Assembly (NCBI RefSeq): GCF_900114435.1
Contig: NZ_FOZK01000002.1
Location: forward strand, 558,001-622,000
Reading direction: 5' to 3'
Length of the DNA: 64,000 bases
DNA from: Halomicrobium zhouii
GTDB lineage: Archaea > Halobacteriota > Halobacteria > Halobacteriales > Haloarculaceae
Part shown: positions 1 to 64,000 of the stretch, in pieces
How positions within the stretch are numbered: position 1 is the first letter of the stretch
Layout of the letters: every line of letters begins with the position of its first letter
Made by a program: the position numbers and the translations under genes
The notes under the pieces: model-generated
What the model was told of the DNA's origin: nothing
The model's database searches: none
Seen by the model: only the letters and a program-made list of their open reading frames with translations

Positions 1-86
1 TCCCAGGTCCGACGGCCCGTCGGTGCCACCCGGCGACCGGACCAGTCCCGAATAATTGACGTACCCCGGCGGCGCAGTCACCGCCG

Positions 87-566
87 ATGAACGAACGCGG
101 GCACGTCGAAAACGCCGTCCTGTTGAGCGTCGGCATCGCGGTCATCCTCGAAGGTGAACTGGCGATCCCGACTGTCGAGGCGCTCCTCGCCGTCGGCGTC
201 CCGGTCACGCTCGGTGCACTCTTTCCCGACATCGACACCAGCTTCGGGACCCACCGCAAGACCTTCCACAACCTCGCGACCCTCGGGGCGTTCGTCGCTT
301 TCCCCGTCTTCTTCGGTAACCTCCACTACGTCTGGATCGGTGTCGCGACCCACTACGTGCTGGACATGCTGGGCAACATCCGCGGGATGGCCCTGTTCTA
401 CCCCTACCCCGAGGAGTACGACATCCCGGTGGGCGTGGCCGTCTCCAGCAAGTGGTCGGACGCGGTCACCCTCGCGGTCACGGCGTTCGAACTGGCCGTC
501 ATCGCGGCCGTCGTCCACTACGACCTCCACCAGCCAGTGCTGGAGGCGGTGGCGCCGTACGTCTGA
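87..566 (+). CDS. YdjM/DUF457-type membrane-bound metal-dependent hydrolase family protein
   Basis: Integral membrane protein of 159 residues with about four hydrophobic segments. The stretch FPDIDTSFGTHRKTFHN near residues 50-66 matches the PDID...H-R...TH signature of the YdjM (LexA-regulated inner membrane, DUF457) family, which resembles a metal-dependent hydrolase; a second conserved histidine pair lies in ATHYVLDMLGN. The biochemical role of the family is unknown. It stands alone on the plus strand, convergent with the binding-protein gene to its right. The family assignment rests on motif recognition only. Confidence 0.75.
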   Translation: MNERGHVENAVLLSVGIAVILEGELAIPTVEALLAVGVPVTLGALFPDIDTSFGTHRKTFHNLATLGAFVAFPVFFGNLHYVWIGVATHYVLDMLGNIRGMALFYPYPEEYDIPVGVAVSSKWSDAVTLAVTAFELAVIAAVVHYDLHQPVLEAVAPYV

Positions 567-611
567 GGCGCGGAGCGCCGGCACTGCTCTGGGCCGGCCG
601 TCACTGGTCGA

Positions 612-671
612 CGCTGACCGACGCCGGCCGCCGCTGGCCGACGCCGGCCGGCGCTGGTCGACGTCGGGTCG
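612..671. repeat. Three tandem 20-bp GC-rich units
   Basis: Three successive imperfect 20-base units beginning CGCTG(A/G)(C/T)CGACG(C/T)CGG occupy the gap between two convergent genes. Nothing else is seen between 567 and 739. The array is short and may only be local slippage in GC-rich DNA. Confidence 0.5.
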
Positions 672-739
672 GCGGAAAAGGGACGTCCGGTCGACAGTGA
701 CCGGACTGGATCACGGCAGGTCGGCGGGTCGGTGACGGC

Positions 740-1942
740 TCAGAAGTCGCCGTTGACGACGTCCGAAACGCGCTGGCGGTCGAACAGTTCTCCGTCGTGG
801 TCGTACAGGGTCGCGGCGAGGCGCTCGGTGACCACGAGGTTGGTGATCGGCCCCTGGTACAGCGGCCCGGCCTGGTAGACGTCGCCGTTCTGGACGGCGG
901 TGAGGTCGCCGGCGACGTCGTGGTCCTGCATGTACGAGACGACGGTGTCACGGAACTCGTCGGCGGTCTTCGTCTCCTGGCCACGGAGGAGGAGGGCTGG
1001 CGGGTCGACCTCCAGTAGCGTCTCGTAGTCGATGGCGCCCCGGCTGGTGTGGAAGTCCTTGACGTCCGTCTCCGCGAGGGCGTCTTTCACGCCGAGGTCG
1101 CGGAGGTGTTTGAAGCTCGTCCCCGGACCGATCGTGTAGGGGTAGAACGTCTCGGGCTGGTCGCCGGCGCCCCAGACGACCGCCGCCGACGGTCGCTCGC
1201 TGCGTGTGGGCACGACCGGCGCGAGCGCGTTCTGGAACTCCTCGTGGACCGACTCGAACGCCTCGTAGCGGTCGGTCTCCTGGAACACCGCTGCGAGTTT
1301 CTCGAAGGCCTCCATGAGGGAGTAATAGCGGTACTCGCTGTGCCAGGTGTACCCCGTCGAGAAGATGCTGTTGCCGAAGAACGGGCCGATCTGTTCGCTC
1401 ACCTCGTCGACGTCGGTCTGATCCCAGCCGTCGAAGCGGTTCTGCAGGAAGTTGGGGTCGATTATGTGAACGTCGCCGTCGAGTTCGTAGAACTGCTCCT
1501 TGCCCACGCTGCCCTGCTGGGAGAGCGTCGCCATGTTGCTCTTGTCGACGCTGACGTCCGGAATCTCGTCGTAGTAGTGGGTGTGGTACCGACTCGGCAG
1601 CCAGAGGCCTTTCGGGGGCTCCTGTCCGAGTGCGATGCCCATGTCCGCCCAGCTTCCGTTGTTAGCGACCCACGTCTCGGGCACCGACTCGAAGGTCACC
1701 TCGCCCATCGGCTCGATGGCGACCGAGTAGCTCGACTCCGCCGCCGTCGTGGTCTCCGACGGCGTGCCCGAGTCGGTCCCGGACGTGCCGTCCGTCTCGT
1801 TCTCCGCGTTCATCTCGGTCTCTCCATCCGTCGACCGGGCGCCGCTCTCGTCCTGGCTACAGCCCGCGAGTCCGCCGACGGCTGCCAGGGCGGCGCTGGT
1901 CCGGAGTACGTTCCGTCTAGTCCGTCGCGTGTCGTCGCTCAT
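740..1942 (-). CDS. Iron/siderophore-type ABC transporter substrate-binding lipoprotein (copy 1)
   Basis: Periplasmic-type binding protein of 400 residues, expected outside the cell and lipid-anchored: a twin-arginine stretch (TRRTRRNVLRTSAALAA) is followed by the lipobox LAGC, then a Ser/Thr/Glu-rich linker. The body resembles the two binding proteins at 4197 and 5435, including the shared ending LFDRQRV-x-D-x2-N/T-G-x-F. The start used is the ATG at 1942; a GTG one codon upstream lies inside the operator and is less likely. It lies 118 bases downstream of the ATPase gene on the same strand, but has its own operator and TATA-like sequence, so it can be transcribed separately. The exact ligand (siderophore, haem or cobamide) cannot be told; the operator points to iron. 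Confidence 0.85.
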   Translation of the reverse strand: MSDDTRRTRRNVLRTSAALAAVGGLAGCSQDESGARSTDGETEMNAENETDGTSGTDSGTPSETTTAAESSYSVAIEPMGEVTFESVPETWVANNGSWADMGIALGQEPPKGLWLPSRYHTHYYDEIPDVSVDKSNMATLSQQGSVGKEQFYELDGDVHIIDPNFLQNRFDGWDQTDVDEVSEQIGPFFGNSIFSTGYTWHSEYRYYSLMEAFEKLAAVFQETDRYEAFESVHEEFQNALAPVVPTRSERPSAAVVWGAGDQPETFYPYTIGPGTSFKHLRDLGVKDALAETDVKDFHTSRGAIDYETLLEVDPPALLLRGQETKTADEFRDTVVSYMQDHDVAGDLTAVQNGDVYQAGPLYQGPITNLVVTERLAATLYDHDGELFDRQRVSDVVNGDF

Positions 1943-1947
1943 CACAA

Positions 1948-1963
1948 TTTAGGTTCGCCTAAA
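1948..1963 (-). promoter_or_regulatory. Putative DtxR/IdeR-type iron operator, box 1
   Basis: The palindrome TTTAGG-TTCG-CCTAAA lies 6 bases upstream of the start codon of binding protein 1, inside a longer near-perfect dyad (ACAATTTAGG...CCTAAAATTGT, 1944-1968). A TATA-like TTTTACAATTTT overlaps its upstream arm. A repressor here would block a leaderless transcript. The half-site TTAGG/CCTAA matches the core of known DtxR/IdeR operators; the regulator itself is not in this window. Confidence 0.8.
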
Positions 1964-2060
1964 ATTGTAAAACAGTGTCGATCCGGACCACGTCGACGCG
2001 CCGTCCTCCGGAGACGAGGTCCGCCACCCGCCACCCGCCGCCAGCATCCGCCGCTCGTCG

Positions 2061-2924
2061 TCAGTTCCGGTCGTCGGGGAGCGCGCGCCTGGGCAACACC
2101 TGCAACTCCGGTTCGTACTCGACGGTGGCCTCGACGCCGAAGACGTCGGCCAGCAACTGCTCGGTGACGACGTCCTCTGGCGGGCCCCAGTCGTACAGTT
2201 GCCCGTCGCGCAGCGCGATGAGGTAGTCGGCGAACCGGGCCGCCTGGGCGACGTCGTGGAGGACGACGGCGACGGTGACGTCGGTCCGCTCGTTGAGCTG
2301 GCGGACGGTCTCGAGCACCTTGAACTGGTTGTGCAGGTCCAGGAAGGTAGTGGGTTCGTCGAGCAGCAGGACGTCGGTGTCCTGGGCGAGCACCATCGCG
2401 ATCCAGGCGAGCTGTTTCTGGCCGCCCGAGAGCTGGCCGACCTCGGAGTTCCGGAGGTGCTGGACGCCGGCCATCTCCAGGGCCCGCTCGACGGCCTCGC
2501 GGTCGGCCTCGGTGACGCTCTCGAAGAACCCCCGGTGAGGGTACCGGCCGTGGTAGGCCAGGTCCTCGACGGTGATGGTGCCTGGCGACTCGTTCTCCTG
2601 GGAGAGGACGCCCAGCGCGCGTGCCAGCTCCTTGTCGCCGAACGAGTCGACGCTGTCGCCCCAGAGCCTGACGTCGCCCTGGTCTGGCGCGAGGTGGTTC
2701 GAGAGCCCCTTCAGCAGCGTGCTCTTCCCGCTGCCGTTGGGCCCGACCAGGGCCGTCACCGCGCCCTCGGGGACGTCCAGGCGCGCGACGTCGACGATGG
2801 TCTCCTCGGCCGAGGGGTAGCTCAGCTGTAGTTCGTCGGCGACGACCGCGCTCTCGACGGCGACGTCGTTGGTGTCAGTGATCCGGTCGTGGTCACTCTC
2901 GTGGGCGGCGTCTCGCTGTGCCAT
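2061..2924 (-). CDS. Iron/siderophore-type ABC transporter ATP-binding protein (FecE/FepC type)
   Basis: Cytoplasmic ATPase of 287 residues that would energise uptake. Walker A GPNGSGKST lies near residue 63, the ABC signature LSGGQKQLAWIAM near residue 165 and Walker B VLLLDEPTTFLDLHNQ directly after it; the DLHNQ ending is usual in iron-siderophore ATPases. Its start codon overlaps the stop of the permease by one base (TGATG), so the two are translationally coupled and form one transcript running leftward from the operator at 4085. A 28-residue acidic N-terminal extension precedes the ATPase domain, common in haloarchaea. Confidence 0.93.
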   Translation of the reverse strand: MAQRDAAHESDHDRITDTNDVAVESAVVADELQLSYPSAEETIVDVARLDVPEGAVTALVGPNGSGKSTLLKGLSNHLAPDQGDVRLWGDSVDSFGDKELARALGVLSQENESPGTITVEDLAYHGRYPHRGFFESVTEADREAVERALEMAGVQHLRNSEVGQLSGGQKQLAWIAMVLAQDTDVLLLDEPTTFLDLHNQFKVLETVRQLNERTDVTVAVVLHDVAQAARFADYLIALRDGQLYDWGPPEDVVTEQLLADVFGVEATVEYEPELQVLPRRALPDDRN

Positions 2925-4078
2925 CAGAGGTCACCCATGGTCTCCTGTTTGCGCATCAGGTAGAGGAAGTACGGCCCGCCGACGACGCCGGTGACGACGC
3001 CGACGGGGATCTGGATCGGGCTCAGCGCCAGCCTGGCGCCGACGTCGGCGACGACGAGCAGCGCCGGCCCGGCGAACACGCAGCCGATCACGAGCCGGCG
3101 GTAGTCGCTCCCGAGGACGATGCGGACGACGTGGGGGACGACGAGCCCGAAGAAGCCGATGATGCCGGCGACGGCGATCGCGGTGCTGGCCGCGAGGATC
3201 GCGACGCCGGAGAGCATGAAGCGGACGCGCTCGACGCGCATCCCGAGCGACTGGGCCGTCCGCTCGCCCAGCAGGAGGACGTTGAGCTGTCTCGCGCCGG
3301 CGACGGCCAGCAGGATCGCGATGGTCGCGGGGACGATAGCGAGGCGGACCTGCTCCCAGCCCGTGCCCGTGAGCGAGCCGGTGATCCAGGCCAGCGCCGA
3401 CTGGACGACGCCGAGGTCGTCGGCGAAGAAGAACAGGCCGCGCTGGAGCGACTGGAACACCATGTTGACGATGACGCCGGCGAGGACGAGCCTGACCGGG
3501 CTGGTCCCGCCCTTCCAGGCGATGCCGTAGACGAGGAGGAAGGCGATGGTCCCGCCCAGCGCGGCCAGTAGCGGGAGCAGCGACGTCGTGTTGAACGTGA
3601 ACGTGCCGAACAGGAGCGGAATCGCGATCGTCACGCTCGGGAAGACGACGAGGGTCAGCAGGACCGTCAGTCCGGCCCCGGAACTGACGCCGAGCACGTA
3701 CGGGCTAGCGAGTTCGTTGCGCGTCACGGCCTGGAAGATGGCGCCCGAGACAGCCAGCGACGCGCCGACGATGGCGGCGACGAAGACGCGGGGCAGCCGA
3801 ATGTTCCAGACGATCAGGCTCCGGCGGTTCATCTCCGGGAGTTCGGTCCCGAACACGAACGCCTCCCAGGCGTTCGGGTTGAAGATGACCTGCGGGTTGA
3901 ACACCGCGCGCCAGGCCTGTTCGATGGTCATCGTGAACGCCCCGAAGCTGACCTGGATCAGCCCTGCGAAGACGGTGACGGCCGTACACGCGAGACAGAA
4001 GACGACGAGATCGCCGGTGAGCCAGCCGCGATCCTCCGCAGTGTCCGAGACTGGGGCCTCCGAGTGCGCACCGGCCAT
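2924..4078 (-). CDS. FecCD-family ABC transporter permease
   Basis: Membrane permease of 384 residues from the MAGAHSE start, with about nine to ten hydrophobic segments and the FecCD/BtuC signature regions LPRVFVAAIVGASLAVSGAIFQ and FFGLVVPHVVR. An upstream ATG-like start at 4138 would put the operator at 4085-4100 inside the coding region, so the start at 4078 is preferred; it leaves about 6 bases between operator and start codon, as at box 1. It is the first gene of the permease-ATPase operon and diverges from binding proteins 2 and 3. Confidence 0.92.
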   Translation of the reverse strand: MAGAHSEAPVSDTAEDRGWLTGDLVVFCLACTAVTVFAGLIQVSFGAFTMTIEQAWRAVFNPQVIFNPNAWEAFVFGTELPEMNRRSLIVWNIRLPRVFVAAIVGASLAVSGAIFQAVTRNELASPYVLGVSSGAGLTVLLTLVVFPSVTIAIPLLFGTFTFNTTSLLPLLAALGGTIAFLLVYGIAWKGGTSPVRLVLAGVIVNMVFQSLQRGLFFFADDLGVVQSALAWITGSLTGTGWEQVRLAIVPATIAILLAVAGARQLNVLLLGERTAQSLGMRVERVRFMLSGVAILAASTAIAVAGIIGFFGLVVPHVVRIVLGSDYRRLVIGCVFAGPALLVVADVGARLALSPIQIPVGVVTGVVGGPYFLYLMRKQETMGDL

Positions 4079-4084
4079 GTTGAG

Positions 4085-4100
4085 TTTAGGTACGCCTAAT
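4085..4100 (-). promoter_or_regulatory. Putative DtxR/IdeR-type iron operator, box 2
   Basis: TTTAGG-TACG-CCTAAT sits immediately upstream of the permease start at 4078, with a TATA-like TTAACA just beyond (4106-4112). It has the same arm sequence and 4-base spacer as boxes 1, 3 and 4, and the same position relative to its gene as box 1. Confidence 0.8.
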
Positions 4101-4140
4101 CTCTGTGTTAACAGTTTTGATCCGGACCGGATCGTCACCG

Positions 4141-4156
4141 ATTAGGTCTGCCTAAA
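4141..4156 (+). promoter_or_regulatory. Putative DtxR/IdeR-type iron operator, box 3
   Basis: ATTAGG-TCTG-CCTAAA lies 41 bases upstream of the binding protein 2 start, about where an activator or the upstream half of a two-site repressor would bind relative to the TATA-like CTTTAGT at 4167-4173. Confidence 0.75.
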
Positions 4157-4176
4157 AACCGGTAGCTCTTTAGTCC

Positions 4177-4192
4177 TTTAGGCAGCCCTAAA
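4177..4192 (+). promoter_or_regulatory. Putative DtxR/IdeR-type iron operator, box 4
   Basis: TTTAGG-CAGC-CCTAAA ends 4 bases before the ATG at 4197, so it would cover the transcription start of a leaderless mRNA. Boxes 3 and 4 are 36 bases apart centre to centre, flanking the TATA-like sequence. This promoter has two boxes, the permease and binding protein 1 promoters one each. Confidence 0.78.
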
Positions 4193-4196
4193 TCGT

Positions 4197-5438
4197 ATGC
4201 GAGACCTGACAGACAACACTCGTCGACGGTTCCTGACCGGCGCGAGCGTCGCGCTCGGGACGGCCATCGCCGGCTGTAGCCAGGGTGGCGCCGACGACGC
4301 GACGACGCCGACGGCGGACGACACCGTGAACGGCGAGACGACGACCGAAACCGGGACCGACGCTCCATCGTCGACCGAAAGCTCGTTCACCGCATCGTTG
4401 TCGCCGGCGGGCGAGGTCGCCTTCGACGCAGTCCCAGAGAACGTCTTCACCGTCTTCCCGCAGTACCTCGACATGGCCGTCGCACTGGGCCACGGCGACG
4501 CGGTGAACTCGGTGTACGTCCCCGAGATGTCGGGGACGACGATGAACCACTACTACCACCACCTCGACGGCGTCTCCGTCGAGTGGGAAGGACTCCAGGA
4601 CCCGCTCAGTGACGGCCTCCCGAAGGAACTCCTCTACGAACTGAACAGCGACGTCCACCTCGCCGACCCCGCGTGGGCGTCGGCCCAGGATGGCTGGAGC
4701 CAGTCCGACGTCGACGAGGTCGACACCCAGCTCGCGCCCTGGTTCGGGAACTTCTACAGCGGGACCAACGAGTCGCCGCCGGAAGGGGACGACGACTACC
4801 AGTACTACACGCTGTGGGAGCTGTTCGGCGCCGTCGCCGACGTGTTTCAGGAGCGCGAACGCTACGAGGCGCTCGCTCAGGTCCACACCGACCTCGTCTC
4901 GACGATCCAGGCTGACCTCCCGCCGGAGGAGGAGCGGCCCACCGCGGTCCGGGTGACGCTCTCGCGTGACGGCGAGTCGTTCTGGACCTACCACCTCAAC
5001 GAGCCCGGCTACTGGCTGGCCGACACCCGTCCGCTGGGGGCCCGGGACGCCTTCGCCGAGGAGGACTGGGGCGGCCTGTGGGGGACCGTCGACTACGAGG
5101 CGATGCTGGAGGCCGACCCGGACGTCGTCCTCCACCTCTGGGGGATGACGCCCAACTACAGCATGGCCGACACGCGGGAGAAACTCGAATCCAACTCCGC
5201 GGGCCAGACGCTCACCGCCGTCGAGAACGACCGCGTCTACCCGGCCGGGATGCGCTACCAGGGCCCGATCATGAACCTCTTCCAGATAGAGATGGGCGCC
5301 AAACAGCTCTATCCCGACGTCTTCGGCGAGTGGCCCGACTACGAGGACGGCGAGCACTACCCCGAGATTCCCCAAGCGGAGCAGTTGTTCGACCGCCAGC
5401 GGGTCGCCGATATCGTGACGGGGGCGTTCGACGAATGA
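4197..5438 (+). CDS. Iron/siderophore-type ABC transporter substrate-binding lipoprotein (copy 2)
   Basis: 413 residues with a Tat signal (TRRRFLTGASVALGTAIAGC, lipobox IAGC) and an acidic linker. Conserved blocks shared with copies 1 and 3 include DMAVALGHGD, LYELNSDVHLADPAW, WFGN and the ending LFDRQRVADIVTGAF. It is expected to capture ligand outside the membrane for the FecCD permease and ATPase encoded divergently. It is controlled by boxes 3 and 4 and overlaps copy 3 by 4 bases (ATGA), giving translational coupling. Confidence 0.87.
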   Translation: MRDLTDNTRRRFLTGASVALGTAIAGCSQGGADDATTPTADDTVNGETTTETGTDAPSSTESSFTASLSPAGEVAFDAVPENVFTVFPQYLDMAVALGHGDAVNSVYVPEMSGTTMNHYYHHLDGVSVEWEGLQDPLSDGLPKELLYELNSDVHLADPAWASAQDGWSQSDVDEVDTQLAPWFGNFYSGTNESPPEGDDDYQYYTLWELFGAVADVFQERERYEALAQVHTDLVSTIQADLPPEEERPTAVRVTLSRDGESFWTYHLNEPGYWLADTRPLGARDAFAEEDWGGLWGTVDYEAMLEADPDVVLHLWGMTPNYSMADTREKLESNSAGQTLTAVENDRVYPAGMRYQGPIMNLFQIEMGAKQLYPDVFGEWPDYEDGEHYPEIPQAEQLFDRQRVADIVTGAFDE

Positions 5439-6664
5439 GCGACGACGACGTCGACGCGACCGGTTCACTGACGCGACGAGAGACGATCGAGTACGGCGGC
5501 GCGGTCGTCGCCGGCGGCCTGCTGGCCGGCTGTTCGGGCAGCGAGTCCGCGCCCGCGACCGACGACACCGCGACCGGCGACACCTCCGCGGCGACCGGGA
5601 CGGCGACGGAAACGACCACCGAAGGCAGTTCGTACTCGGTTACCATGTCGCCCGTGGGCGAGGTCACCTTCGAGTCGCCGCCGGAGACCGTCTTCACGCG
5701 GCTCACTCACCACGCCGACATGGCGTTCGCGCTCGGCCACGGGGACGACGTCACGGCGATGCACGCGCCGGACTACTACGACGGGCTCTGGAACCAGTAC
5801 GTCGAACGGCTCCCCGGCGTCACACTGGACTGGGCCGGGCTGTACTCCTCCTGGAAACCGAGCAAGGAAAAGCTGTACGAACTCGACAGCGACGTCCACC
5901 TCGCCGACCCCGCGTGGATCGCCCAGCTCGACAAGTGGGATCAGTCAGACATCGACGAAATCGCGGAGAACGTCTCTCCGTGGTTCGGCAACTCGCTCAG
6001 CGACATCCACCGCGAACCGACCGGCGAGTGGGCCGACGACTACGAGTACTACGGCCTGTGGGAGCAGTTCGAACTCGTCGCCGAGGCGTTCCGCGAGCGA
6101 GCGCGCTACGAGGAACTCGCCGCCGTGCGCGAGGAACTCCGCTCGACGATCGACGCCGACCTTCCGGCCGAGTCCGAGCGCCCGACGGCGGTCATGATCG
6201 CCGCCGCCGACATCGAGGAGATATACACGTACACGATGAACACGCCGGGATTCCTGACGGCACACACCCGTCCGCTCGGGCCCCGCGACGCCTTCGACGG
6301 GAACGTCGAGAGCAACTCCGTGGTCGACTTCGAGGCGCTCCTGGACGCGGACCCCGATGTCGTCCTCCACCTCGGCGGGATGGAACCGGGCACGAACATG
6401 GCCGAGCGCCGCGTCGCATTCGAGGACGACCCGGTCGCGTCGGAGATCACTGCCGTGAAGAACGGCCGCGTCTACGCCCAGGGCGCCCGCTACCAGGGAC
6501 CGATCCTGAACCTCTTCCAGCTGGAGATGACGGCCAAACAGCTCTACCCCGACGTCTTCGGCGAGTGGCCGACCTACGAGGAGGGCCCGTATCCCGAGAT
6601 CCCCGAGGACGAGCAGCTGTTCGACCGCCAGCGAGTCGCCGACGCGATCAACGGCGAGTTCTGA
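5435..6664 (+). CDS. Iron/siderophore-type ABC transporter substrate-binding lipoprotein (copy 3)
   Basis: 409 residues starting at the ATG that overlaps the stop of copy 2 (ATGA). A longer open frame exists upstream but is inside copy 2 in another frame. The Tat signal is weaker (LTRRETIEYGGAVVAGGLLAGC) and is followed by a lipobox and linker. Blocks LYELDSDVHLADPAW, PWFGNS, YQGPILNLFQLEM and LFDRQRVADAINGEF align with copy 2 throughout, so this is a tandem duplicate. Differences around the presumed binding cleft (YYDGLWNQYVERL versus NHYYHHLDGV) suggest it may recognise a different ligand. Confidence 0.87.
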   Translation: MSDDDVDATGSLTRRETIEYGGAVVAGGLLAGCSGSESAPATDDTATGDTSAATGTATETTTEGSSYSVTMSPVGEVTFESPPETVFTRLTHHADMAFALGHGDDVTAMHAPDYYDGLWNQYVERLPGVTLDWAGLYSSWKPSKEKLYELDSDVHLADPAWIAQLDKWDQSDIDEIAENVSPWFGNSLSDIHREPTGEWADDYEYYGLWEQFELVAEAFRERARYEELAAVREELRSTIDADLPAESERPTAVMIAAADIEEIYTYTMNTPGFLTAHTRPLGPRDAFDGNVESNSVVDFEALLDADPDVVLHLGGMEPGTNMAERRVAFEDDPVASEITAVKNGRVYAQGARYQGPILNLFQLEMTAKQLYPDVFGEWPTYEEGPYPEIPEDEQLFDRQRVADAINGEF

Positions 6665-6694
6665 AGGTGCTGGCTCGCGCTCCTGGCGGACCGC

Positions 6695-7504
6695 TCAGTC
6701 GTCGCCGGCGACTGCGGGCTCGACCGGCTCGGCGGCCGCCCACGCCTCGCGAAACCTGCCCTCGAGCCGGTCGGCGAGGTCGTCGTCACGGACCAGCACC
6801 GCTCCCAGTCGCTCGCCGTCGGTGAACGGCGTCGGGACGCTGAGATACACCGCATCGCGATCGAGCACGTCGTACGTGAGGTTGATCCCGGTCGTCGTTC
6901 GGACCGCGAAGTCGGGCGCGTCGGCGACGGCTCGTGCCAGCTGGTCGCTCGGCGTCCGGTCGATCAGTGCGGGCGTCGTCAACAGTTTCACCTCCAGGCC
7001 GGTCCGGACCAGGTCCGCGTAGGCGTCTATCTCGTCCCGGTAGGCCTCCAGCGCGGCGCCCTCGTACGGTGCGGCGACGACAGACAGCAGCGACGCCTCG
7101 GCGGCGTCGAACTGCTCGCCCATCCCGGCGACGGCGTCCTCGCTCCCGAGCGGAATCGGCCAGAAGCGACTCTCGCTCGGGACCGCGGTCGAGAGTTCGG
7201 CGCTCACGTCCGCCGCTAGCTGTTCGTACCTGGCCCGTTCGTCCCGGAGGTCGGCGCGGCGTTCGTCGAGGAGCCGGTCGACTGCCTCGTCCGGGTCGGC
7301 CGCCGCGTACTGTCGCGGTTCGGCCCCCGCCCGGACCTCGACGAGGTCGCGGGCCGCCAGCGCGTTCAGCACGTCGTAGACGCGTCCTTTCGGTACGTCG
7401 CTGGTCTCCGAGACCTGCTGTGCCGTCGCGGGGCCGAGCGTGAGCAGGGCGCGATAGGCCTGCTCCTCGTAGCTGGAGAGGCCGAGTTCCGTCAGGTCGC
7501 TCAT
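6695..7504 (-). CDS. TrmB-family transcriptional regulator
   Basis: 269 residues from the start MSDLTELGLSSYEEQAYRAL. The N-terminal 70 residues form a TrmB-type winged helix (LGPATAQQVSETSDVPKGRVYDVLNALAARDLVEV), followed by a coiled region and a C-terminal sensor-like domain. In-frame starts exist further upstream (7513 and 7648), but family members begin at this position. It is convergent with binding protein 3 and divergent from the SMR exporter at 7624, with about 119 bases between starts, so the exporter is a candidate target. Effector unknown. Confidence 0.85.
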   Translation of the reverse strand: MSDLTELGLSSYEEQAYRALLTLGPATAQQVSETSDVPKGRVYDVLNALAARDLVEVRAGAEPRQYAAADPDEAVDRLLDERRADLRDERARYEQLAADVSAELSTAVPSESRFWPIPLGSEDAVAGMGEQFDAAEASLLSVVAAPYEGAALEAYRDEIDAYADLVRTGLEVKLLTTPALIDRTPSDQLARAVADAPDFAVRTTTGINLTYDVLDRDAVYLSVPTPFTDGERLGAVLVRDDDLADRLEGRFREAWAAAEPVEPAVAGDD

Positions 7505-7623
7505 CGACACCATCGGCTCGGCGCAGTGACAAGAGTCTGTCCAACCAGAAGTTATCAGAAAACAGACCTGAAGTGCCAGTCCGTTTGAAACCGGTTTTCC
7601 ACTGTCCCGGAGACCGGTCCTGC

Positions 7624-7962
7624 ATGCACCCGTACCTCGCGCTCGCACTGGCCATCGCGTCGGAACTCGCCGGAACGACCGCGCTGAAGTACTCCGACGG
7701 GTTCACGAATCCCCTCCCGAGCGCCGTCGTCCTCCTCGGCTATCTGGGCGCGTTCTACTTGCTCAGCCTCGCGCTCCAGGACCTGGACCTTGGGCTGGTC
7801 TACGCGACGTGGGCCGCCATCGGCATCGTCGGCTCCGTCGGCATCGGCGTCGCCCTGTTCGAGGAGTCCCTCGACCTGGCCGGCGTCGTCGGCGTCGCGC
7901 TGGTCGTCGTCGGCGTCGTCGTCCTCAACGTCTTCTCGGAGGCGTACACGCCGGTCCACTGA
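7624..7962 (+). CDS. Small multidrug resistance (SMR/EmrE-like) transporter
   Basis: 112 residues with four hydrophobic segments. The first helix carries glutamate at position 14 (AIASELAGTTALKYSDGF), equivalent to the essential Glu14 of EmrE, and GLVYATWAAIG provides the conserved Gly/Tyr/Trp of helix 3. The start at MHPYLAL (7624) is preferred over a frame opening at 7573, because the extra N-terminal residues are polar and contain no signal. SMR proteins work as small dimers; no partner subunit is adjacent. Substrate unknown. Confidence 0.88.
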   Translation: MHPYLALALAIASELAGTTALKYSDGFTNPLPSAVVLLGYLGAFYLLSLALQDLDLGLVYATWAAIGIVGSVGIGVALFEESLDLAGVVGVALVVVGVVVLNVFSEAYTPVH

Positions 7963-8037
7963 GCTCTCGGAGACTGGTCTGGGGCCGACGCCGTCGCTCG
8001 TGGCGGTTCGGTCGCGAAAGGGAACGGAGACGCCGGG

Positions 8038-8256
8038 TCAGGCGGGCTCGGGGTGGACCACGTCGTCGCACGTGGGACACTCCGCGAAGGCCGACCGACC
8101 GTCGGTCGTCTCGTACTCGATCAGGAGTCGATGCGTTGGCACGGCCTCGCCACACCGCGGGCACGTGCCGGCAGCCGATGAAGACGTAGACACCGAAATC
8201 ACCTTGTCGGAGGACTGGAGCGTGTTGTATGATTGGGGAACGTTCTCGCCCTCCAC
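8038..8256 (-). CDS. Small haloarchaeal zinc-ribbon protein
   Basis: A short protein with one treble-clef-like zinc ribbon: CPRCGE near the middle and CPTCDD near the C-terminus, separated by LIEYETTDGRSAFAE. The GTG at 8256 is chosen because a TATA-like GTATTATACCC lies about 25 bases upstream (8276-8288) and would give a leaderless mRNA; the frame stays open to a GTG at 8379, which would swallow that promoter. Function unknown; such single-ribbon proteins are common in haloarchaea. Confidence 0.65.
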   Translation of the reverse strand: MEGENVPQSYNTLQSSDKVISVSTSSSAAGTCPRCGEAVPTHRLLIEYETTDGRSAFAECPTCDDVVHPEPA

Positions 8257-8438
8257 CAGTAGCTCTCGCCGGGATGGGTATAATACTCGGCCAAGCGCGG
8301 TGAAAGTGTAATCGACAGGTGGTACCGGCATCCCGGAAAACGGGGCGTTGCCACCGCGTCCCTCCTCACCGTTCGACACGATACGGGCCCTTATGGTTGG
8401 GTTTCACCAATGTCTGTCACGACCGGGTGTGGTACGCT

Positions 8439-9302
8439 ATGGGTGTGGATAACCGCGGGTGTCGCGAGCAGGAGGACCGCCGGAGTGGCATCTCTCGGCG
8501 GAAGCTTCTCGCCGGTAGTTTAGCGACTATCGGTGCGAGTTCGAACCTCGTGACCGCGACGACGAAAGCGGAGTTTCAGAGCACCGGTTCCGCCTCGGGT
8601 GACGTCCAGGTCGCAGAACTCAACGTGGCGCTGCAGGATAACAGTCGCTTCTTGGCCGGTGTTCAGTACCAGATTATCTATCAGGTGGTGATGGAGACGG
8701 GATACGATGGAATCGAGATAACGGTGGACAACACGTCGGGCGATTCGTCGACGTACACGCGGGACGTGAGCGACGGGCAGGAAGGAGTGATTCAGCACAC
8801 TGCCGACGCGGGAGCGTATTTCGACACGTTCGAGTTCACGTTCGAAGTGAGCGTCGCCGGAGCCGGAGATTCGAACCCGGTCCTGACGGAAGCCCTCACT
8901 GATTCGCCAGACGGAACGAATCCGCCGGGAGACGACATGGGTGGGTCAGACGACCCGACCCTCGAATCGTTTACCGTGATGGATCTGAGTAACGGCGACG
9001 ACGGGACCCGATACGACGTCTCGTATCAGGTCGCCGACGCCGGCGGGTTCGACGGCGAGGTTCAGGTTCACATCGAGAGTACCAACGGGTTCTTCGGGTT
9101 CCTGTTTCCCGAGGGAAACCAGACGATGTCGAACGATTCTGTCGGTAGCGGTACCGTGTCGTACCCGAACGACGGCGAAACCTATCCCCGGTGGGGGCCG
9201 TTTGGCATCACTGTCGAAGTCGTCAAGGACAACGGCATCGTCGTCGATTCGGGGACCGTTACCGACGAGCCCGACGGGAACGGAACGTCCTGGAGTTCGT
9301 AG
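8439..9302 (+). CDS. Tat-exported protein with SipW-like signal and two beta repeats
   Basis: 287 residues from the ATG preceding GVDNRGCREQ. The N-terminus carries ISRRKLLAGSLATIGASSNLV followed by a small-residue stretch ending KAEFQSTGSASGD, which resembles SipW-type (TasA/camelysin) signals where a hydrophobic tract is followed by AxF(S/Q)xT. The mature part has two related units of about 90 residues (…RFLAGVQYQIIYQV… and …GTRYDVSYQVADAGGFDGEV…), likely Ig-like beta sandwiches. Same overall design as the next gene downstream. An extracellular or fibre-type role is an inference; no enzyme motif is present. Confidence 0.65.
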   Translation: MGVDNRGCREQEDRRSGISRRKLLAGSLATIGASSNLVTATTKAEFQSTGSASGDVQVAELNVALQDNSRFLAGVQYQIIYQVVMETGYDGIEITVDNTSGDSSTYTRDVSDGQEGVIQHTADAGAYFDTFEFTFEVSVAGAGDSNPVLTEALTDSPDGTNPPGDDMGGSDDPTLESFTVMDLSNGDDGTRYDVSYQVADAGGFDGEVQVHIESTNGFFGFLFPEGNQTMSNDSVGSGTVSYPNDGETYPRWGPFGITVEVVKDNGIVVDSGTVTDEPDGNGTSWSS

Positions 9303-9359
9303 TTGAGTCAGCCGTCGACTAGGTTAGCCAGTTGACCCGTTCAGGTATCGGCCACGTCG

Positions 9360-9369
9360 CTTATATATC
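9360..9369 (+). promoter_or_regulatory. TATA box of the 9407 gene
   Basis: CTTATATATC stands out in GC-rich surroundings, 38 bases before the ATG at 9407, predicting a short leader of about 10-15 bases. It shows that the second repeat protein has its own promoter and is not only read through from the gene at 8439. Confidence 0.65.
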
Positions 9370-9406
9370 AGAATCACTCTCCATTTAGTAGCGAGTTCGC
9401 CGCACC

Positions 9407-10606
9407 ATGGGTGGGAAGAAACGCCGATCCGAGGCCGAGAAGCCTGGCGGGAGCGGTATCTCTCGGCGGAAGTTCGTCGCCGGGAGCCTGTTCCTCGTCG
9501 GCGGGAGTTCGATGCTGGTCGACGGCGAAACCACGGCGTCCTTTCGAGACAGCCTTTCTGCGAGCGGAACGGTCGCCGTCGACGGCGATCCGACGCTGAA
9601 CTATCAGATTCAGGACGAATCCAAGAATAACAACGCGGAGTATCAGATCGCGTTCCAGGTCAAGTGGGTTTCTAACTTCGATCGGATCGAAGTCGAGGTC
9701 GAAAACATTGACAATCCAAACATTAGTGGAGACACGTTTACGCGCGCCGAATTAGAGGGGACGATCTCCTATCCCAGGGATGGGGGCAGTGATGGCGGGG
9801 CAATGGGAGAGCGTTATCAATTTACATTCCGAGTGTACAGGCAGGGGACCAATGACCCGATTATTACGAAGCAGACGACCGATGAAGCGGGCGGGAGCGG
9901 CTCTAGCAGTGGAGAGTTCGGCAACACGAACAGTCCACAGTTAGACTGGGTCCTCGTGGAGGATACAACCAAGAACAACAACGGTGAGTACACCGCTTAT
10001 TACGAGGTTTCAAACCTTGATAGCTTTGGGCAAGTTCGAGCACGGTTTCGTGACACCAACAATAGCGCGGCTACGAACACCGACCTGAGCCAGGACTCTC
10101 CCACGGGGAGCCTCAGTTACAACGAAGGGGGGACTGAAGGCGACTCGTTCGAGATAACCATCGAGGTTGAGAACCAGAGCGGACTTGTTGTCGACGACGT
10201 TGTAATTAACGACGATGCCGATGGAAGCGACCCATCGGGATACGGTGATCCGACTCGTCCCGACAGCCCAAAACTCGAGTCGTTCACCCTCACCGATACC
10301 ACTCAGAACAACACTACCAACTATACAGTCTCCTACGAAACATCAAACACCGATCGATTCGGTGGTGCCAGAGTCACATTTGAGGACACACAGAAGGAAT
10401 CCGCTACGGAAATCAAGACCACCGGCTCAAATGAACCGAATGGCACTGTCGAGTACAGTTCTGGTGGAACAGAGGATCACCGCTTCGAAGTCACCGTGGA
10501 AATTCTTGAAACACGTAATGGAACAACGTTCGCAATCGATTCTGGCACTCTCGAAGATACCGCGGACGGGGGTGCCACAATGAAGTGGCCCGAGGACGCT
10601 AACTGA
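9407..10606 (+). CDS. Tat-exported protein with SipW-like signal and three beta repeats
   Basis: 399 residues. The N-terminus (ISRRKFVAGSLFLVGGSSMLV ... TASFRDSLSASGTVAV) parallels that of the 8439 product. Three tandem units begin near residues 63, 178 and 287, each with the pattern (T/S)K/QNN…EY/NY-x-(V/A)-x-Y/F-(E/Q)-V…(F)-D-x-F/I. They are rich in Asn and Thr and have several N-x-S/T sites. Base composition is clearly less GC-rich than the neighbours (many AAC/ACA/AAT codons), hinting at recent gain or relaxed composition. Probably a cell-surface or secreted structural protein; function not recognised. Confidence 0.65.
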   Translation: MGGKKRRSEAEKPGGSGISRRKFVAGSLFLVGGSSMLVDGETTASFRDSLSASGTVAVDGDPTLNYQIQDESKNNNAEYQIAFQVKWVSNFDRIEVEVENIDNPNISGDTFTRAELEGTISYPRDGGSDGGAMGERYQFTFRVYRQGTNDPIITKQTTDEAGGSGSSSGEFGNTNSPQLDWVLVEDTTKNNNGEYTAYYEVSNLDSFGQVRARFRDTNNSAATNTDLSQDSPTGSLSYNEGGTEGDSFEITIEVENQSGLVVDDVVINDDADGSDPSGYGDPTRPDSPKLESFTLTDTTQNNTTNYTVSYETSNTDRFGGARVTFEDTQKESATEIKTTGSNEPNGTVEYSSGGTEDHRFEVTVEILETRNGTTFAIDSGTLEDTADGGATMKWPEDAN

Positions 10607-10639
10607 GGACCCCATTTAGTCTGCATCACGTCCTCCAGT

Positions 10640-11410
10640 CTACGTGAACAGCGTCGCGAGACTCTCGACAGTCGTTACGGGACTCACCTCGACACCGTCC
10701 AGATCCCCCGCGTCCACGTCCCCACCAGTCCCGGTCACCAGAACCGCGTCGATACCGGCGGCCTCGGCGCCCACCAGGTCGGCCTGCGGGTTGTCGCCGA
10801 CCATCACCGTCCGCTCGGGCGACAGTCCTTCCATCGCGATCTCGAACAGTCGGGGTTCTGGCTTGCCGACGACGGTCGCCGCGGCGCCGGTGGCGGCCTC
10901 GATGGCCGCGACGGTGGCGCCGGTCCCGGGCGCGATACCGTCCGACGTTGGGTACCAGCCGTCGGCGTTGGCAGCGACGAGGGACGCACCTTCCTCGTAT
11001 ATCAGCTGGGTCGCCTGCTTGATATCGGCGTAGGCGACCGTGTCGTCGTGGCCGACCACGACGGCGTCGACGGCCTCGTCGCGGACGGCGATGCCGTGGG
11101 CTCGAATCATCTCGGCGAACCCTTCGCCCCCGACGAGCGAGACCGACTCGATGCCCTGCTCGGCGAGGTACTCCGCAGTCGCCCAGGCGGCGCTGACGAC
11201 GTCTTCCGGATCGGCCTCGATTCCGAATCCCTGGAGGTCCTCGACGAGGGTCTCGCGGCGGGCTCTGGAGTTGTTGGTCACGAATCGGACGGATTTTCCA
11301 CGCTCACGGAGTTCCTGAATCGCGTCGACCGCGCCGGGGACTGGCGAGTCGCCGACGTGGACCACGCCGTCCATGTCGACGAGGAACGCGTCGTACTGGT
11401 CGACGAGCAT
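10640..11410 (-). CDS. HAD-IIA family sugar/nucleotide phosphatase (NagD-like)
   Basis: 256 residues. Motif I is LVDMDGVVHVGD (nucleophile Asp near residue 12), motif II VTNNSRA, motif III lysine in VVGKPEPRLFEIAME and motif IV VMVGDNPQADLVGAEAAG. Class IIA cap is expected between motifs II and III. NagD-type enzymes dephosphorylate small phosphate esters such as nucleotides or phosphoglycolate; the substrate cannot be assigned from motifs. Single gene, followed on the same strand by nothing coupled. Confidence 0.87.
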   Translation of the reverse strand: MLVDQYDAFLVDMDGVVHVGDSPVPGAVDAIQELRERGKSVRFVTNNSRARRETLVEDLQGFGIEADPEDVVSAAWATAEYLAEQGIESVSLVGGEGFAEMIRAHGIAVRDEAVDAVVVGHDDTVAYADIKQATQLIYEEGASLVAANADGWYPTSDGIAPGTGATVAAIEAATGAAATVVGKPEPRLFEIAMEGLSPERTVMVGDNPQADLVGAEAAGIDAVLVTGTGGDVDAGDLDGVEVSPVTTVESLATLFT

Positions 11411-11479
11411 CTACTCCGGTGAACGGGAGCGACGACAAAGAGTGAACCGACCGAGCGGCGTGCCGGCGGCCGGCACGGT

Positions 11480-12721
11480 TCAGAGAGTCACCGTCTCCCC
11501 CAGCACCGGGGCCGTCGCGTCGAACCCGTCTTCCCGCAACTCCGCGGCGAAGGCCGCGGTCCGGTCGCCGTGGTTGAGGAGCACCGGCGTGTCGCGATAG
11601 GAATCCAGGAAGGTGAGCAGGCCCTCGCGGTCCGCGTGCGCGGAGAAGTCGTACAGTTCGACCTGGGCGCTGACGGGCAGCCGCCGGCCGTCGATTTCGG
11701 CGCTCCCGGTGTCCAGCAGGTCCCGGCCCGGCGTCCCCTCGACCTGGTAGCCCGTCATCGCTATCTTGTTCACCGGATGTTCCCGAATCGCCGGGACGTA
11801 GGTCATCGCCGGGCCGCCGGACAACATACCAGAGGTGGTGATGATGACCGTGTTTTGCTCCGCAATTCGCCGGCGCTGCCCGTCTCGGCCGTCGACGAAG
11901 CGGGCGTGAGATGTCGCCCGCTGGAGCGCGTCGGCGTCCCGGAGGAACTCGGGGTGGCGACGGAGGAGTTCGGTGACTCTCGTTCCCATCCCGTCGACGT
12001 AGCACTCGACGTCGTGGGCTGCACAGACGAGCATCATCTCCTGGGTTCGGCCGATGGCGAAGGCGGGAACGACGACGGTCCCGCCCTCCCAGATGGTCGT
12101 CTGGAGTGATTCGACGAACCGCCGTTCGACGCTGTCGCGGTCTTCGTGGGTGACGTCGGAGTACGTCGACTCGCAGACGACGGCGTCGGCCGCGGGGCGG
12201 GACGTCGTGCCCGCGACGAGTCGCTGATTATCTGTGTGGAAGTCGCCGGTGTAGAGCAGGCGCGTGTCGCCGTCGTCGACGAGGACGTGCGCGCTCCCGG
12301 GGATGTGGCCCGCGTCGAAGAAGGTCACCTCGTAGCCGGCGACGGCGAATGATTCTGCCTCCCCGTAACCGTGGGTGTGGGAGACCTGGCTCATCCGCCG
12401 GACGTCGGTCACGGTGAAGGGGCACTGCATCGTCCCGCCGTGGAGTTTGAGGGTGTCCTCGGCCAGCGTCGTCGCCAGGTCCCGCGTCGGCGGCGTCCAG
12501 TGAATCTCGGGCAGATCCTGGCCCCGGGACATGAGCGACGGCACCGCCCCGGCGTGGTCCAGGTGGCCGTGCGAGACGACGACGGCGTCGGGGTCTACGT
12601 CCCCGACGGGGTACTGCGGGGGCGACTCGCTGGCCATCCCGTAGTCGAGCACCAGCGAGTCGTCGACCAGGACGGCGCTCCGACCGATCTCGTCGGCCCC
12701 GCCCAGGAACTGGACCTCCAT
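11480..12721 (-). CDS. Metallo-beta-lactamase/beta-CASP family nuclease (exonuclease/aCPSF2-like)
   Basis: 413 residues. MBL motifs are visible: SHGHLDHAG (motif 2, near residue 50), GSAHVLV and GDFHTDN (motifs 3-4 region), then the beta-CASP stretch VVPAFAIGRTQE, TSGMLSGGPA and the terminal FSAHADREGL with LLNHGD. Proteins of this type process RNA, either as endonuclease or 5'-3' exonuclease. It lacks the N-terminal KH domains of aCPSF1, so it is the shorter archaeal form. The reading frame begins immediately after a region with a collapsed repeat element (12816-12844). Confidence 0.88.
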   Translation of the reverse strand: MEVQFLGGADEIGRSAVLVDDSLVLDYGMASESPPQYPVGDVDPDAVVVSHGHLDHAGAVPSLMSRGQDLPEIHWTPPTRDLATTLAEDTLKLHGGTMQCPFTVTDVRRMSQVSHTHGYGEAESFAVAGYEVTFFDAGHIPGSAHVLVDDGDTRLLYTGDFHTDNQRLVAGTTSRPAADAVVCESTYSDVTHEDRDSVERRFVESLQTTIWEGGTVVVPAFAIGRTQEMMLVCAAHDVECYVDGMGTRVTELLRRHPEFLRDADALQRATSHARFVDGRDGQRRRIAEQNTVIITTSGMLSGGPAMTYVPAIREHPVNKIAMTGYQVEGTPGRDLLDTGSAEIDGRRLPVSAQVELYDFSAHADREGLLTFLDSYRDTPVLLNHGDRTAAFAAELREDGFDATAPVLGETVTL

Positions 12722-12815
12722 CGACCGTTCGTGGTCGCTCCAGGGGTTTTCCTCCGTCGATTCTCTGATCTTGCGTGTACAGTGTGCTCACTGCAACCAC
12801 TATCGGCAACAGTTA

Positions 12816-12844
12816 GAAAGCCCCCGGCCCCTTTCAGTCCCACC
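12816..12844. repeat. Collapsed half-copy of the long inverted-repeat element family
   Basis: The stretch GAAAGCCCCCGGCCC followed by CTTTCAGTCCCACC reproduces the two end sequences of a left arm of the elements at 35453, 44757 and 61565, but with the roughly 90 bases that separate them in those elements missing. It lies in the divergent gap between the beta-CASP nuclease and an aldo/keto reductase. Otherwise the gap 12722-12948 shows only promoter-like sequence. Confidence 0.65.
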
Positions 12845-12948
12845 CTCGTGGTTGAGTCAGTCAGGTTATTTTCCGGTGGATGCCCGGTTAGCGTGAATCG
12901 AACCCCGCCACGGCACGCCCTTTTCACGACGGAGTGCCAACTTCTCGC

Positions 12949-13761
12949 ATGGAGTACGAGACCGTTCGCGGCGTCCAGGTGCCGGCCGTCGGCCTCGGGA
13001 CCTACCAGCTTCAGGGTCGGGCGGGGATCCGGGCCGTGAAGCGCGCGCTCGACCTGGGCTATCGCCACCTCGACACCGCGGAGCTGTACGAGAACGAGAC
13101 GGTAGTCGGGACGGCGCTCGGGGAGTCCTCGGTCGACCGCGAGGCGGTGTTCCTGACGACGAAAGTGTGGAAGACCAACCTCGCCCGCGACGACGCGCTG
13201 GCCTCCGGCCGCCGGAGCGCCGAGAAGCTCGGGGTAGACACCATCGACCTCCTGCTGATCCACGCGCCGAGCGGTTCCGTTCCCATCACCGAGACCATCG
13301 GGGCGATGAACGACCTCCAGTCCGAGGGGACGGTCCGCCACGTCGGCGTGAGCAACTTCTCGGTCGACCAGTTGCGGACGGCGATGGAGGCTTCCGAGAC
13401 GCCGATCCTCACCAACCAGGTCGAGTACAGCCCCTACGAGGACCAGTCGGCGCTCCTCGAGTTCTGCATCGAGCACGACGTCCTGCTGACGGCCTACAGC
13501 CCGCTGGCCAAGGGGAGGGTCGCGAAGGACGGCACGCTCACGGAGATCGGCGAGCGCCACGGGAAGACGGGCGCGCAGGTCGCGCTCCGGTGGCTCGTCC
13601 AGCAGCCGAAGGTCGTCACCATCCCGAAGGCCGGCGGCGAGGACCACCTCCGGGAGAACATCGACGTCTTCGACTTCGCGCTCACCGACGACGAGATGAC
13701 GACGGTGGCGGAACTCGGCGGCGGTCCGATCGACAGGATCCGTTCGCTGCTCAATCTCTGA
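12949..13761 (+). CDS. Aldo/keto reductase (first of three)
   Basis: 270 residues, (beta/alpha)8 NADPH-dependent oxidoreductase. Catalytic tetrad candidates are Asp and Tyr in HLDTAELYENE, Lys in FLTTKVWK and His in LLLIHAP; the cofactor end IPKAGGEDHLRENIDVFDF is typical. Most similar in style to 2,5-diketo-gluconate reductase-like AKRs. The ATG at 12949 is preferred over a GTG five codons upstream, as family members begin directly with the first beta hairpin. Substrate not predictable. Confidence 0.9.
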   Translation: MEYETVRGVQVPAVGLGTYQLQGRAGIRAVKRALDLGYRHLDTAELYENETVVGTALGESSVDREAVFLTTKVWKTNLARDDALASGRRSAEKLGVDTIDLLLIHAPSGSVPITETIGAMNDLQSEGTVRHVGVSNFSVDQLRTAMEASETPILTNQVEYSPYEDQSALLEFCIEHDVLLTAYSPLAKGRVAKDGTLTEIGERHGKTGAQVALRWLVQQPKVVTIPKAGGEDHLRENIDVFDFALTDDEMTTVAELGGGPIDRIRSLLNL

Positions 13762-13793
13762 GCGGGCGTTCCGACGCTCGGAGGATCGCCCCC

Positions 13794-15107
13794 CTAGTCC
13801 GGGCCGGTTGCCTGCAGTCGCTCGGCGACGAACGCCGTCGCCGCCGGGACCGCCCGGGCCTGGGCCTCGGCGTGGAGGGCCTGAACGAACGCCTGCTCCG
13901 GTCCGCCGTAGTGCTCTCGGACGTGCACTGCGGCACCCCGGAGCGACAGCAGCGCTGGCTCGGCGATGTCGACGGCCAGCGCCTGCGGCTCGACGTCCCA
14001 CGCGGCTTCGAGCGCGCCTCTCGCCCCGTCGACTGCCGCCTCGATATCGTCGACGGACGGGTACTCCCGGTAGTGCCCGCCCTCGATGGCGTCGACGACG
14101 GCTTCCAGCGCGCCGGCGGCGACGAATCCGTGTCCGGCCGCGAGGACCGCCGTCGCGGGGTCGTGGCGCTGGCGCGCCGCTTCCGCCTGCTCGCTCCGCC
14201 ACTCGACCGTCCGCGAGGTGTCCCTGAACAGCGTCTCGGCCGGCGTGTCTGACAGGTCACCGTCGAACACCTCGTCCGGTTCGACGTCGACGTACTCCTC
14301 CAGATCGCTCGCGGTTCGCGAGAGGGAGCGACCGAGCCGCGCCGCGGCGCCCGCGAGGTGCTGTCGGTGCCTGACGTCGTCGTCAACGCCGCTGCGGTAC
14401 TGCTCGCGCAGTCGAACGGCGTCGATCGCGACGGCCATCGCCCCGTCGACGGTCCCGACGACGTCGCCGGCCTGGAAGACCGACTTGCCAGGGTCTGCCG
14501 GGAACGGGGCCCTCGTGTGTAACTGCCTGCGGCACGTCTGTACGTAGTCCTCGAGGGTCGCGTGGACGACCACGGCTTCGACCGGGTCTGTCGCCCGGTA
14601 CGCCCAGTCGGCCTCGAACGCGGCCAGTCGCGACCTGGCGCGCTCGCGCAACGCGCGGACGTCGCTCCGGCCTATCTCACCGGTCGCTGCCAGGTGCGTC
14701 CCCATGACCGTGGCCGCCTCCTCCCGGCGGTTCCGCCACGTCTCCAGCCGGCTCCGCGGGCGCCCGGACGCGTCCTCGTTCAGGGCCGACGCGGCCGCTT
14801 CCCGGTCCTCGGCTACCTGCGAGGCGATGACGCCGTTCGGGTAGCCGGGCTCGTCGGGGACGGCGTCGACGTACTCGCGTGCGCGGTCGCGGTGGTGGTG
14901 CTGGAGCGCCGCCGGGATACCGACCGGGAAGGCGTCGGGTTCGAGCACGTCCTCGACGGACGCGACCGCCCGTTCGACGGCCTCTCTGTCGTAGTCGGGG
15001 CGCTCGTCGGTCTCGTCGCCGAACTCGGAGAGCCCGGAACAGCCGGCCAGCGCCGCGAGCCCGGCGCCGCATCCGGTGAGGAGCTTCCGCCGCGTCGGAT
15101 CCGTCAT
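13794..15107 (-). CDS. Haloarchaeal Tat lipoprotein, unknown function (alpha-helical)
   Basis: 437 residues. The start MTDPTRRKLLTGCGAGLAALAGC contains a Tat motif and lipobox. The rest is predicted mostly helical, rich in Ala, Arg, Glu and Asp (RARSRLAAFEADWAYRATDP and similar), with a few Trp and no recognised catalytic motif. Its ATG overlaps the stop codon of the gene at 15104 (ATGA), so the two lipoproteins are translationally coupled and probably act together at the cell surface. I do not recognise the family. Confidence 0.7.
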   Translation of the reverse strand: MTDPTRRKLLTGCGAGLAALAGCSGLSEFGDETDERPDYDREAVERAVASVEDVLEPDAFPVGIPAALQHHHRDRAREYVDAVPDEPGYPNGVIASQVAEDREAAASALNEDASGRPRSRLETWRNRREEAATVMGTHLAATGEIGRSDVRALRERARSRLAAFEADWAYRATDPVEAVVVHATLEDYVQTCRRQLHTRAPFPADPGKSVFQAGDVVGTVDGAMAVAIDAVRLREQYRSGVDDDVRHRQHLAGAAARLGRSLSRTASDLEEYVDVEPDEVFDGDLSDTPAETLFRDTSRTVEWRSEQAEAARQRHDPATAVLAAGHGFVAAGALEAVVDAIEGGHYREYPSVDDIEAAVDGARGALEAAWDVEPQALAVDIAEPALLSLRGAAVHVREHYGGPEQAFVQALHAEAQARAVPAATAFVAERLQATGPD

Positions 15108-15715
15108 CGGCCATCACTCCCGTTCGCGAGGGTGACGTTGGCGTCGAACGGTTCGGGCCGTGGCGGCCGGGAGCACGAACTGCTCATCCCCGACCCCATG
15201 CCGCTGTACTCGTCGCCGGTGAACGGGAGCCTGATGGCGTAGCCGGCGGTGTGCTCTGCGTCGGCGTCGCACTCGACGTCGACGGGCCGCAGGTCGCGAC
15301 AGAACTGCGCGCTGGGACCGGTCCGGTCGACCGTGACGTGCCTGAGTTCAACGGTGTAACACGCCGGGACCGACTGTGCGAAGATGTAGATCGACCGCTC
15401 CTCGAAGTCGGTGTCGGCGCTGAACTCGCGGAGCGTCCGGGCCGCCGGCACGTCGGCGAAGGTCAGTTCCGCGAGGTCCTCCGTGCTCTTCAGGTGGTCG
15501 TAGCCACCGGCGTGCCCGTCCGGGAACTCGTCGCGACGGGTGAATAGAGCCGCGCCGTCCTCGTCGCGGACCCGTTCGATCTCGTAGTCCGTGACGCGTC
15601 GTTCGAACTGGTTGGGCGATACGTCGCTGCTGTCGGTCCCCCGACACCCGGCCAGCGCGACCGCGAGGCCGCCGGCCAGCGTCGAGAGGGTCTGCCGTCG
15701 GGACCAGTCGGGCAT
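15104..15715 (-). CDS. Haloarchaeal Tat lipoprotein, unknown function
   Basis: 203 residues from MPDWSRRQTLSTLAGGLAVALAGC, a Tat signal with lipobox; a longer frame to 15754 adds only residues ahead of the signal. The mature part has paired cysteines (VPACYTVEL, AQFCRDLRPVDVEC) that could be disulphide-bonded outside the cell, and ends with SSSCSRPPRPEPFDANVTL. It is first in a two-gene operon with the gene at 13794. Family not recognised. Confidence 0.7.
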   Translation of the reverse strand: MPDWSRRQTLSTLAGGLAVALAGCRGTDSSDVSPNQFERRVTDYEIERVRDEDGAALFTRRDEFPDGHAGGYDHLKSTEDLAELTFADVPAARTLREFSADTDFEERSIYIFAQSVPACYTVELRHVTVDRTGPSAQFCRDLRPVDVECDADAEHTAGYAIRLPFTGDEYSGMGSGMSSSCSRPPRPEPFDANVTLANGSDGR

Positions 15716-15869
15716 TGGCGTGGGTCGCTCCCGCGAGTGCAAACCTCTTTCCACTCGGCTGCAGGGTGTCGACCGCGCATTCTCGCCTCTGATACCGGCG
15801 TCTGCGTCCTGTGCGCCGTCTAACCGGCAAATTTATGGTTAGTAACGGAAACGATACCGGCAACTACCA

Positions 15870-17306
15870 GTGTTCTCGCTCAATCCCGTCCGGCTCGCGC
15901 TCGGCCTCGTCGGGGCCGTGCTCGTCCGGGTGGGGCTCATCGAACGCGAGCGGGTCGAACACTCGCTCGACCTGGCGTCTCCCCGCATCGTCACCGGCCT
16001 CGCCAGGATGTCGAAGTCGACGGCCGACGTCGCGATGGTCGGGATAGCGCTCGGTCCGGCTGCCATCGCGGGCGTGGGCTACGCCGCCCCGTTCTGGGGA
16101 ATCGCGTTCGCGCTCGGCGGCGGTGTCGCAGGCGGGACCATCGGCCTCGTCTCCCAGCGCTTCGGCGCCGGTGCGCACGAGGAACTCGCCCAGTCAGTGA
16201 AGGTGAGCGTGCTGCTCGCCGTGGCTATCACGCTCCCCATCACGCTGCTGTTCGCCCTGGTTCCGGGCGTCCTGGTCGACCTGATCGGCTCCGGCGAGTC
16301 GGCGACCGCCTTCGGGACGGACTACCTCCGCGTCGTCAGCGTCGGCGTCCCGTTCGCGGCGCTCAACCTCGTCGGCAGCCGGACGCTGGTCGGCGCCGAC
16401 GACGCCTGGTCGCCGATGGTCCTGCGTGGCGGGGGCGCCGTCGTCAACATCGTCGTCAACGCCGTCCTCATCTTCGGGCTGGGGATGGGCGTCGTCGGGG
16501 CGGCCATCGGCACCGTCGTCGCGAACGTCCTCGTGACCGCGGGGTTCGCCGCCGGTCTCGCCCGCGGGCGCCTGCCCGGCGTCGGCGAGTTGCCCGTCCG
16601 AATACCGCTCTCCGGCCCGCACCTCGACCGCGATCTCCTCGCGAACCTGCGCGAGATATCGACACCGCTCATCGCCACCAACCTCGCCCGCAGCGGCGGA
16701 CAGTTCCCGAAGATTTTCATCGTCGGGCTGTTCGGGCCGAACGTCGTCGCGGCCTACGTCGTCGCCATGCGCGTCCGCGGGCTCATGGATACCCCTAACT
16801 GGGGGTTCAGCATGGCCTCGTCCAGCCTCGTGGGCCAGGCGCTGGGCCAGGACGACGAACGCGAGGCCGGCGCGTGGGCCAGCGATATCATGCGGTTCTC
16901 GCTGGCCGCCTACGCCCTCATCGCCGTCGGGGTCCTCGTCTTCGTCGACCCCATCGCCCGGGTGTTCGTCGACGAGCCGGCCATCCTCCCGCTCGTGACG
17001 ACGTTCCTCACCGTCGCCGCGGTGAGCATCCTCTTCAACGGGGTCTACGGCGCGTCGACGGGTCCACTGCGGGCGAGCGGGGACACCCGCTGGCCGATGT
17101 ACGCCCAGCTGGCCGGTCTCTACCTGTTCACGCTCCCGGTCGCCTACCTCGGCGCCGTGACATCGATCGGAATCGCGGCGCTGTACGCGGCCATCGTCCT
17201 GGAGATGGCCGTCCCCGCGGCGATAACGTACTACCGCTACCGCAGCGACACCTGGAAAGTCGTCAGCCGCGACTACCGCCCCGACGCCGCCGCGACGACC
17301 GACTAG
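15870..17306 (+). CDS. MATE-family efflux transporter
   Basis: 478 residues with about twelve hydrophobic segments in two halves. It begins with a GTG and an N-terminal extension (VRLALGLVGAVLVRVGLIERERVEH) seen in a haloarchaeal MATE subgroup, then PRIVTGLARMSKSTADVAMVGIALGP, where the usual MATE N-lobe begins. Conserved stretches GGGVAGGTIGLVSQRFGAG and GFSMASSSLVGQALGQ lie in the first and second halves. A TATA-like AAATTTATGG is at 15829-15838. Expected to export cationic compounds using an ion gradient; substrate unknown. Confidence 0.88.
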   Translation: MFSLNPVRLALGLVGAVLVRVGLIERERVEHSLDLASPRIVTGLARMSKSTADVAMVGIALGPAAIAGVGYAAPFWGIAFALGGGVAGGTIGLVSQRFGAGAHEELAQSVKVSVLLAVAITLPITLLFALVPGVLVDLIGSGESATAFGTDYLRVVSVGVPFAALNLVGSRTLVGADDAWSPMVLRGGGAVVNIVVNAVLIFGLGMGVVGAAIGTVVANVLVTAGFAAGLARGRLPGVGELPVRIPLSGPHLDRDLLANLREISTPLIATNLARSGGQFPKIFIVGLFGPNVVAAYVVAMRVRGLMDTPNWGFSMASSSLVGQALGQDDEREAGAWASDIMRFSLAAYALIAVGVLVFVDPIARVFVDEPAILPLVTTFLTVAAVSILFNGVYGASTGPLRASGDTRWPMYAQLAGLYLFTLPVAYLGAVTSIGIAALYAAIVLEMAVPAAITYYRYRSDTWKVVSRDYRPDAAATTD

Positions 17307-17402
17307 GGCGGCCGTCTCCCGGCCGCCCCTTCCGTGCCGGTGCTCCGCCGGATTCGCCGCCGCACGCGTTAAGTGACCGAACCACCATGTGACACCAGAA
17401 CA

Positions 17403-17918
17403 GTGGCCACTTCGCTCACCAGTTTCGAGGACGCGCTGATCGACCACGACTGCCAGGTCACCCGGACGACGGTCGAGGAGTTCGACGCGGCTCTCGGGGA
17501 CGCCCTTCGGGAGCCGGCTGTCGGAGTGCCCCTGGACGACCCTGCGCTGTCCCTGCCCGCCGCCGTCGAGACGAACCCGACGCCCGCCCAGTTGCAGGCC
17601 GCCGCCAGCGGCGTCACCCCGGTCGCCTTCGCCGTCGCCGACCGCGGGACGGTCGCGATACCCTCGACGGCGAACGGCGTCGAGCCCGTCAGCCTCTATC
17701 CCGACTGCCACGTCGCCGTCGTCCGCGCGGAACAGGTCGTCCCCGACACCGACGCCGCCTTCGACGAACTCGGGCCAGCGCTGGCCGACGAGCGCGACTC
17801 GATAATCATGGCGACTGGCCCGAGCGCGACGGGCGACATGGGCGCGCTCGTCACGGGCGTCCACGGGCCGAGCGAGGTCCACGTGGTCGTGGTCGACCCG
17901 GAGGTGAGCCAGTCGTGA
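17403..17918 (+). CDS. LUD-domain protein, LutC-like
   Basis: About 171 residues; LUD (DUF162) fold. Seen are PTPAQLQAAASGVTPVAFAVADRGTVAIPS and the SIIMATGPSATGDMGALVTGVHGPSEVHVVVV block that typifies LutC. The GTG at 17403 is favoured because GCGTTAAG at 17367-17374 is placed like a TATA box; an earlier in-frame GTG at 17373 overlaps that box. LutC works with LutA and LutB in oxidation of L-lactate to pyruvate; the next gene, overlapping by 4 bases (GTGA), supplies those parts. Confidence 0.85.
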   Translation: MATSLTSFEDALIDHDCQVTRTTVEEFDAALGDALREPAVGVPLDDPALSLPAAVETNPTPAQLQAAASGVTPVAFAVADRGTVAIPSTANGVEPVSLYPDCHVAVVRAEQVVPDTDAAFDELGPALADERDSIIMATGPSATGDMGALVTGVHGPSEVHVVVVDPEVSQS

Positions 17919-20158
17919 GCAGGTCCGACGACCGGCAGTCCAAGGCGGCTCACATCCGTCACCTGCTGTCGACCGAGTCCGAGACCATCCACGAGAACAC
18001 CGGCCACATGAACAGCGAACGGTACCGGGCCATCGAGGGGTTCGACTACGACACCCTTCGAGACGAGGCCCGGGCGATCAAGGAGGACGCCATCGCCCGC
18101 CTCCCCGACCTCGTCGAGCAGGTGAAAGCGTCGGTCGAGGAGAACGGCGGCACCGTCTACGTCGCCGACGACGCCGAGGACGCCAACCGCTACGTCGAGG
18201 TCGTCATGGCCGACCGCGACGCCGAGACGCTGATCAAGAGCAAGTCGATGACGACCGAGGAACTGGACCTCAACGACCACCTCGGCGAGGCCGGCTACGA
18301 CGTCTTCGAGACCGACCTGGGCGAGTTCGTCATCCAGGTCGCCGAGGAGGCGCCCTCCCACATCGTCGGCCCCGGCCTGCACAAGTCCAGCGAGGAGATA
18401 GCCGACCTCTTCAACGCCCACTTCGACCCAGACGAAGAGCTGGCGACGGCCCAGGACCTGACCCGTTTCGCCCGCAACTACCTCGGCGAGCGCATCCGCG
18501 AAGCGGACGTCGGGATGACGGGTGCGAACTTCGTCGTCGCCGAGAGCGGGACTCTCGCGCTGGTCACCAACGAGGGCAACGCCCGCAAGTGCGCCGTGAC
18601 GCCCGATACCCACGTCGCCGTCGCCGGCGTCGAGAAGATCGTTCCGACCGTGGCGGATCTGCAGCCCTTCTCGCAGATCATCGCCAGGGCCGCGACTGGC
18701 CAGGACGTCCCGCAGTACTTCTCGTTGCTGACGCCGCCGGTCGACTCGCCGACGCTCGACTTCGACGAGCCCGACGTGCCCATCACCGAGCAGTCAGCGA
18801 GTGGAGCGGGGGCGGACGGCGACGGAGACGGCGACGGGAGCGACGACCGGGAGTTCCACCTCGTCCTCGTCGACAACGGCCGCTTCGCCATGCGCGAGGA
18901 CGACGAGCTACGCGAGACGCTGTACTGCATCCGCTGTGGCGCCTGCGCCAACTCCTGTTCGAACTTCCAGCACGTCGGCGGCCACGCCTTCGGCGGCGAG
19001 ACCTACACCGGCGGCATCGCCACTGGCTGGGAGGCCGGCGTCCACGGCCTCGACAGCGCCGGCGAGTTCAACGACCTCTGTACGGGCTGTACCCGCTGTG
19101 TCGACGCCTGCCCGGTGAACATCGACATCCCGTGGATCAACACGGTGGTCCGCGACCGCCTCAATCGCGACGAGGCGCCCTCCGAGTTCGACTTTCTCGT
19201 CGAGGGACTCACGCCCGACGAGGAACCGGGCGGGCTGGATCCCCAGAAGCGCCTGTTCGGCAACGTCGACACGCTGGCGAAACTGGGGTCGGCCACGGCG
19301 CCGGTCTCGAACTGGCTGGCGCGCACGCGCCCGGCCCGCCTGGTGATGGAACGGGTCGCCGGCGTCGACCCACGGCGCGACCTGCCGGCGTTCCGCCGGG
19401 ACACGTTGCGAAAGTGGGCCGCGAACCGGCAGACGGCGGCGCCCGCCGACGCAGAGCGGGAAGTGGTGCTGTACCCCGACCTCTACACGAACTACGTCCA
19501 GGTCGAGCGCGGGAAGGCGGCGGTCAGGGTGCTCGAATCGCTGGGCTGTGCGGTCCACGTGCCGGATATCCCCGCCTCCGGCCGCGCGCCGCTGTCCCAG
19601 GGGATGGTGTCGACCGCGCGCGAGCGGGCCGAGTCGGTCAGCGAGGCGCTGGGTCCCCACCTCGACGCCGGCCGCGACGTCGTCGTGGTCGAGCCCAGCG
19701 ACGCCGCGCTGTTCCGCCGCGAGTACGAGCGCCTGCTGCCCGAGAGCGAGTTCGACCGAATCGCCAGTGGGACCTACGAGATACTGGAGTACGTCTACGG
19801 CCTGCTGGAGAACGGCGCCGACGCCGACGCGCTGGCCGCCGGCGAGGGGCGGGCCGTCTCCTACCACAGCCACTGCCAGCAGCGGACGATGGATCTCGCG
19901 GTGTACACCGAGGCGGTCCTGTCGGACCGCGGATTCGCGGTCCGGACCTCCGACCAGGAGTGCTGCGGGATGGCGGGGAGCTTCGGCTACAAGAGCCAGT
20001 ACTACGAACTGAGCGTCTCCGTGGGTGCGGAACTCGCCGACCAGTTCGCCGACGCGGACAACGTCGTCGCCTCGGGCACCTCCTGCATGGAGCAACTCGA
20101 CGACCTGCTGGGGCCGACGCGCCATCCCGTCGAACTACTCGACCCGGCCGCCGAGTAG
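17915..20158 (+). CDS. Fused LutB-LutA type iron-sulfur lactate-oxidation protein
   Basis: 747 residues. An N-terminal LUD domain (about residues 60-310, with VGMTGANFVVAESGTLALVTNEGN) is followed by two [4Fe-4S] motifs, CIRCGACANSC near 337 and CTGCTRCVDACPVN near 390, as in LutB. The C-terminal part is a LutA-like CCG domain with SYHSHCQQRTMD and ECCGMAGSFGY near 683. In Bacillus, LutA and LutB are separate; here both appear in one chain. Start is the GTG overlapping the LutC stop. Likely a cytoplasmic or membrane-associated L-lactate dehydrogenase component feeding electrons to the quinone pool; the exact substrate (lactate or another 2-hydroxy acid) is inferred. Confidence 0.87.
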   Translation: MSRSDDRQSKAAHIRHLLSTESETIHENTGHMNSERYRAIEGFDYDTLRDEARAIKEDAIARLPDLVEQVKASVEENGGTVYVADDAEDANRYVEVVMADRDAETLIKSKSMTTEELDLNDHLGEAGYDVFETDLGEFVIQVAEEAPSHIVGPGLHKSSEEIADLFNAHFDPDEELATAQDLTRFARNYLGERIREADVGMTGANFVVAESGTLALVTNEGNARKCAVTPDTHVAVAGVEKIVPTVADLQPFSQIIARAATGQDVPQYFSLLTPPVDSPTLDFDEPDVPITEQSASGAGADGDGDGDGSDDREFHLVLVDNGRFAMREDDELRETLYCIRCGACANSCSNFQHVGGHAFGGETYTGGIATGWEAGVHGLDSAGEFNDLCTGCTRCVDACPVNIDIPWINTVVRDRLNRDEAPSEFDFLVEGLTPDEEPGGLDPQKRLFGNVDTLAKLGSATAPVSNWLARTRPARLVMERVAGVDPRRDLPAFRRDTLRKWAANRQTAAPADAEREVVLYPDLYTNYVQVERGKAAVRVLESLGCAVHVPDIPASGRAPLSQGMVSTARERAESVSEALGPHLDAGRDVVVVEPSDAALFRREYERLLPESEFDRIASGTYEILEYVYGLLENGADADALAAGEGRAVSYHSHCQQRTMDLAVYTEAVLSDRGFAVRTSDQECCGMAGSFGYKSQYYELSVSVGAELADQFADADNVVASGTSCMEQLDDLLGPTRHPVELLDPAAE

Positions 20159-20243
20159 CGCCGTGGGCCGCCGGCAGCCCGTCGGGCCCAAACCACTTTG
20201 GGTATACCCCTATCGTACGCAGCGGCGTACCTGTCGACGTCCA

Positions 20244-20447
20244 ATGTCTGACGTTACGCGCCGCCCCGTCGACCGGCACACGTCCCAGCTGACGGTCGGA
20301 GCGCTCGCGTTCCTGAGTGCGGGACTCTCGGTCGCGATTTACGTGGTGAGTGGCGAGTGGCCGGCCGGGTTCTGGGGCCTCGAAGCCGTCCTCTTCGTCG
20401 TCCTCGGAATCGTCCTCGTCGGGTACAGCCTCGCGGCTCGGCTGTAG
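20244..20447 (+). CDS. Small two-helix membrane protein
   Basis: 67 residues: a short charged N-terminus (MSDVTRRPVDRHTSQ) and two hydrophobic segments (VGALAFLSAGLSVAIYVV and FWGLEAVLFVVLGIVLVGYSLA). A TATA-like GGGTATACCCC lies about 37 bases upstream (20201-20211). No family is recognised; similar small membrane proteins are frequent in haloarchaea. Confidence 0.6.
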   Translation: MSDVTRRPVDRHTSQLTVGALAFLSAGLSVAIYVVSGEWPAGFWGLEAVLFVVLGIVLVGYSLAARL

Positions 20448-20503
20448 CCGACGGATCGCCCGGTGACCAACGCTCAAGGGCGTCCAGCGCCTCGTCTCCA
20501 GTG

Positions 20504-21352
20504 ATGGCTACCGAGAACCAGAGCGACACGTTCGACGTCGGCGGGGAGTTGACCGTCCACCGGCTTGGCTTCGGCGCGATGCGGCTCACAGGGGAGGACA
20601 TCATCGGCCCGCCCGAGGACGAGGACGAGGCACGCGACGTCCTCCGCAGGGCGGACGAACTGGGCGTGGACATCGTCGACACTGCGGACTCCTACGGCCC
20701 TGGGGTCTCCGAGCGCCTCATCGGCGAGGCGCTGGACACCGACCGCGACGACCTCGTCGTCGCGACCAAGGCCGGACTCCTCCGGAACACCGACGGCGAC
20801 TGGAAACCCCACGGCGACCCTGATTACATTCGCAACGCGGTGCTCGCCAGTCTGGACCGCCTGGGAACGGACCAGATCGACCTGTACCAGTTCCACCGCC
20901 CCGACCCGGACACTCCCTTCGAGGACTCCGTCCAGACCTTCGCCGAACTGAAGGACGATGGGCTGGTGAACCACGTCGGCCTCTCGAACGTCTCCGTCGA
21001 ACAACTGGAGACCGCCCGCGACATCGTCGATATCGCCACGGTTCAGAACGAGTACAACGTCGGCAACAGGGAATCGGAGGACGTCCTCGAGGCCTGCGAG
21101 GAGTACGGCATCGGCTTCATCCCGTGGTTCCCGCTCGGCGCCGGCGACCTCGGCGAGAAGGAGGAGGCCGTCGCGGACGTCGCCGAGAGCCACGACGCGA
21201 CCGAGTACCAGATCGCGCTCGCCTGGTTGCTCCACCACTCCGACGTCGTCCTGCCCATCCCCGGAACCTCCAGTATCGACCACCTGGAGGAGAACGTCGC
21301 CGCCTCGGCTATCGACCTCTCCGCCGACGAGGTGGCCCGGTTAACCGAGTGA
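20504..21352 (+). CDS. Aldo/keto reductase (second of three)
   Basis: 282 residues. AKR features: HRLGFGAMRLTG at the N-terminus, catalytic Asp/Tyr in DTADSYGPG, Lys in VVATKAGLL and His in YQFHRPDPD; the cofactor end is PIPGTSSIDHLEENV. The N-terminal MATENQSDTF start fits the family better than the open frame beginning at 20357. It resembles the group often called oxidoreductases of the pyridoxal reductase/general stress protein type. Substrate unknown. Confidence 0.9.
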   Translation: MATENQSDTFDVGGELTVHRLGFGAMRLTGEDIIGPPEDEDEARDVLRRADELGVDIVDTADSYGPGVSERLIGEALDTDRDDLVVATKAGLLRNTDGDWKPHGDPDYIRNAVLASLDRLGTDQIDLYQFHRPDPDTPFEDSVQTFAELKDDGLVNHVGLSNVSVEQLETARDIVDIATVQNEYNVGNRESEDVLEACEEYGIGFIPWFPLGAGDLGEKEEAVADVAESHDATEYQIALAWLLHHSDVVLPIPGTSSIDHLEENVAASAIDLSADEVARLTE

Positions 21353-21445
21353 CGGCGACGTCACTGACTTGTTAGCAACCGTTCATGTTACGGTATCGCA
21401 TATCACATAAACATTCATTATGGTAGGGCGCGAATCACAACGTGT

Positions 21446-21562
21446 ATGGCGACACGCCAGTCGACATCGACGTATCACACGTGCAGCTGTGGTGAACGAT
21501 TCGACACCACGGACGAGCTCCTCGAGCACGCACGGGACGAACACGGGCTGTCGGTATTCTAG
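21446..21562 (+). CDS. 38-residue C2H2-like zinc-finger microprotein
   Basis: A complete tiny gene: ATG at 21446, stop TAG ending at 21562. The product has one zinc-finger-like unit, CSCGERFDTTDELLEHARDEHG, with Cys-x-Cys, twelve residues, then His-x4-His, so it can chelate one zinc ion as a minimal C2H2-type fold. The upstream 90 bases are AT-rich (CATATCACATAAACATTCATTATGG), in sharp contrast with flanking genes, giving a plausible promoter. Small zinc-finger proteins of this size are known in haloarchaea; a regulatory role is inferred only. Confidence 0.65.
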   Translation: MATRQSTSTYHTCSCGERFDTTDELLEHARDEHGLSVF

Positions 21563-21576
21563 GACGGCTGGCGGGT

Positions 21577-21743
21577 GGAAGGTTCCGACCGCAGGGAGGA
21601 ACCTTCGGACGCGTGAACGGCGACCAGCGGGAGCCGTGAACAGGGGGGCGCGCGAAGCGCGCCCCCGGACATGCGAGCGGGGAGCGGATGCGACCCGCGA
21701 GCAGGAAGGTTCCGACCGCAGTGAGGAACCTTCGGACGCGTGA
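21577..21743 (+). repeat. Two 40-bp direct repeats, each a conserved-loop hairpin, with a GC hairpin between
   Basis: Copies at 21577-21616 and 21704-21743 match at 39 of 40 bases. Each folds as AAGGTTCC - 11-base loop GACCGCAG(G/T)GA - GGAACCTT (21579-21605 and 21706-21732). Between them, 21644-21666 forms a 10-bp hairpin with loop GAA (GGGGGCGCGC / GCGCGCCCCC). They lie directly downstream of the zinc-finger microprotein gene and could end or stabilise its transcript. No protein-coding gene is visible from 21563 to 21802. Confidence 0.75.
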
Positions 21744-21802
21744 TCTTTGAAGCGACGTCTCTGGTCAGTTCGTGGTCGACTGCCGTAGATCGGTGCGACG
21801 GC

Positions 21803-22081
21803 CTACTCGACAAGGTCCTGGCGGACGTGGAAGCGCTCGTACCCGCCGTGGGAGAGGTCGAGCGCGTTCATCCACCAGTTCCACCGCTGGGCGAGCGAGT
21901 GGTCGTCGGGGGCGTCGGCGAGGTTCGCCAGCACGTCGTCGACGGTCAGGTCGAAACCGAAGTCCTCGGTGATGCGCTCGGAGTCGGCCAGGTCCTGGAC
22001 CTGGCGGGCGACGACGCGGCGCGTCTCCTCGTCGGCGTCGTACCGGTCGGCGAACTCCGATTCGAGGCGCTGGCGGTCCAC
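21803..22081 (-). CDS. Conserved-looking haloarchaeal protein, unknown function
   Basis: 92 residues, strongly acidic and probably helical: MDRQRLESEFADRYDADEET, then VARQVQDLADSERITEDFGFDLTVDDVLANL and a Trp-rich stretch RWNWWMNALDL. Start is a GTG at 22081. Acidic composition and codon use fit a real haloarchaeal gene. No domain recognised. It is divergent from the VOC gene at 22251. Confidence 0.6.
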   Translation of the reverse strand: MDRQRLESEFADRYDADEETRRVVARQVQDLADSERITEDFGFDLTVDDVLANLADAPDDHSLAQRWNWWMNALDLSHGGYERFHVRQDLVE

Positions 22082-22250
22082 ACGTCATTCAGGGCGCGGA
22101 TCGTAATCAACGTGTGGGAACCGATGGCAGTGCGGAGTGGCCCGGACGAAGCGGACGTCCGGAGCGCGTCTAGCCCACTGAAATCGAGTTGGGGAGTATC
22201 CTTGCATAGCAGGGCCCACATCTATTCGCGTCCACGCCGACCGCTCGGAC

Positions 22251-22781
22251 GTGAGCGACCAGAAACCGCCATCACGAGATATCGGTCTCGACACGGTCAA
22301 TCACTTCGGCGTCGGCGTCAGCGACCTCGACGAGTCGGTCGAGTTCTACACCGCGCTGTCGGGCAACGAGCCCGCCGCTCGCGGCACGTGGTCGAGCGAA
22401 GGTCTTGGCGACGCCGTCGGCGTCGACGGCACGTCGACCATCGACTGGGCTGCGATCCACCTCGGGAACGCCAACATCGACCTCCTGGAAGTCCAGGAGC
22501 CCCCGCAGGACGACGAGGAGTACCAGATGTCGGGCTACGGCGGCCTCCACGCCTGCTTCGAGGTGGAGGACCTCCCGTCCGTCTACGACCGGATGGAGGA
22601 GGCGGGTATCGAGTTCAGGGGTCCCTGGCACGAGGTGACCAGGGAGGTAGACGACACCGACGAGGGCGTCGGCTCTATCGTGGCGTACTTCGACGGGCCC
22701 GACGGCGAGCACCTCGAACTGATCCAGCCCTCGGGGCCGTTCCGCCGAGAGGGGATGCCCCAGCAAAGCCCCTCGCTCTAG
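22251..22781 (+). CDS. VOC (glyoxalase/bleomycin-resistance/dioxygenase) superfamily protein
   Basis: 176 residues with the paired beta-alpha-beta-beta-beta VOC fold: VNHFGVGVSDLDESVEFYTALSG in the first half, LHACFEVEDLPSVYDRMEEAG and VAYFDGPDGEHLELIQPSG in the second. Candidate metal ligands are His in VNHFG, His/Glu in the second module (GLHACFEV, GEHLELIQ). It begins with GTG. The reaction may be methylmalonyl-CoA epimerase-like or glyoxalase-like, but no decisive residue settles it. Confidence 0.82.
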   Translation: MSDQKPPSRDIGLDTVNHFGVGVSDLDESVEFYTALSGNEPAARGTWSSEGLGDAVGVDGTSTIDWAAIHLGNANIDLLEVQEPPQDDEEYQMSGYGGLHACFEVEDLPSVYDRMEEAGIEFRGPWHEVTREVDDTDEGVGSIVAYFDGPDGEHLELIQPSGPFRREGMPQQSPSL

Positions 22782-22822
22782 TCGGCTGTTGGCCGGTGGT
22801 GTGGGAATCCGGCCCAAATCGG

Positions 22823-22839
22823 GGCGACGGAGCGTCGCC
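22823..22839 (-). terminator. Hairpin downstream of RNase P RNA
   Basis: GGCGACG-GAG-CGTCGCC, a 7-bp stem with a 3-base loop, lies just past the predicted 3' end of the RNase P RNA and between it and the convergent VOC gene. It could serve as a bidirectional terminator or processing hairpin. No T-tract follows. Confidence 0.4.
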
Positions 22840-22850
22840 ACTCACGAATC

Positions 22851-23226
22851 GAGAGCGGCTGAGGGGAGTAAGCCCCCTTCTGTTCGGCCCGGCATTCGGC
22901 TGAGCGTCCGCGCCCACGCGCCCGACGGCGCGGGAACCGGGCTACCTGTCGGCGCGGACTTGCACCGGTGAGGATTCGCCGTTCCATCCGTTCTCCGCGA
23001 TCAGTCCTCGGTGGGTTAGCTCCCCGTCTCTTATCGGCCGAAGCCGCGTCGGTCCGGGTTCGCGCACCTCATCGGTCCCGCGGAGCGGTCTCGTTTCTGT
23101 TCCATAGCCGACGGTCTCCCGCCCCGGACTTGCGTCCGGTCACCTGCCCGGCTGGTGGGGGGACTTTCCTCATCGCCCTTGCGCGGTGCGGTCCGGGCGA
23201 CGGAGGCCGGGCTCCCTCTGCCGACT
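22851..23226 (-). ncRNA. rnpB: RNase P RNA (archaeal type)
   Basis: The minus strand carries the universally conserved P4 halves of RNase P RNA: GAGGAAAGTCC (23171-23161) near the 5' side and ACAGAAGGGGGCTTA (22883-22869) near the 3' side, spaced as expected. The internal ACAGAAACGAGACCG also fits archaeal RNase P. The two ends pair: CGGCAGAGGGAG at 5' with CTCCCCTCAGCCG at 3', giving helix P1 and defining the boundaries to within about 10 bases. The molecule cuts the 5' leader from precursor tRNAs together with archaeal Rpp proteins, none of which is adjacent here. Confidence 0.9.
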
Positions 23227-23241
23227 ACTGCTAGCGAATCC

Positions 23242-23251
23242 GGGAGAATAA
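23242..23251 (-). promoter_or_regulatory. TATA-like box of RNase P RNA gene
   Basis: On the minus strand CCTTATTCTC stands about 20-28 bases upstream of the predicted 5' end of the RNase P RNA, at the normal archaeal TATA distance, in an otherwise GC-rich spacer. Confidence 0.5.
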
Positions 23252-23280
23252 GGCGTTCGGTCCGGCGCACGCCCGAGATG

Positions 23281-23559
23281 TCACTCCCGTCGCGACCCCG
23301 CGTAGCGGTCTTCGAGGTAGTCGACGATCTCGTCGCTCCCCAGGTGGTTCTTCCCGTGCTGGTGGTCGACGAGGAAGGGAATCTGGTCCTCGCCCGAGAT
23401 GTTCTCCATCTCGGCCTGGACCTGCTCGTTCAGGACGTCACCGCCTTCGTCGCCCGGGCGGCGGGGGTTGTGCGCGACGAAGGAGAGTCCGAGGTCGGTC
23501 ATCGTCTCGCGCACCTTCTCCGAGTGGGGACAGCCCTCGGCCTGGTAGAGTTCGAGCAT
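23281..23559 (-). CDS. Glutaredoxin/GST-N-domain thiol protein
   Basis: 92 residues from MLELYQAEGCPHS. The thioredoxin-fold start carries the CPHS redox motif (one active-site cysteine, so monothiol type), then IPFLVDHQHGKNHLGSDEIVDYLEDRY with the cis-Pro and the C-terminal helix of glutaredoxins or GST N-domains. An upstream extension of the frame to 23745 has no such character and is rejected. Likely a cytoplasmic disulphide reductase or Fe-S carrier using a low-molecular-weight thiol. Confidence 0.85.
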   Translation of the reverse strand: MLELYQAEGCPHSEKVRETMTDLGLSFVAHNPRRPGDEGGDVLNEQVQAEMENISGEDQIPFLVDHQHGKNHLGSDEIVDYLEDRYAGSRRE

Positions 23560-23813
23560 GGCAGTAGAGCGTACGGCCGAACGGCCCTTTGGCGTGTTCG
23601 CCGGGTGGCCGTCAACTACTCCGGTTCGTCGGGATCCGTCGCCGTCTCTAGACGGTCGATAAGTCCCGATCGGTGGCCGAGACCACTCGATCTCGGCGTT
23701 CTTCGTGGGTATTGCGGGCGTCGCGGCCACACCTGAGCCCCTCACCTTAGCTGGCGTTTATTCCCGCGAAACCGTCTTCGGGGTATAACCGTCGTCCGGC
23801 GGGAGGGTGGACT

Positions 23814-24638
23814 ATGGACGAGAAGCGTCAGTTCACCCGACGCGGAGCCGTGCGAACGATCGGTGGCGTCGCGCTGGCCGGCCTCGCTGGTTGCGGTGCG
23901 TTCGGCGACGGCACCGCCGACGAACCGACGGACGCGTCGTCCGGTTCCCCCACAGACGCCGAGGCGACGACCGATACGGCGACCGAAAGTGGAACGCCGT
24001 CACGGAGCGAGACCGAAGGTGGAACGCCGTCACAGAGCGAGACCGAGAGTGGAACCCAGGACGGCGGCAACGGACACACGGAGAGTACGCCGTCGGTCGA
24101 CGTGACGTTCGTCGAGAACCCGACGCAGGTCCACGGCACGCTCGTGGAGGCAACGTCCGCCCCCGACGACGAGGTGCTCGTCGGCTTCCGCCTCGAAGAC
24201 TCCTCGTTACCGTTCACGACGGAGGTCTACCCCGCGGCCGAGGACGCCACGATCCACGACACCGAGACCTACGACACGCAGGACCTCTCGGACGTGCCCC
24301 TCGTTCCGGATCAACCCGAGGCGCTACCGACCGTCGACACCGAGCACGAGGACGTCCACTACGGGACGACGCCGGTCGGCGAAGCGCTCGCAGTGACCCT
24401 CGTCGCGCGGCACGACGGCGACCGCGACCTCGACTGGAGCGCGTGGGAGCGGACCGGGCATCCGTACGACGGGCACCGGGAGACGGACCCGTACCTCTCG
24501 GTGGCCTGCTACTGCGGCGGCGAGAACTACACCGCACCGGCGGGCGGCACCTGGGCCCGCGTCATCGCGGTCACGCCGACCGACCGCGTCGAGGCCGGCA
24601 CGACCGTCGCCCTGAACTGGACGTCGAGCCGGCTATAG
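23814..24638 (+). CDS. Tat lipoprotein with Ser/Thr/Glu repeat linker, unknown function
   Basis: 274 residues. The Tat motif TRRGAVRTIGGVALAGLAGC includes a lipobox. Residues about 40-85 are low complexity with tandem units such as SETEGGTPSQSETESGT, typical of an anchoring linker. The folded part contains VEATSAPDDEVLVGFRLEDS and LSVACYCGGENYTAPAGG, with a Cys-x-Cys pair, and ends TTVALNWTSSRL. No enzyme family is recognised. Confidence 0.7.
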   Translation: MDEKRQFTRRGAVRTIGGVALAGLAGCGAFGDGTADEPTDASSGSPTDAEATTDTATESGTPSRSETEGGTPSQSETESGTQDGGNGHTESTPSVDVTFVENPTQVHGTLVEATSAPDDEVLVGFRLEDSSLPFTTEVYPAAEDATIHDTETYDTQDLSDVPLVPDQPEALPTVDTEHEDVHYGTTPVGEALAVTLVARHDGDRDLDWSAWERTGHPYDGHRETDPYLSVACYCGGENYTAPAGGTWARVIAVTPTDRVEAGTTVALNWTSSRL

Positions 24639-24667
24639 GCCCGCTCTTTCACACCCACTCGTCGCTT

Positions 24668-25825
24668 TCACACCCACTCGTCGCCGAACCCGACCCGTTC
24701 GGCGTCTTCTCGGGCCCGATCGGCCGCCTCGTCGACGTCGAACTCCCGGACGATTTCGCCGTCGCGGATCAGCGGTTCGAGCAGCGCTTCGCCGTTCTCC
24801 GGTCCCTCCCGACTCGCGAGGCCGACGTGGTGACCGCCGTCGGGCGTGCGGTACACCTCTTTCTTCCCCGTCAGCTTCCCGCGCTTGGCCGCGGGCTCGC
24901 CGTCGAGTTCGACGATGTCGAGCGCGAAGTCCAGCGGGTCGGCGTTACTGACGTGGCTCCCGACGCCGAACCCCTCGACGACGTCCCGGAGGTCGCGAAG
25001 TTCCGCCGGGCCGAGGCCGCCGCTGGCGAAGATGCCGACGTCGTCGTGGCCGTGGGCGTCGAGCGTCCAGCGCACCTCCCGCAGGATGTGGCGGAAGTCG
25101 CCCCGGCGGGACCCCGTCGTGTCGATGCGGATGCTGTCCAGGTCGTCGATGGTCGCGGCCGCCCGGAGCGACTCGTCCACCTCGTCGGAGTAGGTGTCAC
25201 ACAGCGCGACGCGGGGGACGTCCGGTCCGACGCCCTCGTCGAAGGCGGTCCAGGCCGCCTCCTGGTTCCCACGCCCGAAGGCGATTACGAGCGCGTGGGG
25301 CATCGTCCCGCTTGCCTCCTTCCCGATGATCTCCCCGGCAGCGACGTTGGAGATGCCGTCGAGGCCGCCGATCAGCGCCGAGCGCTCGACGACGGCGCCA
25401 AGCGACGGGTGGACGTGCCGCGATCCGAAGCTCAGCACCTGCGAGTCGGGGGCGGCCTGTCTGACTTCGAGCGCACTCGTCGCGATGCCCGTGGCGTGGG
25501 AGAGGAATCCGAGGAGGGCGGTTTCGAGCCGACAGAACTCCAGGTACTCGCCCTCGATTCGCATGACTGGGCCGCCGTCGAACAGCCGCCCCTCTCGGAC
25601 GGCGTCGACGTCCACGTCGTACCCGGCGAGGAGGTTTGCGGCGTCCTCGACTCCTGCGAGGAGATTCCACTCGCCCGTCGGGAACTGGTCGGCCGTCACC
25701 TCCGCGACGACGTCCGGATTCTTGCCCGCGTGTTCCAGCGCCTCGACCGTCCGGTCGAAGTAGGCGTCGGTCGCCCGCCCCTCCGCGATGGCCTCGGGCG
25801 GCACGACGTCGAATGCCTGGTCCAT
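24668..25825 (-). CDS. pncB: Nicotinate phosphoribosyltransferase
   Basis: 385 residues. It joins nicotinate and PRPP to give nicotinate mononucleotide in the Preiss-Handler NAD salvage route. Sequence marks: ATDAYFDRTVEALE near the N-terminus, EFCRLETALLGFLSHATGIAT, the FGSRHVHPSLG stretch, IRIDTTGSRRGDF and FASGGLGP, followed by FGVGSHVSNADPLDFALDIVELDG, the phosphate-binding region. The length and order agree with the short archaeal type. A nicotinamidase-like gene lies 4.5 kb away at 30388. Confidence 0.92.
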   Translation of the reverse strand: MDQAFDVVPPEAIAEGRATDAYFDRTVEALEHAGKNPDVVAEVTADQFPTGEWNLLAGVEDAANLLAGYDVDVDAVREGRLFDGGPVMRIEGEYLEFCRLETALLGFLSHATGIATSALEVRQAAPDSQVLSFGSRHVHPSLGAVVERSALIGGLDGISNVAAGEIIGKEASGTMPHALVIAFGRGNQEAAWTAFDEGVGPDVPRVALCDTYSDEVDESLRAAATIDDLDSIRIDTTGSRRGDFRHILREVRWTLDAHGHDDVGIFASGGLGPAELRDLRDVVEGFGVGSHVSNADPLDFALDIVELDGEPAAKRGKLTGKKEVYRTPDGGHHVGLASREGPENGEALLEPLIRDGEIVREFDVDEAADRAREDAERVGFGDEWV

Positions 25826-25880
25826 ACCGCCGTTTTGCCCCCCTGCGAGAAAAAAGGAACCTACTCGGGAGTTCTCTCAG

Positions 25881-27317
25881 TCACTCGTCCACTGGCGCGT
25901 GAATCTCGGACAGGTCCTCACGAGCGGGCGCGTTCACGATGGTGACGGTCGTCCCGTCCCGACTCACGTGGAAGGCGTCGCCGTAGGGGTCTGACCCGGG
26001 GACGACGTACACCGACTGGTCCGCGCTCGCGTTGGCGCGGTCCGCGAGGACGGACCGGTAGGCGTCGTCGAACTCCCGGGCGTCTTGCTCGGTGTCCCAC
26101 TCCAGTTTCCAGACGTAGCCGTAGGCCTCCGAGTCGCTGGTCTCGTTCGCGCCGGCGGTCCCGTTGTGATAGGGAACCAGGGCATCACCCGCCCAGCCGG
26201 CGGAGGGGGCCCTGGAGTAGTTCCGGGTCCCGTTCAGGGCGTCGTTGTCGTAGAAGGTCACGTAGAGAATCGACTCGCCAAGCGTCTGGGCCTCGGGCTC
26301 GTGGTCGAAGCGAGACCACTCGTCGGTCGAGCGGTCCTCGACGGTGACGTTGACGGGCGCCTCGTCGGGGTACTTCTCGGGGTGGATCACCTGCTCGGTG
26401 CTGGCCGGGTAGTTCTCGTGGAGGTCGTTCACGGCGTCCCAGCCGCCGTCGTCGTGGACGCCCTCGACGAACTCGGGGCCGAGCTGGTAGGGCTGGGCGA
26501 ACGTCAGCAGGTAACCCTGGTCGACGTCGAGACCGCCGTCGTTCTCACAGCCCGGGAGGAGTTCGCAGACGAGCAGCTCGCTGAGGTCGACGACGTCGTC
26601 GAAGGCGTCCATGTTGGCCGCCGCCCCGGCACAGGACCAGTTCTCGCCACAGCGGTCGACGTAGCGGGACTCGACCGCTTCGGCGTCGCCCTCGATGACC
26701 ATCGTCCGGGCGCGCGAGCGGTCGCGGACCGCGGGATCTCCGGAGAGGTCGAACTGCTGGTCCTGGACGGCGTGGGTGAGTTCGTGGGCCAGCGTCGCCG
26801 CGTCGAGGGATTCGTTCCCCACGACGACGATCTCGTCCGACGCGGGGTCGTAGTAGCCGGCGACGGCCTCCGAGGAGACGCTCTGGCGAGCCTCGGACGG
26901 CGAGGTGTCCTCTCCGAGGATGAGCGCGGCCTCCCACACCTGGGCGTGGTAGGCCTCGTGGCGCGTCGAGAGGCTGTGACCGCCCGTCCCGCGCTCGCGG
27001 TGTTCGGCCCGGCTCACCAGCTCGACGGAGACGTCGTCCTCGAACTCCAGGCCGCGGATCACCTCGATGCGGGCCATCGTCCGCGCGGCCACGGCCTCGA
27101 TCTCGGACTCGTTGTAGCCGTCGCTCTCGTTGATCGACACCGGGTCGTCGTGCCAGTAGCCGTCCTCCCAGCCGAGCCGGTCCGACTCGGGGTCCGGTCG
27201 TTCGACGTGGGTGACGCCGTCGCCGCCGTCCGTGCCGGACTGGCAGCCAGCCAGCGCGAGGAGGACGGCGAGGCAACACAGGAGCAGGAATCGCTTCGTC
27301 GGGCGTGGCGGGCGCAT
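25881..27317 (-). CDS. Hvo_1808-family surface lipoprotein with HExxH motif (copy 1)
   Basis: 478 residues. A lipobox signal (RFLLLCCLAVLLALAGC) is followed by conserved blocks RLGWEDGYWHDDPVSINE, LAHELTHAVQDQQFD and VIEGDAEAVESRYVDRCG, and a C-terminal region AGWAGDALVPYHNG, WKLEWDTEQDAREF. HELTH is a canonical zincin HExxH motif, and EGDA about 40 residues later is placed like the third ligand of gluzincins. It is last in a run of three related genes; a 73-base gap separates it from copy 2. Whether the protein is an active protease is not known. Confidence 0.82.
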   Translation of the reverse strand: MRPPRPTKRFLLLCCLAVLLALAGCQSGTDGGDGVTHVERPDPESDRLGWEDGYWHDDPVSINESDGYNESEIEAVAARTMARIEVIRGLEFEDDVSVELVSRAEHRERGTGGHSLSTRHEAYHAQVWEAALILGEDTSPSEARQSVSSEAVAGYYDPASDEIVVVGNESLDAATLAHELTHAVQDQQFDLSGDPAVRDRSRARTMVIEGDAEAVESRYVDRCGENWSCAGAAANMDAFDDVVDLSELLVCELLPGCENDGGLDVDQGYLLTFAQPYQLGPEFVEGVHDDGGWDAVNDLHENYPASTEQVIHPEKYPDEAPVNVTVEDRSTDEWSRFDHEPEAQTLGESILYVTFYDNDALNGTRNYSRAPSAGWAGDALVPYHNGTAGANETSDSEAYGYVWKLEWDTEQDAREFDDAYRSVLADRANASADQSVYVVPGSDPYGDAFHVSRDGTTVTIVNAPAREDLSEIHAPVDE

Positions 27318-27390
27318 TCGCTAGGTGTCTCGGCGGACTCTTCAAAAAAGTTTCATCATTCCGGCGAGCGGACTCGTCAGAACCCGCGGC

Positions 27391-28743
27391 TCACCCGCTG
27401 CTCCTGCTGTGAATGTCGGACAGTTCCGCACGAGACGGTGCGTTGACGATGGTCACGCGCTGGCCGTCCCGGACGACGCGGAAGGCATCGCCGTAGGGGT
27501 CGGACTCGGGCAGGACGTAGACGTTCTCGCCCGGTCGTTCCGCGGCGCGCCCCTCCAGGATGGACCGGTAGGCCGACTCGAACTGGCGGGCGTCCCGCTC
27601 GGTGTCCCACCGGGTCTCCCAGACGTAGCCGTAGCCCGCGGCGTCGGCTCCGTCGCCGGAGCCGTTGTGGTAGGGCACCAGCGCGTCACCGGCCCAGCCG
27701 GCAGACGGCCGACTCTCGTACTCGTACACCTCGTCGCGCGGAACCTCGGCCTCACCGTGGACGGTGAGCATCCCGTAGATGGACGCCTCGCCGACTGTAT
27801 CCGCCACCGGGTCGTGGTCGAAGCGGGACCACTCGTCTGAGGAGCGGTCGGGGACGGTGACGTTCGCCGGCTGTTCGCCGGGGTACTTTTCGGGGTGAAT
27901 CACCTGCTCCGTGCTGTTGGGCGGCGTGTCGTAGAGCTCGGTCACGGCGTCCCAGCCGCCCGACTGGCGGACCTGGGCGACGAATTCCGGCCCCGTCGCG
28001 TAGGGCTGGTAGATGACCAGGAAGACCCCGTCGGTGGCCTGGCCGCCGCCCGATGCCCCTCTCGGCGGCTTCTCCAGGCACTGCCAGCGGCCGCTGTCGC
28101 AGCGATTCCTGTACTGCGCCTGCACGTAGTTCGCCTCGCCCTCGGTGACTGACTGGCTGGCGAGTTGCCGGTCCTGCGTCGGCGGACTCCCGGCGAGGCC
28201 GCCCTCCTGGTCCTGTAGCGCGTGGACGAGTTCGTGGGCCAGCGTCCCCCGGTCGATGGTCGGCGTCTCCGAGTCGCTGACGATGACGATGCTGTCGTTG
28301 GCCGGGGCGTAGTAGCCCTGGACGGAGCTGTTGAACGTGTCGCCGAAGGCGTTCTCGACCTGGCGGTCCTCGCCCACGAGGAGCAGCCCCTCCCAGACCT
28401 GCTCGTTCCAGGGGTCACCCGAGACGCCGAGTCCGGTCGAACGGTTGCGGTACTCGTCGCGACTGATCACCTCCAGGGTGACGTTGCCCTCGAACTCCAG
28501 CCCGCGGATCTGTTCGACGCGGGCCATCGTCCGGGCGAGGACGGCCTCGCGCTCGCTCTCGTTGAGGCCGTCCTCGGTCGTCACCGAGATCGATTCGTCG
28601 TACCAGTAGCCGTTCTCCCAGCCGATCTGGTCGGTGGCGGGGTCCTGTTCGAGCGGCTGGTGGAGGGCGGTGTCGATACCGCTACAGCCCGCCAGGATGG
28701 CCAGGACGGCGACGCCGACGAGCACCACCACCCCCCTACGCAT
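27391..28743 (-). CDS. Hvo_1808-family surface lipoprotein with HExxH motif (copy 2)
   Basis: 450 residues beginning MRRGVVVLVGVAVLAILAGC (lipobox). It has the same block order as copy 1: IGWENGYWYDESISV, LAHELVHALQDQEGG, VTEGEANYVQAQYRNRC and AGWAGDALVPYHNG. The HELVH motif and EGEA are intact. Its start overlaps the end of copy 3 by 8 bases, so it is translationally coupled downstream of copy 3. Several N-x-S/T sites fit an exported glycoprotein. Confidence 0.82.
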   Translation of the reverse strand: MRRGVVVLVGVAVLAILAGCSGIDTALHQPLEQDPATDQIGWENGYWYDESISVTTEDGLNESEREAVLARTMARVEQIRGLEFEGNVTLEVISRDEYRNRSTGLGVSGDPWNEQVWEGLLLVGEDRQVENAFGDTFNSSVQGYYAPANDSIVIVSDSETPTIDRGTLAHELVHALQDQEGGLAGSPPTQDRQLASQSVTEGEANYVQAQYRNRCDSGRWQCLEKPPRGASGGGQATDGVFLVIYQPYATGPEFVAQVRQSGGWDAVTELYDTPPNSTEQVIHPEKYPGEQPANVTVPDRSSDEWSRFDHDPVADTVGEASIYGMLTVHGEAEVPRDEVYEYESRPSAGWAGDALVPYHNGSGDGADAAGYGYVWETRWDTERDARQFESAYRSILEGRAAERPGENVYVLPESDPYGDAFRVVRDGQRVTIVNAPSRAELSDIHSRSSG

Positions 28744-30259
28744 CGTGGACCTCCGAGAGCCCGTCGCGGTCGGGCGCGTTGACGACGGTCACCGTGTCGC
28801 CGCGCTGGCGGATCCGGACGGCGTCGGCGAACTGACTATCGCGTATCTCCCAGACGTTGTCGCCGACCCGCTCGCCGCCCCAGTGCTTGACCACGGCGGT
28901 CCACGAGGAGGCGAACTCGCGGGCCTCGTCCGGGCTCTCCCACTTCGTCCGCCAGACGTAGCCGAGTTCGCCGGCGTCGTTCTCGTAGACGTACATCTTG
29001 CCGCCCGCCCAGCCCGCCGCCGCGCCGACGTCGTAGTCGAAGGGGTCCCGGGAGTCGACGCTGCCGTTGGCCCGGTAGTTGATGACGTCCGTCGGCCGGA
29101 CGACCGCCGCGTCGTTGTACTCGTCCGCGAGCGTGTACGCGAGCGTGGCGGCGATGGCCGACTGGCCGGGGACGGCGTAGTTCGGCCGGTTCGGCGGCTC
29201 GACGCGCTCCCACTGGTCGCTCGACCGGTCGCGCAGTTCGACGTCGGCCGGCTCCCACTCGGGGTACCGGTCGGGGTAGATGACCTCGGGCGAGCCGTCG
29301 GGCCGGTCCTCGTATGCGTCGTTCACGGCATCCCAGCCACCATCGTCGTACAGCGACTCGACGAAGCCGGGGCCGTCGCTGTAGGGGAAGTACATGAGGA
29401 CCTGGATGCCGAGGTGGCCGGGCGCGCCGTCGGATTGCTCGCCGGCGTCTTCACTCCCTTCCCCGCCTCCTTCATCGTCGCCGTTCTCGGTGTCGCCCAG
29501 ACACTCCCACGCCTCGCCGCAGTGGGATTGGTATCGCCGTTCCGCGAACGACGCGTCGCCCTCGATCAGCCCGTTGCGGCCTTGGTGGGCGTCGCGGGTC
29601 CGCACCGGGTCGGCCGCCAGGTCGAAGTGCTGGTCCTGGAGGGCGTGGACGAGTTCGTGGGCCAGCGTCCCCTCGCCGTCGAGCCGGGGCGTCTCGCTCT
29701 CGGAGACGACGACGATCTCGTCGCGCGAGGGGCTGTAGTAGCCCAGCACGCTCTCGCCGCGGGTCGACTCCTGGGTCTCGATGGAGTCGTCGCGCTCGCC
29801 GACGAGGAAGAGCGCCTCGAACTTCGCGTTGTCGAAGCGCGTCAGCGCCTCGCTGTGGTTCCCGCCCGACTCGTTCCGGTACTCCGTCCGGTCGATGACG
29901 GTCACCGGGACGTCCTCCTCGAACTCCAGCCCGCGGACGAGTTCCATCCGGGCCATCGACCGCGCGACGACGGCGTCGAGTTCGCTCTCGTTGTAGCCGT
30001 CCCCGGGCGTCACGGCGACGGACTCGTTGTGCCAGTAGCCGTTCTCCCAGCCGAGCCGGTCGCTCTCGGGGTCCTCGGGCACCTCGCCACCGGTTGGGAT
30101 CCGGTCGTTTCCGGTGGAATCGGCCGACGAAGCGCTATCGGTCGTCGTGGGTCTGTCGCCAGGCTCGGTGCCGGAGTCGGCACCCGGCGACCCGGGGAAG
30201 CCCGGCGCCTGGCAGCCGGCGAGGACGAGCAAGAGAGCGAGCAGGACGGCACGCAGCAT
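28736..30259 (-). CDS. Hvo_1808-family surface lipoprotein with HExxH motif (copy 3)
   Basis: 507 residues from MLRAVLLALLLVLAGC; the frame runs further upstream but lacks a signal there. Blocks: LGWENGYWHNESVAV, LAHELVHALQDQHFDLA and LIEGDASFAERRYQSHCG, then an acidic low-complexity insert (ENGDDEGGGEGSEDAGEQSD) absent from the other copies. The C-terminal half is more divergent (GWAGGKMYVYENDAGELGYVW). It is first in transcription order. Exported, lipid-anchored; function unknown. Confidence 0.82.
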   Translation of the reverse strand: MLRAVLLALLLVLAGCQAPGFPGSPGADSGTEPGDRPTTTDSASSADSTGNDRIPTGGEVPEDPESDRLGWENGYWHNESVAVTPGDGYNESELDAVVARSMARMELVRGLEFEEDVPVTVIDRTEYRNESGGNHSEALTRFDNAKFEALFLVGERDDSIETQESTRGESVLGYYSPSRDEIVVVSESETPRLDGEGTLAHELVHALQDQHFDLAADPVRTRDAHQGRNGLIEGDASFAERRYQSHCGEAWECLGDTENGDDEGGGEGSEDAGEQSDGAPGHLGIQVLMYFPYSDGPGFVESLYDDGGWDAVNDAYEDRPDGSPEVIYPDRYPEWEPADVELRDRSSDQWERVEPPNRPNYAVPGQSAIAATLAYTLADEYNDAAVVRPTDVINYRANGSVDSRDPFDYDVGAAAGWAGGKMYVYENDAGELGYVWRTKWESPDEAREFASSWTAVVKHWGGERVGDNVWEIRDSQFADAVRIRQRGDTVTVVNAPDRDGLSEVHDA

Positions 30260-30387
30260 TGACGGATGGTGGGGACCCACGCTCAAAAAGGGCGCGCAGT
30301 CACCTTCCAGCCGCGGCGTCGTGCGTCCGGGTACTCGCCCGCGCTCGCGGCGCAACGCTGTTTGGGTTCCGCGTCGAATCGTCGCGT

Positions 30388-30981
30388 ATGACCCAGTTCG
30401 ACCCCGACAACACCGCCGTGGTCGTCGTCGACATGCAGAACGGCTTCTGTCACCCCGACGGTAGCCTCTACGCGCCCGGCAGCGAGGACGCTATCGAACC
30501 CTGCGTCGACCTCGTGGAGCGCGCCCGCGAGGCCGGCGCCAGCGTCGTCTTCACCCGGGACGTCCACCCACCCGAACAGTTCGAGGATTCGCACTACTAC
30601 GACGAGTTCGAGCGCTGGGGCGAGCACGTCCTCGAAGGGTCCTGGGAGGCCGAACTGGTCGCGGAGCTGGAGCCGCGAACGGATCACGACGAGGAACTCG
30701 TCGTCGTCAAGCACACCTACGACGCCTTCTACGAGACGCAGCTCGAGGGATGGCTCGACGCCCACGGCATCGACGACCTCCTCTTTAGCGGCACGCTCGC
30801 GAACGTCTGCGTCCTCCACACCGCCGGCAGTGCCGGTCTTCGGGACTACCACCCGGTGCTGGTCGAGGACCCCATCGGCTACATCGAGCAAGCCCACCAC
30901 GAGTACGCGCTGGACCACGCCGACTGGTTGTTCGGCGACGTGGTGGCCCTGGAGGACGTGGCGTTCGAGACCGACCGATGA
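30388..30981 (+). CDS. Isochorismatase-fold hydrolase, probable nicotinamidase
   Basis: 197 residues. The cysteine-hydrolase triad is visible: Asp in VVVVDMQNGFC, Lys in ELVVVKHTYDAFY, and Cys in GTLANVCVLHTA. HPPEQFEDSHYYDEFERWGEH supplies metal or substrate-pocket residues comparable to those of nicotinamidases. Nicotinamidase would turn nicotinamide into nicotinate for the phosphoribosyltransferase encoded at 24668. The stop overlaps the next gene (ATGA). Other isochorismatase-fold substrates cannot be excluded. Confidence 0.83.
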   Translation: MTQFDPDNTAVVVVDMQNGFCHPDGSLYAPGSEDAIEPCVDLVERAREAGASVVFTRDVHPPEQFEDSHYYDEFERWGEHVLEGSWEAELVAELEPRTDHDEELVVVKHTYDAFYETQLEGWLDAHGIDDLLFSGTLANVCVLHTAGSAGLRDYHPVLVEDPIGYIEQAHHEYALDHADWLFGDVVALEDVAFETDR

Positions 30982-31457
30982 ACGACGTCGTCCGGGGTGA
31001 CGTCGGAGAAGTCGACGACGGCCCGGAGTACGACGTGAACTTTCGCGACGAGCCCGGCCGGTACCGTCACACCCCCGACGAGCGCGGCGTCTTCAAGGTC
31101 GAACCGTACAAGTCCGAACTGTTGCCGCGCTGGGCCATCACCGACCTGGCGGCGGCCGAAGAGGCCGCAACCGCCATCCACGACCGGTACTGCGAGTACC
31201 GCGACGCCGACGATTTCGTCGGCATGGACGTCGCGCGCAAGTACCTCCAGATGGGATGGACGCGAGCGATGCGCTACGCGAAGTACCCGGGTGGCCGGAA
31301 GTACGAGGACGGCGAGGAGCGCGAACCCCAGGAGTGGTACGACGAGGAGAAACGAGAGATCGCGCTGGTCTACCGCGACGCGCTCGACGCGGTGCGCGAG
31401 GACGACGCGTACGAGCGCCTGCAGGCGGCCCACTGCGAGCGCTACGGCGAGGAGTGA
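30978..31457 (+). CDS. DUF4385 family protein
   Basis: 159 residues. The conserved core YDVNFRDEPGRYRHTP, VFKVEPYKSELLPRWAI and DDFVGMDVARKYLQMGWTRAMRYAKYPGGRKY matches DUF4385, a family of unknown function also found in bacteria, eukaryotes and phage. Its start overlaps the hydrolase stop by 4 bases, so the pair is co-expressed, and its last 16 bases overlap the end of the convergent gene at 31442. No catalytic residues are established. Confidence 0.8.
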   Translation: MNDVVRGDVGEVDDGPEYDVNFRDEPGRYRHTPDERGVFKVEPYKSELLPRWAITDLAAAEEAATAIHDRYCEYRDADDFVGMDVARKYLQMGWTRAMRYAKYPGGRKYEDGEEREPQEWYDEEKREIALVYRDALDAVREDDAYERLQAAHCERYGEE

Positions 31458-32296
31458 TCGACGACCGAGACGGTCACCGCCTCGCCCACCGTGAGGTCCA
31501 CCGCCTCACCGACGAGTTTCACGCCGAAGGAGTCACGGGCACAGAACAGGGCGATGCCGGTCACCGGGTCGCCGTTTGCGAGAACATCGACGTCGTGCCA
31601 GTCGACGTTGCGCCCTCTCGCCGTCCCGACCTCGTTTCCCGCGACGGCAACCCGGCTACCGTCGTGGCCGAACAGCAGTCCGCCGCTGTCGTAGTGGGAC
31701 AGGCCACCGTCGAGGACGCCGGCGTCCGAGCCAGCACCGAGTCCGTTTGCCAACCCGACGAATCGCTCGCCAGGCGCCGGATGCGCCGGTTCATCGAGGC
31801 GCGCCCACGTATCGCCCGTCTCGACCACCGTCCCGGTGCCGTCCCAGGGAAGCGGTTCGACGTCGACGGCGACCGTCAGGCGCTCCGAACCGCTTGCGCG
31901 GTAGTGATCCACCCCCGAATCGCGAAACTCCAGGTGGACGTGGTTCGGAACCCACGGGGCGAAGAAGCCAGCCCGAACCAGGCGACCCAGCGGGTCCCCG
32001 AACCCAACGCTGTCTCCCGGTTCTACGGTCGGATCGACGTGGAGGATCCTGGCGACGTACTCGCCAGTGTCCACCAGCACGAGCCAGTCGTGCTCGGCGG
32101 CGTAGGCCTTCGGCGGCGCCCGCACGCGCTTCACGTCCACGATCTCGCCAGCGACTGGTGATGGTGCCGTCTCGCCCTCGGGATACAGGTCGATAGCGCG
32201 CCCGTCGTCGTGGGCGACGAACGGCGAGTTGTAGAGCGAGAACCGTTGGTACTGGTCCAGAACCTCGGTGTGGAGCGTCACCGGCGACTCGGGCAT
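31442..32296 (-). CDS. Haloarchaeal protein with M23/biotinyl-lipoyl-like beta domain, unknown function
   Basis: 284 residues, no signal peptide. The N-terminal half resembles a Lysostaphin-type (M23) beta fold: AIDLYPEGETAPSPVAGEIV, YVARILHVDPTVEPGDSVGFGDPLGRL, and NHVHLEFR, where HxH recalls the M23 zinc triad; the first His-x3-Asp of that family is not obvious. The second half is another beta-rich domain. Possibly inactive; cytoplasmic location would be odd for a peptidase. Converges with the DUF4385 gene, overlapping by 16 bases. Confidence 0.6.
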   Translation of the reverse strand: MPESPVTLHTEVLDQYQRFSLYNSPFVAHDDGRAIDLYPEGETAPSPVAGEIVDVKRVRAPPKAYAAEHDWLVLVDTGEYVARILHVDPTVEPGDSVGFGDPLGRLVRAGFFAPWVPNHVHLEFRDSGVDHYRASGSERLTVAVDVEPLPWDGTGTVVETGDTWARLDEPAHPAPGERFVGLANGLGAGSDAGVLDGGLSHYDSGGLLFGHDGSRVAVAGNEVGTARGRNVDWHDVDVLANGDPVTGIALFCARDSFGVKLVGEAVDLTVGEAVTVSVVDHSSP

Positions 32297-32489
32297 CTAC
32301 CCCCCAGTCGGTCCTGGCCGGGCTTCAACCTCCCGACGCCGAGGGTTCAAGTACGAACACGGGGCCAGTCCGGACCATGTCCTGACCAGTGACGCGGCGC
32401 GTCCGCGGGTGCGTGGACCAGCGCGTCGCGACGCCGGGAGTCCACCTGCACGCCACATCTGTTTTGCCGGTCGCGCGGGAAGCGTGGGT

Positions 32490-33179
32490 ATGCGCCTGCT
32501 CCGCGGTCGGGCGAGTGACCCCGAGACCGACCAGCGGCGCACCCGCGAGATGGTCGACGCCGTCGCCGACAGCGACGCTCCGGCCCTCAGAGTCTGGACG
32601 CCCTCTCGCCAGGTCGTCTTCGGCCGGCGCGACCGCCGCAGCGACGGCTACGAGCGGGCCAGGGAACTCGTACTACAGCGGGACTTCGCCGTCCGCGAAC
32701 GCGAGGTCGGGGGCCGGGCAGTCGCCTACACCGGGACGACCGTCGCGTTCGCGCTCGCCGAACCCGTCGACGACCACCGGCGCGGTATCGGTGCCCGGTA
32801 CGACCGCGCGCTCGACGCGCTCCAGAGCGCCCTCGCCGACCGCGGAATCTCCGCCGAACGTGGCGAACCACCGGACTCGTTCTGTCCGGGAAGCCACTCC
32901 CTGCAGACGGACGACGGCAAAGTCGCCGGCGTCGCTCAGCGCGTCCGCCAGGACGTCGCCGTCGTGGCTGGGGTGGTCGTCGTGAGCGACGCCGCGACAG
33001 TCGCCGACGTTCTCGACCCCGTCTACGACGCGCTCGGCGTGCCCTTCGATCCGGCGAACGTCGGAAGTCTGGCCGCGGCGACTGACGGCGAACCCACTCC
33101 GGAGAGAGTGGTCGACGCCGTCGGGAGGGCGTTCACCGGGGAGTCGGAGACTGGCTCCGACGCTGTCCGGGGGAGGTAG
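32490..33179 (+). CDS. Lipoate-protein ligase A-like protein
   Basis: 229 residues. Biotin/lipoate ligase fold: RVWTPSRQVVFGRRDRR near the N-terminus, VREREVGGRAVAYTGTTVAFALAEP (the glycine-rich RxxGG-like stretch) and the lysine motif DGKVAGVAQRVRQDVAVVAGVVVV, where Lys binds the lipoyl-adenylate carboxyl. It is shorter than bacterial LplA and lacks its accessory C-terminal domain, which in archaea is often a separate protein. The lipoylated targets would be 2-oxoacid dehydrogenase E2 or glycine cleavage H protein. No such gene is next to it. Confidence 0.8.
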   Translation: MRLLRGRASDPETDQRRTREMVDAVADSDAPALRVWTPSRQVVFGRRDRRSDGYERARELVLQRDFAVREREVGGRAVAYTGTTVAFALAEPVDDHRRGIGARYDRALDALQSALADRGISAERGEPPDSFCPGSHSLQTDDGKVAGVAQRVRQDVAVVAGVVVVSDAATVADVLDPVYDALGVPFDPANVGSLAAATDGEPTPERVVDAVGRAFTGESETGSDAVRGR

Positions 33180-33308
33180 GCTCGGTCGACGGACTTCCCG
33201 TACTCGGGAAGCGCGAAAATGCCGTCGGGGCCGTGGAGGGGCTTTGGAGGGCCGTCAGCAAGGGGCCGTGGAGGGACTGCGAGCAACCCGCGAGAGACGA
33301 GACGGTGT

Positions 33309-33494
33309 TCAGTCCCGTTCGAAGGCTCGAATCGCGTTCCGTACCTCTTCGTCGGTCGCTTCGCTCCGCTCGTCCGACCGCGACGAGACGAGGCGCAGGT
33401 ACTCCGCGAGCGTCGATCGGACGCGCGTACCGAGCCCTTCGTCTCGGGGGGTCTCGACGACGGATTCGTGGAGGGTGGACGGGGACATAGCCAT
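33309..33494 (-). CDS. Small haloarchaeal protein downstream of the DUF7123 gene
   Basis: 61 residues: MAMSPSTLHESVVETPRDE, then LGTRVRSTLAEYLRLVSSRSDERSEATDEEVRNAIRAFERD, predicted to be two amphipathic helices. It lies 9 bases after the DUF7123-type gene on the same strand, consistent with an operon. A second ATG at 33488 is equally possible. No family recognised; charge pattern and codon use favour a real gene. Confidence 0.55.
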   Translation of the reverse strand: MAMSPSTLHESVVETPRDEGLGTRVRSTLAEYLRLVSSRSDERSEATDEEVRNAIRAFERD

Positions 33495-33503
33495 TCTAGC
33501 ACC

Positions 33504-33788
33504 TCAGGCAGACTGCGTGCGCGTCACGCGCCAGGTGGTCGCGCTCGTGTAGGACCACTTCTCGATTTCGAGGTCGGGCGCGGACTCCTGCAGCCGGATC
33601 ATCAGCTGGCCGATCGCCTGGGGCGACAGGTCGACGTCGTCGGCGATGAACTTGCCCTTGACGTAGAGTTCACCCTGGTTTGCGGTCTCTTCGGCCAGAT
33701 ACGCACGCAGGCGCTCGGCCTTGGAGTCACTCTCGGCGCAGTCGGCGGGCGATTCCTCGACAGCCGCGGGGGGTGCTGTTGCGCTCAT
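33504..33788 (-). CDS. DUF7123-type haloarchaeal small protein
   Basis: 94 residues. An acidic disordered N-terminus is followed by RLRAYLAEETANQGELYVKGKFIADDVDLSPQAIGQLMIRLQESAPDLEIEKWSYTSATTWRV, which looks like a winged-helix fold and agrees with a widespread haloarchaeal family. Widely conserved and often near information-processing genes, with no assigned function. A TATA box GTATATAAC lies at 33820-33828, preceded by the dyad CACCC-AGT-GGGTG (33808-33820). Confidence 0.75.
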   Translation of the reverse strand: MSATAPPAAVEESPADCAESDSKAERLRAYLAEETANQGELYVKGKFIADDVDLSPQAIGQLMIRLQESAPDLEIEKWSYTSATTWRVTRTQSA

Positions 33789-34162
33789 TGGCTTCGGTCA
33801 CCACTTGCACCCAGTGGGTGTTATATACGCGAGTCGCTTTGCTCTATTTAGCGACTGCCCGGAACAATTAATCCGATTTCGGCGCTCGAATTCGTTTCAT
33901 CCCCATTTTACGACTGGCTGAGACCGCCCGAGATTCTTTACGATACGATCTGACGCGCTCTCTCAGTTTACGGGGAACGTCCGTTCGATGGACAGAAAAA
34001 TTCACGACGGCCGACACGATCGCGGTGAGGCACACGCTACAGGAGACGCTTGACGACCGTTCGCGAGCGAACGCGCGTAAACTGTTCTCGGTGCGTGGGC
34101 ACACCACCGTCCGCGGTCGCGACTCCGAAACACGTAGGTCTGGCCACCGAGGAGCCAACCGT
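33789..34162. promoter_or_regulatory. Divergent intergenic region between DUF7123 and dihydroorotase genes
   Basis: 374 bases, notably AT-richer than the neighbours. It holds the TATA box GTATATAAC for the leftward gene (33820-33828), a dyad CACCC-AGT-GGGTG over it, several further AT-rich patches (33840-33910), and a perfect hairpin CGTTCGC-GA-GCGAACG at 34058-34073. I see no credible gene; frames open here on the minus strand are shadows of dihydroorotase. Confidence 0.55.
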
Positions 34163-35452
34163 ATGCTCATCCGGAACGCGACACTCCCAGACAAGTCCGA
34201 GCGCGACGTCCGCGTCGAGGGCGAGACCATCGCCGCCGTCGAATCGGCCCTCGAACCCCACGACGACGAGCGCGTCGTCGAAGCACGGGGCAAGCGACTC
34301 TTCCCGGGGATGATCGACGTCCACGTCCACTTTCGCCAGCCCGGCTACTCGCACAAGGAGACGTGGGCGTCGGGGTCCCGCTCCGCTGCAGCGGGCGGCG
34401 TCACTACCGTCGTCGACCAGCCCAACACAGACCCGCCGACGATCGACGCCGACGCGGTCGCGGAGAAGGAATCGCTCGCCGGCGAATCGGTCGTCGACTA
34501 CGGCATCAACGGCGGCGTCACCGAATCGTGGGACCCCGACGGCCTCCTCGACCAGCCGCTGTTCGCCCTTGGCGAGGTGTTTCTCGCCGACTCGACGGGC
34601 GACATGGGCATCGACGCCGACCTGTTCGAGGACGCGCTGGTGAGAGCCACCGAGAGGGGTCGGGCCGTCACCGTCCACGCCGAGGACGCGACGCTCTTCA
34701 ATCAGGACGCGAAAGAGCGCGACGACGCCGACGCCTGGAGCGCGTTCCGGACCACCGAGGCCGAGGAAGCCGCCGTCGAACGGGCCTGCGGCGTGGCCAG
34801 CGAGCACGACGCTACCATCCACGTCGCGCATACGAGCACGCCCGAGGGGATCGATATCGCCGCCGACGCGGGGATGACCTGCGAGGTGACGCCCCACCAC
34901 CTGTTCCTCTCGCGCGACGACCTGGCGGAACTCGGGACGTTCGGCCGGATGAACCCGCCGCTCCGGAGCGAGGAGCGACGTGCAGCGGTGTACGAACGCG
35001 TCGCCGACGGGACCGTCGACATGATCGCGACAGACCACGCGCCCCACACGCGCGAGGAGAAGGACGCCGCCATCTGGGACGCGCCCTCGGGCGTCCCCGG
35101 CGTCGAGACGGCGCTCCCGCTCCTCCTCGAAGAAGCCAGGCAGGGGAACCTCTCCTACGAGCGCGTCCGCGACCTCACCGCGGCGAATCCAGCCGACGTG
35201 TTCGACCTGCCGCGGAAGGGAACCATCGAGGAAGGCGCCGACGCCGACCTCGTCCTCGTCGACCCGGACGACGCTCGGAAGATTCGTGGGGAGGACATGC
35301 ACACCAAGATCGACTGGACGCCGTTCGAGGGCTTCACCGGCGTGTTCCCGGAGTGGACGATGGTTCGAGGCGAGGTCGTCTACGAACGGGACCCGGCGAG
35401 CGGCGACGAGACGTTCGCCGACCACCAGGGCGAGAACGTTCGTGAGCGGTAG
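34163..35452 (+). CDS. pyrC: Dihydroorotase
   Basis: 429 residues. Catalyses the reversible cyclisation of carbamoyl-aspartate to dihydroorotate, third step of pyrimidine synthesis. Amidohydrolase metal ligands: HxH in MIDVHVHFRQPGYSHKE (His-Val-His), later His in IHVAHTS and TPHHLFLS, and the catalytic Asp in MIATDHAPHT. NP/N substrate motif appears in VVDQPNTDPP. The start is MLIRNATLPD at 34163; a longer frame to 34025 lies in promoter DNA. The stop codon is directly followed by the 16-bp terminal repeat of the element at 35453. Confidence 0.93.
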   Translation: MLIRNATLPDKSERDVRVEGETIAAVESALEPHDDERVVEARGKRLFPGMIDVHVHFRQPGYSHKETWASGSRSAAAGGVTTVVDQPNTDPPTIDADAVAEKESLAGESVVDYGINGGVTESWDPDGLLDQPLFALGEVFLADSTGDMGIDADLFEDALVRATERGRAVTVHAEDATLFNQDAKERDDADAWSAFRTTEAEEAAVERACGVASEHDATIHVAHTSTPEGIDIAADAGMTCEVTPHHLFLSRDDLAELGTFGRMNPPLRSEERRAAVYERVADGTVDMIATDHAPHTREEKDAAIWDAPSGVPGVETALPLLLEEARQGNLSYERVRDLTAANPADVFDLPRKGTIEEGADADLVLVDPDDARKIRGEDMHTKIDWTPFEGFTGVFPEWTMVRGEVVYERDPASGDETFADHQGENVRER

Positions 35453-35817
35453 AACTACTGTGTTGATCAGTCCGGATCGAGACGACCACGAGAACTAGAA
35501 ACAAAACCCCGAAAGCCCCCTCCCGCTCGGGTCGGGGGCCCGCGACTGCGCTCCTCGCTCACTCCGTTCGCTCCGGTGCTTGTCGGGGCCGCCTTCCCCG
35601 AGCGGTCGGCCCCTTTCATTCCCGCCCGTTTCTCCTGACGAACCAGCCGAAGTGGGTGGACTGAAAGGGGCGGTCGGCTGAACGAACCCCGACGACGCGA
35701 GCACCGCAGCGGAGCGAGGAGCGCAGCGAGTCGCGGGAGTTCAGCCGACCGGGGCTTTCGGCCTGTTGATTAGAGTTGCAGGTGCCGCCTCAGTACCGAC
35801 CGATCAACACAGTAGTT
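35453..35817. repeat. Long inverted-repeat element 1, bounded by perfect 16-bp inverted repeats
   Basis: A 365-base block filling the gap between two convergent genes. Its ends are an exact 16-bp inverted repeat (AACTACTGTGTTGATC at 35453-35468; its complement at 35802-35817). Inside, a left arm (about 35509-35627) runs from CCGAAAGCCCC to CCCCTTTCATTCCC and a right arm (about 35653-35762) from GGACTGAAAGGGG to GGGGCTTTCGG; they pair imperfectly over about 110 bases. It has no coding capacity of note. Shares arm ends with the elements at 44757, 61565 and 12816. Could be a miniature mobile element, a two-way terminator or a structured RNA. Confidence 0.8.
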
Positions 35818-35855
35818 GCCTCCCGCACAGAGGTAGCTAACGGGAAAGCGCACCC

Positions 35856-36353
35856 TCACTCCGATTCCTCTTCGGCACGCCCCTTCCAGGCCTTCTCCTG
35901 GGCGCGTTCGGCGACGTGGCGGTCGCCGTCGGCGAGACGCTCGCGCGCTCGCTCCTCGAGCGTCTCGGCGTCGTCGAGCAGGCCGGCCTGGAACGTCTCC
36001 AGCACGTCGTAGGACCAGCGGTCGTCGAGCACGCCGCAGGGGAGAAAGTCGTCGCGGAGTTCGTCCGCCAGTTCGTCTTCACCCTGGTCGCGCAGCAACG
36101 CCTCGGCGGCGGCGAAGTGGTCCATCGCGTGACCGGTGTTGTGGTGGAAGGCGACGAGGTGGCCGTGTGCGCGGTGGAACCACTCCAGGCCGAGTTCGAC
36201 GCGGTGGAGGGCCTCGACGGCGGGGTCATCGGAGTGAGGGGACTCGGCGACGCGCTGCTGGTCGTCGACTTTCGTCGGGTTCCCGGTGTGGGCGGCGTCT
36301 TCGGCGGCGGTTCGGTCGTCGGCTCGCGGTCCCTCGGTCGGATCTGACGCCAT
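35856..36353 (-). CDS. Conserved-looking haloarchaeal acidic protein, unknown function
   Basis: 165 residues. The first 45 are acidic and disordered (TEGPRADDRTAAEDAAHTG). Then VEALHRVELGLEWFHRAHGHLVAFHHNTGHAMDHFAAAEALLRDQGEDELADELRDDFLPCGVLDDRWSYDVLE is helical with several histidines and acidic residues spaced as in helical-bundle metal sites; this is only suggestive. Start MASDPTEG at 36353, divergent from the LVIVD-repeat gene with 124 bases between. Family not recognised. Confidence 0.62.
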   Translation of the reverse strand: MASDPTEGPRADDRTAAEDAAHTGNPTKVDDQQRVAESPHSDDPAVEALHRVELGLEWFHRAHGHLVAFHHNTGHAMDHFAAAEALLRDQGEDELADELRDDFLPCGVLDDRWSYDVLETFQAGLLDDAETLEERARERLADGDRHVAERAQEKAWKGRAEEESE

Positions 36354-36477
36354 GTCCCACAGTTGGGCGCCGGGACACCTCTGTCTGTCGCTCGTATCAC
36401 ACTGGACACACGTTCGTCGGCACGGTCCGCTGCAGACGAGCGCAACGTTTCTACGTTCGGACGCCCCACTGTGGGAC

Positions 36478-37866
36478 ATGCATCGCCGGTCGTTCCTCCG
36501 GGCTGCGTGTGGAAGCGCCGTCCTCGGGAGCGTCGGAACTGCCAGCGCACACCCGAAAGGCTCTGGCGGGGGGCAGGGGACGCCGGTCTCCGAGACGCCG
36601 ACGGGACCGGACCCGCTCGGATCGCTCCGCCTCGCGGGCGCCAAGGAGGCGGTCGTCCGGGACGGAACGACCGTCTTCCTGGCGACGACTGACGGGTTCG
36701 CCGTCGTCGACGTGAGCGACCCGGCCGACCTGGCCGTCGCCTACAGTTCCGACGCCGTTCTCGACGACCACGAACACGGCCCCATGCGACAGATCTGGGA
36801 CGTGAAGGTCGACGGCGACTGTCTGCTCGTGGTTGGCCCGGCCAACGGCGGCGTCGACGCCGTCCACGCCGCCGTCGTCTACGACGTCGGGGACCCGACC
36901 GAACCGGACCGCGTCGCCGTCCACGAGACGGACTACCCCATCCACAACGCCTTCCTCGCCGACGGCGTCGCCTACCTGACGGCAAACGACTTCGAATCGA
37001 ACTGGCTCGTCACCGTCGACGCCGACTCGGGCGAGGAGTTCGGCCGGTGGTCGTTGCTTGACCACGACGAGGCCTGGGGTGACGTCGAACCGGTTATGCG
37101 CGTCCTCCACGACGTCTGGGTCGCCGACGACATCGCCTACCTCGCCCACTGGGACGCCGGCACCTGGATTCTGGACGTGTCGGACCCGGCCAGCCCTGAG
37201 TTTCTCTCTCGCGTCCGCGGTCGGCCGGTCGAGGAACTCGCCGCCGTGGCGAACACCTCGGAGGAAGCGACGGCGCTGCCCGGCAACGACCACTTCGTCA
37301 CCGTCGACGAGAGCGGGACGCTGCTCGGTGTCGGCGTGGAGTCGTGGGCCGTCGAAGACGGTGCGGACGTCGGCCCAGGCGGCATCCACCTCTACGACGT
37401 CTCCGACCCGACAGACCCGCGCGAACGGGCAACGATCGACCCGCCGCCGTCGCCCGACCCGACCCGGTCGGGCGTCTGGACGACGGCCCACAACTTCGAA
37501 CTCGCCGACGGCCGGTGCTACTCCTCGTGGTACCAGGGTGGCGTGAAGGTCCACGACGTCTCCGAGCCGTCGACGCCGCGGGAGCTGTTTCACTGGCGCG
37601 ACGGGAGCCAGACGAAGTTCTGGACGGCCCAGCGGGGCGTGCCCGGCGAGTTCTTCCTCGCCAGCAGCTGGGAGTCCCCCGGTGACGAGGACGGCGCCGG
37701 CGGGCTGTACGTCTTCCCGGACCCGGCACCGGCTGAACCGGCGACGGAGTCGGGGGCGACAGACTCGGCCGGAGACGGCGGCATCGGCTCGCTCGTCGGT
37801 CTCGGCGCGCTCACCGGCGCCGGCCTCGGTGCGCTGGGGTTCAGCGCCTGGCGCGCTCGGCGATAG
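36478..37866 (+). CDS. LVIVD-repeat Tat-exported surface protein
   Basis: 462 residues. MHRRSFLRAACGSAVLGSVGTASAHP is a Tat signal with a likely AxA cleavage site. The body has repeated LVIVD-type units (FAVVDVSDPADLAV, AVVYDVGDPTEPDRV, TWILDVSDPASPEFL, IHLYDVSDPTDPRE, VKVHDVSEPSTP), expected to form a beta-propeller. A Gly-rich hydrophobic C-terminus (IGSLVGLGALTGAGLGALGFSAWRARR) anchors it in the membrane. Function unknown; ligand binding or adhesion are typical suggestions. Confidence 0.82.
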   Translation: MHRRSFLRAACGSAVLGSVGTASAHPKGSGGGQGTPVSETPTGPDPLGSLRLAGAKEAVVRDGTTVFLATTDGFAVVDVSDPADLAVAYSSDAVLDDHEHGPMRQIWDVKVDGDCLLVVGPANGGVDAVHAAVVYDVGDPTEPDRVAVHETDYPIHNAFLADGVAYLTANDFESNWLVTVDADSGEEFGRWSLLDHDEAWGDVEPVMRVLHDVWVADDIAYLAHWDAGTWILDVSDPASPEFLSRVRGRPVEELAAVANTSEEATALPGNDHFVTVDESGTLLGVGVESWAVEDGADVGPGGIHLYDVSDPTDPRERATIDPPPSPDPTRSGVWTTAHNFELADGRCYSSWYQGGVKVHDVSEPSTPRELFHWRDGSQTKFWTAQRGVPGEFFLASSWESPGDEDGAGGLYVFPDPAPAEPATESGATDSAGDGGIGSLVGLGALTGAGLGALGFSAWRARR

Positions 37867-37928
37867 CTGCGGCTCGGTCCGTCAGCTGTCGGGCGACAGA
37901 ACGTCTGGAAGCGACTGCGGAGCGGCGG

Positions 37929-38777
37929 TTACTGGACGGTCCAGTCACCGTCCTCGGCGACGACGACGCGACTGTCGAACAGGTCGGTTACCGCCGACAC
38001 CGTCTCCTCGCCGAACGGTTCCGGGTCGAAGTGGTAGTGTGCGACTGCGTCCGCCGTGGCCATCCGGTCGGTAGTCGCACGGAGGAACTCCAGCGCCTGC
38101 TCCCGGGGCGTAGTCTGGAGTAACCTGGTCACCGAATCGAAGCAGACGACGAGCTGTCGGTCGCTCGCCGCCAGTGATCCCAGGCGCTCCGTAATCGTCG
38201 CCGCCAGCTCCGGGAGGTCGCTCGCGTCCGGGATGTACGAGAATGATTCGAGGCGCCCACTCGCCGCTCCCCGGGTGGTCGCGGCGGCCGACGACCGGGG
38301 GAAGTCCCCCAGGTTGATCGCGGCGGTGTCTGCCGGTCGTTCGTCCATGTACTGTTCCCAGGCGGAGACGCGACGATCGAAGGATTCCGCGTGCAACACT
38401 CCCAGCAGGTTCTCCTGGTCATACGGCGCGACGGACAGGAGGTCCACGCAGGCCTCGTGGGAGTGTGAGTGCGTCGTCAGGAGGACGTTTGCCGCCCCGT
38501 CGATCGACTCGTGGATGAACGCGTCGGGCGTCGTGTCGGCGACGTAGATGTCGCCGGCGGAGGTCACCTCGACCTCGAGGTCGTCGACCGTGAACGAGAC
38601 GGAAACGCTGCTCGATTCGGACACCAGCGTGTCCAGGGCGTCCGGGTCGACCACGCGTCCGAGGGGTTCCAGTTCGAGGGCGTCTCGCCCCTTCACGAAC
38701 TGGATCGCCTCCAGTACTCCACCGAACGGATCCGCGTCGTCGATCCTGAAGTGGTACGTCTCTGTGTCGGCGTCCAT
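37929..38777 (-). CDS. HalOD1-domain protein fused to RecA/KaiC-like (DUF7504-type) domain
   Basis: 282 residues from MDADTETYHF; the frame extends upstream without conserved character. Residues about 5-80 (GGVLEAIQFVKGRDALELEPLGRVVDPDALDTLV … VSFTVDDLEVEVTSAGDIYV) match the haloarchaeal output domain HalOD1. The rest (NVLLTTHSHSHEACVDLL, RQLVVCFDSVTRLLQTTPREQALEFLRATTDRM) looks like a degenerate RecA-fold domain lacking a clear P-loop, as in DUF7504. Such proteins act in halobacterial signalling. A TATA-rich stretch (GGATATATAACTATTTACTGG) lies at 38852-38873. Confidence 0.75.
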   Translation of the reverse strand: MDADTETYHFRIDDADPFGGVLEAIQFVKGRDALELEPLGRVVDPDALDTLVSESSSVSVSFTVDDLEVEVTSAGDIYVADTTPDAFIHESIDGAANVLLTTHSHSHEACVDLLSVAPYDQENLLGVLHAESFDRRVSAWEQYMDERPADTAAINLGDFPRSSAAATTRGAASGRLESFSYIPDASDLPELAATITERLGSLAASDRQLVVCFDSVTRLLQTTPREQALEFLRATTDRMATADAVAHYHFDPEPFGEETVSAVTDLFDSRVVVAEDGDWTVQ

Positions 38778-39038
38778 CAGTGTGTGCTTCCCTTCGGTGT
38801 CATTGCGATGTCGGTGCGAGACCGTATCCCACTGAACAGAACATGCGGTCTCGGATATATAACTATTTACTGGATATGCCCGCCCGGTGATGCGTTTGAC
38901 AGTTTTCAACGCGACCTTTCACCGACCGGCCGGCGCCTCCTCGCAACCACCCGGTGACCTCGTCAGGGGAAGCTGACGAGTTTGGCTGCGGGCCAGTCGG
39001 TCGTCCCATCCCGGTCGGCGGTCTCGGCACCCTCCGGG

Positions 39039-40472
39039 TCACGACTCGCTCCCGCCGAGCCCGTGGACGAGTGACGCCGCGACGTTCCGGGCCTTCTCCG
39101 CGAGCGCCTCGGAGACGTGGCCGGCCTCGACCGCGTCGTCGAGTTCGTCGTCGTCGACGCGCTCGACCGTCCCGTCGGCGTGTTTCACCACGTCGACGTG
39201 GAGGTCGACGTAGCGGACTTGCCCGGGGAACACCTCGACTGGGGTACAGACGTTGACGTACGTCCCGCGGCGCTCGCCCTCGGCCCCCTCGTAGGTTGTC
39301 GGGTACCACCAGCGGCCCTCCGTGACCTTGGTGATGGCGACGTCGCCGGCCTGTCGATCGACGCCGAGGCCGTCGTACTGGCCGCCCGGCGTCATCTCCC
39401 GCCGGAGCGTCACCGTCCCGTCCGCCTCGACCGAGTCGACGGCCGCCTCGCCGAGCGTGAACAGGCGGCCGTCGGGCTTCCCGTGGGCGATGTCCACGGT
39501 GTCGCCGGCCTGCGGCCCGAACTGTCGCGCCACCGCCGCGAAGGGGAAGTCGCTCTCGCCGGTGTCGACGTCCTCGTCGTCGACGAGCGCCTCGACCAGG
39601 TCGACCGCCCCCGAGGCGCTGTTCGTCCCCGCCTTCGTCCGGTGGTGGCCCGGCATCGTCGTCGTCACCTCGCGGCGGACCTCGTCGAGCGCGAACCGGC
39701 TCTCGCGGCCGAACCACACCCAGGTCGTCGCCTCGTCGGTGAGGTAGCGATGGGGCGCGACGGCGGCCGGGTCGGGTGCGTCCCCGTCGGCGGGTTCGGC
39801 CCCGCTGGCGAGCGCATCGTCGACGGTAGCGGCCCGTTCGTTCAGCGTCTCGAGCGCGTCCGAGAGCGCGTCGAGGTCCGCGTCGTCGCTCGCCGCGTCC
39901 CACCGAGCGCCCCAGCCCTGGCGGGGGTCCGTCGGGAGGATGTCCGCGAGCGCGGGGCCGTTGGTCGCCGCCGTCCCACCGCGGACCAGCGTCGCCAGCG
40001 ACCCCTGGACGCGCATCGTCGCGTCGAGCACCGTGCGGTCGTCGCCCCACGGCGGCGTCGGTTCGGTCACCTGGACGCGCAGGCGGTCGCCGTCGTCGAC
40101 CCGTTCCGGGCTGTTCGAGTAGGGGAGGAACCCCTGTGCCCCGTCGCCCAGGTCGACGACGGCGCCGCTTCTGCGGGTATCGACGACTTCGCCGGCGAAG
40201 ACGGCGCCCCGGGGCGTCGGGTCAGCCCAGGCCAGCGCGTCGCGGCCGAGCGACTGGAGGTCGTCGGCCACCTGCGCGACCGTCTCCTCGTCGCCGACGA
40301 CGCCGACGCCCTGCCGATCGTCCGTCGTCGAGACCACGGCGTCGGCCTGTTCGGGCGGGAACTCGGCGTCGAAGCGCTCGCGGATGGGGTCCGAGGCCTG
40401 GACGACGCCCGGGTCGTCCCGAAATAGTTCCGTCAGCGCCGTCGCGTAGATGCCACGCACCTGGACCGTCAT
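39039..40472 (-). CDS. FAU-1 family RNA-binding protein (probable ribonuclease)
   Basis: 477 residues. It contains an S1-like RNA-binding segment (GAVFAGEVVDTRRSGAVVDLGDGAQGFLPYSN, about residues 88-120), related to the RNase E/G N-terminus, and a C-terminal DUF402-type beta barrel (WWYPTTYEGAEGERRGTYVNVCTPVEVFPGQVRYVDLHVDVV, about 385-430) ending in an acidic helix. Archaeal FAU-1 binds AU-rich RNA and has been linked to 5S rRNA maturation. The start overlaps the stop of the gene at 40469 (ATGA), so they are coupled. Confidence 0.88.
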   Translation of the reverse strand: MTVQVRGIYATALTELFRDDPGVVQASDPIRERFDAEFPPEQADAVVSTTDDRQGVGVVGDEETVAQVADDLQSLGRDALAWADPTPRGAVFAGEVVDTRRSGAVVDLGDGAQGFLPYSNSPERVDDGDRLRVQVTEPTPPWGDDRTVLDATMRVQGSLATLVRGGTAATNGPALADILPTDPRQGWGARWDAASDDADLDALSDALETLNERAATVDDALASGAEPADGDAPDPAAVAPHRYLTDEATTWVWFGRESRFALDEVRREVTTTMPGHHRTKAGTNSASGAVDLVEALVDDEDVDTGESDFPFAAVARQFGPQAGDTVDIAHGKPDGRLFTLGEAAVDSVEADGTVTLRREMTPGGQYDGLGVDRQAGDVAITKVTEGRWWYPTTYEGAEGERRGTYVNVCTPVEVFPGQVRYVDLHVDVVKHADGTVERVDDDELDDAVEAGHVSEALAEKARNVAASLVHGLGGSES

Positions 40473-40843
40473 AGCGCCTCGCGCTCCGCGGCGAAGCGCA
40501 CCCGCCCGTCGACCGTCGGCCCGAGGGTGAGTTCGACCACGCCCTCGGAGAGGACGCGCCCGGCCTCGACCGGGACCCCCCAGCTGTCGAAGCGGAGATA
40601 TCCCCGGATGTCGTCGGCGTGGGTGAACAGGTCGAGGTAATCGACGGTGTGCTCCTGGACGTCGCTCGAACTGTGGGCGACGTCCATGTCGGAGTAGACG
40701 GTCTCCCGATCCGCGAAGAACGCTTCCAGTTCGGCGGCGGCCTCGTCGGTCAGTTCGACGACGGTCTCCGAGGCGGCGTCGATCTCGTCGGTCGAGAGGC
40801 CCGCCTCGCGCAACGCCTGCTGTTCGCGCTGGGTGAAGTGCAT
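40469..40843 (-). CDS. DUF7532-type haloarchaeal protein
   Basis: 124 residues. MHFTQREQQALREAGLSTDEID at the N-terminus and VEAGRVLSEGVVELTLGPTVDGRVRF at the C-terminus; overall an alpha/beta protein with acidic surface. The family is known only from haloarchaea and its function is unknown. It overlaps FAU-1 by 4 bases, suggesting a common RNA-related task. Family number is from memory and should be treated as likely, not certain. Confidence 0.72.
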   Translation of the reverse strand: MHFTQREQQALREAGLSTDEIDAASETVVELTDEAAAELEAFFADRETVYSDMDVAHSSSDVQEHTVDYLDLFTHADDIRGYLRFDSWGVPVEAGRVLSEGVVELTLGPTVDGRVRFAAEREAL

Positions 40844-40930
40844 ACCGACCGTTCGGATTCGAACCGTGAAAACGGTTGTACTGTCGGCCGAACTCGCGCG
40901 ACGATCCGTCGTCGCGACGGCGCCCGCCGT

Positions 40931-41086
40931 TCAGAAGGTGTTCAGGATGAGGACGAGGAACCCGAACATCGCGCCGAAGGCGACGATGGTCCGGGGGTCG
41001 ATTCGGATTGTGTTGCGGTCTTCCGCGTCGAAGTACCGGACCAGGCCGGCACTGGACATCAGCCCGCCGCCGTCGTTGCTGCTCAT
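40931..41086 (-). CDS. secG: Preprotein translocase subunit Sec61-beta
   Basis: 51 residues. [23 protein letters not shown] followed by [25 protein letters not shown] is the highly conserved archaeal Sec61-beta pattern: a short cytosolic N-terminus with GLxxSAGLxRYF and a single C-terminal membrane helix. It joins SecY and SecE in the protein-conducting channel. Longer upstream frame has no conserved residues. It is a single gene here, divergent from thioredoxin at 41310. Confidence 0.93.
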
Positions 41087-41309
41087 GCTATTTGCTGGAC
41101 CCCGCGTCGGAGTAAGCCTTTCCCTTTCGCGACCGGTCGACGCCGGCGTGGCGACGGCCCCGCTTCCGCCGGCACCGACGCGCCGAAGCCGCCAGCGCAG
41201 CACTCCTGTCGGCGAACCACCAGAAGGCGGACGCGCCGGTCACCCGCGTGTCGACTGCTCGGTGAAAATCCTTATCTGGCCCGCACGGTTAGCTTTGGGC
41301 GAACCAGCA

Positions 41310-41576
41310 ATGACAGTCACGCTCAAGGACTTTTACGCCGACTGGTGTGGCCCCTGCAAGACCCAGGACCCGATCCTGGAGGACCTCGAAGAGGACTGGG
41401 GCGACGTCGAATTCGAGAAGATCAACGTCGACGAGGAGCAGGACGTCGCCAACGAGTACCAGGTGCGCTCGCTGCCCACGCTCATCGTCGAGAACGACGA
41501 CGGCATCGTCGAACGGTTCGTCGGCGTCACACAGCACGACGACCTCGAGACGGCGCTCGACCAGGCGAACGCATAA
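41310..41576 (+). CDS. Thioredoxin
   Basis: 88 residues, compact thioredoxin fold. Active site WCGPC in KDFYADWCGPCKTQDPILE, cis-Pro in RSLPTLIVENDDG and the C-terminal helix DLETALDQANA. It is shorter at the N-terminus than bacterial thioredoxins (about 105 residues), as in many haloarchaeal forms. A TATA-like CTTATCT lies at 41270-41276. It would reduce cytoplasmic disulphides using a thioredoxin reductase encoded elsewhere. Confidence 0.9.
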   Translation: MTVTLKDFYADWCGPCKTQDPILEDLEEDWGDVEFEKINVDEEQDVANEYQVRSLPTLIVENDDGIVERFVGVTQHDDLETALDQANA

Positions 41577-41647
41577 CTCGGTTGCTTCGTTTTCGTTTCG
41601 GCTCCACCGGCGAGTGACGACTATCGAAATCGGGGCCGGACCGCTTC

Positions 41648-42316
41648 CTACCGGAACTCGACGCCCAGGTCGTGCATCCCGTCGTTGTGGCGGGCAACGT
41701 TGATGAGCAGCGGCGTCACGCACTCGACTTCCGCGGCGTTGGCGAGCGGGCCGCCGTCGAGTGGGCGGAGGCCTTCGATGTCGTCGGCCAGGGCCATCAC
41801 CGTCTCCTTGGCGTCGTGGTCGTCGCCGACGACGATGGTGTCCCACTCGACGTCGGCGTCCAGATCCGCCAGGCGGCCCGCCGCGAGGTTGTGGAAGGCG
41901 CCGACGACGGGGACGTCGTCTGGGGCGGCGCGGGCGGCCAGCGCGGTGACGCTGCCGGCGCCGGGCCGGTTGTAGTGGAAGCCCGCCTCGTCGCGTTTCA
42001 TCCCGACGGCCGGGGAGACGAGAACGTTCCCTTCCTCCAGCGCGTCGGCGACGGCCTCGACGGTGTCGGTGAGGTGGTAGGCGGGGACCGCCGCCACGAC
42101 GACGTCGGCCCGTTCGGCCGCCGAGCGGTTGTCGGTGCCGTCGACGGTCGCGTCGGCGCCGCGACTGTCGAGTTCGGTCTCGTACTCGTCGGCCTTCGCC
42201 GCCGCGCGGTCGGCCTCGCGCGATCCGATAACGACCTCGTGGGTCGAGTCCATCGCCCAGCGCAACGCCAGTCCCTCGCCGATGTCGCCGGTGCCCCCGA
42301 GCAAGGCAATTTGCAT
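41648..42316 (-). CDS. npdG: F420-dependent NADP reductase (NADPH-dependent F420 reductase)
   Basis: 222 residues. MQIALLGGTGDIGEGLALRWA is the dinucleotide-binding glycine loop; GSREADRA binds the NADP 2'-phosphate; VVAAVPAYHLTDTVEAV and VVGAFHNLAAGRLADLDADVEWDTIVVGDDHDAKETVMALADDIEGLRPLDGGPLANA complete the family pattern. It shuttles hydride between F420 and NADP. Start 42316; divergent from the ArsR-like regulator gene at 42410, with a 93-base shared promoter region. Confidence 0.92.
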   Translation of the reverse strand: MQIALLGGTGDIGEGLALRWAMDSTHEVVIGSREADRAAAKADEYETELDSRGADATVDGTDNRSAAERADVVVAAVPAYHLTDTVEAVADALEEGNVLVSPAVGMKRDEAGFHYNRPGAGSVTALAARAAPDDVPVVGAFHNLAAGRLADLDADVEWDTIVVGDDHDAKETVMALADDIEGLRPLDGGPLANAAEVECVTPLLINVARHNDGMHDLGVEFR

Positions 42317-42409
42317 AGCTATTGGGTGGGCCGAGCGCCGAATAAACGTTGTTACTGGTCGCGTCGCGCCCACCAAGGCTTTTGACGGCCGGGGGATAAC
42401 TGTCGAGGC

Positions 42410-43324
42410 ATGAGCAGGGCCGACACCATCCTGGAGTGCGAGGACTGCGTGGCCCCCGCCGACGCCTTCGCGCTCGTCAGCGACGAGACGCGACTGTCCA
42501 TCCTGGAGGCGCTCTGGCGCCTCGACGACCCGGTCCGGTTCTCCGAACTCCGGAGCGAGGTGGGCGTCCGCGACAGCGCGCAGTTCAACTACCACCTGAA
42601 CAAACTGACCGACCAGTTCGTCCGCAAGGTCGAGGCGTCCGCGGACGGCGACGGAGCCGCCAGTGGCACCGAACCCGCCGGCTACGAACTCCGAACCGCC
42701 GGCGAGCGCATCGTCCAGGCCATCCTCGCCGGGTCGTTCACCGAACACCCGCGCCGGGAGATCGCCATCGACGACCCGTGCACCCAGTGCGGGTCGGAAC
42801 TCGCGGCCCGCTACGACGACGAGGTGCTCGCCATCGACTGCCCCGACTGCGGGCACGGCCACGGCGAGTACCCGTTCCCGCCCGGCGGGCTCCACGACCG
42901 CTCCGACGCGGAGATTCTGGAAGCGTTCGACCAGCGCGTGCGCCACCTCCACTGCCTCGCCAAGGACGGCGTCTGCCCGGAGTGTTCCGGCCGCATGAAC
43001 ACGACCATCGAGCGCGCGGGTGAGTGCTGTCTGGGCACCTCGCTGCGGGCCGACCACGTCTGCGAGCAGTGCAACCACCAGCTCTGCTCGGCGGTGGGCC
43101 TGGGGCTGCTGGACCACTCCGCCGTCGTCTCGTTCTACGGCGACCACGACGTCGCACTCTCGGAGACGCCCTACTGGCGACTGGAGTGGTGCGTCGACGA
43201 CGAATCGGTCACCGTCCTCGAGGAGAACCCCTGGACCATCCGCATCGACATCAGCGAGAACGAGGAGACGCTCCGGGTCACCGTCGACGGCGACCTCTCC
43301 GTCGTCGACACCGAACGGGTCTGA
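42410..43324 (+). CDS. ArsR-like winged-helix regulator with zinc-ribbon domains
   Basis: 304 residues. The N-terminal 100 are an ArsR/HTH_20-type winged helix (ALVSDETRLSILEALWRLDDPVRFSELRSEVGVRDSAQFNYHLNKL). A Cys-rich part follows: CTQCG … CPDCG (a ribbon), then CPECSGRM … CEQCNHQLCSAVG, giving a second possible zinc site. The C-terminus is beta-rich. Widespread haloarchaeal regulator family with unknown ligand. Divergent from npdG. Confidence 0.82.
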   Translation: MSRADTILECEDCVAPADAFALVSDETRLSILEALWRLDDPVRFSELRSEVGVRDSAQFNYHLNKLTDQFVRKVEASADGDGAASGTEPAGYELRTAGERIVQAILAGSFTEHPRREIAIDDPCTQCGSELAARYDDEVLAIDCPDCGHGHGEYPFPPGGLHDRSDAEILEAFDQRVRHLHCLAKDGVCPECSGRMNTTIERAGECCLGTSLRADHVCEQCNHQLCSAVGLGLLDHSAVVSFYGDHDVALSETPYWRLEWCVDDESVTVLEENPWTIRIDISENEETLRVTVDGDLSVVDTERV

Positions 43325-43436
43325 GCCGCGGCCCGCCGCGACGTTTTTCGCCGGTTCGCCACCCGCTTCTATCAGACCTGTTACTCGAACGCAGTTCAGT
43401 AACTCGCGCTACAAAAATATCATTCAGATTATAGTT

Positions 43437-43694
43437 ATGCCGTCGGCGACCCGAGATCCACCTGTGATGAGGATCCCGACGCCGACCCACCTCGACCCGA
43501 CGCCGTGCGACGGATCGACGCTCGAATGCCTCGCCTGCGGGATGGCCGTCGTGGCCGTCTTCCCCCTCGCGCTGTGGGCCGTCGCCAACCCGATCGTCGC
43601 CGCAGTCGTCACGGCGACTGCCGTCGTCGCGCTGGTGACGCTGTCCGGTCTGGCGCGAACCGGCGCGCTCTGGTTCGACGGCGAGAAGATGTAG
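43437..43694 (+). CDS. Small membrane protein, unknown function
   Basis: 85 residues (or 75 from an internal ATG at 43467). After a Pro/Thr-rich N-terminus the segment CLACGMAVVAVFPLALWAVANPIVAAVVTATAVVALVTLSGLA forms two membrane helices. An AT-rich leader (ACAAAAATATCATTCAGATTATAG) precedes the start, a likely promoter. No family recognised. Confidence 0.55.
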   Translation: MPSATRDPPVMRIPTPTHLDPTPCDGSTLECLACGMAVVAVFPLALWAVANPIVAAVVTATAVVALVTLSGLARTGALWFDGEKM

Positions 43695-43727
43695 CGCCCG
43701 AACCGTCGACCGATTTTTCCTGACTGG

Positions 43728-44594
43728 TCACTCCAGCAGGTCCGGCAGGTCGTTGACCGACTCGACGACGGCGGCGGCGCCGGCCCCGCTGTACTTGCGC
43801 CGGCCGTCGTCACCCGTCAGCCCGCCGGTCAGCACCCCGACGCCGTAGTACACACGGTCGTCGTCCGCGGCGTCGGCGTTGACTGCCGTCCGGATGTCGT
43901 CCAGCGTGTCGCCGGCGAACGCCACCCGCTCGGCGCCGAAGCGCTCGGCGACTGTCCGGAGCGCGTGCGGGTGGGGCTTGCCCTCCTCCCAGTCGTCCAT
44001 CGTGAACCGGTACTCGTCGTCGACGGACAGGCCCACACGGTCCATCGCGATGTCCGCCTCTGCGGCGGGTCGGCCGGTGACGACGCCGACGTCGTAGCGC
44101 TCGTGCAGCGCCTCGATCGTCTCGGGCTCGACCAGCACCGGCTCGTCGTTGACGAACCCCGCCGTCTCCATCTCGGGCTCACCCCCCTCCAGTTCGCGAT
44201 ACAGGTCGCTTCCCAGGTACAGCTGCTGGAACACGTCCCGGAGCCGCTCGGGGTCCCAGGCGTCGAAGACGGCCTCGACGGCGGATTCGTCTAGCGACTC
44301 CCGAATCACTGCCTCTGCCGCGTCCAGTCCACCGCCGTGCTCTGCGATGCCGTCGGTGAACTCGTCGATATCGTGGTCCATTCCTTCGCGCGACCCGAGC
44401 AGGTACAGCGCCGCCGCGTAGGTGAGCTCCCAGTCGTCGTTGAACCCGCCCGCGTCCTTGAACTGCTGGATGGCTTCCTTGGGGATGGTCTCGCCGTACA
44501 CCGATTCCAGAGACTCGACGATCGCCCGCCGGTAGGAGTCCGCCACGTCCACCAGCACGCCGTCGATGTCCAGCACGACCGCGTCTACGTTCAT
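43728..44594 (-). CDS. HAD-superfamily hydrolase, IA type (TIGR01548-like)
   Basis: 288 residues. Motif [20 protein letters not shown], motif II region [11 protein letters not shown], motif III Lys in [15 protein letters not shown] and motif [19 protein letters not shown]. The arrangement and the extra insert ([31 protein letters not shown]) fit an archaeal/cyanobacterial HAD-IA subgroup found near histidine biosynthesis genes in some genomes; no such gene is adjacent here. Phosphate ester substrate unknown. Confidence 0.83.
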
Positions 44595-44756
44595 GTGGGT
44601 GACTCGTGGTTGCGGGTCCTCAATTCCTTTCCCCTTCTTCTTCGCCGTATTTCTCGTCGGTCGAGGTCGCGTTCTTTCGCGAGTAGTCGGTACAGAGAGG
44701 TCCTAGCTGTAACGATTGGGTTTGTTCGGGCGCTTGGTGGTGCTATTGACGACCGC

Positions 44757-45227
44757 AACAGGTCGAAAGCCCTCGGCGCGCTCGCCTCGCGCGACCCACG
44801 CTGCGCGCCTCCCTCCGGTCGGTGCTTGCGGGGTCGGGCTTCGGCCACCGCGCCTCGCCCTTTCAGTCCACCAGGTCCTGCCTCGCTCACGCGGCCTCAC
44901 TCCGTTCGGCACGCGTTCACGATTGAGTCCGCCAAACCTCCCCGGTCGCTCGCCGTCCGGCGAGCGATACGCTTCCTGACCGCTCCGCACCCGCCCGGCC
45001 GGGAGCGCGTTTCATCGCGCGACCAGGGGAAGGGCAGGGTTGCGGTGCTGTGCGGGCCTCGGAGTCCTCGTGAGCGAAGCGAACGAGGGCTCGTCAGAGC
45101 TTGCTCTGACGGTGGACTGAAAGGGCGAGGCGGGGTGGAGGAAGCACGGACCCGCAAGCACGCGAGGAACGAGCGCGCGCAGCGTGGTCCGCGCGACTCC
45201 AGGCCGCCGAGGGCTTTCGACGTGTTG
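44757..45227. repeat. Long inverted-repeat element 2
   Basis: About 470 bases between two same-strand genes. Left arm 44757-44872 runs from CAACAGGTCGAAAGCCCTCGG to GCCCTTTCAGTCCACC; right arm 45111-45227 is its imperfect complement, from GGTGGACTGAAAGGGC to CCGAGGGCTTTCGACGTGTTG. The interior (44873-45110) contains a conserved-loop hairpin (44890-44915), a perfect 8-bp hairpin GTCAGAGC-TT-GCTCTGAC (45093-45110) and GCGACCAGGGGAAGGGCAGGG (near 45019), which also occurs in element 3. No gene is seen from 44595 to 45326. Confidence 0.8.
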
Positions 45228-45326
45228 TTCCCACAGTTCCTTCCAGCACTCAAATCACAGAACCACCAGTTACAGAAGCACCTTGAACAGAACACACAGG
45301 TTCGACCCGGGCAGGACTTCGGTCAC

Positions 45327-45740
45327 TCAGCCCCGGCGGTTACCCGGGACCCCCTCCTTCGCGACGAACAGTGTCTCGCCCTCGGGAAGGGTCTCCCGGT
45401 CGACAGAAATCGAAGGCTGGTCGCTGCCGAGCGTCGTGAACAGGAAGTCCGCGTCGAATTCACGAGCCACGTCCCACGCGGGTCGATGGAGCTCCGGCGG
45501 CAGGTTGAGCCCGTACACGCACTCCGCATCAGCGTACACTGACTTCTCGGGCTCGGTCACGTCGTCTTTCACAAACCCCACCCCGTCGGGAACTGCACGC
45601 TCGACCACGTCGGTGGCGGTCACCACACAGCCCCGTTCGACCAGCGCTGTGGCGACCTCGGGCTGGCGACCCACGCCGACCTCGACCAGCCGGTCGAAAT
45701 TCTTCAACCGGTCGACAAGGGCCTCACGTGCGGTGGTCAT
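45327..45740 (-). CDS. UPF0146 family protein
   Basis: 137 residues from MTTAREALVDRLKNFDRLVEVGVGRQPEVA. The glycine-rich VEVGVGRQPEVATAL resembles a methyltransferase SAM-binding loop; VVTATDVVERAVPDGVGFVKDDVTEPEKSVYADAECVYGLNLPPELHRP matches the archaeal UPF0146 family, a small Rossmann-like protein of unknown activity. Longer frame upstream lies over the archaemetzincin gene and is spurious. Divergent from archaemetzincin. Confidence 0.87.
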   Translation of the reverse strand: MTTAREALVDRLKNFDRLVEVGVGRQPEVATALVERGCVVTATDVVERAVPDGVGFVKDDVTEPEKSVYADAECVYGLNLPPELHRPAWDVAREFDADFLFTTLGSDQPSISVDRETLPEGETLFVAKEGVPGNRRG

Positions 45741-45779
45741 GGCGGGATGTTTATGCCACACCCATGCATATGCGTTCCT

Positions 45780-46301
45780 ATGCACGTCGATATCGTGCCG
45801 GTGGGTGACGTCCCCGCGACGGTCAAGCGCGAGGCCTCGGACGGCCTGCGTTCCGTCTACGACTGCGATGTCTCCATGCACGAGCCCCGTTCTATCCCTG
45901 CCGGTGCGCACGACGAATCCCGGGACCAGTACCGGGCAGAAGAGTTCATCGACCTGGCACAGCGGGTGGGCAAGGGCGACAAGAACATCGCCATCACCGG
46001 CAAGGACCTGTACTACCGCCGGCGCAACTACGTCTTCGGCCTCGCGTACCTCTCGGGCAGTGGCAGCGTCATCTCCACCTACCGCCTCCAGACGTCCTCC
46101 GACGGTGGCTTCTCCAACCGCTCGGCGAGCGACATCTTCGCCGACCGCGTCCGCAAGGAAGTCATCCACGAGATCGGCCACACCATCGGCCTCGAACACT
46201 GCGACAACAAGCGCTGCGTGATGAACTTCTCGCCCACGGTCAGACAGGTCGACGTCAAGGAACCGTCGCTGTGTGGCTCCTGCCAGCGAGACGTGATCTG
46301 A
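45780..46301 (+). CDS. amzA: Archaemetzincin
   Basis: 173 residues. Zinc metallopeptidase family M54. The catalytic helix HEIGHTIGLEHC supplies three His ligands and the catalytic Glu (HExxHxxGxxHC), followed by CVMNFSPTVRQVDVKEPSLCGSC, giving the family's second structural zinc site of four cysteines and the Met of the Met-turn. Start at ATG 45780, 39 bases from the divergent UPF0146 start. Substrate and role in archaea are unknown. Confidence 0.93.
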   Translation: MHVDIVPVGDVPATVKREASDGLRSVYDCDVSMHEPRSIPAGAHDESRDQYRAEEFIDLAQRVGKGDKNIAITGKDLYYRRRNYVFGLAYLSGSGSVISTYRLQTSSDGGFSNRSASDIFADRVRKEVIHEIGHTIGLEHCDNKRCVMNFSPTVRQVDVKEPSLCGSCQRDVI

Positions 46302-46320
46302 GCGTCGCCGCGTCCGTTCA

Positions 46321-46342
46321 GATGCCAAATCTATTAGGCATC
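46321..46342. promoter_or_regulatory. 22-bp dyad upstream of the 46379 gene
   Basis: GATGCC-AAATCTATTA-GGCATC is an inverted repeat with a 10-base AT-rich centre, ending 36 bases before the ATG at 46379. TATA-like CTCTATACC lies between (46362-46370). It is positioned to be an upstream operator or a 3' hairpin of archaemetzincin. Confidence 0.4.
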
Positions 46343-46378
46343 AACGGTATCCTCTGTGTGCCTCTATACCAAGGTGCG

Positions 46379-46585
46379 ATGAGTGAAAGTCATTCCACAA
46401 CCAGGGTCGACGAACTGAGCGACATCTTCGTATCAGTGACGGGGGACGACTCGGTGACGGAGGTCCAGGAGGAGGTCCACAGCGACCGCGAACTCCCCGC
46501 CGACGAGGCAGTCGACGTCGACGACGGCCTCGAGGACGCGGTCGCCGGCGCAGAGACGGGCAGCACCTCGGACCCGGCCGCCTGA
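46379..46585 (+). CDS. Small very acidic haloarchaeal protein
   Basis: 68 residues, about a third Asp/Glu, few hydrophobics: VDELSDIFVSVTGDDSVTEVQEEVHSDREL then PADEAVDVDDGLEDAVAGAE. Its own TATA-like sequence and start suggest a real gene; the sequence looks partly disordered with one short amphipathic helix at the N-terminus. No family recognised. Confidence 0.6.
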   Translation: MSESHSTTRVDELSDIFVSVTGDDSVTEVQEEVHSDRELPADEAVDVDDGLEDAVAGAETGSTSDPAA

Positions 46586-46630
46586 GAACGCTTTTTCGAG
46601 ACCGACCGTCTACTTTCCGCCGACCACCCG

Positions 46631-46705
46631 CTTCTCACTGCCCACCGCTCACCCGCTCCTTACTGCCCACCGCTCACCCACTATCTACCGCCCACCAGCC
46701 ACCAG
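46631..46705. repeat. Three tandem 25-bp units
   Basis: Units at 46631, 46656 and 46681 share CT-N4-ACTGCCCACCGCTCACCC (the third is more diverged). They sit between two convergent small genes. Nothing else is seen from 46586 to 46770. Confidence 0.6.
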
Positions 46706-46770
46706 CGACGAGTCTCGGCGACGACTCGCCGGCCGCCGCTTCACCCGCACCTGACTCCCGGGCGCACGGC

Positions 46771-46929
46771 TCACTCTTCGACGACCGTCAGTTCGAGCGT
46801 GTGGCCCGACTCCGTGCCGTGCATCTCGACGGTCTCGTACGGATTCTCACCGTCCGCCGGGGTGACCACCTTCGAGAACTCGCACTCGGTACACTCGATC
46901 CGCATCGTCGGTGTATCGTTGGATGACAT
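46771..46929 (-). CDS. Small haloarchaeal zinc-finger protein
   Basis: 52 residues from MSSNDTPTMRIECTEC. CTEC in the first half and His-x7-His in VEMHGTESGHTLEL give a Cys2His2-like set of ligands. Related small proteins occur widely in haloarchaea, some described as zinc-finger micro-proteins that affect global cell behaviours. The function of this one is unknown. The longer frame to 47046 adds no conserved residues. Confidence 0.7.
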   Translation of the reverse strand: MSSNDTPTMRIECTECEFSKVVTPADGENPYETVEMHGTESGHTLELTVVEE

Positions 46930-47132
46930 GGGTGGACTGGTTCCGCCGTGATCCGCGGGGCACTGGCCTTCTCTCTCACGAACGCACCGACACTGCAGTG
47001 CGTAGACGGCCAGGACCGATGGGGGTCTCCGTCTACAACCTGTCACTCCATGCTAATAACGGCGTCCATCGGACCGACGTCCGCTGGTTCCGGGCGCTAT
47101 AGCAAAGACGTTGCACGGTGGAAAGTGATGGC

Positions 47133-47391
47133 TCACGGCTCGTTTCACTCGCCGTTCGCCAGTAAGTTGGCGCTCACTCCGTTCGCGCCAACCTCGCCTC
47201 GCGTGTCGCTCCCTGCGCCCTCACGGGTCGTCCCTCCCCGTTCGAGCAACCGCGGGCGCTTCGCGCCCGCTCCGGTCGCTCCCGCTGGGCACTTAGCTGA
47301 TTCCCCACTGCGTTCGGAACCAGCCCCCCTCACGGCTCGTTTCACTCGCCGTTCGGTGTTAAGGTGGTTCCTCACTGCGTTCGGAACCACC
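47133..47391 (-). repeat. Cluster of conserved-loop hairpins and 27-bp direct repeats downstream of RLI
   Basis: Two identical 27-bp repeats (47133-47159, 47329-47355: CTCACGGCTCGTTTCACTCG plus CCGTTCG) flank three hairpins. The stems differ but the loops are alike: 47166-47192 (GTTGGCGC/GCGCCAAC, loop TCACTCCGTTC), 47296-47324 (GCTGATTCC/GGAACCAGC, one mismatch, loop CCACTGCGTTC) and 47363-47391 (GGTGGTTCC/GGAACCACC, loop TCACTGCGTTC). The last begins one base after the RLI stop codon. The region 46930-47391 has no gene; it probably acts in 3' end formation of the RLI transcript. Confidence 0.7.
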
Positions 47392-49221
47392 CTAGGGCGC
47401 GTAGTAATACTCCCCATCCCGCTTTTGCTGCCGGTCCAACTGACTCCCGGGCTTGTTGATACGCGGCCGGGAGGTCCGCTCGTCGCGCCGGAAGGTCACG
47501 TCCAAATTAGCGAGGAACTCGTTCATGCCCTCGCGCATCCCCACGGGGGGACTGGCCTGCCCGTGGTGGGCGGGCTCGCCGTCGAAGACGAGCAGGCGGT
47601 CCGACAGCAGGTCGATCATGTAGATGTCGTGGTCGATGACCATCGCCGTGGCGTCGTGGTTCTCGGCGTAGCGCCGGATGGCCGAGGTCGCGAGCACGCG
47701 CTGTTCGACGTCGAGGTGGGCCGACGGCTCGTCCAGGAGGTACAGATCGGCGTCCTTCGACAGGCAGGCGGCGATGGCGACGCGCTGGCGCTCCCCGCCG
47801 GAGAGGTCGTCGAGGTTCTGCTCCATGATGGAACTGAGCTGGAGCGGCTGGGAGATTTCGGTGTTCCAGTACGACGAACCGAAGTCGTCGGTGATCGAGG
47901 CGAGGAACGCGTCGACACGCATCGGCTGGTCGATCTCGATGTACTGGGGCTTGTAGGCGATGTCGAGTTCGGTGTCGATCTCGCCCTCGTCCGGTTCGAG
48001 CCGGCCGGCGAGCATCTTGGCGAACGTCGACTTCCCGATGCCGTTCGGGCCGACGACGCCCAGGACCTCGCTCTCGCGAATCGATCCGCCCTCGACTTCG
48101 AGGGAGAACTCGCCCTCGCCGTAGGACTTGACGAGGTCGGGGTACTCGATGACGACGTCGCCGGTCGAACTCGTGCGCGGGGCGTGCTCCTCGAACTCGA
48201 TCTCCGTCTGGCGGATGCGCATGTTCTCGTTGTCGAGGTAGCCACCGAGGTACTCGTTGATCCCGCCCTTGGTCGACTTCGGGCTGGTGATGATACCGTA
48301 GGCGCCGGGCTCACCGTAGGCGACGTGGAGCGCGTCCGTCAGCAGGTCCAGAATCGCCAGGTCGTGCTCGACGACCAGCATCGAGCGGTCCTCGTCCTCG
48401 GCGAGTTCCTGGATGAGCTGTGCGGCGGTCATCCGCTGGCCGATGTCGAGGTACGGCGTTATCTCGTCGAGGAAGTAGAAGTCGGCGTCGCGGGCCAGCG
48501 TCGCCACGAGGGCGACGCGCTGCAGCTCGCCGCCGGAGAGGTTGTCGATGTGGTTGTCCAGCACCGGCTCGATGCCGACGCGTTCGACGAGGTCGTCGAG
48601 CGCGCCGCGTTCGTCCGTCGCTTCGAGCAGGTCCCGCGTGGGGCCGTCGAACTGGTCGGGGATCTGGTCGACGTACTGGGGCTTGCGCGCGACGGTCACG
48701 TCGCCCTCGCGGAGGTCCTCCAGGTAGTTCTGGAGCTCCGTCCCGCGGTAGCGGTCCAGCACTTCGTCCCATGACGGCTCCTCGCCGTACTTGCCGAGGT
48801 TCGGGGCCAGCTCGTCGGCGAGGATGTGGACGGCCGTCGTCTTCCCGATACCGTTCGGACCGAGGATGCCCGTGACGCGCCCTTCCTGGGGCGCGGGCAG
48901 GCCGTACAGCGCGAAGGAGTTCTCGCCGAAGCGGTGGACCGGCTCGTCGTTGAGTTCCTGCGGGAGGTTGATGATCTCGATGGCGTCGAACGGGCACTTC
49001 TCGACGCAGATCCCGCAGGTCTCGCCAAGACAGATCTCCTCGGAGATGCGGACCTGGTCGGGACTGCCCTCGAAGTCCTCGCCCTCCTCGTACGTGTCGC
49101 CGCGCTTGACGATGCACTCCTTGCCCGTCCGGTTGGGCGGGCAGAAGTTCATACACTCGTAGTTACAGCGGTCGGGCTGGCACCTGTCCAGGTCCACGAC
49201 CGCGATGCTGTCGTCCGCCAT
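47392..49221 (-). CDS. Ribosome recycling/biogenesis ATPase RLI (ABCE1)
   Basis: 609 residues. Two [4Fe-4S] clusters at the N-terminus (CQPDRCNYECMNFCPPNRTGKEC and CLGETCGICVEKCPFDAI), then twin ABC domains: Walker A GPNGIGKTT and GPNGIGKST, signatures NLSGGELQRVA and DLSGGERQRVA, Walker B FYFLDEITPYLD and LYLLDEPSAHLD. It splits ribosomes after termination. A hairpin follows the stop codon. It is coupled with the EMC6-like gene upstream on the same strand (1 base between stop and ATG). Confidence 0.96.
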   Translation of the reverse strand: MADDSIAVVDLDRCQPDRCNYECMNFCPPNRTGKECIVKRGDTYEEGEDFEGSPDQVRISEEICLGETCGICVEKCPFDAIEIINLPQELNDEPVHRFGENSFALYGLPAPQEGRVTGILGPNGIGKTTAVHILADELAPNLGKYGEEPSWDEVLDRYRGTELQNYLEDLREGDVTVARKPQYVDQIPDQFDGPTRDLLEATDERGALDDLVERVGIEPVLDNHIDNLSGGELQRVALVATLARDADFYFLDEITPYLDIGQRMTAAQLIQELAEDEDRSMLVVEHDLAILDLLTDALHVAYGEPGAYGIITSPKSTKGGINEYLGGYLDNENMRIRQTEIEFEEHAPRTSSTGDVVIEYPDLVKSYGEGEFSLEVEGGSIRESEVLGVVGPNGIGKSTFAKMLAGRLEPDEGEIDTELDIAYKPQYIEIDQPMRVDAFLASITDDFGSSYWNTEISQPLQLSSIMEQNLDDLSGGERQRVAIAACLSKDADLYLLDEPSAHLDVEQRVLATSAIRRYAENHDATAMVIDHDIYMIDLLSDRLLVFDGEPAHHGQASPPVGMREGMNEFLANLDVTFRRDERTSRPRINKPGSQLDRQQKRDGEYYYAP

Positions 49222-49222
49222 C

Positions 49223-49522
49223 TTAGAGTGCAGACGCCAGGAGGATGCCCCACGAGACGAACCACAGCGCGAAGGTCATGAACGCGACGTAGACCTTGTC
49301 CTTCGTCCCGAGGCCGTCGTATTCGATCCCGAGCACGTGCAGGATGGGGAACTGGACGAGGATCGCGATCGCGAGGACCCCGATGCCGATCTGGCTCTTC
49401 GGGTCACCCCCGGCGACCGCGTTGGACGCGACGCCAGCCGCGAGCCCCGCCACCGCGGCTATCGTCGTGACCGTGAGCCCGCGCATGTGCGCGCTCATCT
49501 CGTCGACCGTTTCCGTAGCCAT
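49223..49522 (-). CDS. EMC6-like membrane protein
   Basis: 99 residues with three hydrophobic segments: GLTVTTIAAVAGLAAGVASNAVAG, IGIGVLAIAILVQFPILHVLG and VYVAFMTFALWFVSWGILLA. A short cytosolic N-terminus (MATETVDEMSAHMRG) precedes them. It agrees with an archaeal family compared with the EMC6 subunit of the ER membrane complex, which inserts tail-anchored proteins; the comparison is structural and not proven here. It is first of the operon with RLI; start MATETV at 49522. Confidence 0.72.
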   Translation of the reverse strand: MATETVDEMSAHMRGLTVTTIAAVAGLAAGVASNAVAGGDPKSQIGIGVLAIAILVQFPILHVLGIEYDGLGTKDKVYVAFMTFALWFVSWGILLASAL

Positions 49523-49709
49523 GGTGGTATCTCGGCTACGAGGCACCAAAAGCCGCCCGATCCGTGTGAGTGGCGGGGACCCGGTCGGGACTCACATCAC
49601 CGTCGAAACACGAATCCCCCGACGACGGGATACACGATCACCCACTCGCGACGGGTTCACCGCCCTGACTCCTCAATCTTTATGGAGCCTGCGCCTCTCC
49701 GACCAGATG

Positions 49710-49979
49710 ATGACTGATTCCGACGGGGAGGCCATCGCTGACCTTCCACCGAGCGCGAAGCTCGTCTACAAGGTTCTGGAGTACGACGGCCCGCTCACTC
49801 AGAAGGGCATCGTCCAGGAGTCGATGCTCTCGGCGCGGACCGTTCGCTACGCCCTCGAACGCCTCGACGAAGTCGGCGTGATCGAGGAGGACGTCTACTT
49901 CGCCGACGCCCGCCAGAACCTCTACGAGATCGTCGAACCGGACGAGGCCGAACAGGCCGACGCCGCGGTTTCGGACTGA
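49710..49979 (+). CDS. Winged-helix (MarR-like) transcriptional regulator
   Basis: 89 residues (an ATG one codon earlier is also possible). SAKLVYKVLEYDGPLTQKGIVQESMLSARTVRYALERLDEVGVIEEDVYFADARQNLYEIV is a single winged helix with the recognition helix SARTVRYALERL. No extra sensing domain; probably a small DNA-binding protein widespread in haloarchaea. Upstream TATA-like sequence CTTTATGG is at 49679-49686. Confidence 0.82.
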   Translation: MTDSDGEAIADLPPSAKLVYKVLEYDGPLTQKGIVQESMLSARTVRYALERLDEVGVIEEDVYFADARQNLYEIVEPDEAEQADAAVSD

Positions 49980-49992
49980 TCCCCCGGCTCTC

Positions 49993-50502
49993 TCAGACTG
50001 CTTCTTCTACTTTCACGCCGCCGCAGCTGTTGCACTTGGGTATCTCGGTCTCGGTGTAGTAGCGTTCGCCACACGACGCACAGACGAAGGTGGGGGCGCC
50101 AGCGACGTCGTCGCCGGTGATGGTCACCGGCAGGTCCGCCCCGAGCGTCACCGCCTGGCTGACGCTGCCGAACAGGAGCGCGCCGACCCGTGACCGCTTT
50201 CGCCCGCCCATGACGATGGCGTCGGCGCGGAAATCCTCGGCCGCGTCGAGGATCTCGTCGACGGGGTCGCCCGCCGCGCTCTCCCGTCTCACGGCGATTT
50301 CCCGATCCTCGAGTATCTCCCTGGCACGCTTGCCCGCAGTGAGTTGCGTCGGCGTCGTGTCGTCGTCGCGCTCGTCGTCGTCGAAGACGTGCAAGAGCAC
50401 CACTTCCACGCTCTCGGCCGCGTCGGGAAGCGTCGTCACGGCACGGGCCTGAGAGGCCGCCCGTTCCTCGTTCGTGTCGATGGGCACCAGTGCGCGGTAC
50501 AT
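49993..50502 (-). CDS. Universal stress protein (UspA) with C-terminal zinc ribbon
   Basis: 169 residues from MYRALVPIDTNEERA. The Usp alpha/beta fold includes ALVPID, VVLLHVFDDDE and the nucleotide-binding loop IVMGGRKRSRVGALLFGSVSQAVTLGADLPVTI (G-x2-R-x8-G-S pattern). The last 40 residues add a zinc ribbon, CASCGERYYTETEIPKCNSCGG, not usual in Usp. A frame upstream to 50526 is less likely. Stress role typical of the family; the ribbon may bind a partner or nucleic acid. Confidence 0.85.
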   Translation of the reverse strand: MYRALVPIDTNEERAASQARAVTTLPDAAESVEVVLLHVFDDDERDDDTTPTQLTAGKRAREILEDREIAVRRESAAGDPVDEILDAAEDFRADAIVMGGRKRSRVGALLFGSVSQAVTLGADLPVTITGDDVAGAPTFVCASCGERYYTETEIPKCNSCGGVKVEEAV

Positions 50503-50665
50503 ACGATACGTTGGCGTGTGACACACTTCGTTATACAGCGGGGTCGCGAGAGTAACGTATCGTTAGCGACTCAGGCGGGCCACGCTCACGTCATCGCCCG
50601 CCACCGCGCTTACCGCCGCCGCGGAGTGTGGTACGTTTACGGGACAGCCGGTGTAAGGGTAGCCC

Positions 50666-51640
50666 ATGGAAACGACTCCACTCGGAGCGACCGGTGAACG
50701 GGTCAGTGCGCTGTGTCTCGGAACGATGTACTTCGGCTCCAGCGTCGACCGGGAGACCTCGTTCGACATCCTCGACCGCTACTACGAGGCCGGCGGTCGC
50801 TTCCTCGACACCGCGAACATCTACGCGACGTGGGTCGACGGCTACGACGAACCCGAGAGCGAACCTCTCGTCGGGGAGTGGCTCGACGATTGCGACGTGC
50901 GCGCGGAGATGACCGTCGCCACCAAGGTCGGCTTCGGCTACGGCGACGTCGACCGGGAACTCGATCCCGAGACGATCCGCCAGGAGGTAGAGCGGAGTCG
51001 CGAGCGCCTCGGCGTCGACACCATCGACCTCCTCTACGCGCACGTCGACGACCCCGCGACGCCCCAGACCGACGTGATGGGCACGTTCGCCGATATCGTC
51101 GACGACGGCGCCGTCCGGCACCTCGGCGCGAGTAACTTCCCCGCCTGGCGGATCGCCCGCGCCAACCGCATCGCAGCCGAGCGCGACTGGCCCCGCTTCG
51201 AGTGCGTCCAGCCCCGCTTTTCCTACCTGATCCCCGACCGCGACGCCGACTTCGACGCCCAGCTCCCGACGACGGACGAACTCGTCGACTACTGCGACCA
51301 GGCCGACCTCACCGTCCTCCCCTACTCGCCGACGCTCCGGGGCTGCTACGGCCGCGACGACCGCTCGATCCCCGAGGGCTACGTCCGTACCGAGAACCGC
51401 CTGAAGGTGCGCCTCGTCTCGGAACTCGCCGAGCGAAAGGGCGTCGACGGCAACGCCGTCGCCCTGGCCTGGATGGTCGGCCGCGACCAACCGACGGTCC
51501 CCGTCGTCGGCTGTAGCTCGGTCGACCAGCTCGAACAGAACCTCGCCGCGCTGGACGTCTCCTTCACCGACGAAGAGCAGCGCCGCCTCGACGCCATCGA
51601 GTCCTACGGCTTCGACGAGTGGGATCTGCGCGAGGCGTAA
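50666..51640 (+). CDS. Aldo/keto reductase (third of three)
   Basis: 324 residues. Catalytic residues: Asp and Tyr in FLDTANIYATWVDGYDEPESE, Lys in TVATKVGFG, His in DLLYAHVDDP. The cofactor end is PVVGCSSVDQLEQNLAALDV. Motif spacing, with an insertion after DTANIY, agrees with the AKR group similar to D-threo-aldose 1-dehydrogenase or potassium-channel beta subunits. Substrate unknown. Its 3' end faces a scrambled region of PINc-gene tails. Confidence 0.9.
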   Translation: METTPLGATGERVSALCLGTMYFGSSVDRETSFDILDRYYEAGGRFLDTANIYATWVDGYDEPESEPLVGEWLDDCDVRAEMTVATKVGFGYGDVDRELDPETIRQEVERSRERLGVDTIDLLYAHVDDPATPQTDVMGTFADIVDDGAVRHLGASNFPAWRIARANRIAAERDWPRFECVQPRFSYLIPDRDADFDAQLPTTDELVDYCDQADLTVLPYSPTLRGCYGRDDRSIPEGYVRTENRLKVRLVSELAERKGVDGNAVALAWMVGRDQPTVPVVGCSSVDQLEQNLAALDVSFTDEEQRRLDAIESYGFDEWDLREA

Positions 51641-51670
51641 AAACGACAGCCGGTCAGTAACCTCTCGCCG

Positions 51671-52184
51671 TTACGACGGGACGACGGTGATCGTCTTCCC
51701 CGACCTTTTTCTTCGTCGGGGCCGCTTCGCGACCCGCTCCTCGAAAAACGTCGATGAAAAAGGCCGGCCTCACTCCGTTCGGCCGGTGAAACCACTCGCT
51801 TCGCTCGCGGTACGCTCGCCGTTACGACGGCACCACGGTGATCGCCTTGCCGCGGTCGATGGCCTGCTCCATCTCCTCGGCGATGGCGCTGCCCGGGAGA
51901 TCTGGATCTCGCCGCCCCGACTGACCGTCGCGGTGAAGAGGTACTCGCCGTCGGCCTGGACCTCGACGGTGTCGCCGGCGTGGCCGTCCATCGGGACGAC
52001 GACGTGGCGGGAGGTGATCTCTGGGGTGACGATTTCGCCGGGCTGGCCGTTGGCTAAGGCTCCGTCACCGGAGCTGCTCCCGCCGCCTTTGCCCGAAGCA
52101 TTGCCTCCGGAGACGGTTTTCTCGGAGAGCGTGGGGCGTCGTTGTCGATGCCGAGGCGGTTCTTGACATCGGTGATACGACCGC
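51671..52184 (-). pseudogene. Remnant 3' parts of a PINc/VapC-type ATPase gene
   Basis: Two pieces on the minus strand. From 52184 to 51822 the frame, with small deletions, still encodes GRITDVKNRLGID (KH-like motif), a Gly/Ser linker (SGKGGGSSSGDGALA), GQPGEIVTPEIT and the domain through FTATVSRGGEIQISR, ending in the same one-base deletion as the intact gene at 53373. Beyond it, 51700-51671 is an older copy of the last codons (ITVVPS and stop). The 5' two-thirds of the gene are absent, and the linker differs from the intact gene, so the piece derives from a paralogue or an older duplication. Confidence 0.75.
51737..52021. repeat. Direct repeat, copy A (285 bp, identical to 53340-53624)
   Basis: Identical base for base to 53340-53624 (offset 1603); after one mismatch at 52022 a further 27 bases match. 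It covers the PINc gene tail, its frameshift and the following conserved-loop hairpin (51764-51786, CCGGCC-TCACTCCGTTC-GGCCGG). Such identity next to diverged flanks points to a recent duplication or gene conversion. Confidence 0.9.
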
Positions 52185-52187
52185 GTC

Positions 52188-52508
52188 TGGGAGGCGAACG
52201 TCTTCGGCTCGATTACCGGGACGGTCAGTCACGACGGTGATCTCAGCTTTACTGCGAAAGAGGACATCAATAACGTGACCGACATGCGCAGTCCGGACCT
52301 AGATGAGGACACTGAAGGCGTGACGATCAGCTTCGACGATACCCAGTACCGGACGGCGCCGCCCGGAAACAACCCGGCCAAGCTGTTCGCCTCCGAGGGG
52401 GACGGCCGTCTCCAGCTGCAGCTGCGCCAACAGAACAAGTCCTACGGGACTGTCCGGTGTGAATACGGCCATACCTGGATCGTTGGGGGACCTATAGAAC
52501 CCGGATAA
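52188..52508 (+). pseudogene. Orphan 3' gene fragment, unrecognised protein
   Basis: An open frame from 52188 without its own promoter or convincing start encodes WEANVFGSITGTVSHDGDL, then FTAKEDINNVTDMRSPDLDEDTEGVTISFDDTQY, and ends at 52508. The nearest start, a GTG at 52275, would cut a beta-rich domain in two. It begins right where the PINc remnant on the other strand stops, so both appear to be broken ends joined by a rearrangement. The beta-rich, exported-protein look recalls haloarchaeal pilin-like proteins, but that is only an impression. Confidence 0.5.
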
Positions 52509-52893
52509 CTTGTCGCTCTCAGTGTCGGGCCCTCTCAGCTATAACATCGGATGCGGCGGCGACGCCTGGTCGCTCGGTAAGTCCGTCGACAGGTAAGGCG
52601 CCGCATCTGCTGGCGCCCGCTGGACTGCGCCGACTCCGCCTGGCGTCCTGCTCCACACCAAGTGGCCGCCAGTGCTACGGTGAACACTCGTTCCGCTCTA
52701 TGTGTACACCTCTGGCGGGCACGTGTTGCCACTCCACCCCAGAGGTCCCTTTTCATTGCTTCTATCGGCGCGTTCGGTATTCGAAGCGCTGCCGCGTCAC
52801 TGAGCCGATGTGGCTCGTTCCGTGCCGTAGCTCCACTGATCATCGTGTCGAAAGAAAAACAACTTGTACTATCGTGGCAACCTTCTTATCCAC
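52509..52893. other. Lower-GC stretch without a recognisable gene
   Basis: 385 bases between the orphan fragment and the small membrane protein gene. GC content and codon-position pattern are unlike the flanking genes. Short frames exist on both strands, but none has acidic composition or a motif I recognise, and no transposase-like residues are seen. It may be the residue of an inserted element. Confidence 0.4.
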
Positions 52894-53109
52894 ATGAACG
52901 CACGCTATCGCTCGATGCGACTCGCCGACGCGGTTGGGCTGTTCCTCCTGGCAGCGATCTTTCTCACTCAAGGAGTGCAGCGACTCCCGGACTGGGCGTT
53001 GCTGGGTGTCGCAATTGTCGCGTTCCTTACACTCCTTCTCTCTGGGGCCGTGATCGTCTACACCATCACGGTGAACTGCAGCCGGTTGTTGGCCTGGTTC
53101 TCCGGGTAA
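52894..53109 (+). CDS. Small membrane protein inside the duplicated-tail zone
   Basis: 71 residues from ATG 52894 (MNARYRSMRL), with two hydrophobic segments: ADAVGLFLLAAIFLTQGVQ and WALLGVAIVAFLTLLLSGAVIVYTITV. A TTG start at 52864 is also in frame. It is the only intact-looking gene between the 285-bp direct repeats. No family recognised; it could be cargo of an inserted segment. Confidence 0.5.
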   Translation: MNARYRSMRLADAVGLFLLAAIFLTQGVQRLPDWALLGVAIVAFLTLLLSGAVIVYTITVNCSRLLAWFSG

Positions 53110-53154
53110 CCGAATCAGTGAAAAGTCCGCCACTCGGTGAGGTGGTTTCGGGGT

Positions 53155-53300
53155 TCATTCAGTCGTCGCGGAATCCTCGCTCACTGATTCATAGCGGGCG
53201 TCTTCGTTCTTATAGACGATCTCCTCCCGCTTGCGACCTACTCGCCTACGACGGCACGACCGTGATCGCCTTCTCGCGGTCGATTGCCTGCGCCACGACC
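53155..53300 (-). pseudogene. Further orphan gene tails (PINc tail copy and an unknown protein tail)
   Basis: On the minus strand, 53300-53246 encodes VVAQAIDREKAITVVPS and a stop, the native C-terminal ending of PINc-type ATPases but with different codons from the intact gene. Overlapping and beyond it another frame encodes KREEIVYKNEDARYESVSEDSATTE followed by a stop at 53155-53157, which reads as the C-terminus of some other protein. Neither has a 5' part. The two point to successive rearrangements here. Confidence 0.5.
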
Positions 53301-53339
53301 TTTTTCATCGTCGGGCGTGCTCGCTTCCCTCGCACACTA

Positions 53340-53624
53340 CTCCTCGAAAAACGTCGATGAAAAAGGCCGGCCTCACTCCGTTCGGCCGGTGAAACCACTC
53401 GCTTCGCTCGCGGTACGCTCGCCGTTACGACGGCACCACGGTGATCGCCTTGCCGCGGTCGATGGCCTGCTCCATCTCCTCGGCGATGGCGCTGCCCGGG
53501 AGATCTGGATCTCGCCGCCCCGACTGACCGTCGCGGTGAAGAGGTACTCGCCGTCGGCCTGGACCTCGACGGTGTCGCCGGCGTGGCCGTCCATCGGGAC
53601 GACGACGTGGCGGGAGGTGATCTC
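53340..53624. repeat. Direct repeat, copy B (285 bp, identical to 51737-52021)
   Basis: Contains the last 250 bases of the intact PINc gene frame and the adjoining hairpin (53367-53389). Together with copy A it brackets a 1.3-kb segment (52050-53339) that holds only fragments and one small membrane gene, the layout left by an insertion with target-end duplication or by unequal exchange. Confidence 0.9.
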
Positions 53625-55340
53625 GGGGGTGACGATTTCGCCGGGCTGGCCGGTGGCTGCACCGCCATCGCCACCACCGCCGCTGCTTCCCGAGTTTCCG
53701 CCGGCGGAAGCGGGCTTCTCGTCGAGCGTGCGGACGTCGATGTCGATGCCCAGCCTGTTCTCGACGTCGGTGATGCGGCCGCCGCCCTTGCCGATGACCT
53801 GGGAGATGTCGTTCTCCTCGACCCAGACGACAGCGGTGTCCGGGCTCTTGAGGTCGACCTCGACGTGGCCGTGGGCGATGGAGCGGATCTCCCGTTCGAT
53901 CTCCTGTTTGGCGATGCGGTCGACGCCGGAGTCTTTGCCAGGCCCGCTGTCGCCGTCGGCGTTCTCGCCGAGCGGGACGGTGACGACCTGGCGGTTGAAC
54001 GTGTAGATCTCGTAGGCGGGCTGGCCGGTCTCGAAGTCGCGGATGAGGATGACGGGGCGCGCGAGGTCCTCCTCCATCAGGCCCTCGGGGACCTTGACCT
54101 CCGTGGTCACGTCGTAGACGGTGTGGACCTCGCCGGCCTCGATGTAGATGACCGTGTCGACGACCTGCGGGATGAGGCCGAGTTCGACGCGGCCGATGAG
54201 GCGCTGGAGCGCGTCGATGGCACGCGTCGCGTGGACGACGCCGACCATCCCGACGCCCGCGAGTCGCATGTCCGAGAACACCTCGAAGTCGTCGGTCTTC
54301 CGGACCTCGTCGTAGATGGTGTAGTCCGGCCGGACCATCAGCAGGGAGTCGGCGGTCTTGGCCATCGACCCGCCCAGCGCGGTGTACTGGGTGATCTCCG
54401 GGCCGACCTGGAGGTCCCGTGGCTTCTCCATCGTCTTGACGGCGTAGTCGGCCTCGGTGAGGAACTCGGCGACGGCCTGGGCGAACGTCGACTTCCCGGC
54501 GCCGGGGGCCCCGGCGATGAGGACGCCGCGCTGGTGGTCGGTGAGGCGCTCGCGCAGTTCGTCGGCGTGCTCGTAGTCGTCCATGTCCGTCTTGACGATG
54601 GGACGGACGGCGGTGATCTCCGTCGCATCGGAGAACGGCGGTCGCGCGATGGCGATCCGGAAGTCCCGGAACTGGACGATGGTCATCCCCGGTTCGTCGA
54701 GTTCGACGAACCCCTCCGGGCTGGACCGGGCGCCGTCCTCGACGTCGGCGACGTATTCTTTGATCTCCGTCTCCGTGACCACGTCGTCACGGATGGTTTG
54801 GTAGTGCATGTCGCCGATGGAGCCGCGCTTGGCCATCGGTCTGGCACCGACTTTGAGGTGGAGACTCATCGTCCCCTCGTCGAAGAAGTTCTCTATCTGC
54901 AGGCGTTCGACGTCACGCCCGCGGGGTTCGACGTACTCGACGGTGATCCCCTTCGAGCGAGCGACCTGGGCCTGCACGTCGTCGCTCGTGAACAGCGTCG
55001 CGTCCTCCTTCTGGGCGACGTCGCGGATGAGCGCGTCTATCTCGCCTTCGCCGGCGTCGCGCTTCTCCAGCGCGTCCGGTCGGCGACCGACGTACTCGAC
55101 GTCGATCTCGCCGGCCTCGTCCAGGTCGACCAGCCGCTGGAGCTCCTCGAGCCCCTCCCAGCCGGTCTCGCGGCCGTCGTTGGCCTGCGATTCGAGTTCG
55201 CCGACGACCGCCTCCGGGATGATGACGGTCGCGCCGGCGAACCCCTTGCCGCTCGCGGCCGACTCGGCGTCGGCGTCGGCTTCGATCTGCTCGGACACGC
55301 GGCCGTCGATGACCACGCTCGTGTCCGGAACGATGTTCAT
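53373..55340 (-). CDS. PINc/VapC-type ATPase with KH domain; C-terminal frameshift
   Basis: 655 residues as now read. An N-terminal PIN domain (MNIVPDTSVVIDGRVSEQ; acidic D/E residues through about 140), a RecA-like secretion/PilT-type ATPase with Walker A GAPGAGKST near 278, and a KH-like domain (ISQVIGKGGGRITDVENRLGID near 515) with a final beta domain. Family members end ...ISRGSAIAEE…AIDRGK-ITVVPS; here one G is missing at 53495-53500, so after ISR the frame shifts to AAPSPRRWSRPSTAARRSPW and runs 52 bases past the ancestral stop (53425-53427). The shift affects only the last 20 or so residues, so the protein may still work. Function: nuclease plus ATPase of unknown target. Confidence 0.88.
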   Translation of the reverse strand: MNIVPDTSVVIDGRVSEQIEADADAESAASGKGFAGATVIIPEAVVGELESQANDGRETGWEGLEELQRLVDLDEAGEIDVEYVGRRPDALEKRDAGEGEIDALIRDVAQKEDATLFTSDDVQAQVARSKGITVEYVEPRGRDVERLQIENFFDEGTMSLHLKVGARPMAKRGSIGDMHYQTIRDDVVTETEIKEYVADVEDGARSSPEGFVELDEPGMTIVQFRDFRIAIARPPFSDATEITAVRPIVKTDMDDYEHADELRERLTDHQRGVLIAGAPGAGKSTFAQAVAEFLTEADYAVKTMEKPRDLQVGPEITQYTALGGSMAKTADSLLMVRPDYTIYDEVRKTDDFEVFSDMRLAGVGMVGVVHATRAIDALQRLIGRVELGLIPQVVDTVIYIEAGEVHTVYDVTTEVKVPEGLMEEDLARPVILIRDFETGQPAYEIYTFNRQVVTVPLGENADGDSGPGKDSGVDRIAKQEIEREIRSIAHGHVEVDLKSPDTAVVWVEENDISQVIGKGGGRITDVENRLGIDIDVRTLDEKPASAGGNSGSSGGGGDGGAATGQPGEIVTPEITSRHVVVPMDGHAGDTVEVQADGEYLFTATVSRGGEIQISRAAPSPRRWSRPSTAARRSPWCRRNGERTASEASGFTGRTE

Positions 55341-55462
55341 GCCTAGTTGGAGCGGTCGTGCGGTGATAAGAGTCCGGATACAGGACGGACGCGAGCGGCG
55401 TCCGCGGTACCGGCCGAAGAGGATACCCGGACGGACCGGGTCCGGGCGAGCGCCGGAGCGCG

Positions 55463-58096
55463 CTACAGCGCCTCGTACAGCGTGACGACGTCTTCGTAGT
55501 CGACGCGGCCGTTGCCGTTGAAGTCGTACGCGCTGTGGTGGTCCTCGACGACGCCCGACTCGATGTGTTCGAAGAGTGTGACGACGTCGTCGTAGTCCAG
55601 CCGACCGTTGCCGTTGAGGTCTTCGAAGGTCCCGTCGTGGTCGTGGTCGGCGGGCGACCGTCCGGACACCACGGGCGGCGGGCCCGTCGTCACGGTGCCG
55701 TTCCGCGTCGCGACGTCGAGGGCCGTCCCGTTCTCGCCGTCCAGCGCGTCGACGCGGACGGTGACGTTCGTCGTCCCCGCCGATTCGCCGGCGACTGTCA
55801 GGGTCGCGAGCGTCGCGTCCGTGGCTCCCGGCTGGACCGCGCCGTCGAGGTCTGCGAACCGGACGACGGCACCGTCGTCGGTGACGTTCGGCCCGGCGGT
55901 CAGCCCGAAGGCGTCGCCGGCGCTGGCGTCGGTGACCGTCGCGACCGAGGGGTCCGACACCGACACGGCAACCTGTCCCCCGGAGAGGCCGTCGGGGAGC
56001 GACGACGCGTTCACCGCGACCGTCGCCGTCTCGCCCTCGCTGACCGAGACGGACGAGATCTCGAGGGTCGCCGCCGCGTCGTCCGGCGCGTCTTCGCCGG
56101 TACCGTCTCCACCGTCGTCGCCGTCCTCACCGGATGGAACTGCCCCGTTGAGGACGGCCTGGTCGCGGTAGACCAGTGAGTCGCCGTGCTCGGCGTCGTC
56201 GTACGCGCCGTACAGCTGGACGTCGTCGCTGTTCGCTCGCAGCGCCTCGAACGCGGTGGCGTCGAAGCGGGCGGTGAGATTCCCGTCACCGAGCGAGATC
56301 GACTCCGCGGAGAGGACCGCCGACGTCTCGTTCTCCAGACGGAACGTCGACTCGGTGGGGTTCGTGACTGCGTCTGGAACCGCGAACCTGACCGCGACCG
56401 TCCCGTTCGTGGCGTTCGCCGCGTCCTCGACGACCGTCCCGGTGCCGAGTTCACGGTCGACGCGGCGGATCCGGTCCTCGCCGTCGCGCTCGACCGGTGA
56501 GGTGTGGTTCACGTAGTTCGCGGCGGCGGTCCCGTAGAGGGTGTAGTCGGTACCGACCGTGGGTCGGTCGGCCAGCGACCAGCCGTAGCGGTCCTCGAAG
56601 CTCCAGTCCGCCATGTAGGAGTTGACCGTCACGGCGTAGGTGGCGTTCTCGCGCAGCGGCTCGCCGTCGACCGCGACGTCGCGGACGAGGGGACCGCTTC
56701 CCTCGCGGGTCGCGAACTCGTAGGTGACGCCGCTGACCTGGAGCGACGGCTCGGCGCCGTACTGCTGACCCTCCTCGGAGTCGAGGGTGATCACCTGACT
56801 GGCCAGGAGTTCCCGGAGCTGTTCACCGGTGAGTTCCTTCGTGACGAGGTAGTTCCCGAAGGGTAGCGAGGTGTAGACGTCGTCGTAGGTGACCGGCCCC
56901 GGCTCCATCACGAAGTCGCCGCGGATGCCGCCGGCGTTCGTCACCGCCACTTCAGCGCCCGTCTCGTTGCGGAAAGCGTCGGTGACGAGGTTCCCCCAGG
57001 CGGTCTCGTCGTGGTAGTTCGACGAGAACGTCGAGTCGAGTGGGACGTTCGTCCGGCCGACCCGCTTCGAGAGCTGATCGCTGCGGGCCTCGGCCACGAC
57101 GTCCCGCGCCGTCTCGTCGACGGACGCGTCGTCGGTGACCTCGACGATGCGGCCGCTCTCCATCCTGACCGAGTCCTCGGTCACCGTGAGGTTCAGTTCG
57201 CCGACGTACTCGCCGCGGGCGGTCGCCTCGGTGATGACAGTCCCCGACGTCTCCCGGGGCGGGTAGTCGATCTCGTCGTCGCCCGTGACGATGACGTCGA
57301 TATTCTCCGTCTCGCGGGCGAGTTCCTTCGAATCGGGGACGCCGATGTGGGCCGCGGCGACGACCACGTCGACGTCCTCCTCGGTCTTTAGCTTCGTCGC
57401 GATGCGACCGCCGACCTCGCTGTAGTCGGCGACGCGGTAGCCGTGTTCCTCGAAGTCGACCGCCGTCTTGGGTTCGATGGCCTCGTCGACGAGGCCGACG
57501 ACGCCGACGCGGACGCCGTCGCGCTCGACGATGGTGTAGTTCTCCGTCCCCGGAATCGTCTCGCCGTCCTCGCGGACGACGTTCGCGGCCAGCCAGGGGA
57601 ACTCCGAGGCCTCGCTGTAGTTCTCGACCGGTTCGAAGCCGTAGTCGAGGTCGTGATTCCCGACGACTTCGGCGTCCGGGTTCGCGACGTTGAGCGTCCG
57701 GACCGGCACGCGCCACTGGCTCACCGGCGAGAGCGAACTGGGACTGACCTGGTCGCCGCCGCCGACGACCACGGTCGGGTTGTCGTGGGCGGCGCGCCGT
57801 TCGTGCAGCGTCCCGACGAACCGTCCCATCGCGTCTGGGTCAGAGGCCGCCGTCTGGACGTCGTTGTACGAGAGAATCGTCAGCGTCGTTGCGTTCCGGC
57901 TCGCACTGCTTTCGATGGTGGTATCCTGGGCCGTGTTCCCTGCGGACGCGAGGTTCTTACCCGCGTTTCCTGCGGTTTGTTGCGTCGTGGCAGCCCCGAC
58001 CGAGACCGCGCCGAGCGGCGTGGCGGCGACCACGAGAATCACTGCGACGAGAGCGACGAGCGTCCGTCGACCGGACCGGGTTCCCGTTCGTGTCAC
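55463..58096 (-). CDS. Large secreted 5'-nucleotidase/UshA-type protein with cohesin-like and dockerin domains
   Basis: 877 residues. Signal peptide TLVALVAVILVVAATPLGAVSVGAA; calcineurin-like phosphoesterase about 70-310 (ILSYNDVQ, VVGGGDQVS, VVGNHDLDYG, VVAAAHIGV); 5'-nucleotidase C-terminal domain about 340-560 (GNLVTDAFRNETGAEVAVTNAGGIRGDF); a cohesin-like beta domain about 680-800 (SSVSVSEGETATVAVNASSL); and two dockerin repeats at the end (DLNGNGRLDYDDVVTLFEHIE, DFNGNGRVDYEDVVTLYEAL) with EF-hand-like calcium ligands. Metal residues usual for the family are partly changed: NDxH reads NDVQ and the GHxH motif reads GDDE. Many N-x-S/T sites. Start is GTG at 58096. Confidence 0.85.
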   Translation of the reverse strand: MTRTGTRSGRRTLVALVAVILVVAATPLGAVSVGAATTQQTAGNAGKNLASAGNTAQDTTIESSASRNATTLTILSYNDVQTAASDPDAMGRFVGTLHERRAAHDNPTVVVGGGDQVSPSSLSPVSQWRVPVRTLNVANPDAEVVGNHDLDYGFEPVENYSEASEFPWLAANVVREDGETIPGTENYTIVERDGVRVGVVGLVDEAIEPKTAVDFEEHGYRVADYSEVGGRIATKLKTEEDVDVVVAAAHIGVPDSKELARETENIDVIVTGDDEIDYPPRETSGTVITEATARGEYVGELNLTVTEDSVRMESGRIVEVTDDASVDETARDVVAEARSDQLSKRVGRTNVPLDSTFSSNYHDETAWGNLVTDAFRNETGAEVAVTNAGGIRGDFVMEPGPVTYDDVYTSLPFGNYLVTKELTGEQLRELLASQVITLDSEEGQQYGAEPSLQVSGVTYEFATREGSGPLVRDVAVDGEPLRENATYAVTVNSYMADWSFEDRYGWSLADRPTVGTDYTLYGTAAANYVNHTSPVERDGEDRIRRVDRELGTGTVVEDAANATNGTVAVRFAVPDAVTNPTESTFRLENETSAVLSAESISLGDGNLTARFDATAFEALRANSDDVQLYGAYDDAEHGDSLVYRDQAVLNGAVPSGEDGDDGGDGTGEDAPDDAAATLEISSVSVSEGETATVAVNASSLPDGLSGGQVAVSVSDPSVATVTDASAGDAFGLTAGPNVTDDGAVVRFADLDGAVQPGATDATLATLTVAGESAGTTNVTVRVDALDGENGTALDVATRNGTVTTGPPPVVSGRSPADHDHDGTFEDLNGNGRLDYDDVVTLFEHIESGVVEDHHSAYDFNGNGRVDYEDVVTLYEAL

Positions 58097-58133
58097 GACT
58101 CACCGGAGATGTTCTCGGCACCGGAAAGAGTTT

Positions 58134-58148
58134 GTATAATAGGTATAC
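58134..58148 (-). promoter_or_regulatory. AT-rich palindromic promoter element of the 5'-nucleotidase-like gene
   Basis: On the minus strand GTATACCTATTATAC, an imperfect palindrome containing TATTATA, lies 38-52 bases before the GTG start. The distance implies a leader of about 15-25 bases, which includes a GGTGAG-like ribosome binding sequence 3 bases before the start. This is longer than usual for the window. Confidence 0.5.
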
Positions 58149-58263
58149 TTGCGAAACCAATGGTCGCGTACTCACGGGGTACTGATCAATAGCCGATCAG
58201 AGCGATACGTTCGGCCGGGGGTAGAGGCGGCGTGACCGAGGCAGCGCGATCCAGGTTCGACCC

Positions 58264-59271
58264 TCAGACCGCGTCGAGGTCGATGTCGACGGCGTACCAG
58301 TCCAGCACGAGGACGATGACGGCGCCGACGGCGGCGGCACCGCCGAAGAGCAACAGCGTCTCCTGGTTCCAGGCGTAGCCCTTCTGTCCGATCTGGAAGA
58401 CCGGTGCGCGGAGCGCACCGACGACGAGGGCGACGAGGAAGGCCAGCGTCGCCCCGTGGTTGGCGTCGAGCGCGCGCCTGATGATCCGGGCGATCGTCAG
58501 GACGCCGATCAGCCCGCCGACGATGAAGGCCACGACGACGCTGCCGGAACCGACGACGTCGGCCGGGGAGCCGCCACTCACGAGCCCGGTGAGCGCACCG
58601 AGAAACGCGTGCAACTGCGCCGAGAGGTACGCGTGCAGCCCGAGGATGACGAGCATCAGCGACCCCGAGATGCCGGGGAGGATCATCGCGCTGACCGAGA
58701 ACGCGCCGGCGACGAACACGACGAGGAGGCTGCTATCGCCGCCGCCCGAGTTGATCCCAGACGCGAGGAAGGCTACGGCGAACCCCGCGACGGCGGCGGC
58801 TATCTCGTCGGTTCCCTCGATGTCGATGGCACGGAGCAGGATGACCGCGGAGGCGGCGATGAGGCCGAAGAAGAAACCCAGGAGTTCTCGCGGGTGGTAC
58901 TCGTTAGCCCAATCGACCACGCCGGTGACGGCGATGACGGCGGTGAAGATGCCGCCCAGCAGGGCGATGAGGAACCAGCCGTCGACGTCCTCCCAGACGT
59001 CGAGCGCCTGCGGTATCGAGACGCCGCCGCGAATCGGAAGCAAGGCGGTGACGCCCCGGACGAACCGCTGCGGGGTGACGGCGGTCACCGCGGTGATGAG
59101 CCGTTCGTAGATGCCGGCGATGAGCGCGATGGTCCCGCCGGAGACGCCCGGCACGGCGTCGGCGGATCCCATGAACAGGCCGATGACGTACACGCGCAGC
59201 CATTCTCGGAGGGGCGGGACGGAGCCACGCACAGTGTAGTCCTCTGTGGCGTGGTCGGAGGGGGTACTCAT
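58264..59271 (-). CDS. DUF368 family membrane protein (polyprenyl-phosphate translocase-like)
   Basis: 335 residues with eight to nine hydrophobic segments. LFMGSADAVPGVSGGTIALIAGIYERLI at the N-terminus and AGAFSVSAMILPGISGSLMLVILGLHAYL in the middle are the two repeated G-x2-PGxSGG signatures of DUF368. Bacterial DUF368 proteins (PopT) recycle undecaprenyl phosphate across the membrane; in archaea the substrate would be dolichol-type phosphate, an inference. Single gene, divergent from the M20 peptidase at 59380. Confidence 0.88.
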   Translation of the reverse strand: MSTPSDHATEDYTVRGSVPPLREWLRVYVIGLFMGSADAVPGVSGGTIALIAGIYERLITAVTAVTPQRFVRGVTALLPIRGGVSIPQALDVWEDVDGWFLIALLGGIFTAVIAVTGVVDWANEYHPRELLGFFFGLIAASAVILLRAIDIEGTDEIAAAVAGFAVAFLASGINSGGGDSSLLVVFVAGAFSVSAMILPGISGSLMLVILGLHAYLSAQLHAFLGALTGLVSGGSPADVVGSGSVVVAFIVGGLIGVLTIARIIRRALDANHGATLAFLVALVVGALRAPVFQIGQKGYAWNQETLLLFGGAAAVGAVIVLVLDWYAVDIDLDAV

Positions 59272-59379
59272 TGGGTTTACGTTCGCCTATCGTCGGGAAG
59301 TCCTTTTTGGGAGGCGGTGGGTCGACGGGCCCGCGAGTGACCCGGCCACACTTTTTGCCGTCGGGGGTGACGATGGCGT

Positions 59380-60459
59380 ATGGACGTCGCAGACCTCACG
59401 CGGGAACTGGTCTCCATCCCGAGTCACGAGGACGAGACTGCCGCGGGGGACTTCGTCGAGAGCTGGCTCCGCGAGCAGACCGCGGCCGCCGTCGAACGGG
59501 ACGAGGACGGCAACGTCTTCGCGCGCGTGGGCGAGGGCGAGACGACGCTCGCGCTGGCGGGCCACCACGACGTGGTCCCGCCGGACGACTCGCAGGTCGA
59601 CGCTGATGGATCTTACGTCGTCGAACGGCGAGATGGTCGCCTCTACGGTCGGGGAACCGCCGACATGAAGGGCTGCGTCGCCGCGGCGATGTGCGCGTTG
59701 CGGGACGTCGACCCTGCCGCCCTCGGCTGCGAACTCGTCTTCGTCTCCTTCGTCGCCGAGGAAGCGGGCTGTCTGGGTTCCGAAGCGGCGGTCGATGACG
59801 GCTTCGCGCCGGACTACGCCGTCGTCGGCGAGGGATCGACGGGGTACTCCGCAGCGGGTGTCACCGACGTCGCCGTGGCTCACAAGGGCCGTCGAGGAAG
59901 CACTATCACCGCCCACGGCACCGCCGCCCACGCCAGCGAGCCCGAGTCGGGGGAGAACGCCATCTACCGAGCCAGCGACGCCGTCGACGTCGTGCGCGAC
60001 CTGGAGTTTCCGTCGACGGACGTCATGGGTCACGAGGTGGCCGGGAGCGTCGCCGTCACTGAAATCGACGGCGGGTCGGCCTGGAACGTCGTCCCCGAGC
60101 GCTGCGAGGTGACCGTCGACGAGCGGACGGTCCCGGGCGAGCGTGCCCCAATCGAGCGCGTCGAGGAGCTACCAGGCGTCGAGTGGACCGTCGACCAGGA
60201 CCTCCCGCCGATGGCCTGCGAGGACGCGGCCTTTGCAGACCTGGTGCTGGGCGTCGCCGCCGACTCGCAGGACGGCACGCCCGAACACGTCGTCAAGCCC
60301 CACGCCACCGACGCCGGGAACCTCGCCCGGGCGGGCACCGACTGCGTCGTCGTCGGCGCGGCAGAGCCGGGCGAGGCCCACACCGCCGACGAGAGCGTCT
60401 CGCTGGACGTGCTCGAACGGTGCTACCGGATCTACCGCAGCGTCGCGGAACGACTGTAG
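59380..60459 (+). CDS. M20-family metallopeptidase/deacylase
   Basis: 359 residues. Zinc ligands and catalytic Asp are visible: His/Asp in LAGHHDVVPPDD, Asp in GRGTADMKGCVAA, catalytic Glu-Glu in VSFVAEEAGCLG, and the C-terminal His in SVSLDV-preceding EAHTADESVS; the dimerisation domain begins around VAHKGRRGSTITAHGTAAHAS. Similar to acetylornithine deacetylase/DapE-type enzymes; the exact substrate is not certain. It is coupled with the next gene, which begins immediately after its stop codon. Confidence 0.88.
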   Translation: MDVADLTRELVSIPSHEDETAAGDFVESWLREQTAAAVERDEDGNVFARVGEGETTLALAGHHDVVPPDDSQVDADGSYVVERRDGRLYGRGTADMKGCVAAAMCALRDVDPAALGCELVFVSFVAEEAGCLGSEAAVDDGFAPDYAVVGEGSTGYSAAGVTDVAVAHKGRRGSTITAHGTAAHASEPESGENAIYRASDAVDVVRDLEFPSTDVMGHEVAGSVAVTEIDGGSAWNVVPERCEVTVDERTVPGERAPIERVEELPGVEWTVDQDLPPMACEDAAFADLVLGVAADSQDGTPEHVVKPHATDAGNLARAGTDCVVVGAAEPGEAHTADESVSLDVLERCYRIYRSVAERL

Positions 60460-61041
60460 ATGGTCTCCCCGCGAGCGGTTCTAATGCGAGCCCTGACGGC
60501 CACAGGCGCCACTGTCGGGCTCTGCCAGACCTACGCCCTCCCCTTCGCGTGGAACGTCGGCCCCCCTGGTCGCTGGTGGGAACCCGTGCGGAGGAGTGCT
60601 TCGCGATTGTTGGGTGCGGCGCTCGACTACCGCGCCGGTCCGCGTCCCATCACCGAGGGGGAGTACGCCGGCACTTATCCGGGCGACCGCGGCGAGTTCG
60701 AGGAACTGCTCTGGCGGGAGGGGTTCGTCCGCAATCCGTTCTCGCGGCTGAAGGTCCGCGAGGACGGCCCCGAGGTCGGCTCGTGGGTGACTCGTGACTC
60801 GCCCCTGGCGGACAGACAGCTCCACCTCATGCTGTTCCCGGGCGAGGACGGCGTCGACGTCTACGCCCACGAGGAGATATCGAGCGTCAACCCGCTGCTC
60901 GGCCCGGCGCACTTCGACGGCGCGGACCAGCGTGTCGCGCTTGGCGTCACGCTGGCGCGGGAGCGGTTTTCGCTCGAGACGCGTCGGCCGTGGGTCGAAC
61001 CGCCCGAGGGCGCCTGGGACGAGAGCCCCGACGTCGCGTGA
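60460..61041 (+). CDS. Haloarchaeal conserved protein, unknown function
   Basis: 193 residues starting MVSPRAVLMRAL, the ATG directly adjoining the stop of the M20 gene. An N-terminal hydrophobic segment (ALTATGATVGLCQTYALPFAW) may be a membrane anchor. The rest has conserved-looking YAGTYPGDRGEFEELLWREGFVRNPFSRLKV, VGSWVTRDSPLADRQLHLMLFPGEDGVDVYAHEEISSVNPLLGPAHF, a compact alpha/beta domain. Family not recognised. Confidence 0.65.
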   Translation: MVSPRAVLMRALTATGATVGLCQTYALPFAWNVGPPGRWWEPVRRSASRLLGAALDYRAGPRPITEGEYAGTYPGDRGEFEELLWREGFVRNPFSRLKVREDGPEVGSWVTRDSPLADRQLHLMLFPGEDGVDVYAHEEISSVNPLLGPAHFDGADQRVALGVTLARERFSLETRRPWVEPPEGAWDESPDVA

Positions 61042-61065
61042 GCCGGCCCTGCTGGGAGTATCGCC

Positions 61066-61482
61066 TCAGTCAGCGACTATCGCCGTCGCCTCTATCTCGA
61101 CGAGCAGCTCTGGCTCGACCAGCGCCGACACCTCGTACATGCTCGTCGCCGGGCGAATCTCGCCGAAGGCCTCCCCGTGGGCCCGCCCGACCGCGTCGTA
61201 GTGGTCGACGTCGGTGACGAACATTCTGGTCCGGACGACGTCGGTGAGGGCGGCGTCGACGTCGGCCAGCGCGGACTCGATGTTTTCGATGGCCTGACTG
61301 GCCTGGGCGTACGGGTCGCCGATGCCGACGATTTCACCCGCCTCGTCCGTCGCCGTCGTTCCCGAAACTTCGATCCGGTCGCCGACGCGGACGGCCCGCG
61401 AGTATCCCACTTCCTCCTCCCACTGGGTGCCGCTGGAGACGGTCTGGCGTGTCACGTTCGGAGGTGTGTCGGGTCGGCTCAT
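61066..61482 (-). CDS. RidA/YjgF family protein
   Basis: 138 residues from MSRPDTPPNVTRQTV. The RidA fold is marked by EVGYSRAVRVGDRIEVSGTTATDEAGEIVGIGDPYAQASQAIENIESALADVDAALTDVVRTRMFV, with the key Arg in RTRMFVTD and Glu in VEIEATAIV. Members hydrolyse reactive enamines/imines such as 2-aminoacrylate. Length and motif fit a trimeric cytoplasmic enzyme. The upstream start at 61500 is less likely. Confidence 0.9.
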   Translation of the reverse strand: MSRPDTPPNVTRQTVSSGTQWEEEVGYSRAVRVGDRIEVSGTTATDEAGEIVGIGDPYAQASQAIENIESALADVDAALTDVVRTRMFVTDVDHYDAVGRAHGEAFGEIRPATSMYEVSALVEPELLVEIEATAIVAD

Positions 61483-61550
61483 GAAGATTGGTGTGGTCAA
61501 TGTAGGTGAGCTACGTATCGTTCGGCTGTGTTCAGAGAGACGTGACTGAC

Positions 61551-61990
61551 GCTACCGCGAACACGTCGAAAGCCCTCGGCGCGCTCGACGCGGGCTGCGC
61601 GGGATATCCTCGCTCCTCCGTCGCTCGGATAGGGCCCGTCTCAGCCCACGCGACCGCACCTCGCCCTTTCAGTCCTCCAGGCACAGTATTGCTCGCGCGA
61701 TAAAACGCGCTCGCGATTATTACCACCAACCCTCCCCGGATTCGCGCCGTCCGGCGCGAATCACGCTTCCTTCAGCAACTGCGCGGCGGCCGGCCGGGAG
61801 CACGTGCCCGAACGAATGTGAGGGTCGTGCGACCAGGGGATGGGCAGGGCTGCGGTGCTGTACTGGCCCTGGTGGACTGAAAGGGCGAGGCGGGCTGCGG
61901 GAACCCGGGCGAAGCAAGCACCGCAGGCGGAGCCGAGGAGCGCAGCGAGCCCCGGGACCGCAGCCCGCCGAGGGCTTTCTGGGTGGTAGC
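61551..61990. repeat. Long inverted-repeat element 3
   Basis: Left arm 61565-61677 runs from GTCGAAAGCCCTCGGCG to CGCCCTTTCAGTCC; right arm 61871-61979 from GGTGGACTGAAAGGGC to CCGCCGAGGGCTTTC. The outermost GCTACC/GGTAGC (61551, 61984) also pair. The interior (61678-61870) contains CCTCCCCGG, a GTCCGGCG core with flanking inverted CGCG(C) arms (61743-61760), GGCCGGCCGGGAGC and GCGACCAGGGGATGGGCAGGG, all of which have near copies in element 2. It lies between RidA and the M32 gene; no gene is seen from 61483 to 62153. Confidence 0.8.
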
Positions 61991-62153
61991 GGTCTCCTTT
62001 CTTCCAGCACTATCCCACCCAAACACCCGAGCAATTCACACTCACAGGGACCAGAAACGTCGACGAAACACCGACCAGAAGAACACCTCGACAACTGTCA
62101 CCATCACACTCGCGAGCGCGGCAGTTTTACCGCGCCCCGTCCAATCACGGGCC

Positions 62154-63677
62154 ATGACGACAGACGCCGAGTCAGAGTCGGACACAGACGCCGACGCACC
62201 GGGCACCTACGAGCGCTTCGAGAAGCACGTCAAACGCTACCACTACGTCGGGGACGCTGGCGGGGTCCTCCAGTGGGACCAGGAGGTGATGATGCCCGAC
62301 GAGGGGACGCCCGCCCGCGCAAAGCAACTCTCGACGCTGTCGACTGTCTCGCACGAGATGCTCACCGACGACGACCTGTCGGGGTGGCTCGACGAACTCG
62401 ACGGACAGAATCTCGACGAGGGCCAGCGGGCCAACGTTCGGGAGACCCGCCGGGAACACGAGCGCGCGGTGAAGGTCCCCTCGGACCTCGTCGAGCGGAT
62501 CTCCGAGACCACCTCGAACGCGCTGCCCGTCTGGAAGGAGGCCAAGGCGGAGGACGACTTCGACGCCTACGCCGACACCCTCGAAGAGATCATCCAGCTC
62601 AAGCGGGAGTACGCCGAGGCCATCGACTCGGACCGGGACCCCTACGAGGTGCTGTTCGAGGAGTACGAACCCTACCTCGGCCTGGACACCGCCGAACAGA
62701 TCCTCGAACGCCTGCGCGACGAACTCGTCCCGCTGATCGACGACATCGACGACAGCGACGTCGAACTCGCCGACCCGTTCTCGGGGGCGTACGACGAGGC
62801 CGACCAGGAGGAACTCGTCCGGGCCGCCCTCGACACGCTGGGCTACGACTGGGACCGCGGCCGCCTCGACACCGCGCCCCATCCCTTCTCCACTGGGACG
62901 CAGTTCGACGCCCGCGTGACGACGCGGTTCCAGGCCGAGGACCCGCTCGACGCCGTCGGGTCGACGATTCACGAGTTCGGCCACGCGACGTACACCCAGG
63001 GCCTGCCCCGCGAGCACTACGGCACGCCGCTGGGCGACTCCCGTGACCTCTCCGTCCACGAGTCGCAGTCGCGCCTGTGGGAGAACCACGTCGGCCGATC
63101 CCGGCCGTTCTGGGAGCTCTTTGCCGACACCGTCGACGACCATCTGGGAGTCGACGCGGCACCTGGTGCGTTCTACGAGGCCGCGAACACCGTCCACCCG
63201 GACAACCTGATCCGGGTCGAGGCGGACGAGTTGACGTATCACATGCACATCGTCCTGCGCTTCGAGATCGAGCGCGACCTCATCCACGGCGACCTCGACG
63301 TCGAGGAAGTGCCGCAGGTGTGGAACGAGAAGATGGAAGAGTACCTCGGCGTTCGCCCGGACACCGACAGCGAGGGCTGCCTGCAGGACATCCACTGGAC
63401 CCACGGCTCCTTCGGCTACTTCCCGACGTATTCGCTGGGCTCCGTGCTGGCCGCGCAACTCTACGCCGCCGCCGAGGACGACCTCGGTAGCCTCGACGGC
63501 CAGATCCGCGAGGGCAACTTCGACCCGATCCACGACTGGCTCACCGAGAACGTCCACGCCCACGGCAGCCGCTACACGACGGACGACCTGATCCGGGAGG
63601 CGACTGGCGAGGAGTTCACCGCCGACTACTTCCTCGACTACGCCGACGCGAAGTACCGCGAGCTGTACGACTGCTGA
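62154..63677 (+). CDS. M32-family metallocarboxypeptidase
   Basis: 507 residues from MTTDAESESDTDADAPGTYE; an acidic N-terminal tail precedes the fold. Zinc motif HEFGHATYTQG near residue 278 and the downstream Glu in SVHESQSRLWENHVGRS (the family's HES-Q-SRxWEN block), followed by NTVHPDNLIRVEADELTYHMHIVLRFEIE. Highly similar in layout to thermostable carboxypeptidase Taq. Removes C-terminal residues from peptides in the cytoplasm. A longer frame upstream extends into element 3 and is rejected. Confidence 0.93.
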   Translation: MTTDAESESDTDADAPGTYERFEKHVKRYHYVGDAGGVLQWDQEVMMPDEGTPARAKQLSTLSTVSHEMLTDDDLSGWLDELDGQNLDEGQRANVRETRREHERAVKVPSDLVERISETTSNALPVWKEAKAEDDFDAYADTLEEIIQLKREYAEAIDSDRDPYEVLFEEYEPYLGLDTAEQILERLRDELVPLIDDIDDSDVELADPFSGAYDEADQEELVRAALDTLGYDWDRGRLDTAPHPFSTGTQFDARVTTRFQAEDPLDAVGSTIHEFGHATYTQGLPREHYGTPLGDSRDLSVHESQSRLWENHVGRSRPFWELFADTVDDHLGVDAAPGAFYEAANTVHPDNLIRVEADELTYHMHIVLRFEIERDLIHGDLDVEEVPQVWNEKMEEYLGVRPDTDSEGCLQDIHWTHGSFGYFPTYSLGSVLAAQLYAAAEDDLGSLDGQIREGNFDPIHDWLTENVHAHGSRYTTDDLIREATGEEFTADYFLDYADAKYRELYDC

Positions 63678-63722
63678 GAACGGACCCCGACGTTCGCCGT
63701 CCGTGCGGACTCGCCCGTTCGC

Positions 63723-64000
63723 TCAATCGCCGTCCGGTTCGTCGTCCGTGTACGGTCGTTCGATGCCGGCGTCGACGCCGAGGACGCCGCTGGCCCGGCG
63801 CGTCAGCCCGTCGAAGACGATCACGAGCGGGAGCAGGAGGAGGCCGACGACGCGGATGGGGCGCGCCACGGCCAGCGACACCTTCTCGGCGTTGCCCAGC
63901 CCGTACGCCTTCGGCAGGATTTCTCCGAACAGCAGGACGGTGAAGCTCGCGCCGATGGTGGCCGCGGCCACCGCCTGTCCCGCGGGCAACCGGTCGACCA
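63723..64000 (-). CDS. CNNM/HlyC-CorC type membrane protein, C-terminal part only
   Basis: The frame is open to the right edge, so the gene begins outside the window. Visible are about 92 residues: VDRLPAGQAVAAATIGASFTVLLFGEILPKAYGLGNAEKVSLAVARPIRVVGLLLLPLVIVFDGLTR and an acidic tail. FGEILPKAYG matches the signature of the CNNM (DUF21) transmembrane domain found in magnesium transporters and CorC-like proteins. No CBS pair follows in the visible C-terminus, so this may be a short form. Confidence 0.75.
   Translation of the reverse strand, partial: VDRLPAGQAVAAATIGASFTVLLFGEILPKAYGLGNAEKVSLAVARPIRVVGLLLLPLVIVFDGLTRRASGVLGVDAGIERPYTDDEPDGD

Follow-up and report, generated by a model that had tools for sequence, protein, structure and literature searches.

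A hairpin-rich, non-coding repeat family of haloarchaea with cores inverted in place between sister species

The non-coding segment at positions 35453-35817 of the window (the whole 64,000-nucleotide stretch of Halomicrobium zhouii DNA that was analysed) belongs to a very common hairpin-rich repeat family of haloarchaea and is not a lone curiosity. We consider it probable that the repeat is a non-autonomous palindromic element, similar to the palindrome-associated transposable elements (PATEs) although without IS605-type ends, whose palindrome is both preserved and turned over by template switching during replication. Two points go beyond the first-pass annotation of this DNA, namely the very large size of the repeat family and the confinement of the 16-bp ends to its short subfamily.

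The element and its family

The 365-bp segment starts one base past the stop codon of the dihydroorotase gene (TAG, 35450-35452) and its last base falls 38 bases short of the stop of the convergent gene (TGA, minus strand, 35856-35858). Its first 16 bases (AACTACTGTGTTGATC, plus strand, 35453-35468) are a perfect reverse complement of its last 16 (minus strand, 35802-35817; GATCAACACAGTAGTT on the plus strand). This is the longest perfect inverted repeat in the segment, while 60 shuffles reached at most 11 bp, which bears out the initial description of a 365-bp element with a perfect 16-bp terminal inverted repeat (TIR) and inverted arms. The arms are imperfect and about 100 bp each, with 67 nt of 73% complementarity and nested 15- and 21-nt repeats. 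Between the TIRs and the core lie two outer spacers, of which the left (35469-35510) is homologous to the ends of other short-subfamily copies and the right (35760-35801) shows homology to the ends of other copies. The core itself (35511-35759) is palindromic and consists of three hairpins, in which a closing stem, GAAAGCCC/GGGCTTTC, encloses a left arm, a central hairpin and a right arm. The left arm hairpin is GAAAGCCC...CCGCTCGGG...CCCCGAGCGG (plus strand, 35511-35609), and the right arm hairpin (CGGTCGGCTGAAC...GTTCAGCCGACCG, ending in GGGGCTTTC, minus strand, 35671-35759) is its inverted partner. The short central hairpin (CCCCTTTCATTCC...GGACTGAAAGGGG, 35610-35670), flanked by CCCTTTCATTCC / GGACTGAAAGGG, has a loop of about 35 nt that is inverted in the orthologous copy. 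Since the arm hairpins begin 58 bp from each end, palindromes are placed near the termini. As had been proposed for checking, the segment was folded in silico, and the fold was far above that of shuffled sequence (RNA folding energy -207 kcal/mol; z = -7.6 against dinucleotide shuffles). A codon-model gene caller called no gene inside 35453-35817, in agreement with the supposed lack of coding capacity, and 365 bp is too short for a transposase. The longest T runs in the segment are of 3-4 bases, and no target duplication is visible next to either end.

With the element as query, BLAST returned 107 matching pieces in the host genome. The core seed CCCTTTCADTCC had 187 matches (89 + 98) in the 4.25-Mb host genome and none for the reversed-pattern control, which excludes the case of a sequence without copies that is unique to this gene pair. 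In the nearest relative, the sister genome corresponding to Halobacteria archaeon HArc-gm2, the seed had 224 matches (110 + 114), and in three other genomes of the same genus it had none (one same-genus genome corresponds to Halomicrobium katesii). Within the class the distribution is patchy, as the seed was present in 213 of 292 genomes with a range of 0 to 224 matches, the copy numbers based on the seed being lower bounds. Copies of the element were found in 29 of 40 relatives and also occur on plasmids across many genera of haloarchaea; a genus that belongs to another family (G168, G181, G195, G289) had about 57-105 seed matches per genome. A search for phage carriers of the element gave no match, and scans of viral contigs for exact patterns found 3 and 8 matches, about the chance level for such short patterns. 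No earlier description of the family was found in open-licence papers on the motif or on haloarchaeal palindromic repeats.

The copies have a common anatomy, in which two inverted hairpin arms of about 105 bp surround a central domain and stand within end segments of 40-75 bp that are homologous among copies on either side of the core. Two subfamilies with common arms were recognised, a short one with a central loop of about 35 nt, to which the window copy belongs, and a long one, whose conserved middle domain of about 170 nt is made of several hairpins. Two types of end were distinguished, and long copies with classifiable ends have one of either type and show no TIR beyond the chance level. 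It is the short subfamily that has the 16-bp TIR, and most family members are without it. When the 16-bp end was searched elsewhere in the host genome with up to 2 mismatches, other sites were indeed found, although all of them were copies of this same element (4-5 in number) and never an insertion sequence (IS). The window holds three further copies. The second, with a long-subfamily core (44765-45218, plus strand), has the same orientation as its orthologue; the third, also with a long-subfamily core (61568-61979, plus strand), faces an orthologous site in the relative where the core is deleted and both ends are left; and a partial copy (12729-13063) is degenerate both here and at its orthologous position in the relative.

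The first-pass annotation had offered a large two-way transcription terminator as one possible role, a suggestion that the placement of the copies does not sustain. By our own gene calls, made with a simple codon-model caller, 81 copies fell into 37 co-directional, 23 convergent and 21 divergent gaps, and the background gene pairs of the same stretches were 235 co-directional, 95 convergent and 84 divergent. Convergent gaps are thus not enriched (23/81 copies against 95/414 in the background), and the longest T run speaks no more for termination. The copies are orientation-neutral in intergenic gaps and are therefore not a dedicated convergent terminator; any structural part played at gene 3' ends, for instance in ending some transcripts of dihydroorotase or of its facing neighbour, would be a by-product.

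Comparison with the sister species

Largely syntenic sequence of the two sister species (584 kb against 530 kb) was compared. Twelve two-armed copies in the syntenic block are common to both species. Several copies present in one genome are missing from the other, some leaving a clean short gap; no clean target duplication was seen, and the empty-site junctions were not sharp. This pattern of presence and absence is of the mobile type, and it points to insertion, which could partly be loss. Together with the copy number, the lack of coding capacity and the empty sites, it leaves the earlier term "miniature element" broadly correct. At two sites the fused end segments stand by themselves where the other species retains the core. 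The idea that such fused ends are an ancestral host repeat that received cores was rejected, core-free end pairs being present at only these two sites.

The copy beside dihydroorotase is common to both species, with outer flanks 83-94% identical and a core of about 75% identity; in the other relatives examined, no copy followed dihydroorotase. It therefore arose before the two species split and is probably no older than the genus. The undamaged outer repeat had been read as a sign of selection or of recent origin, and neither is called for: the window copy is not recent, because the sister genome carries a same-site copy with diverged TIRs (AACTACTGGGTTGAGC / AACTACTGTGTTGAGC), and an undamaged inverted repeat needs no selection, because arm-to-arm copying can keep the arms matched.

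The entire short core gave a better alignment inverted than direct at five orthologous sites, while the genes outside stayed direct. The core identities, inverted against direct, were 0.96 and 0.70 for L234/L283, 0.93 and 0.66 for L244/L281, 0.85 and 0.72 for L222/L267, 0.82 and 0.73 for L240/L287, and 0.81 and 0.73 for L193/L266. The inversion in L234/L283 spans everything between the 16-bp-type ends at 91-97% identity, with breakpoints at the outer ends, and that in L244/L281 has its breakpoints within a perfect inverted repeat of about 20 bp at the core base. The central loop of L222 (12059-12107) is an almost exact reverse complement of the orthologous loop in L267 (9533-9580), and at the window's own site a partial inversion, of the central loop and one arm, is seen relative to the sister copy. 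Of the full two-armed short copies, all five that have an intact orthologue were inverted, and the window copy partly, in a targeted, non-random set of BLAST matches to the window copy that was blind to orientation. In the contiguous block, which was not picked by similarity to the window copy, 8 two-armed pairs had the same orientation, 3 were inverted and 1 was ambiguous, and both of its short pairs were inverted. Palindromes are places where assemblies err, and the inversions and empty sites were read from assemblies alone, one of them a 20-contig draft. As they stand, the two genomes would provide many natural examples of palindromes inverted in place between sister species.

Stem covariation

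Double changes were found in 14 of 17 predicted pairs of the arms and in 12 of 46 of the middle domain, often without an intermediate; at columns 93/114, for example, AU occurred 20 times and UA 15 times with the G-U intermediate absent. Such pairing counts, made on sequence-based alignments, cannot separate selection from arm-to-arm copying. In an RNA under selection, G-U would be expected to be tolerated on the RNA's own strand, but A-C would not. Each core was therefore folded with G-U pairing disallowed, and isolated mismatches with a pair on both sides were counted. The ratios of G-T to A-C mismatches were 62:59 in long cores, 16:13 in the middle domain and 8:9 in short cores, a comparison that leans on established knowledge of RNA stems, as the tRNA positive control gave too few cases. 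Since G-T and A-C were equally common, the stems look like a DNA-level feature. A search of Rfam over 33000-47000 gave no match at E up to 1. The results suggest that, in intergenic repeats of archaea, stems can change in a compensatory way through events at the DNA level, that such changes need not imply a structured RNA, and that the G-T against A-C count may serve as a simple discriminator between DNA-level and RNA-level covariation of stems. Within the otherwise Watson-Crick stem of the arm hairpin, a near-invariant G-T opposition was observed (33 of 40 arms; alignment A1, columns 45 and 75), which is possibly a recognition feature.

Mechanism and alternative explanations

Template switching between inverted repeats has been reported to homogenise arms and to invert the spacer (PMC8604942). 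It accounts jointly for the matched stems without an RNA bias, for the varied inversion breakpoints and for the loss of cores, the last owing to palindrome instability. The element would have been amplified in many haloarchaea, presumably by transposition in trans, and polymerase template switching between its inverted repeats would maintain and turn the palindrome at the DNA level. Strand exchange in inverted orientation, between the many copies of the chromosome that a haloarchaeon has, might act in its place; switching or exchange from repeat to repeat would in either case homogenise the arms, invert what lies between them and occasionally delete the core. As in the published system, the arms stay complementary and the intervening segment is inverted, but the sizes differ. 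The published spacer inversions are of a few bases only (PMC8604942), far below the approximately 250 bp inverted in the cores here, and the known spacers are short where those of the element measure about 35 to about 330 bp and are met at many loci within a single pair of genomes. Amplification itself lies outside template switching and needs a mobilising enzyme, and spread would require that enzyme to recognise the arms or ends. Neither a transposase nor an autonomous copy bearing these ends turned up, and the 8 TnpB and 4 Y1-transposase matches of the genome are without similar arms or ends. An apparent autonomous version at C2:54813-58636, with seeds 3.8 kb apart, was rejected, as it is really two separate copies flanking ordinary genes. 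With its many copies, the family shapes the intergenic regions of haloarchaea.

It was also considered that the structure works as RNA, be it a two-way terminator, an mRNA 3'-end stabiliser or a structured non-coding RNA, with selection on the fold giving rise to the covariation. The very strong fold, the compensatory changes, the position of the window copy where two genes end, two weak matches of terminator type where 0.4 were expected, and the report of strongly transcribed palindrome-associated elements in haloarchaea (PMC10544981) would all agree with this. Nevertheless, we judge it unlikely, as a selected RNA would favour G-U and the two mismatch types are equally frequent on either strand, divergent gaps hold a quarter of the copies and convergent ones are not enriched, T runs and Rfam offer nothing in its favour, and the orientation of the core flips between species. 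A comparably doubtful, more far-reaching view would make the family a class-wide system of dispersed invertible DNA led by the short subfamily, with frequent in-place flips by a dedicated recombinase or by hairpin-primed replication, which would move the element as well; if true, core orientation gets reshuffled between sister species.

A dispersed switch whose site-specific recombinase recognises the 16-bp repeats or the repeats of about 20 bp at the core base might explain why L234/L283 is inverted throughout between its 16-bp-type ends, why the breakpoints of L244/L281 fall inside a perfect inverted repeat, and why the full short copies are inverted without exception. It seems to us quite improbable, since breakpoints that vary by locus between outer ends, core base and central loop are what general inverted-repeat exchange is expected to leave, and long copies are mostly not inverted. 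Least probable of all is a classical miniature inverted-repeat element (MITE) of a resident IS with the 16-bp ends as transposase sites. Although the window copy, with its perfect ends, is small, free of ORFs and one of many, that end is never found at an IS of this genome, is missing from most of the family and, in the window copy, is not accompanied by a visible target duplication. Template switching in a non-autonomous palindromic element hence remains the reading that we prefer.

Relation to known repeat elements

Bacterial REPINs and BIMEs are dispersed intergenic repeats of paired inverted hairpin units of about 20-40 bp. The haloarchaeal element likewise joins two inverted hairpin units in a dispersed intergenic repeat and also occurs as single units; it differs in a unit size of about 105 bp, and a link to a REP-associated transposase was not found. 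Closer parallels come from haloarchaea, where PATEs were described in Haloquadratum walsbyi. In that description (PMC3119063), PATEs resemble the element in being non-coding, hundreds of bp long and present in many heterogeneous copies with palindromes near the ends, in the lack of an observed target duplication, in the presence or absence of sites from strain to strain, and in terminal-only remnants after deletion of the core. PATE palindromes, however, resemble the ends of IS605-type transposons, while no IS605-type locus of the host matches the element, and PATEs are given as without the TIR that marks the short subfamily of the window copy. The inversion of cores in place had no counterpart among the PATE features compared. 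The element is described as PATE-like, and not filed as a PATE, because these two PATE features, absence of a TIR (short subfamily) and likeness to IS605 ends, fail. An IS605-type parentage was rejected, the TnpB and Y1 loci of the genome being without an arm or end match, and the known PATE of virus HRTV-DL1, the single PATE sequence compared, had no similarity to the element. The small mobile repeats (SMRs) of Haloquadratum (PMC3119063) share with the element TIRs unmatched to a known transposon, a non-coding length, the lack of an observed target duplication and an unknown mover; their types are >95% identical internally, whereas copies of the element are about 70-80% alike and heavily palindromic.

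Minor variants of the repeat were also seen. Single-arm copies, each one hairpin of about 105 bp with the same borders, exist at L189:3048-3150, about 30 bp past a stop codon, at L191:2957-3062, and at L202:2994-3100, near a tRNA gene. In several copies a double hairpin of about 48 bp (CCTCAGC...GCTGAGG...CGAGAGC...GCTCTCG) is inserted in the arm loop, always at one and the same place beside GGTGC, approximately at L244:11300-11350, L234:2893-2946 and L232:6890-6960, where the orthologues are without it, a repeat inside a repeat.
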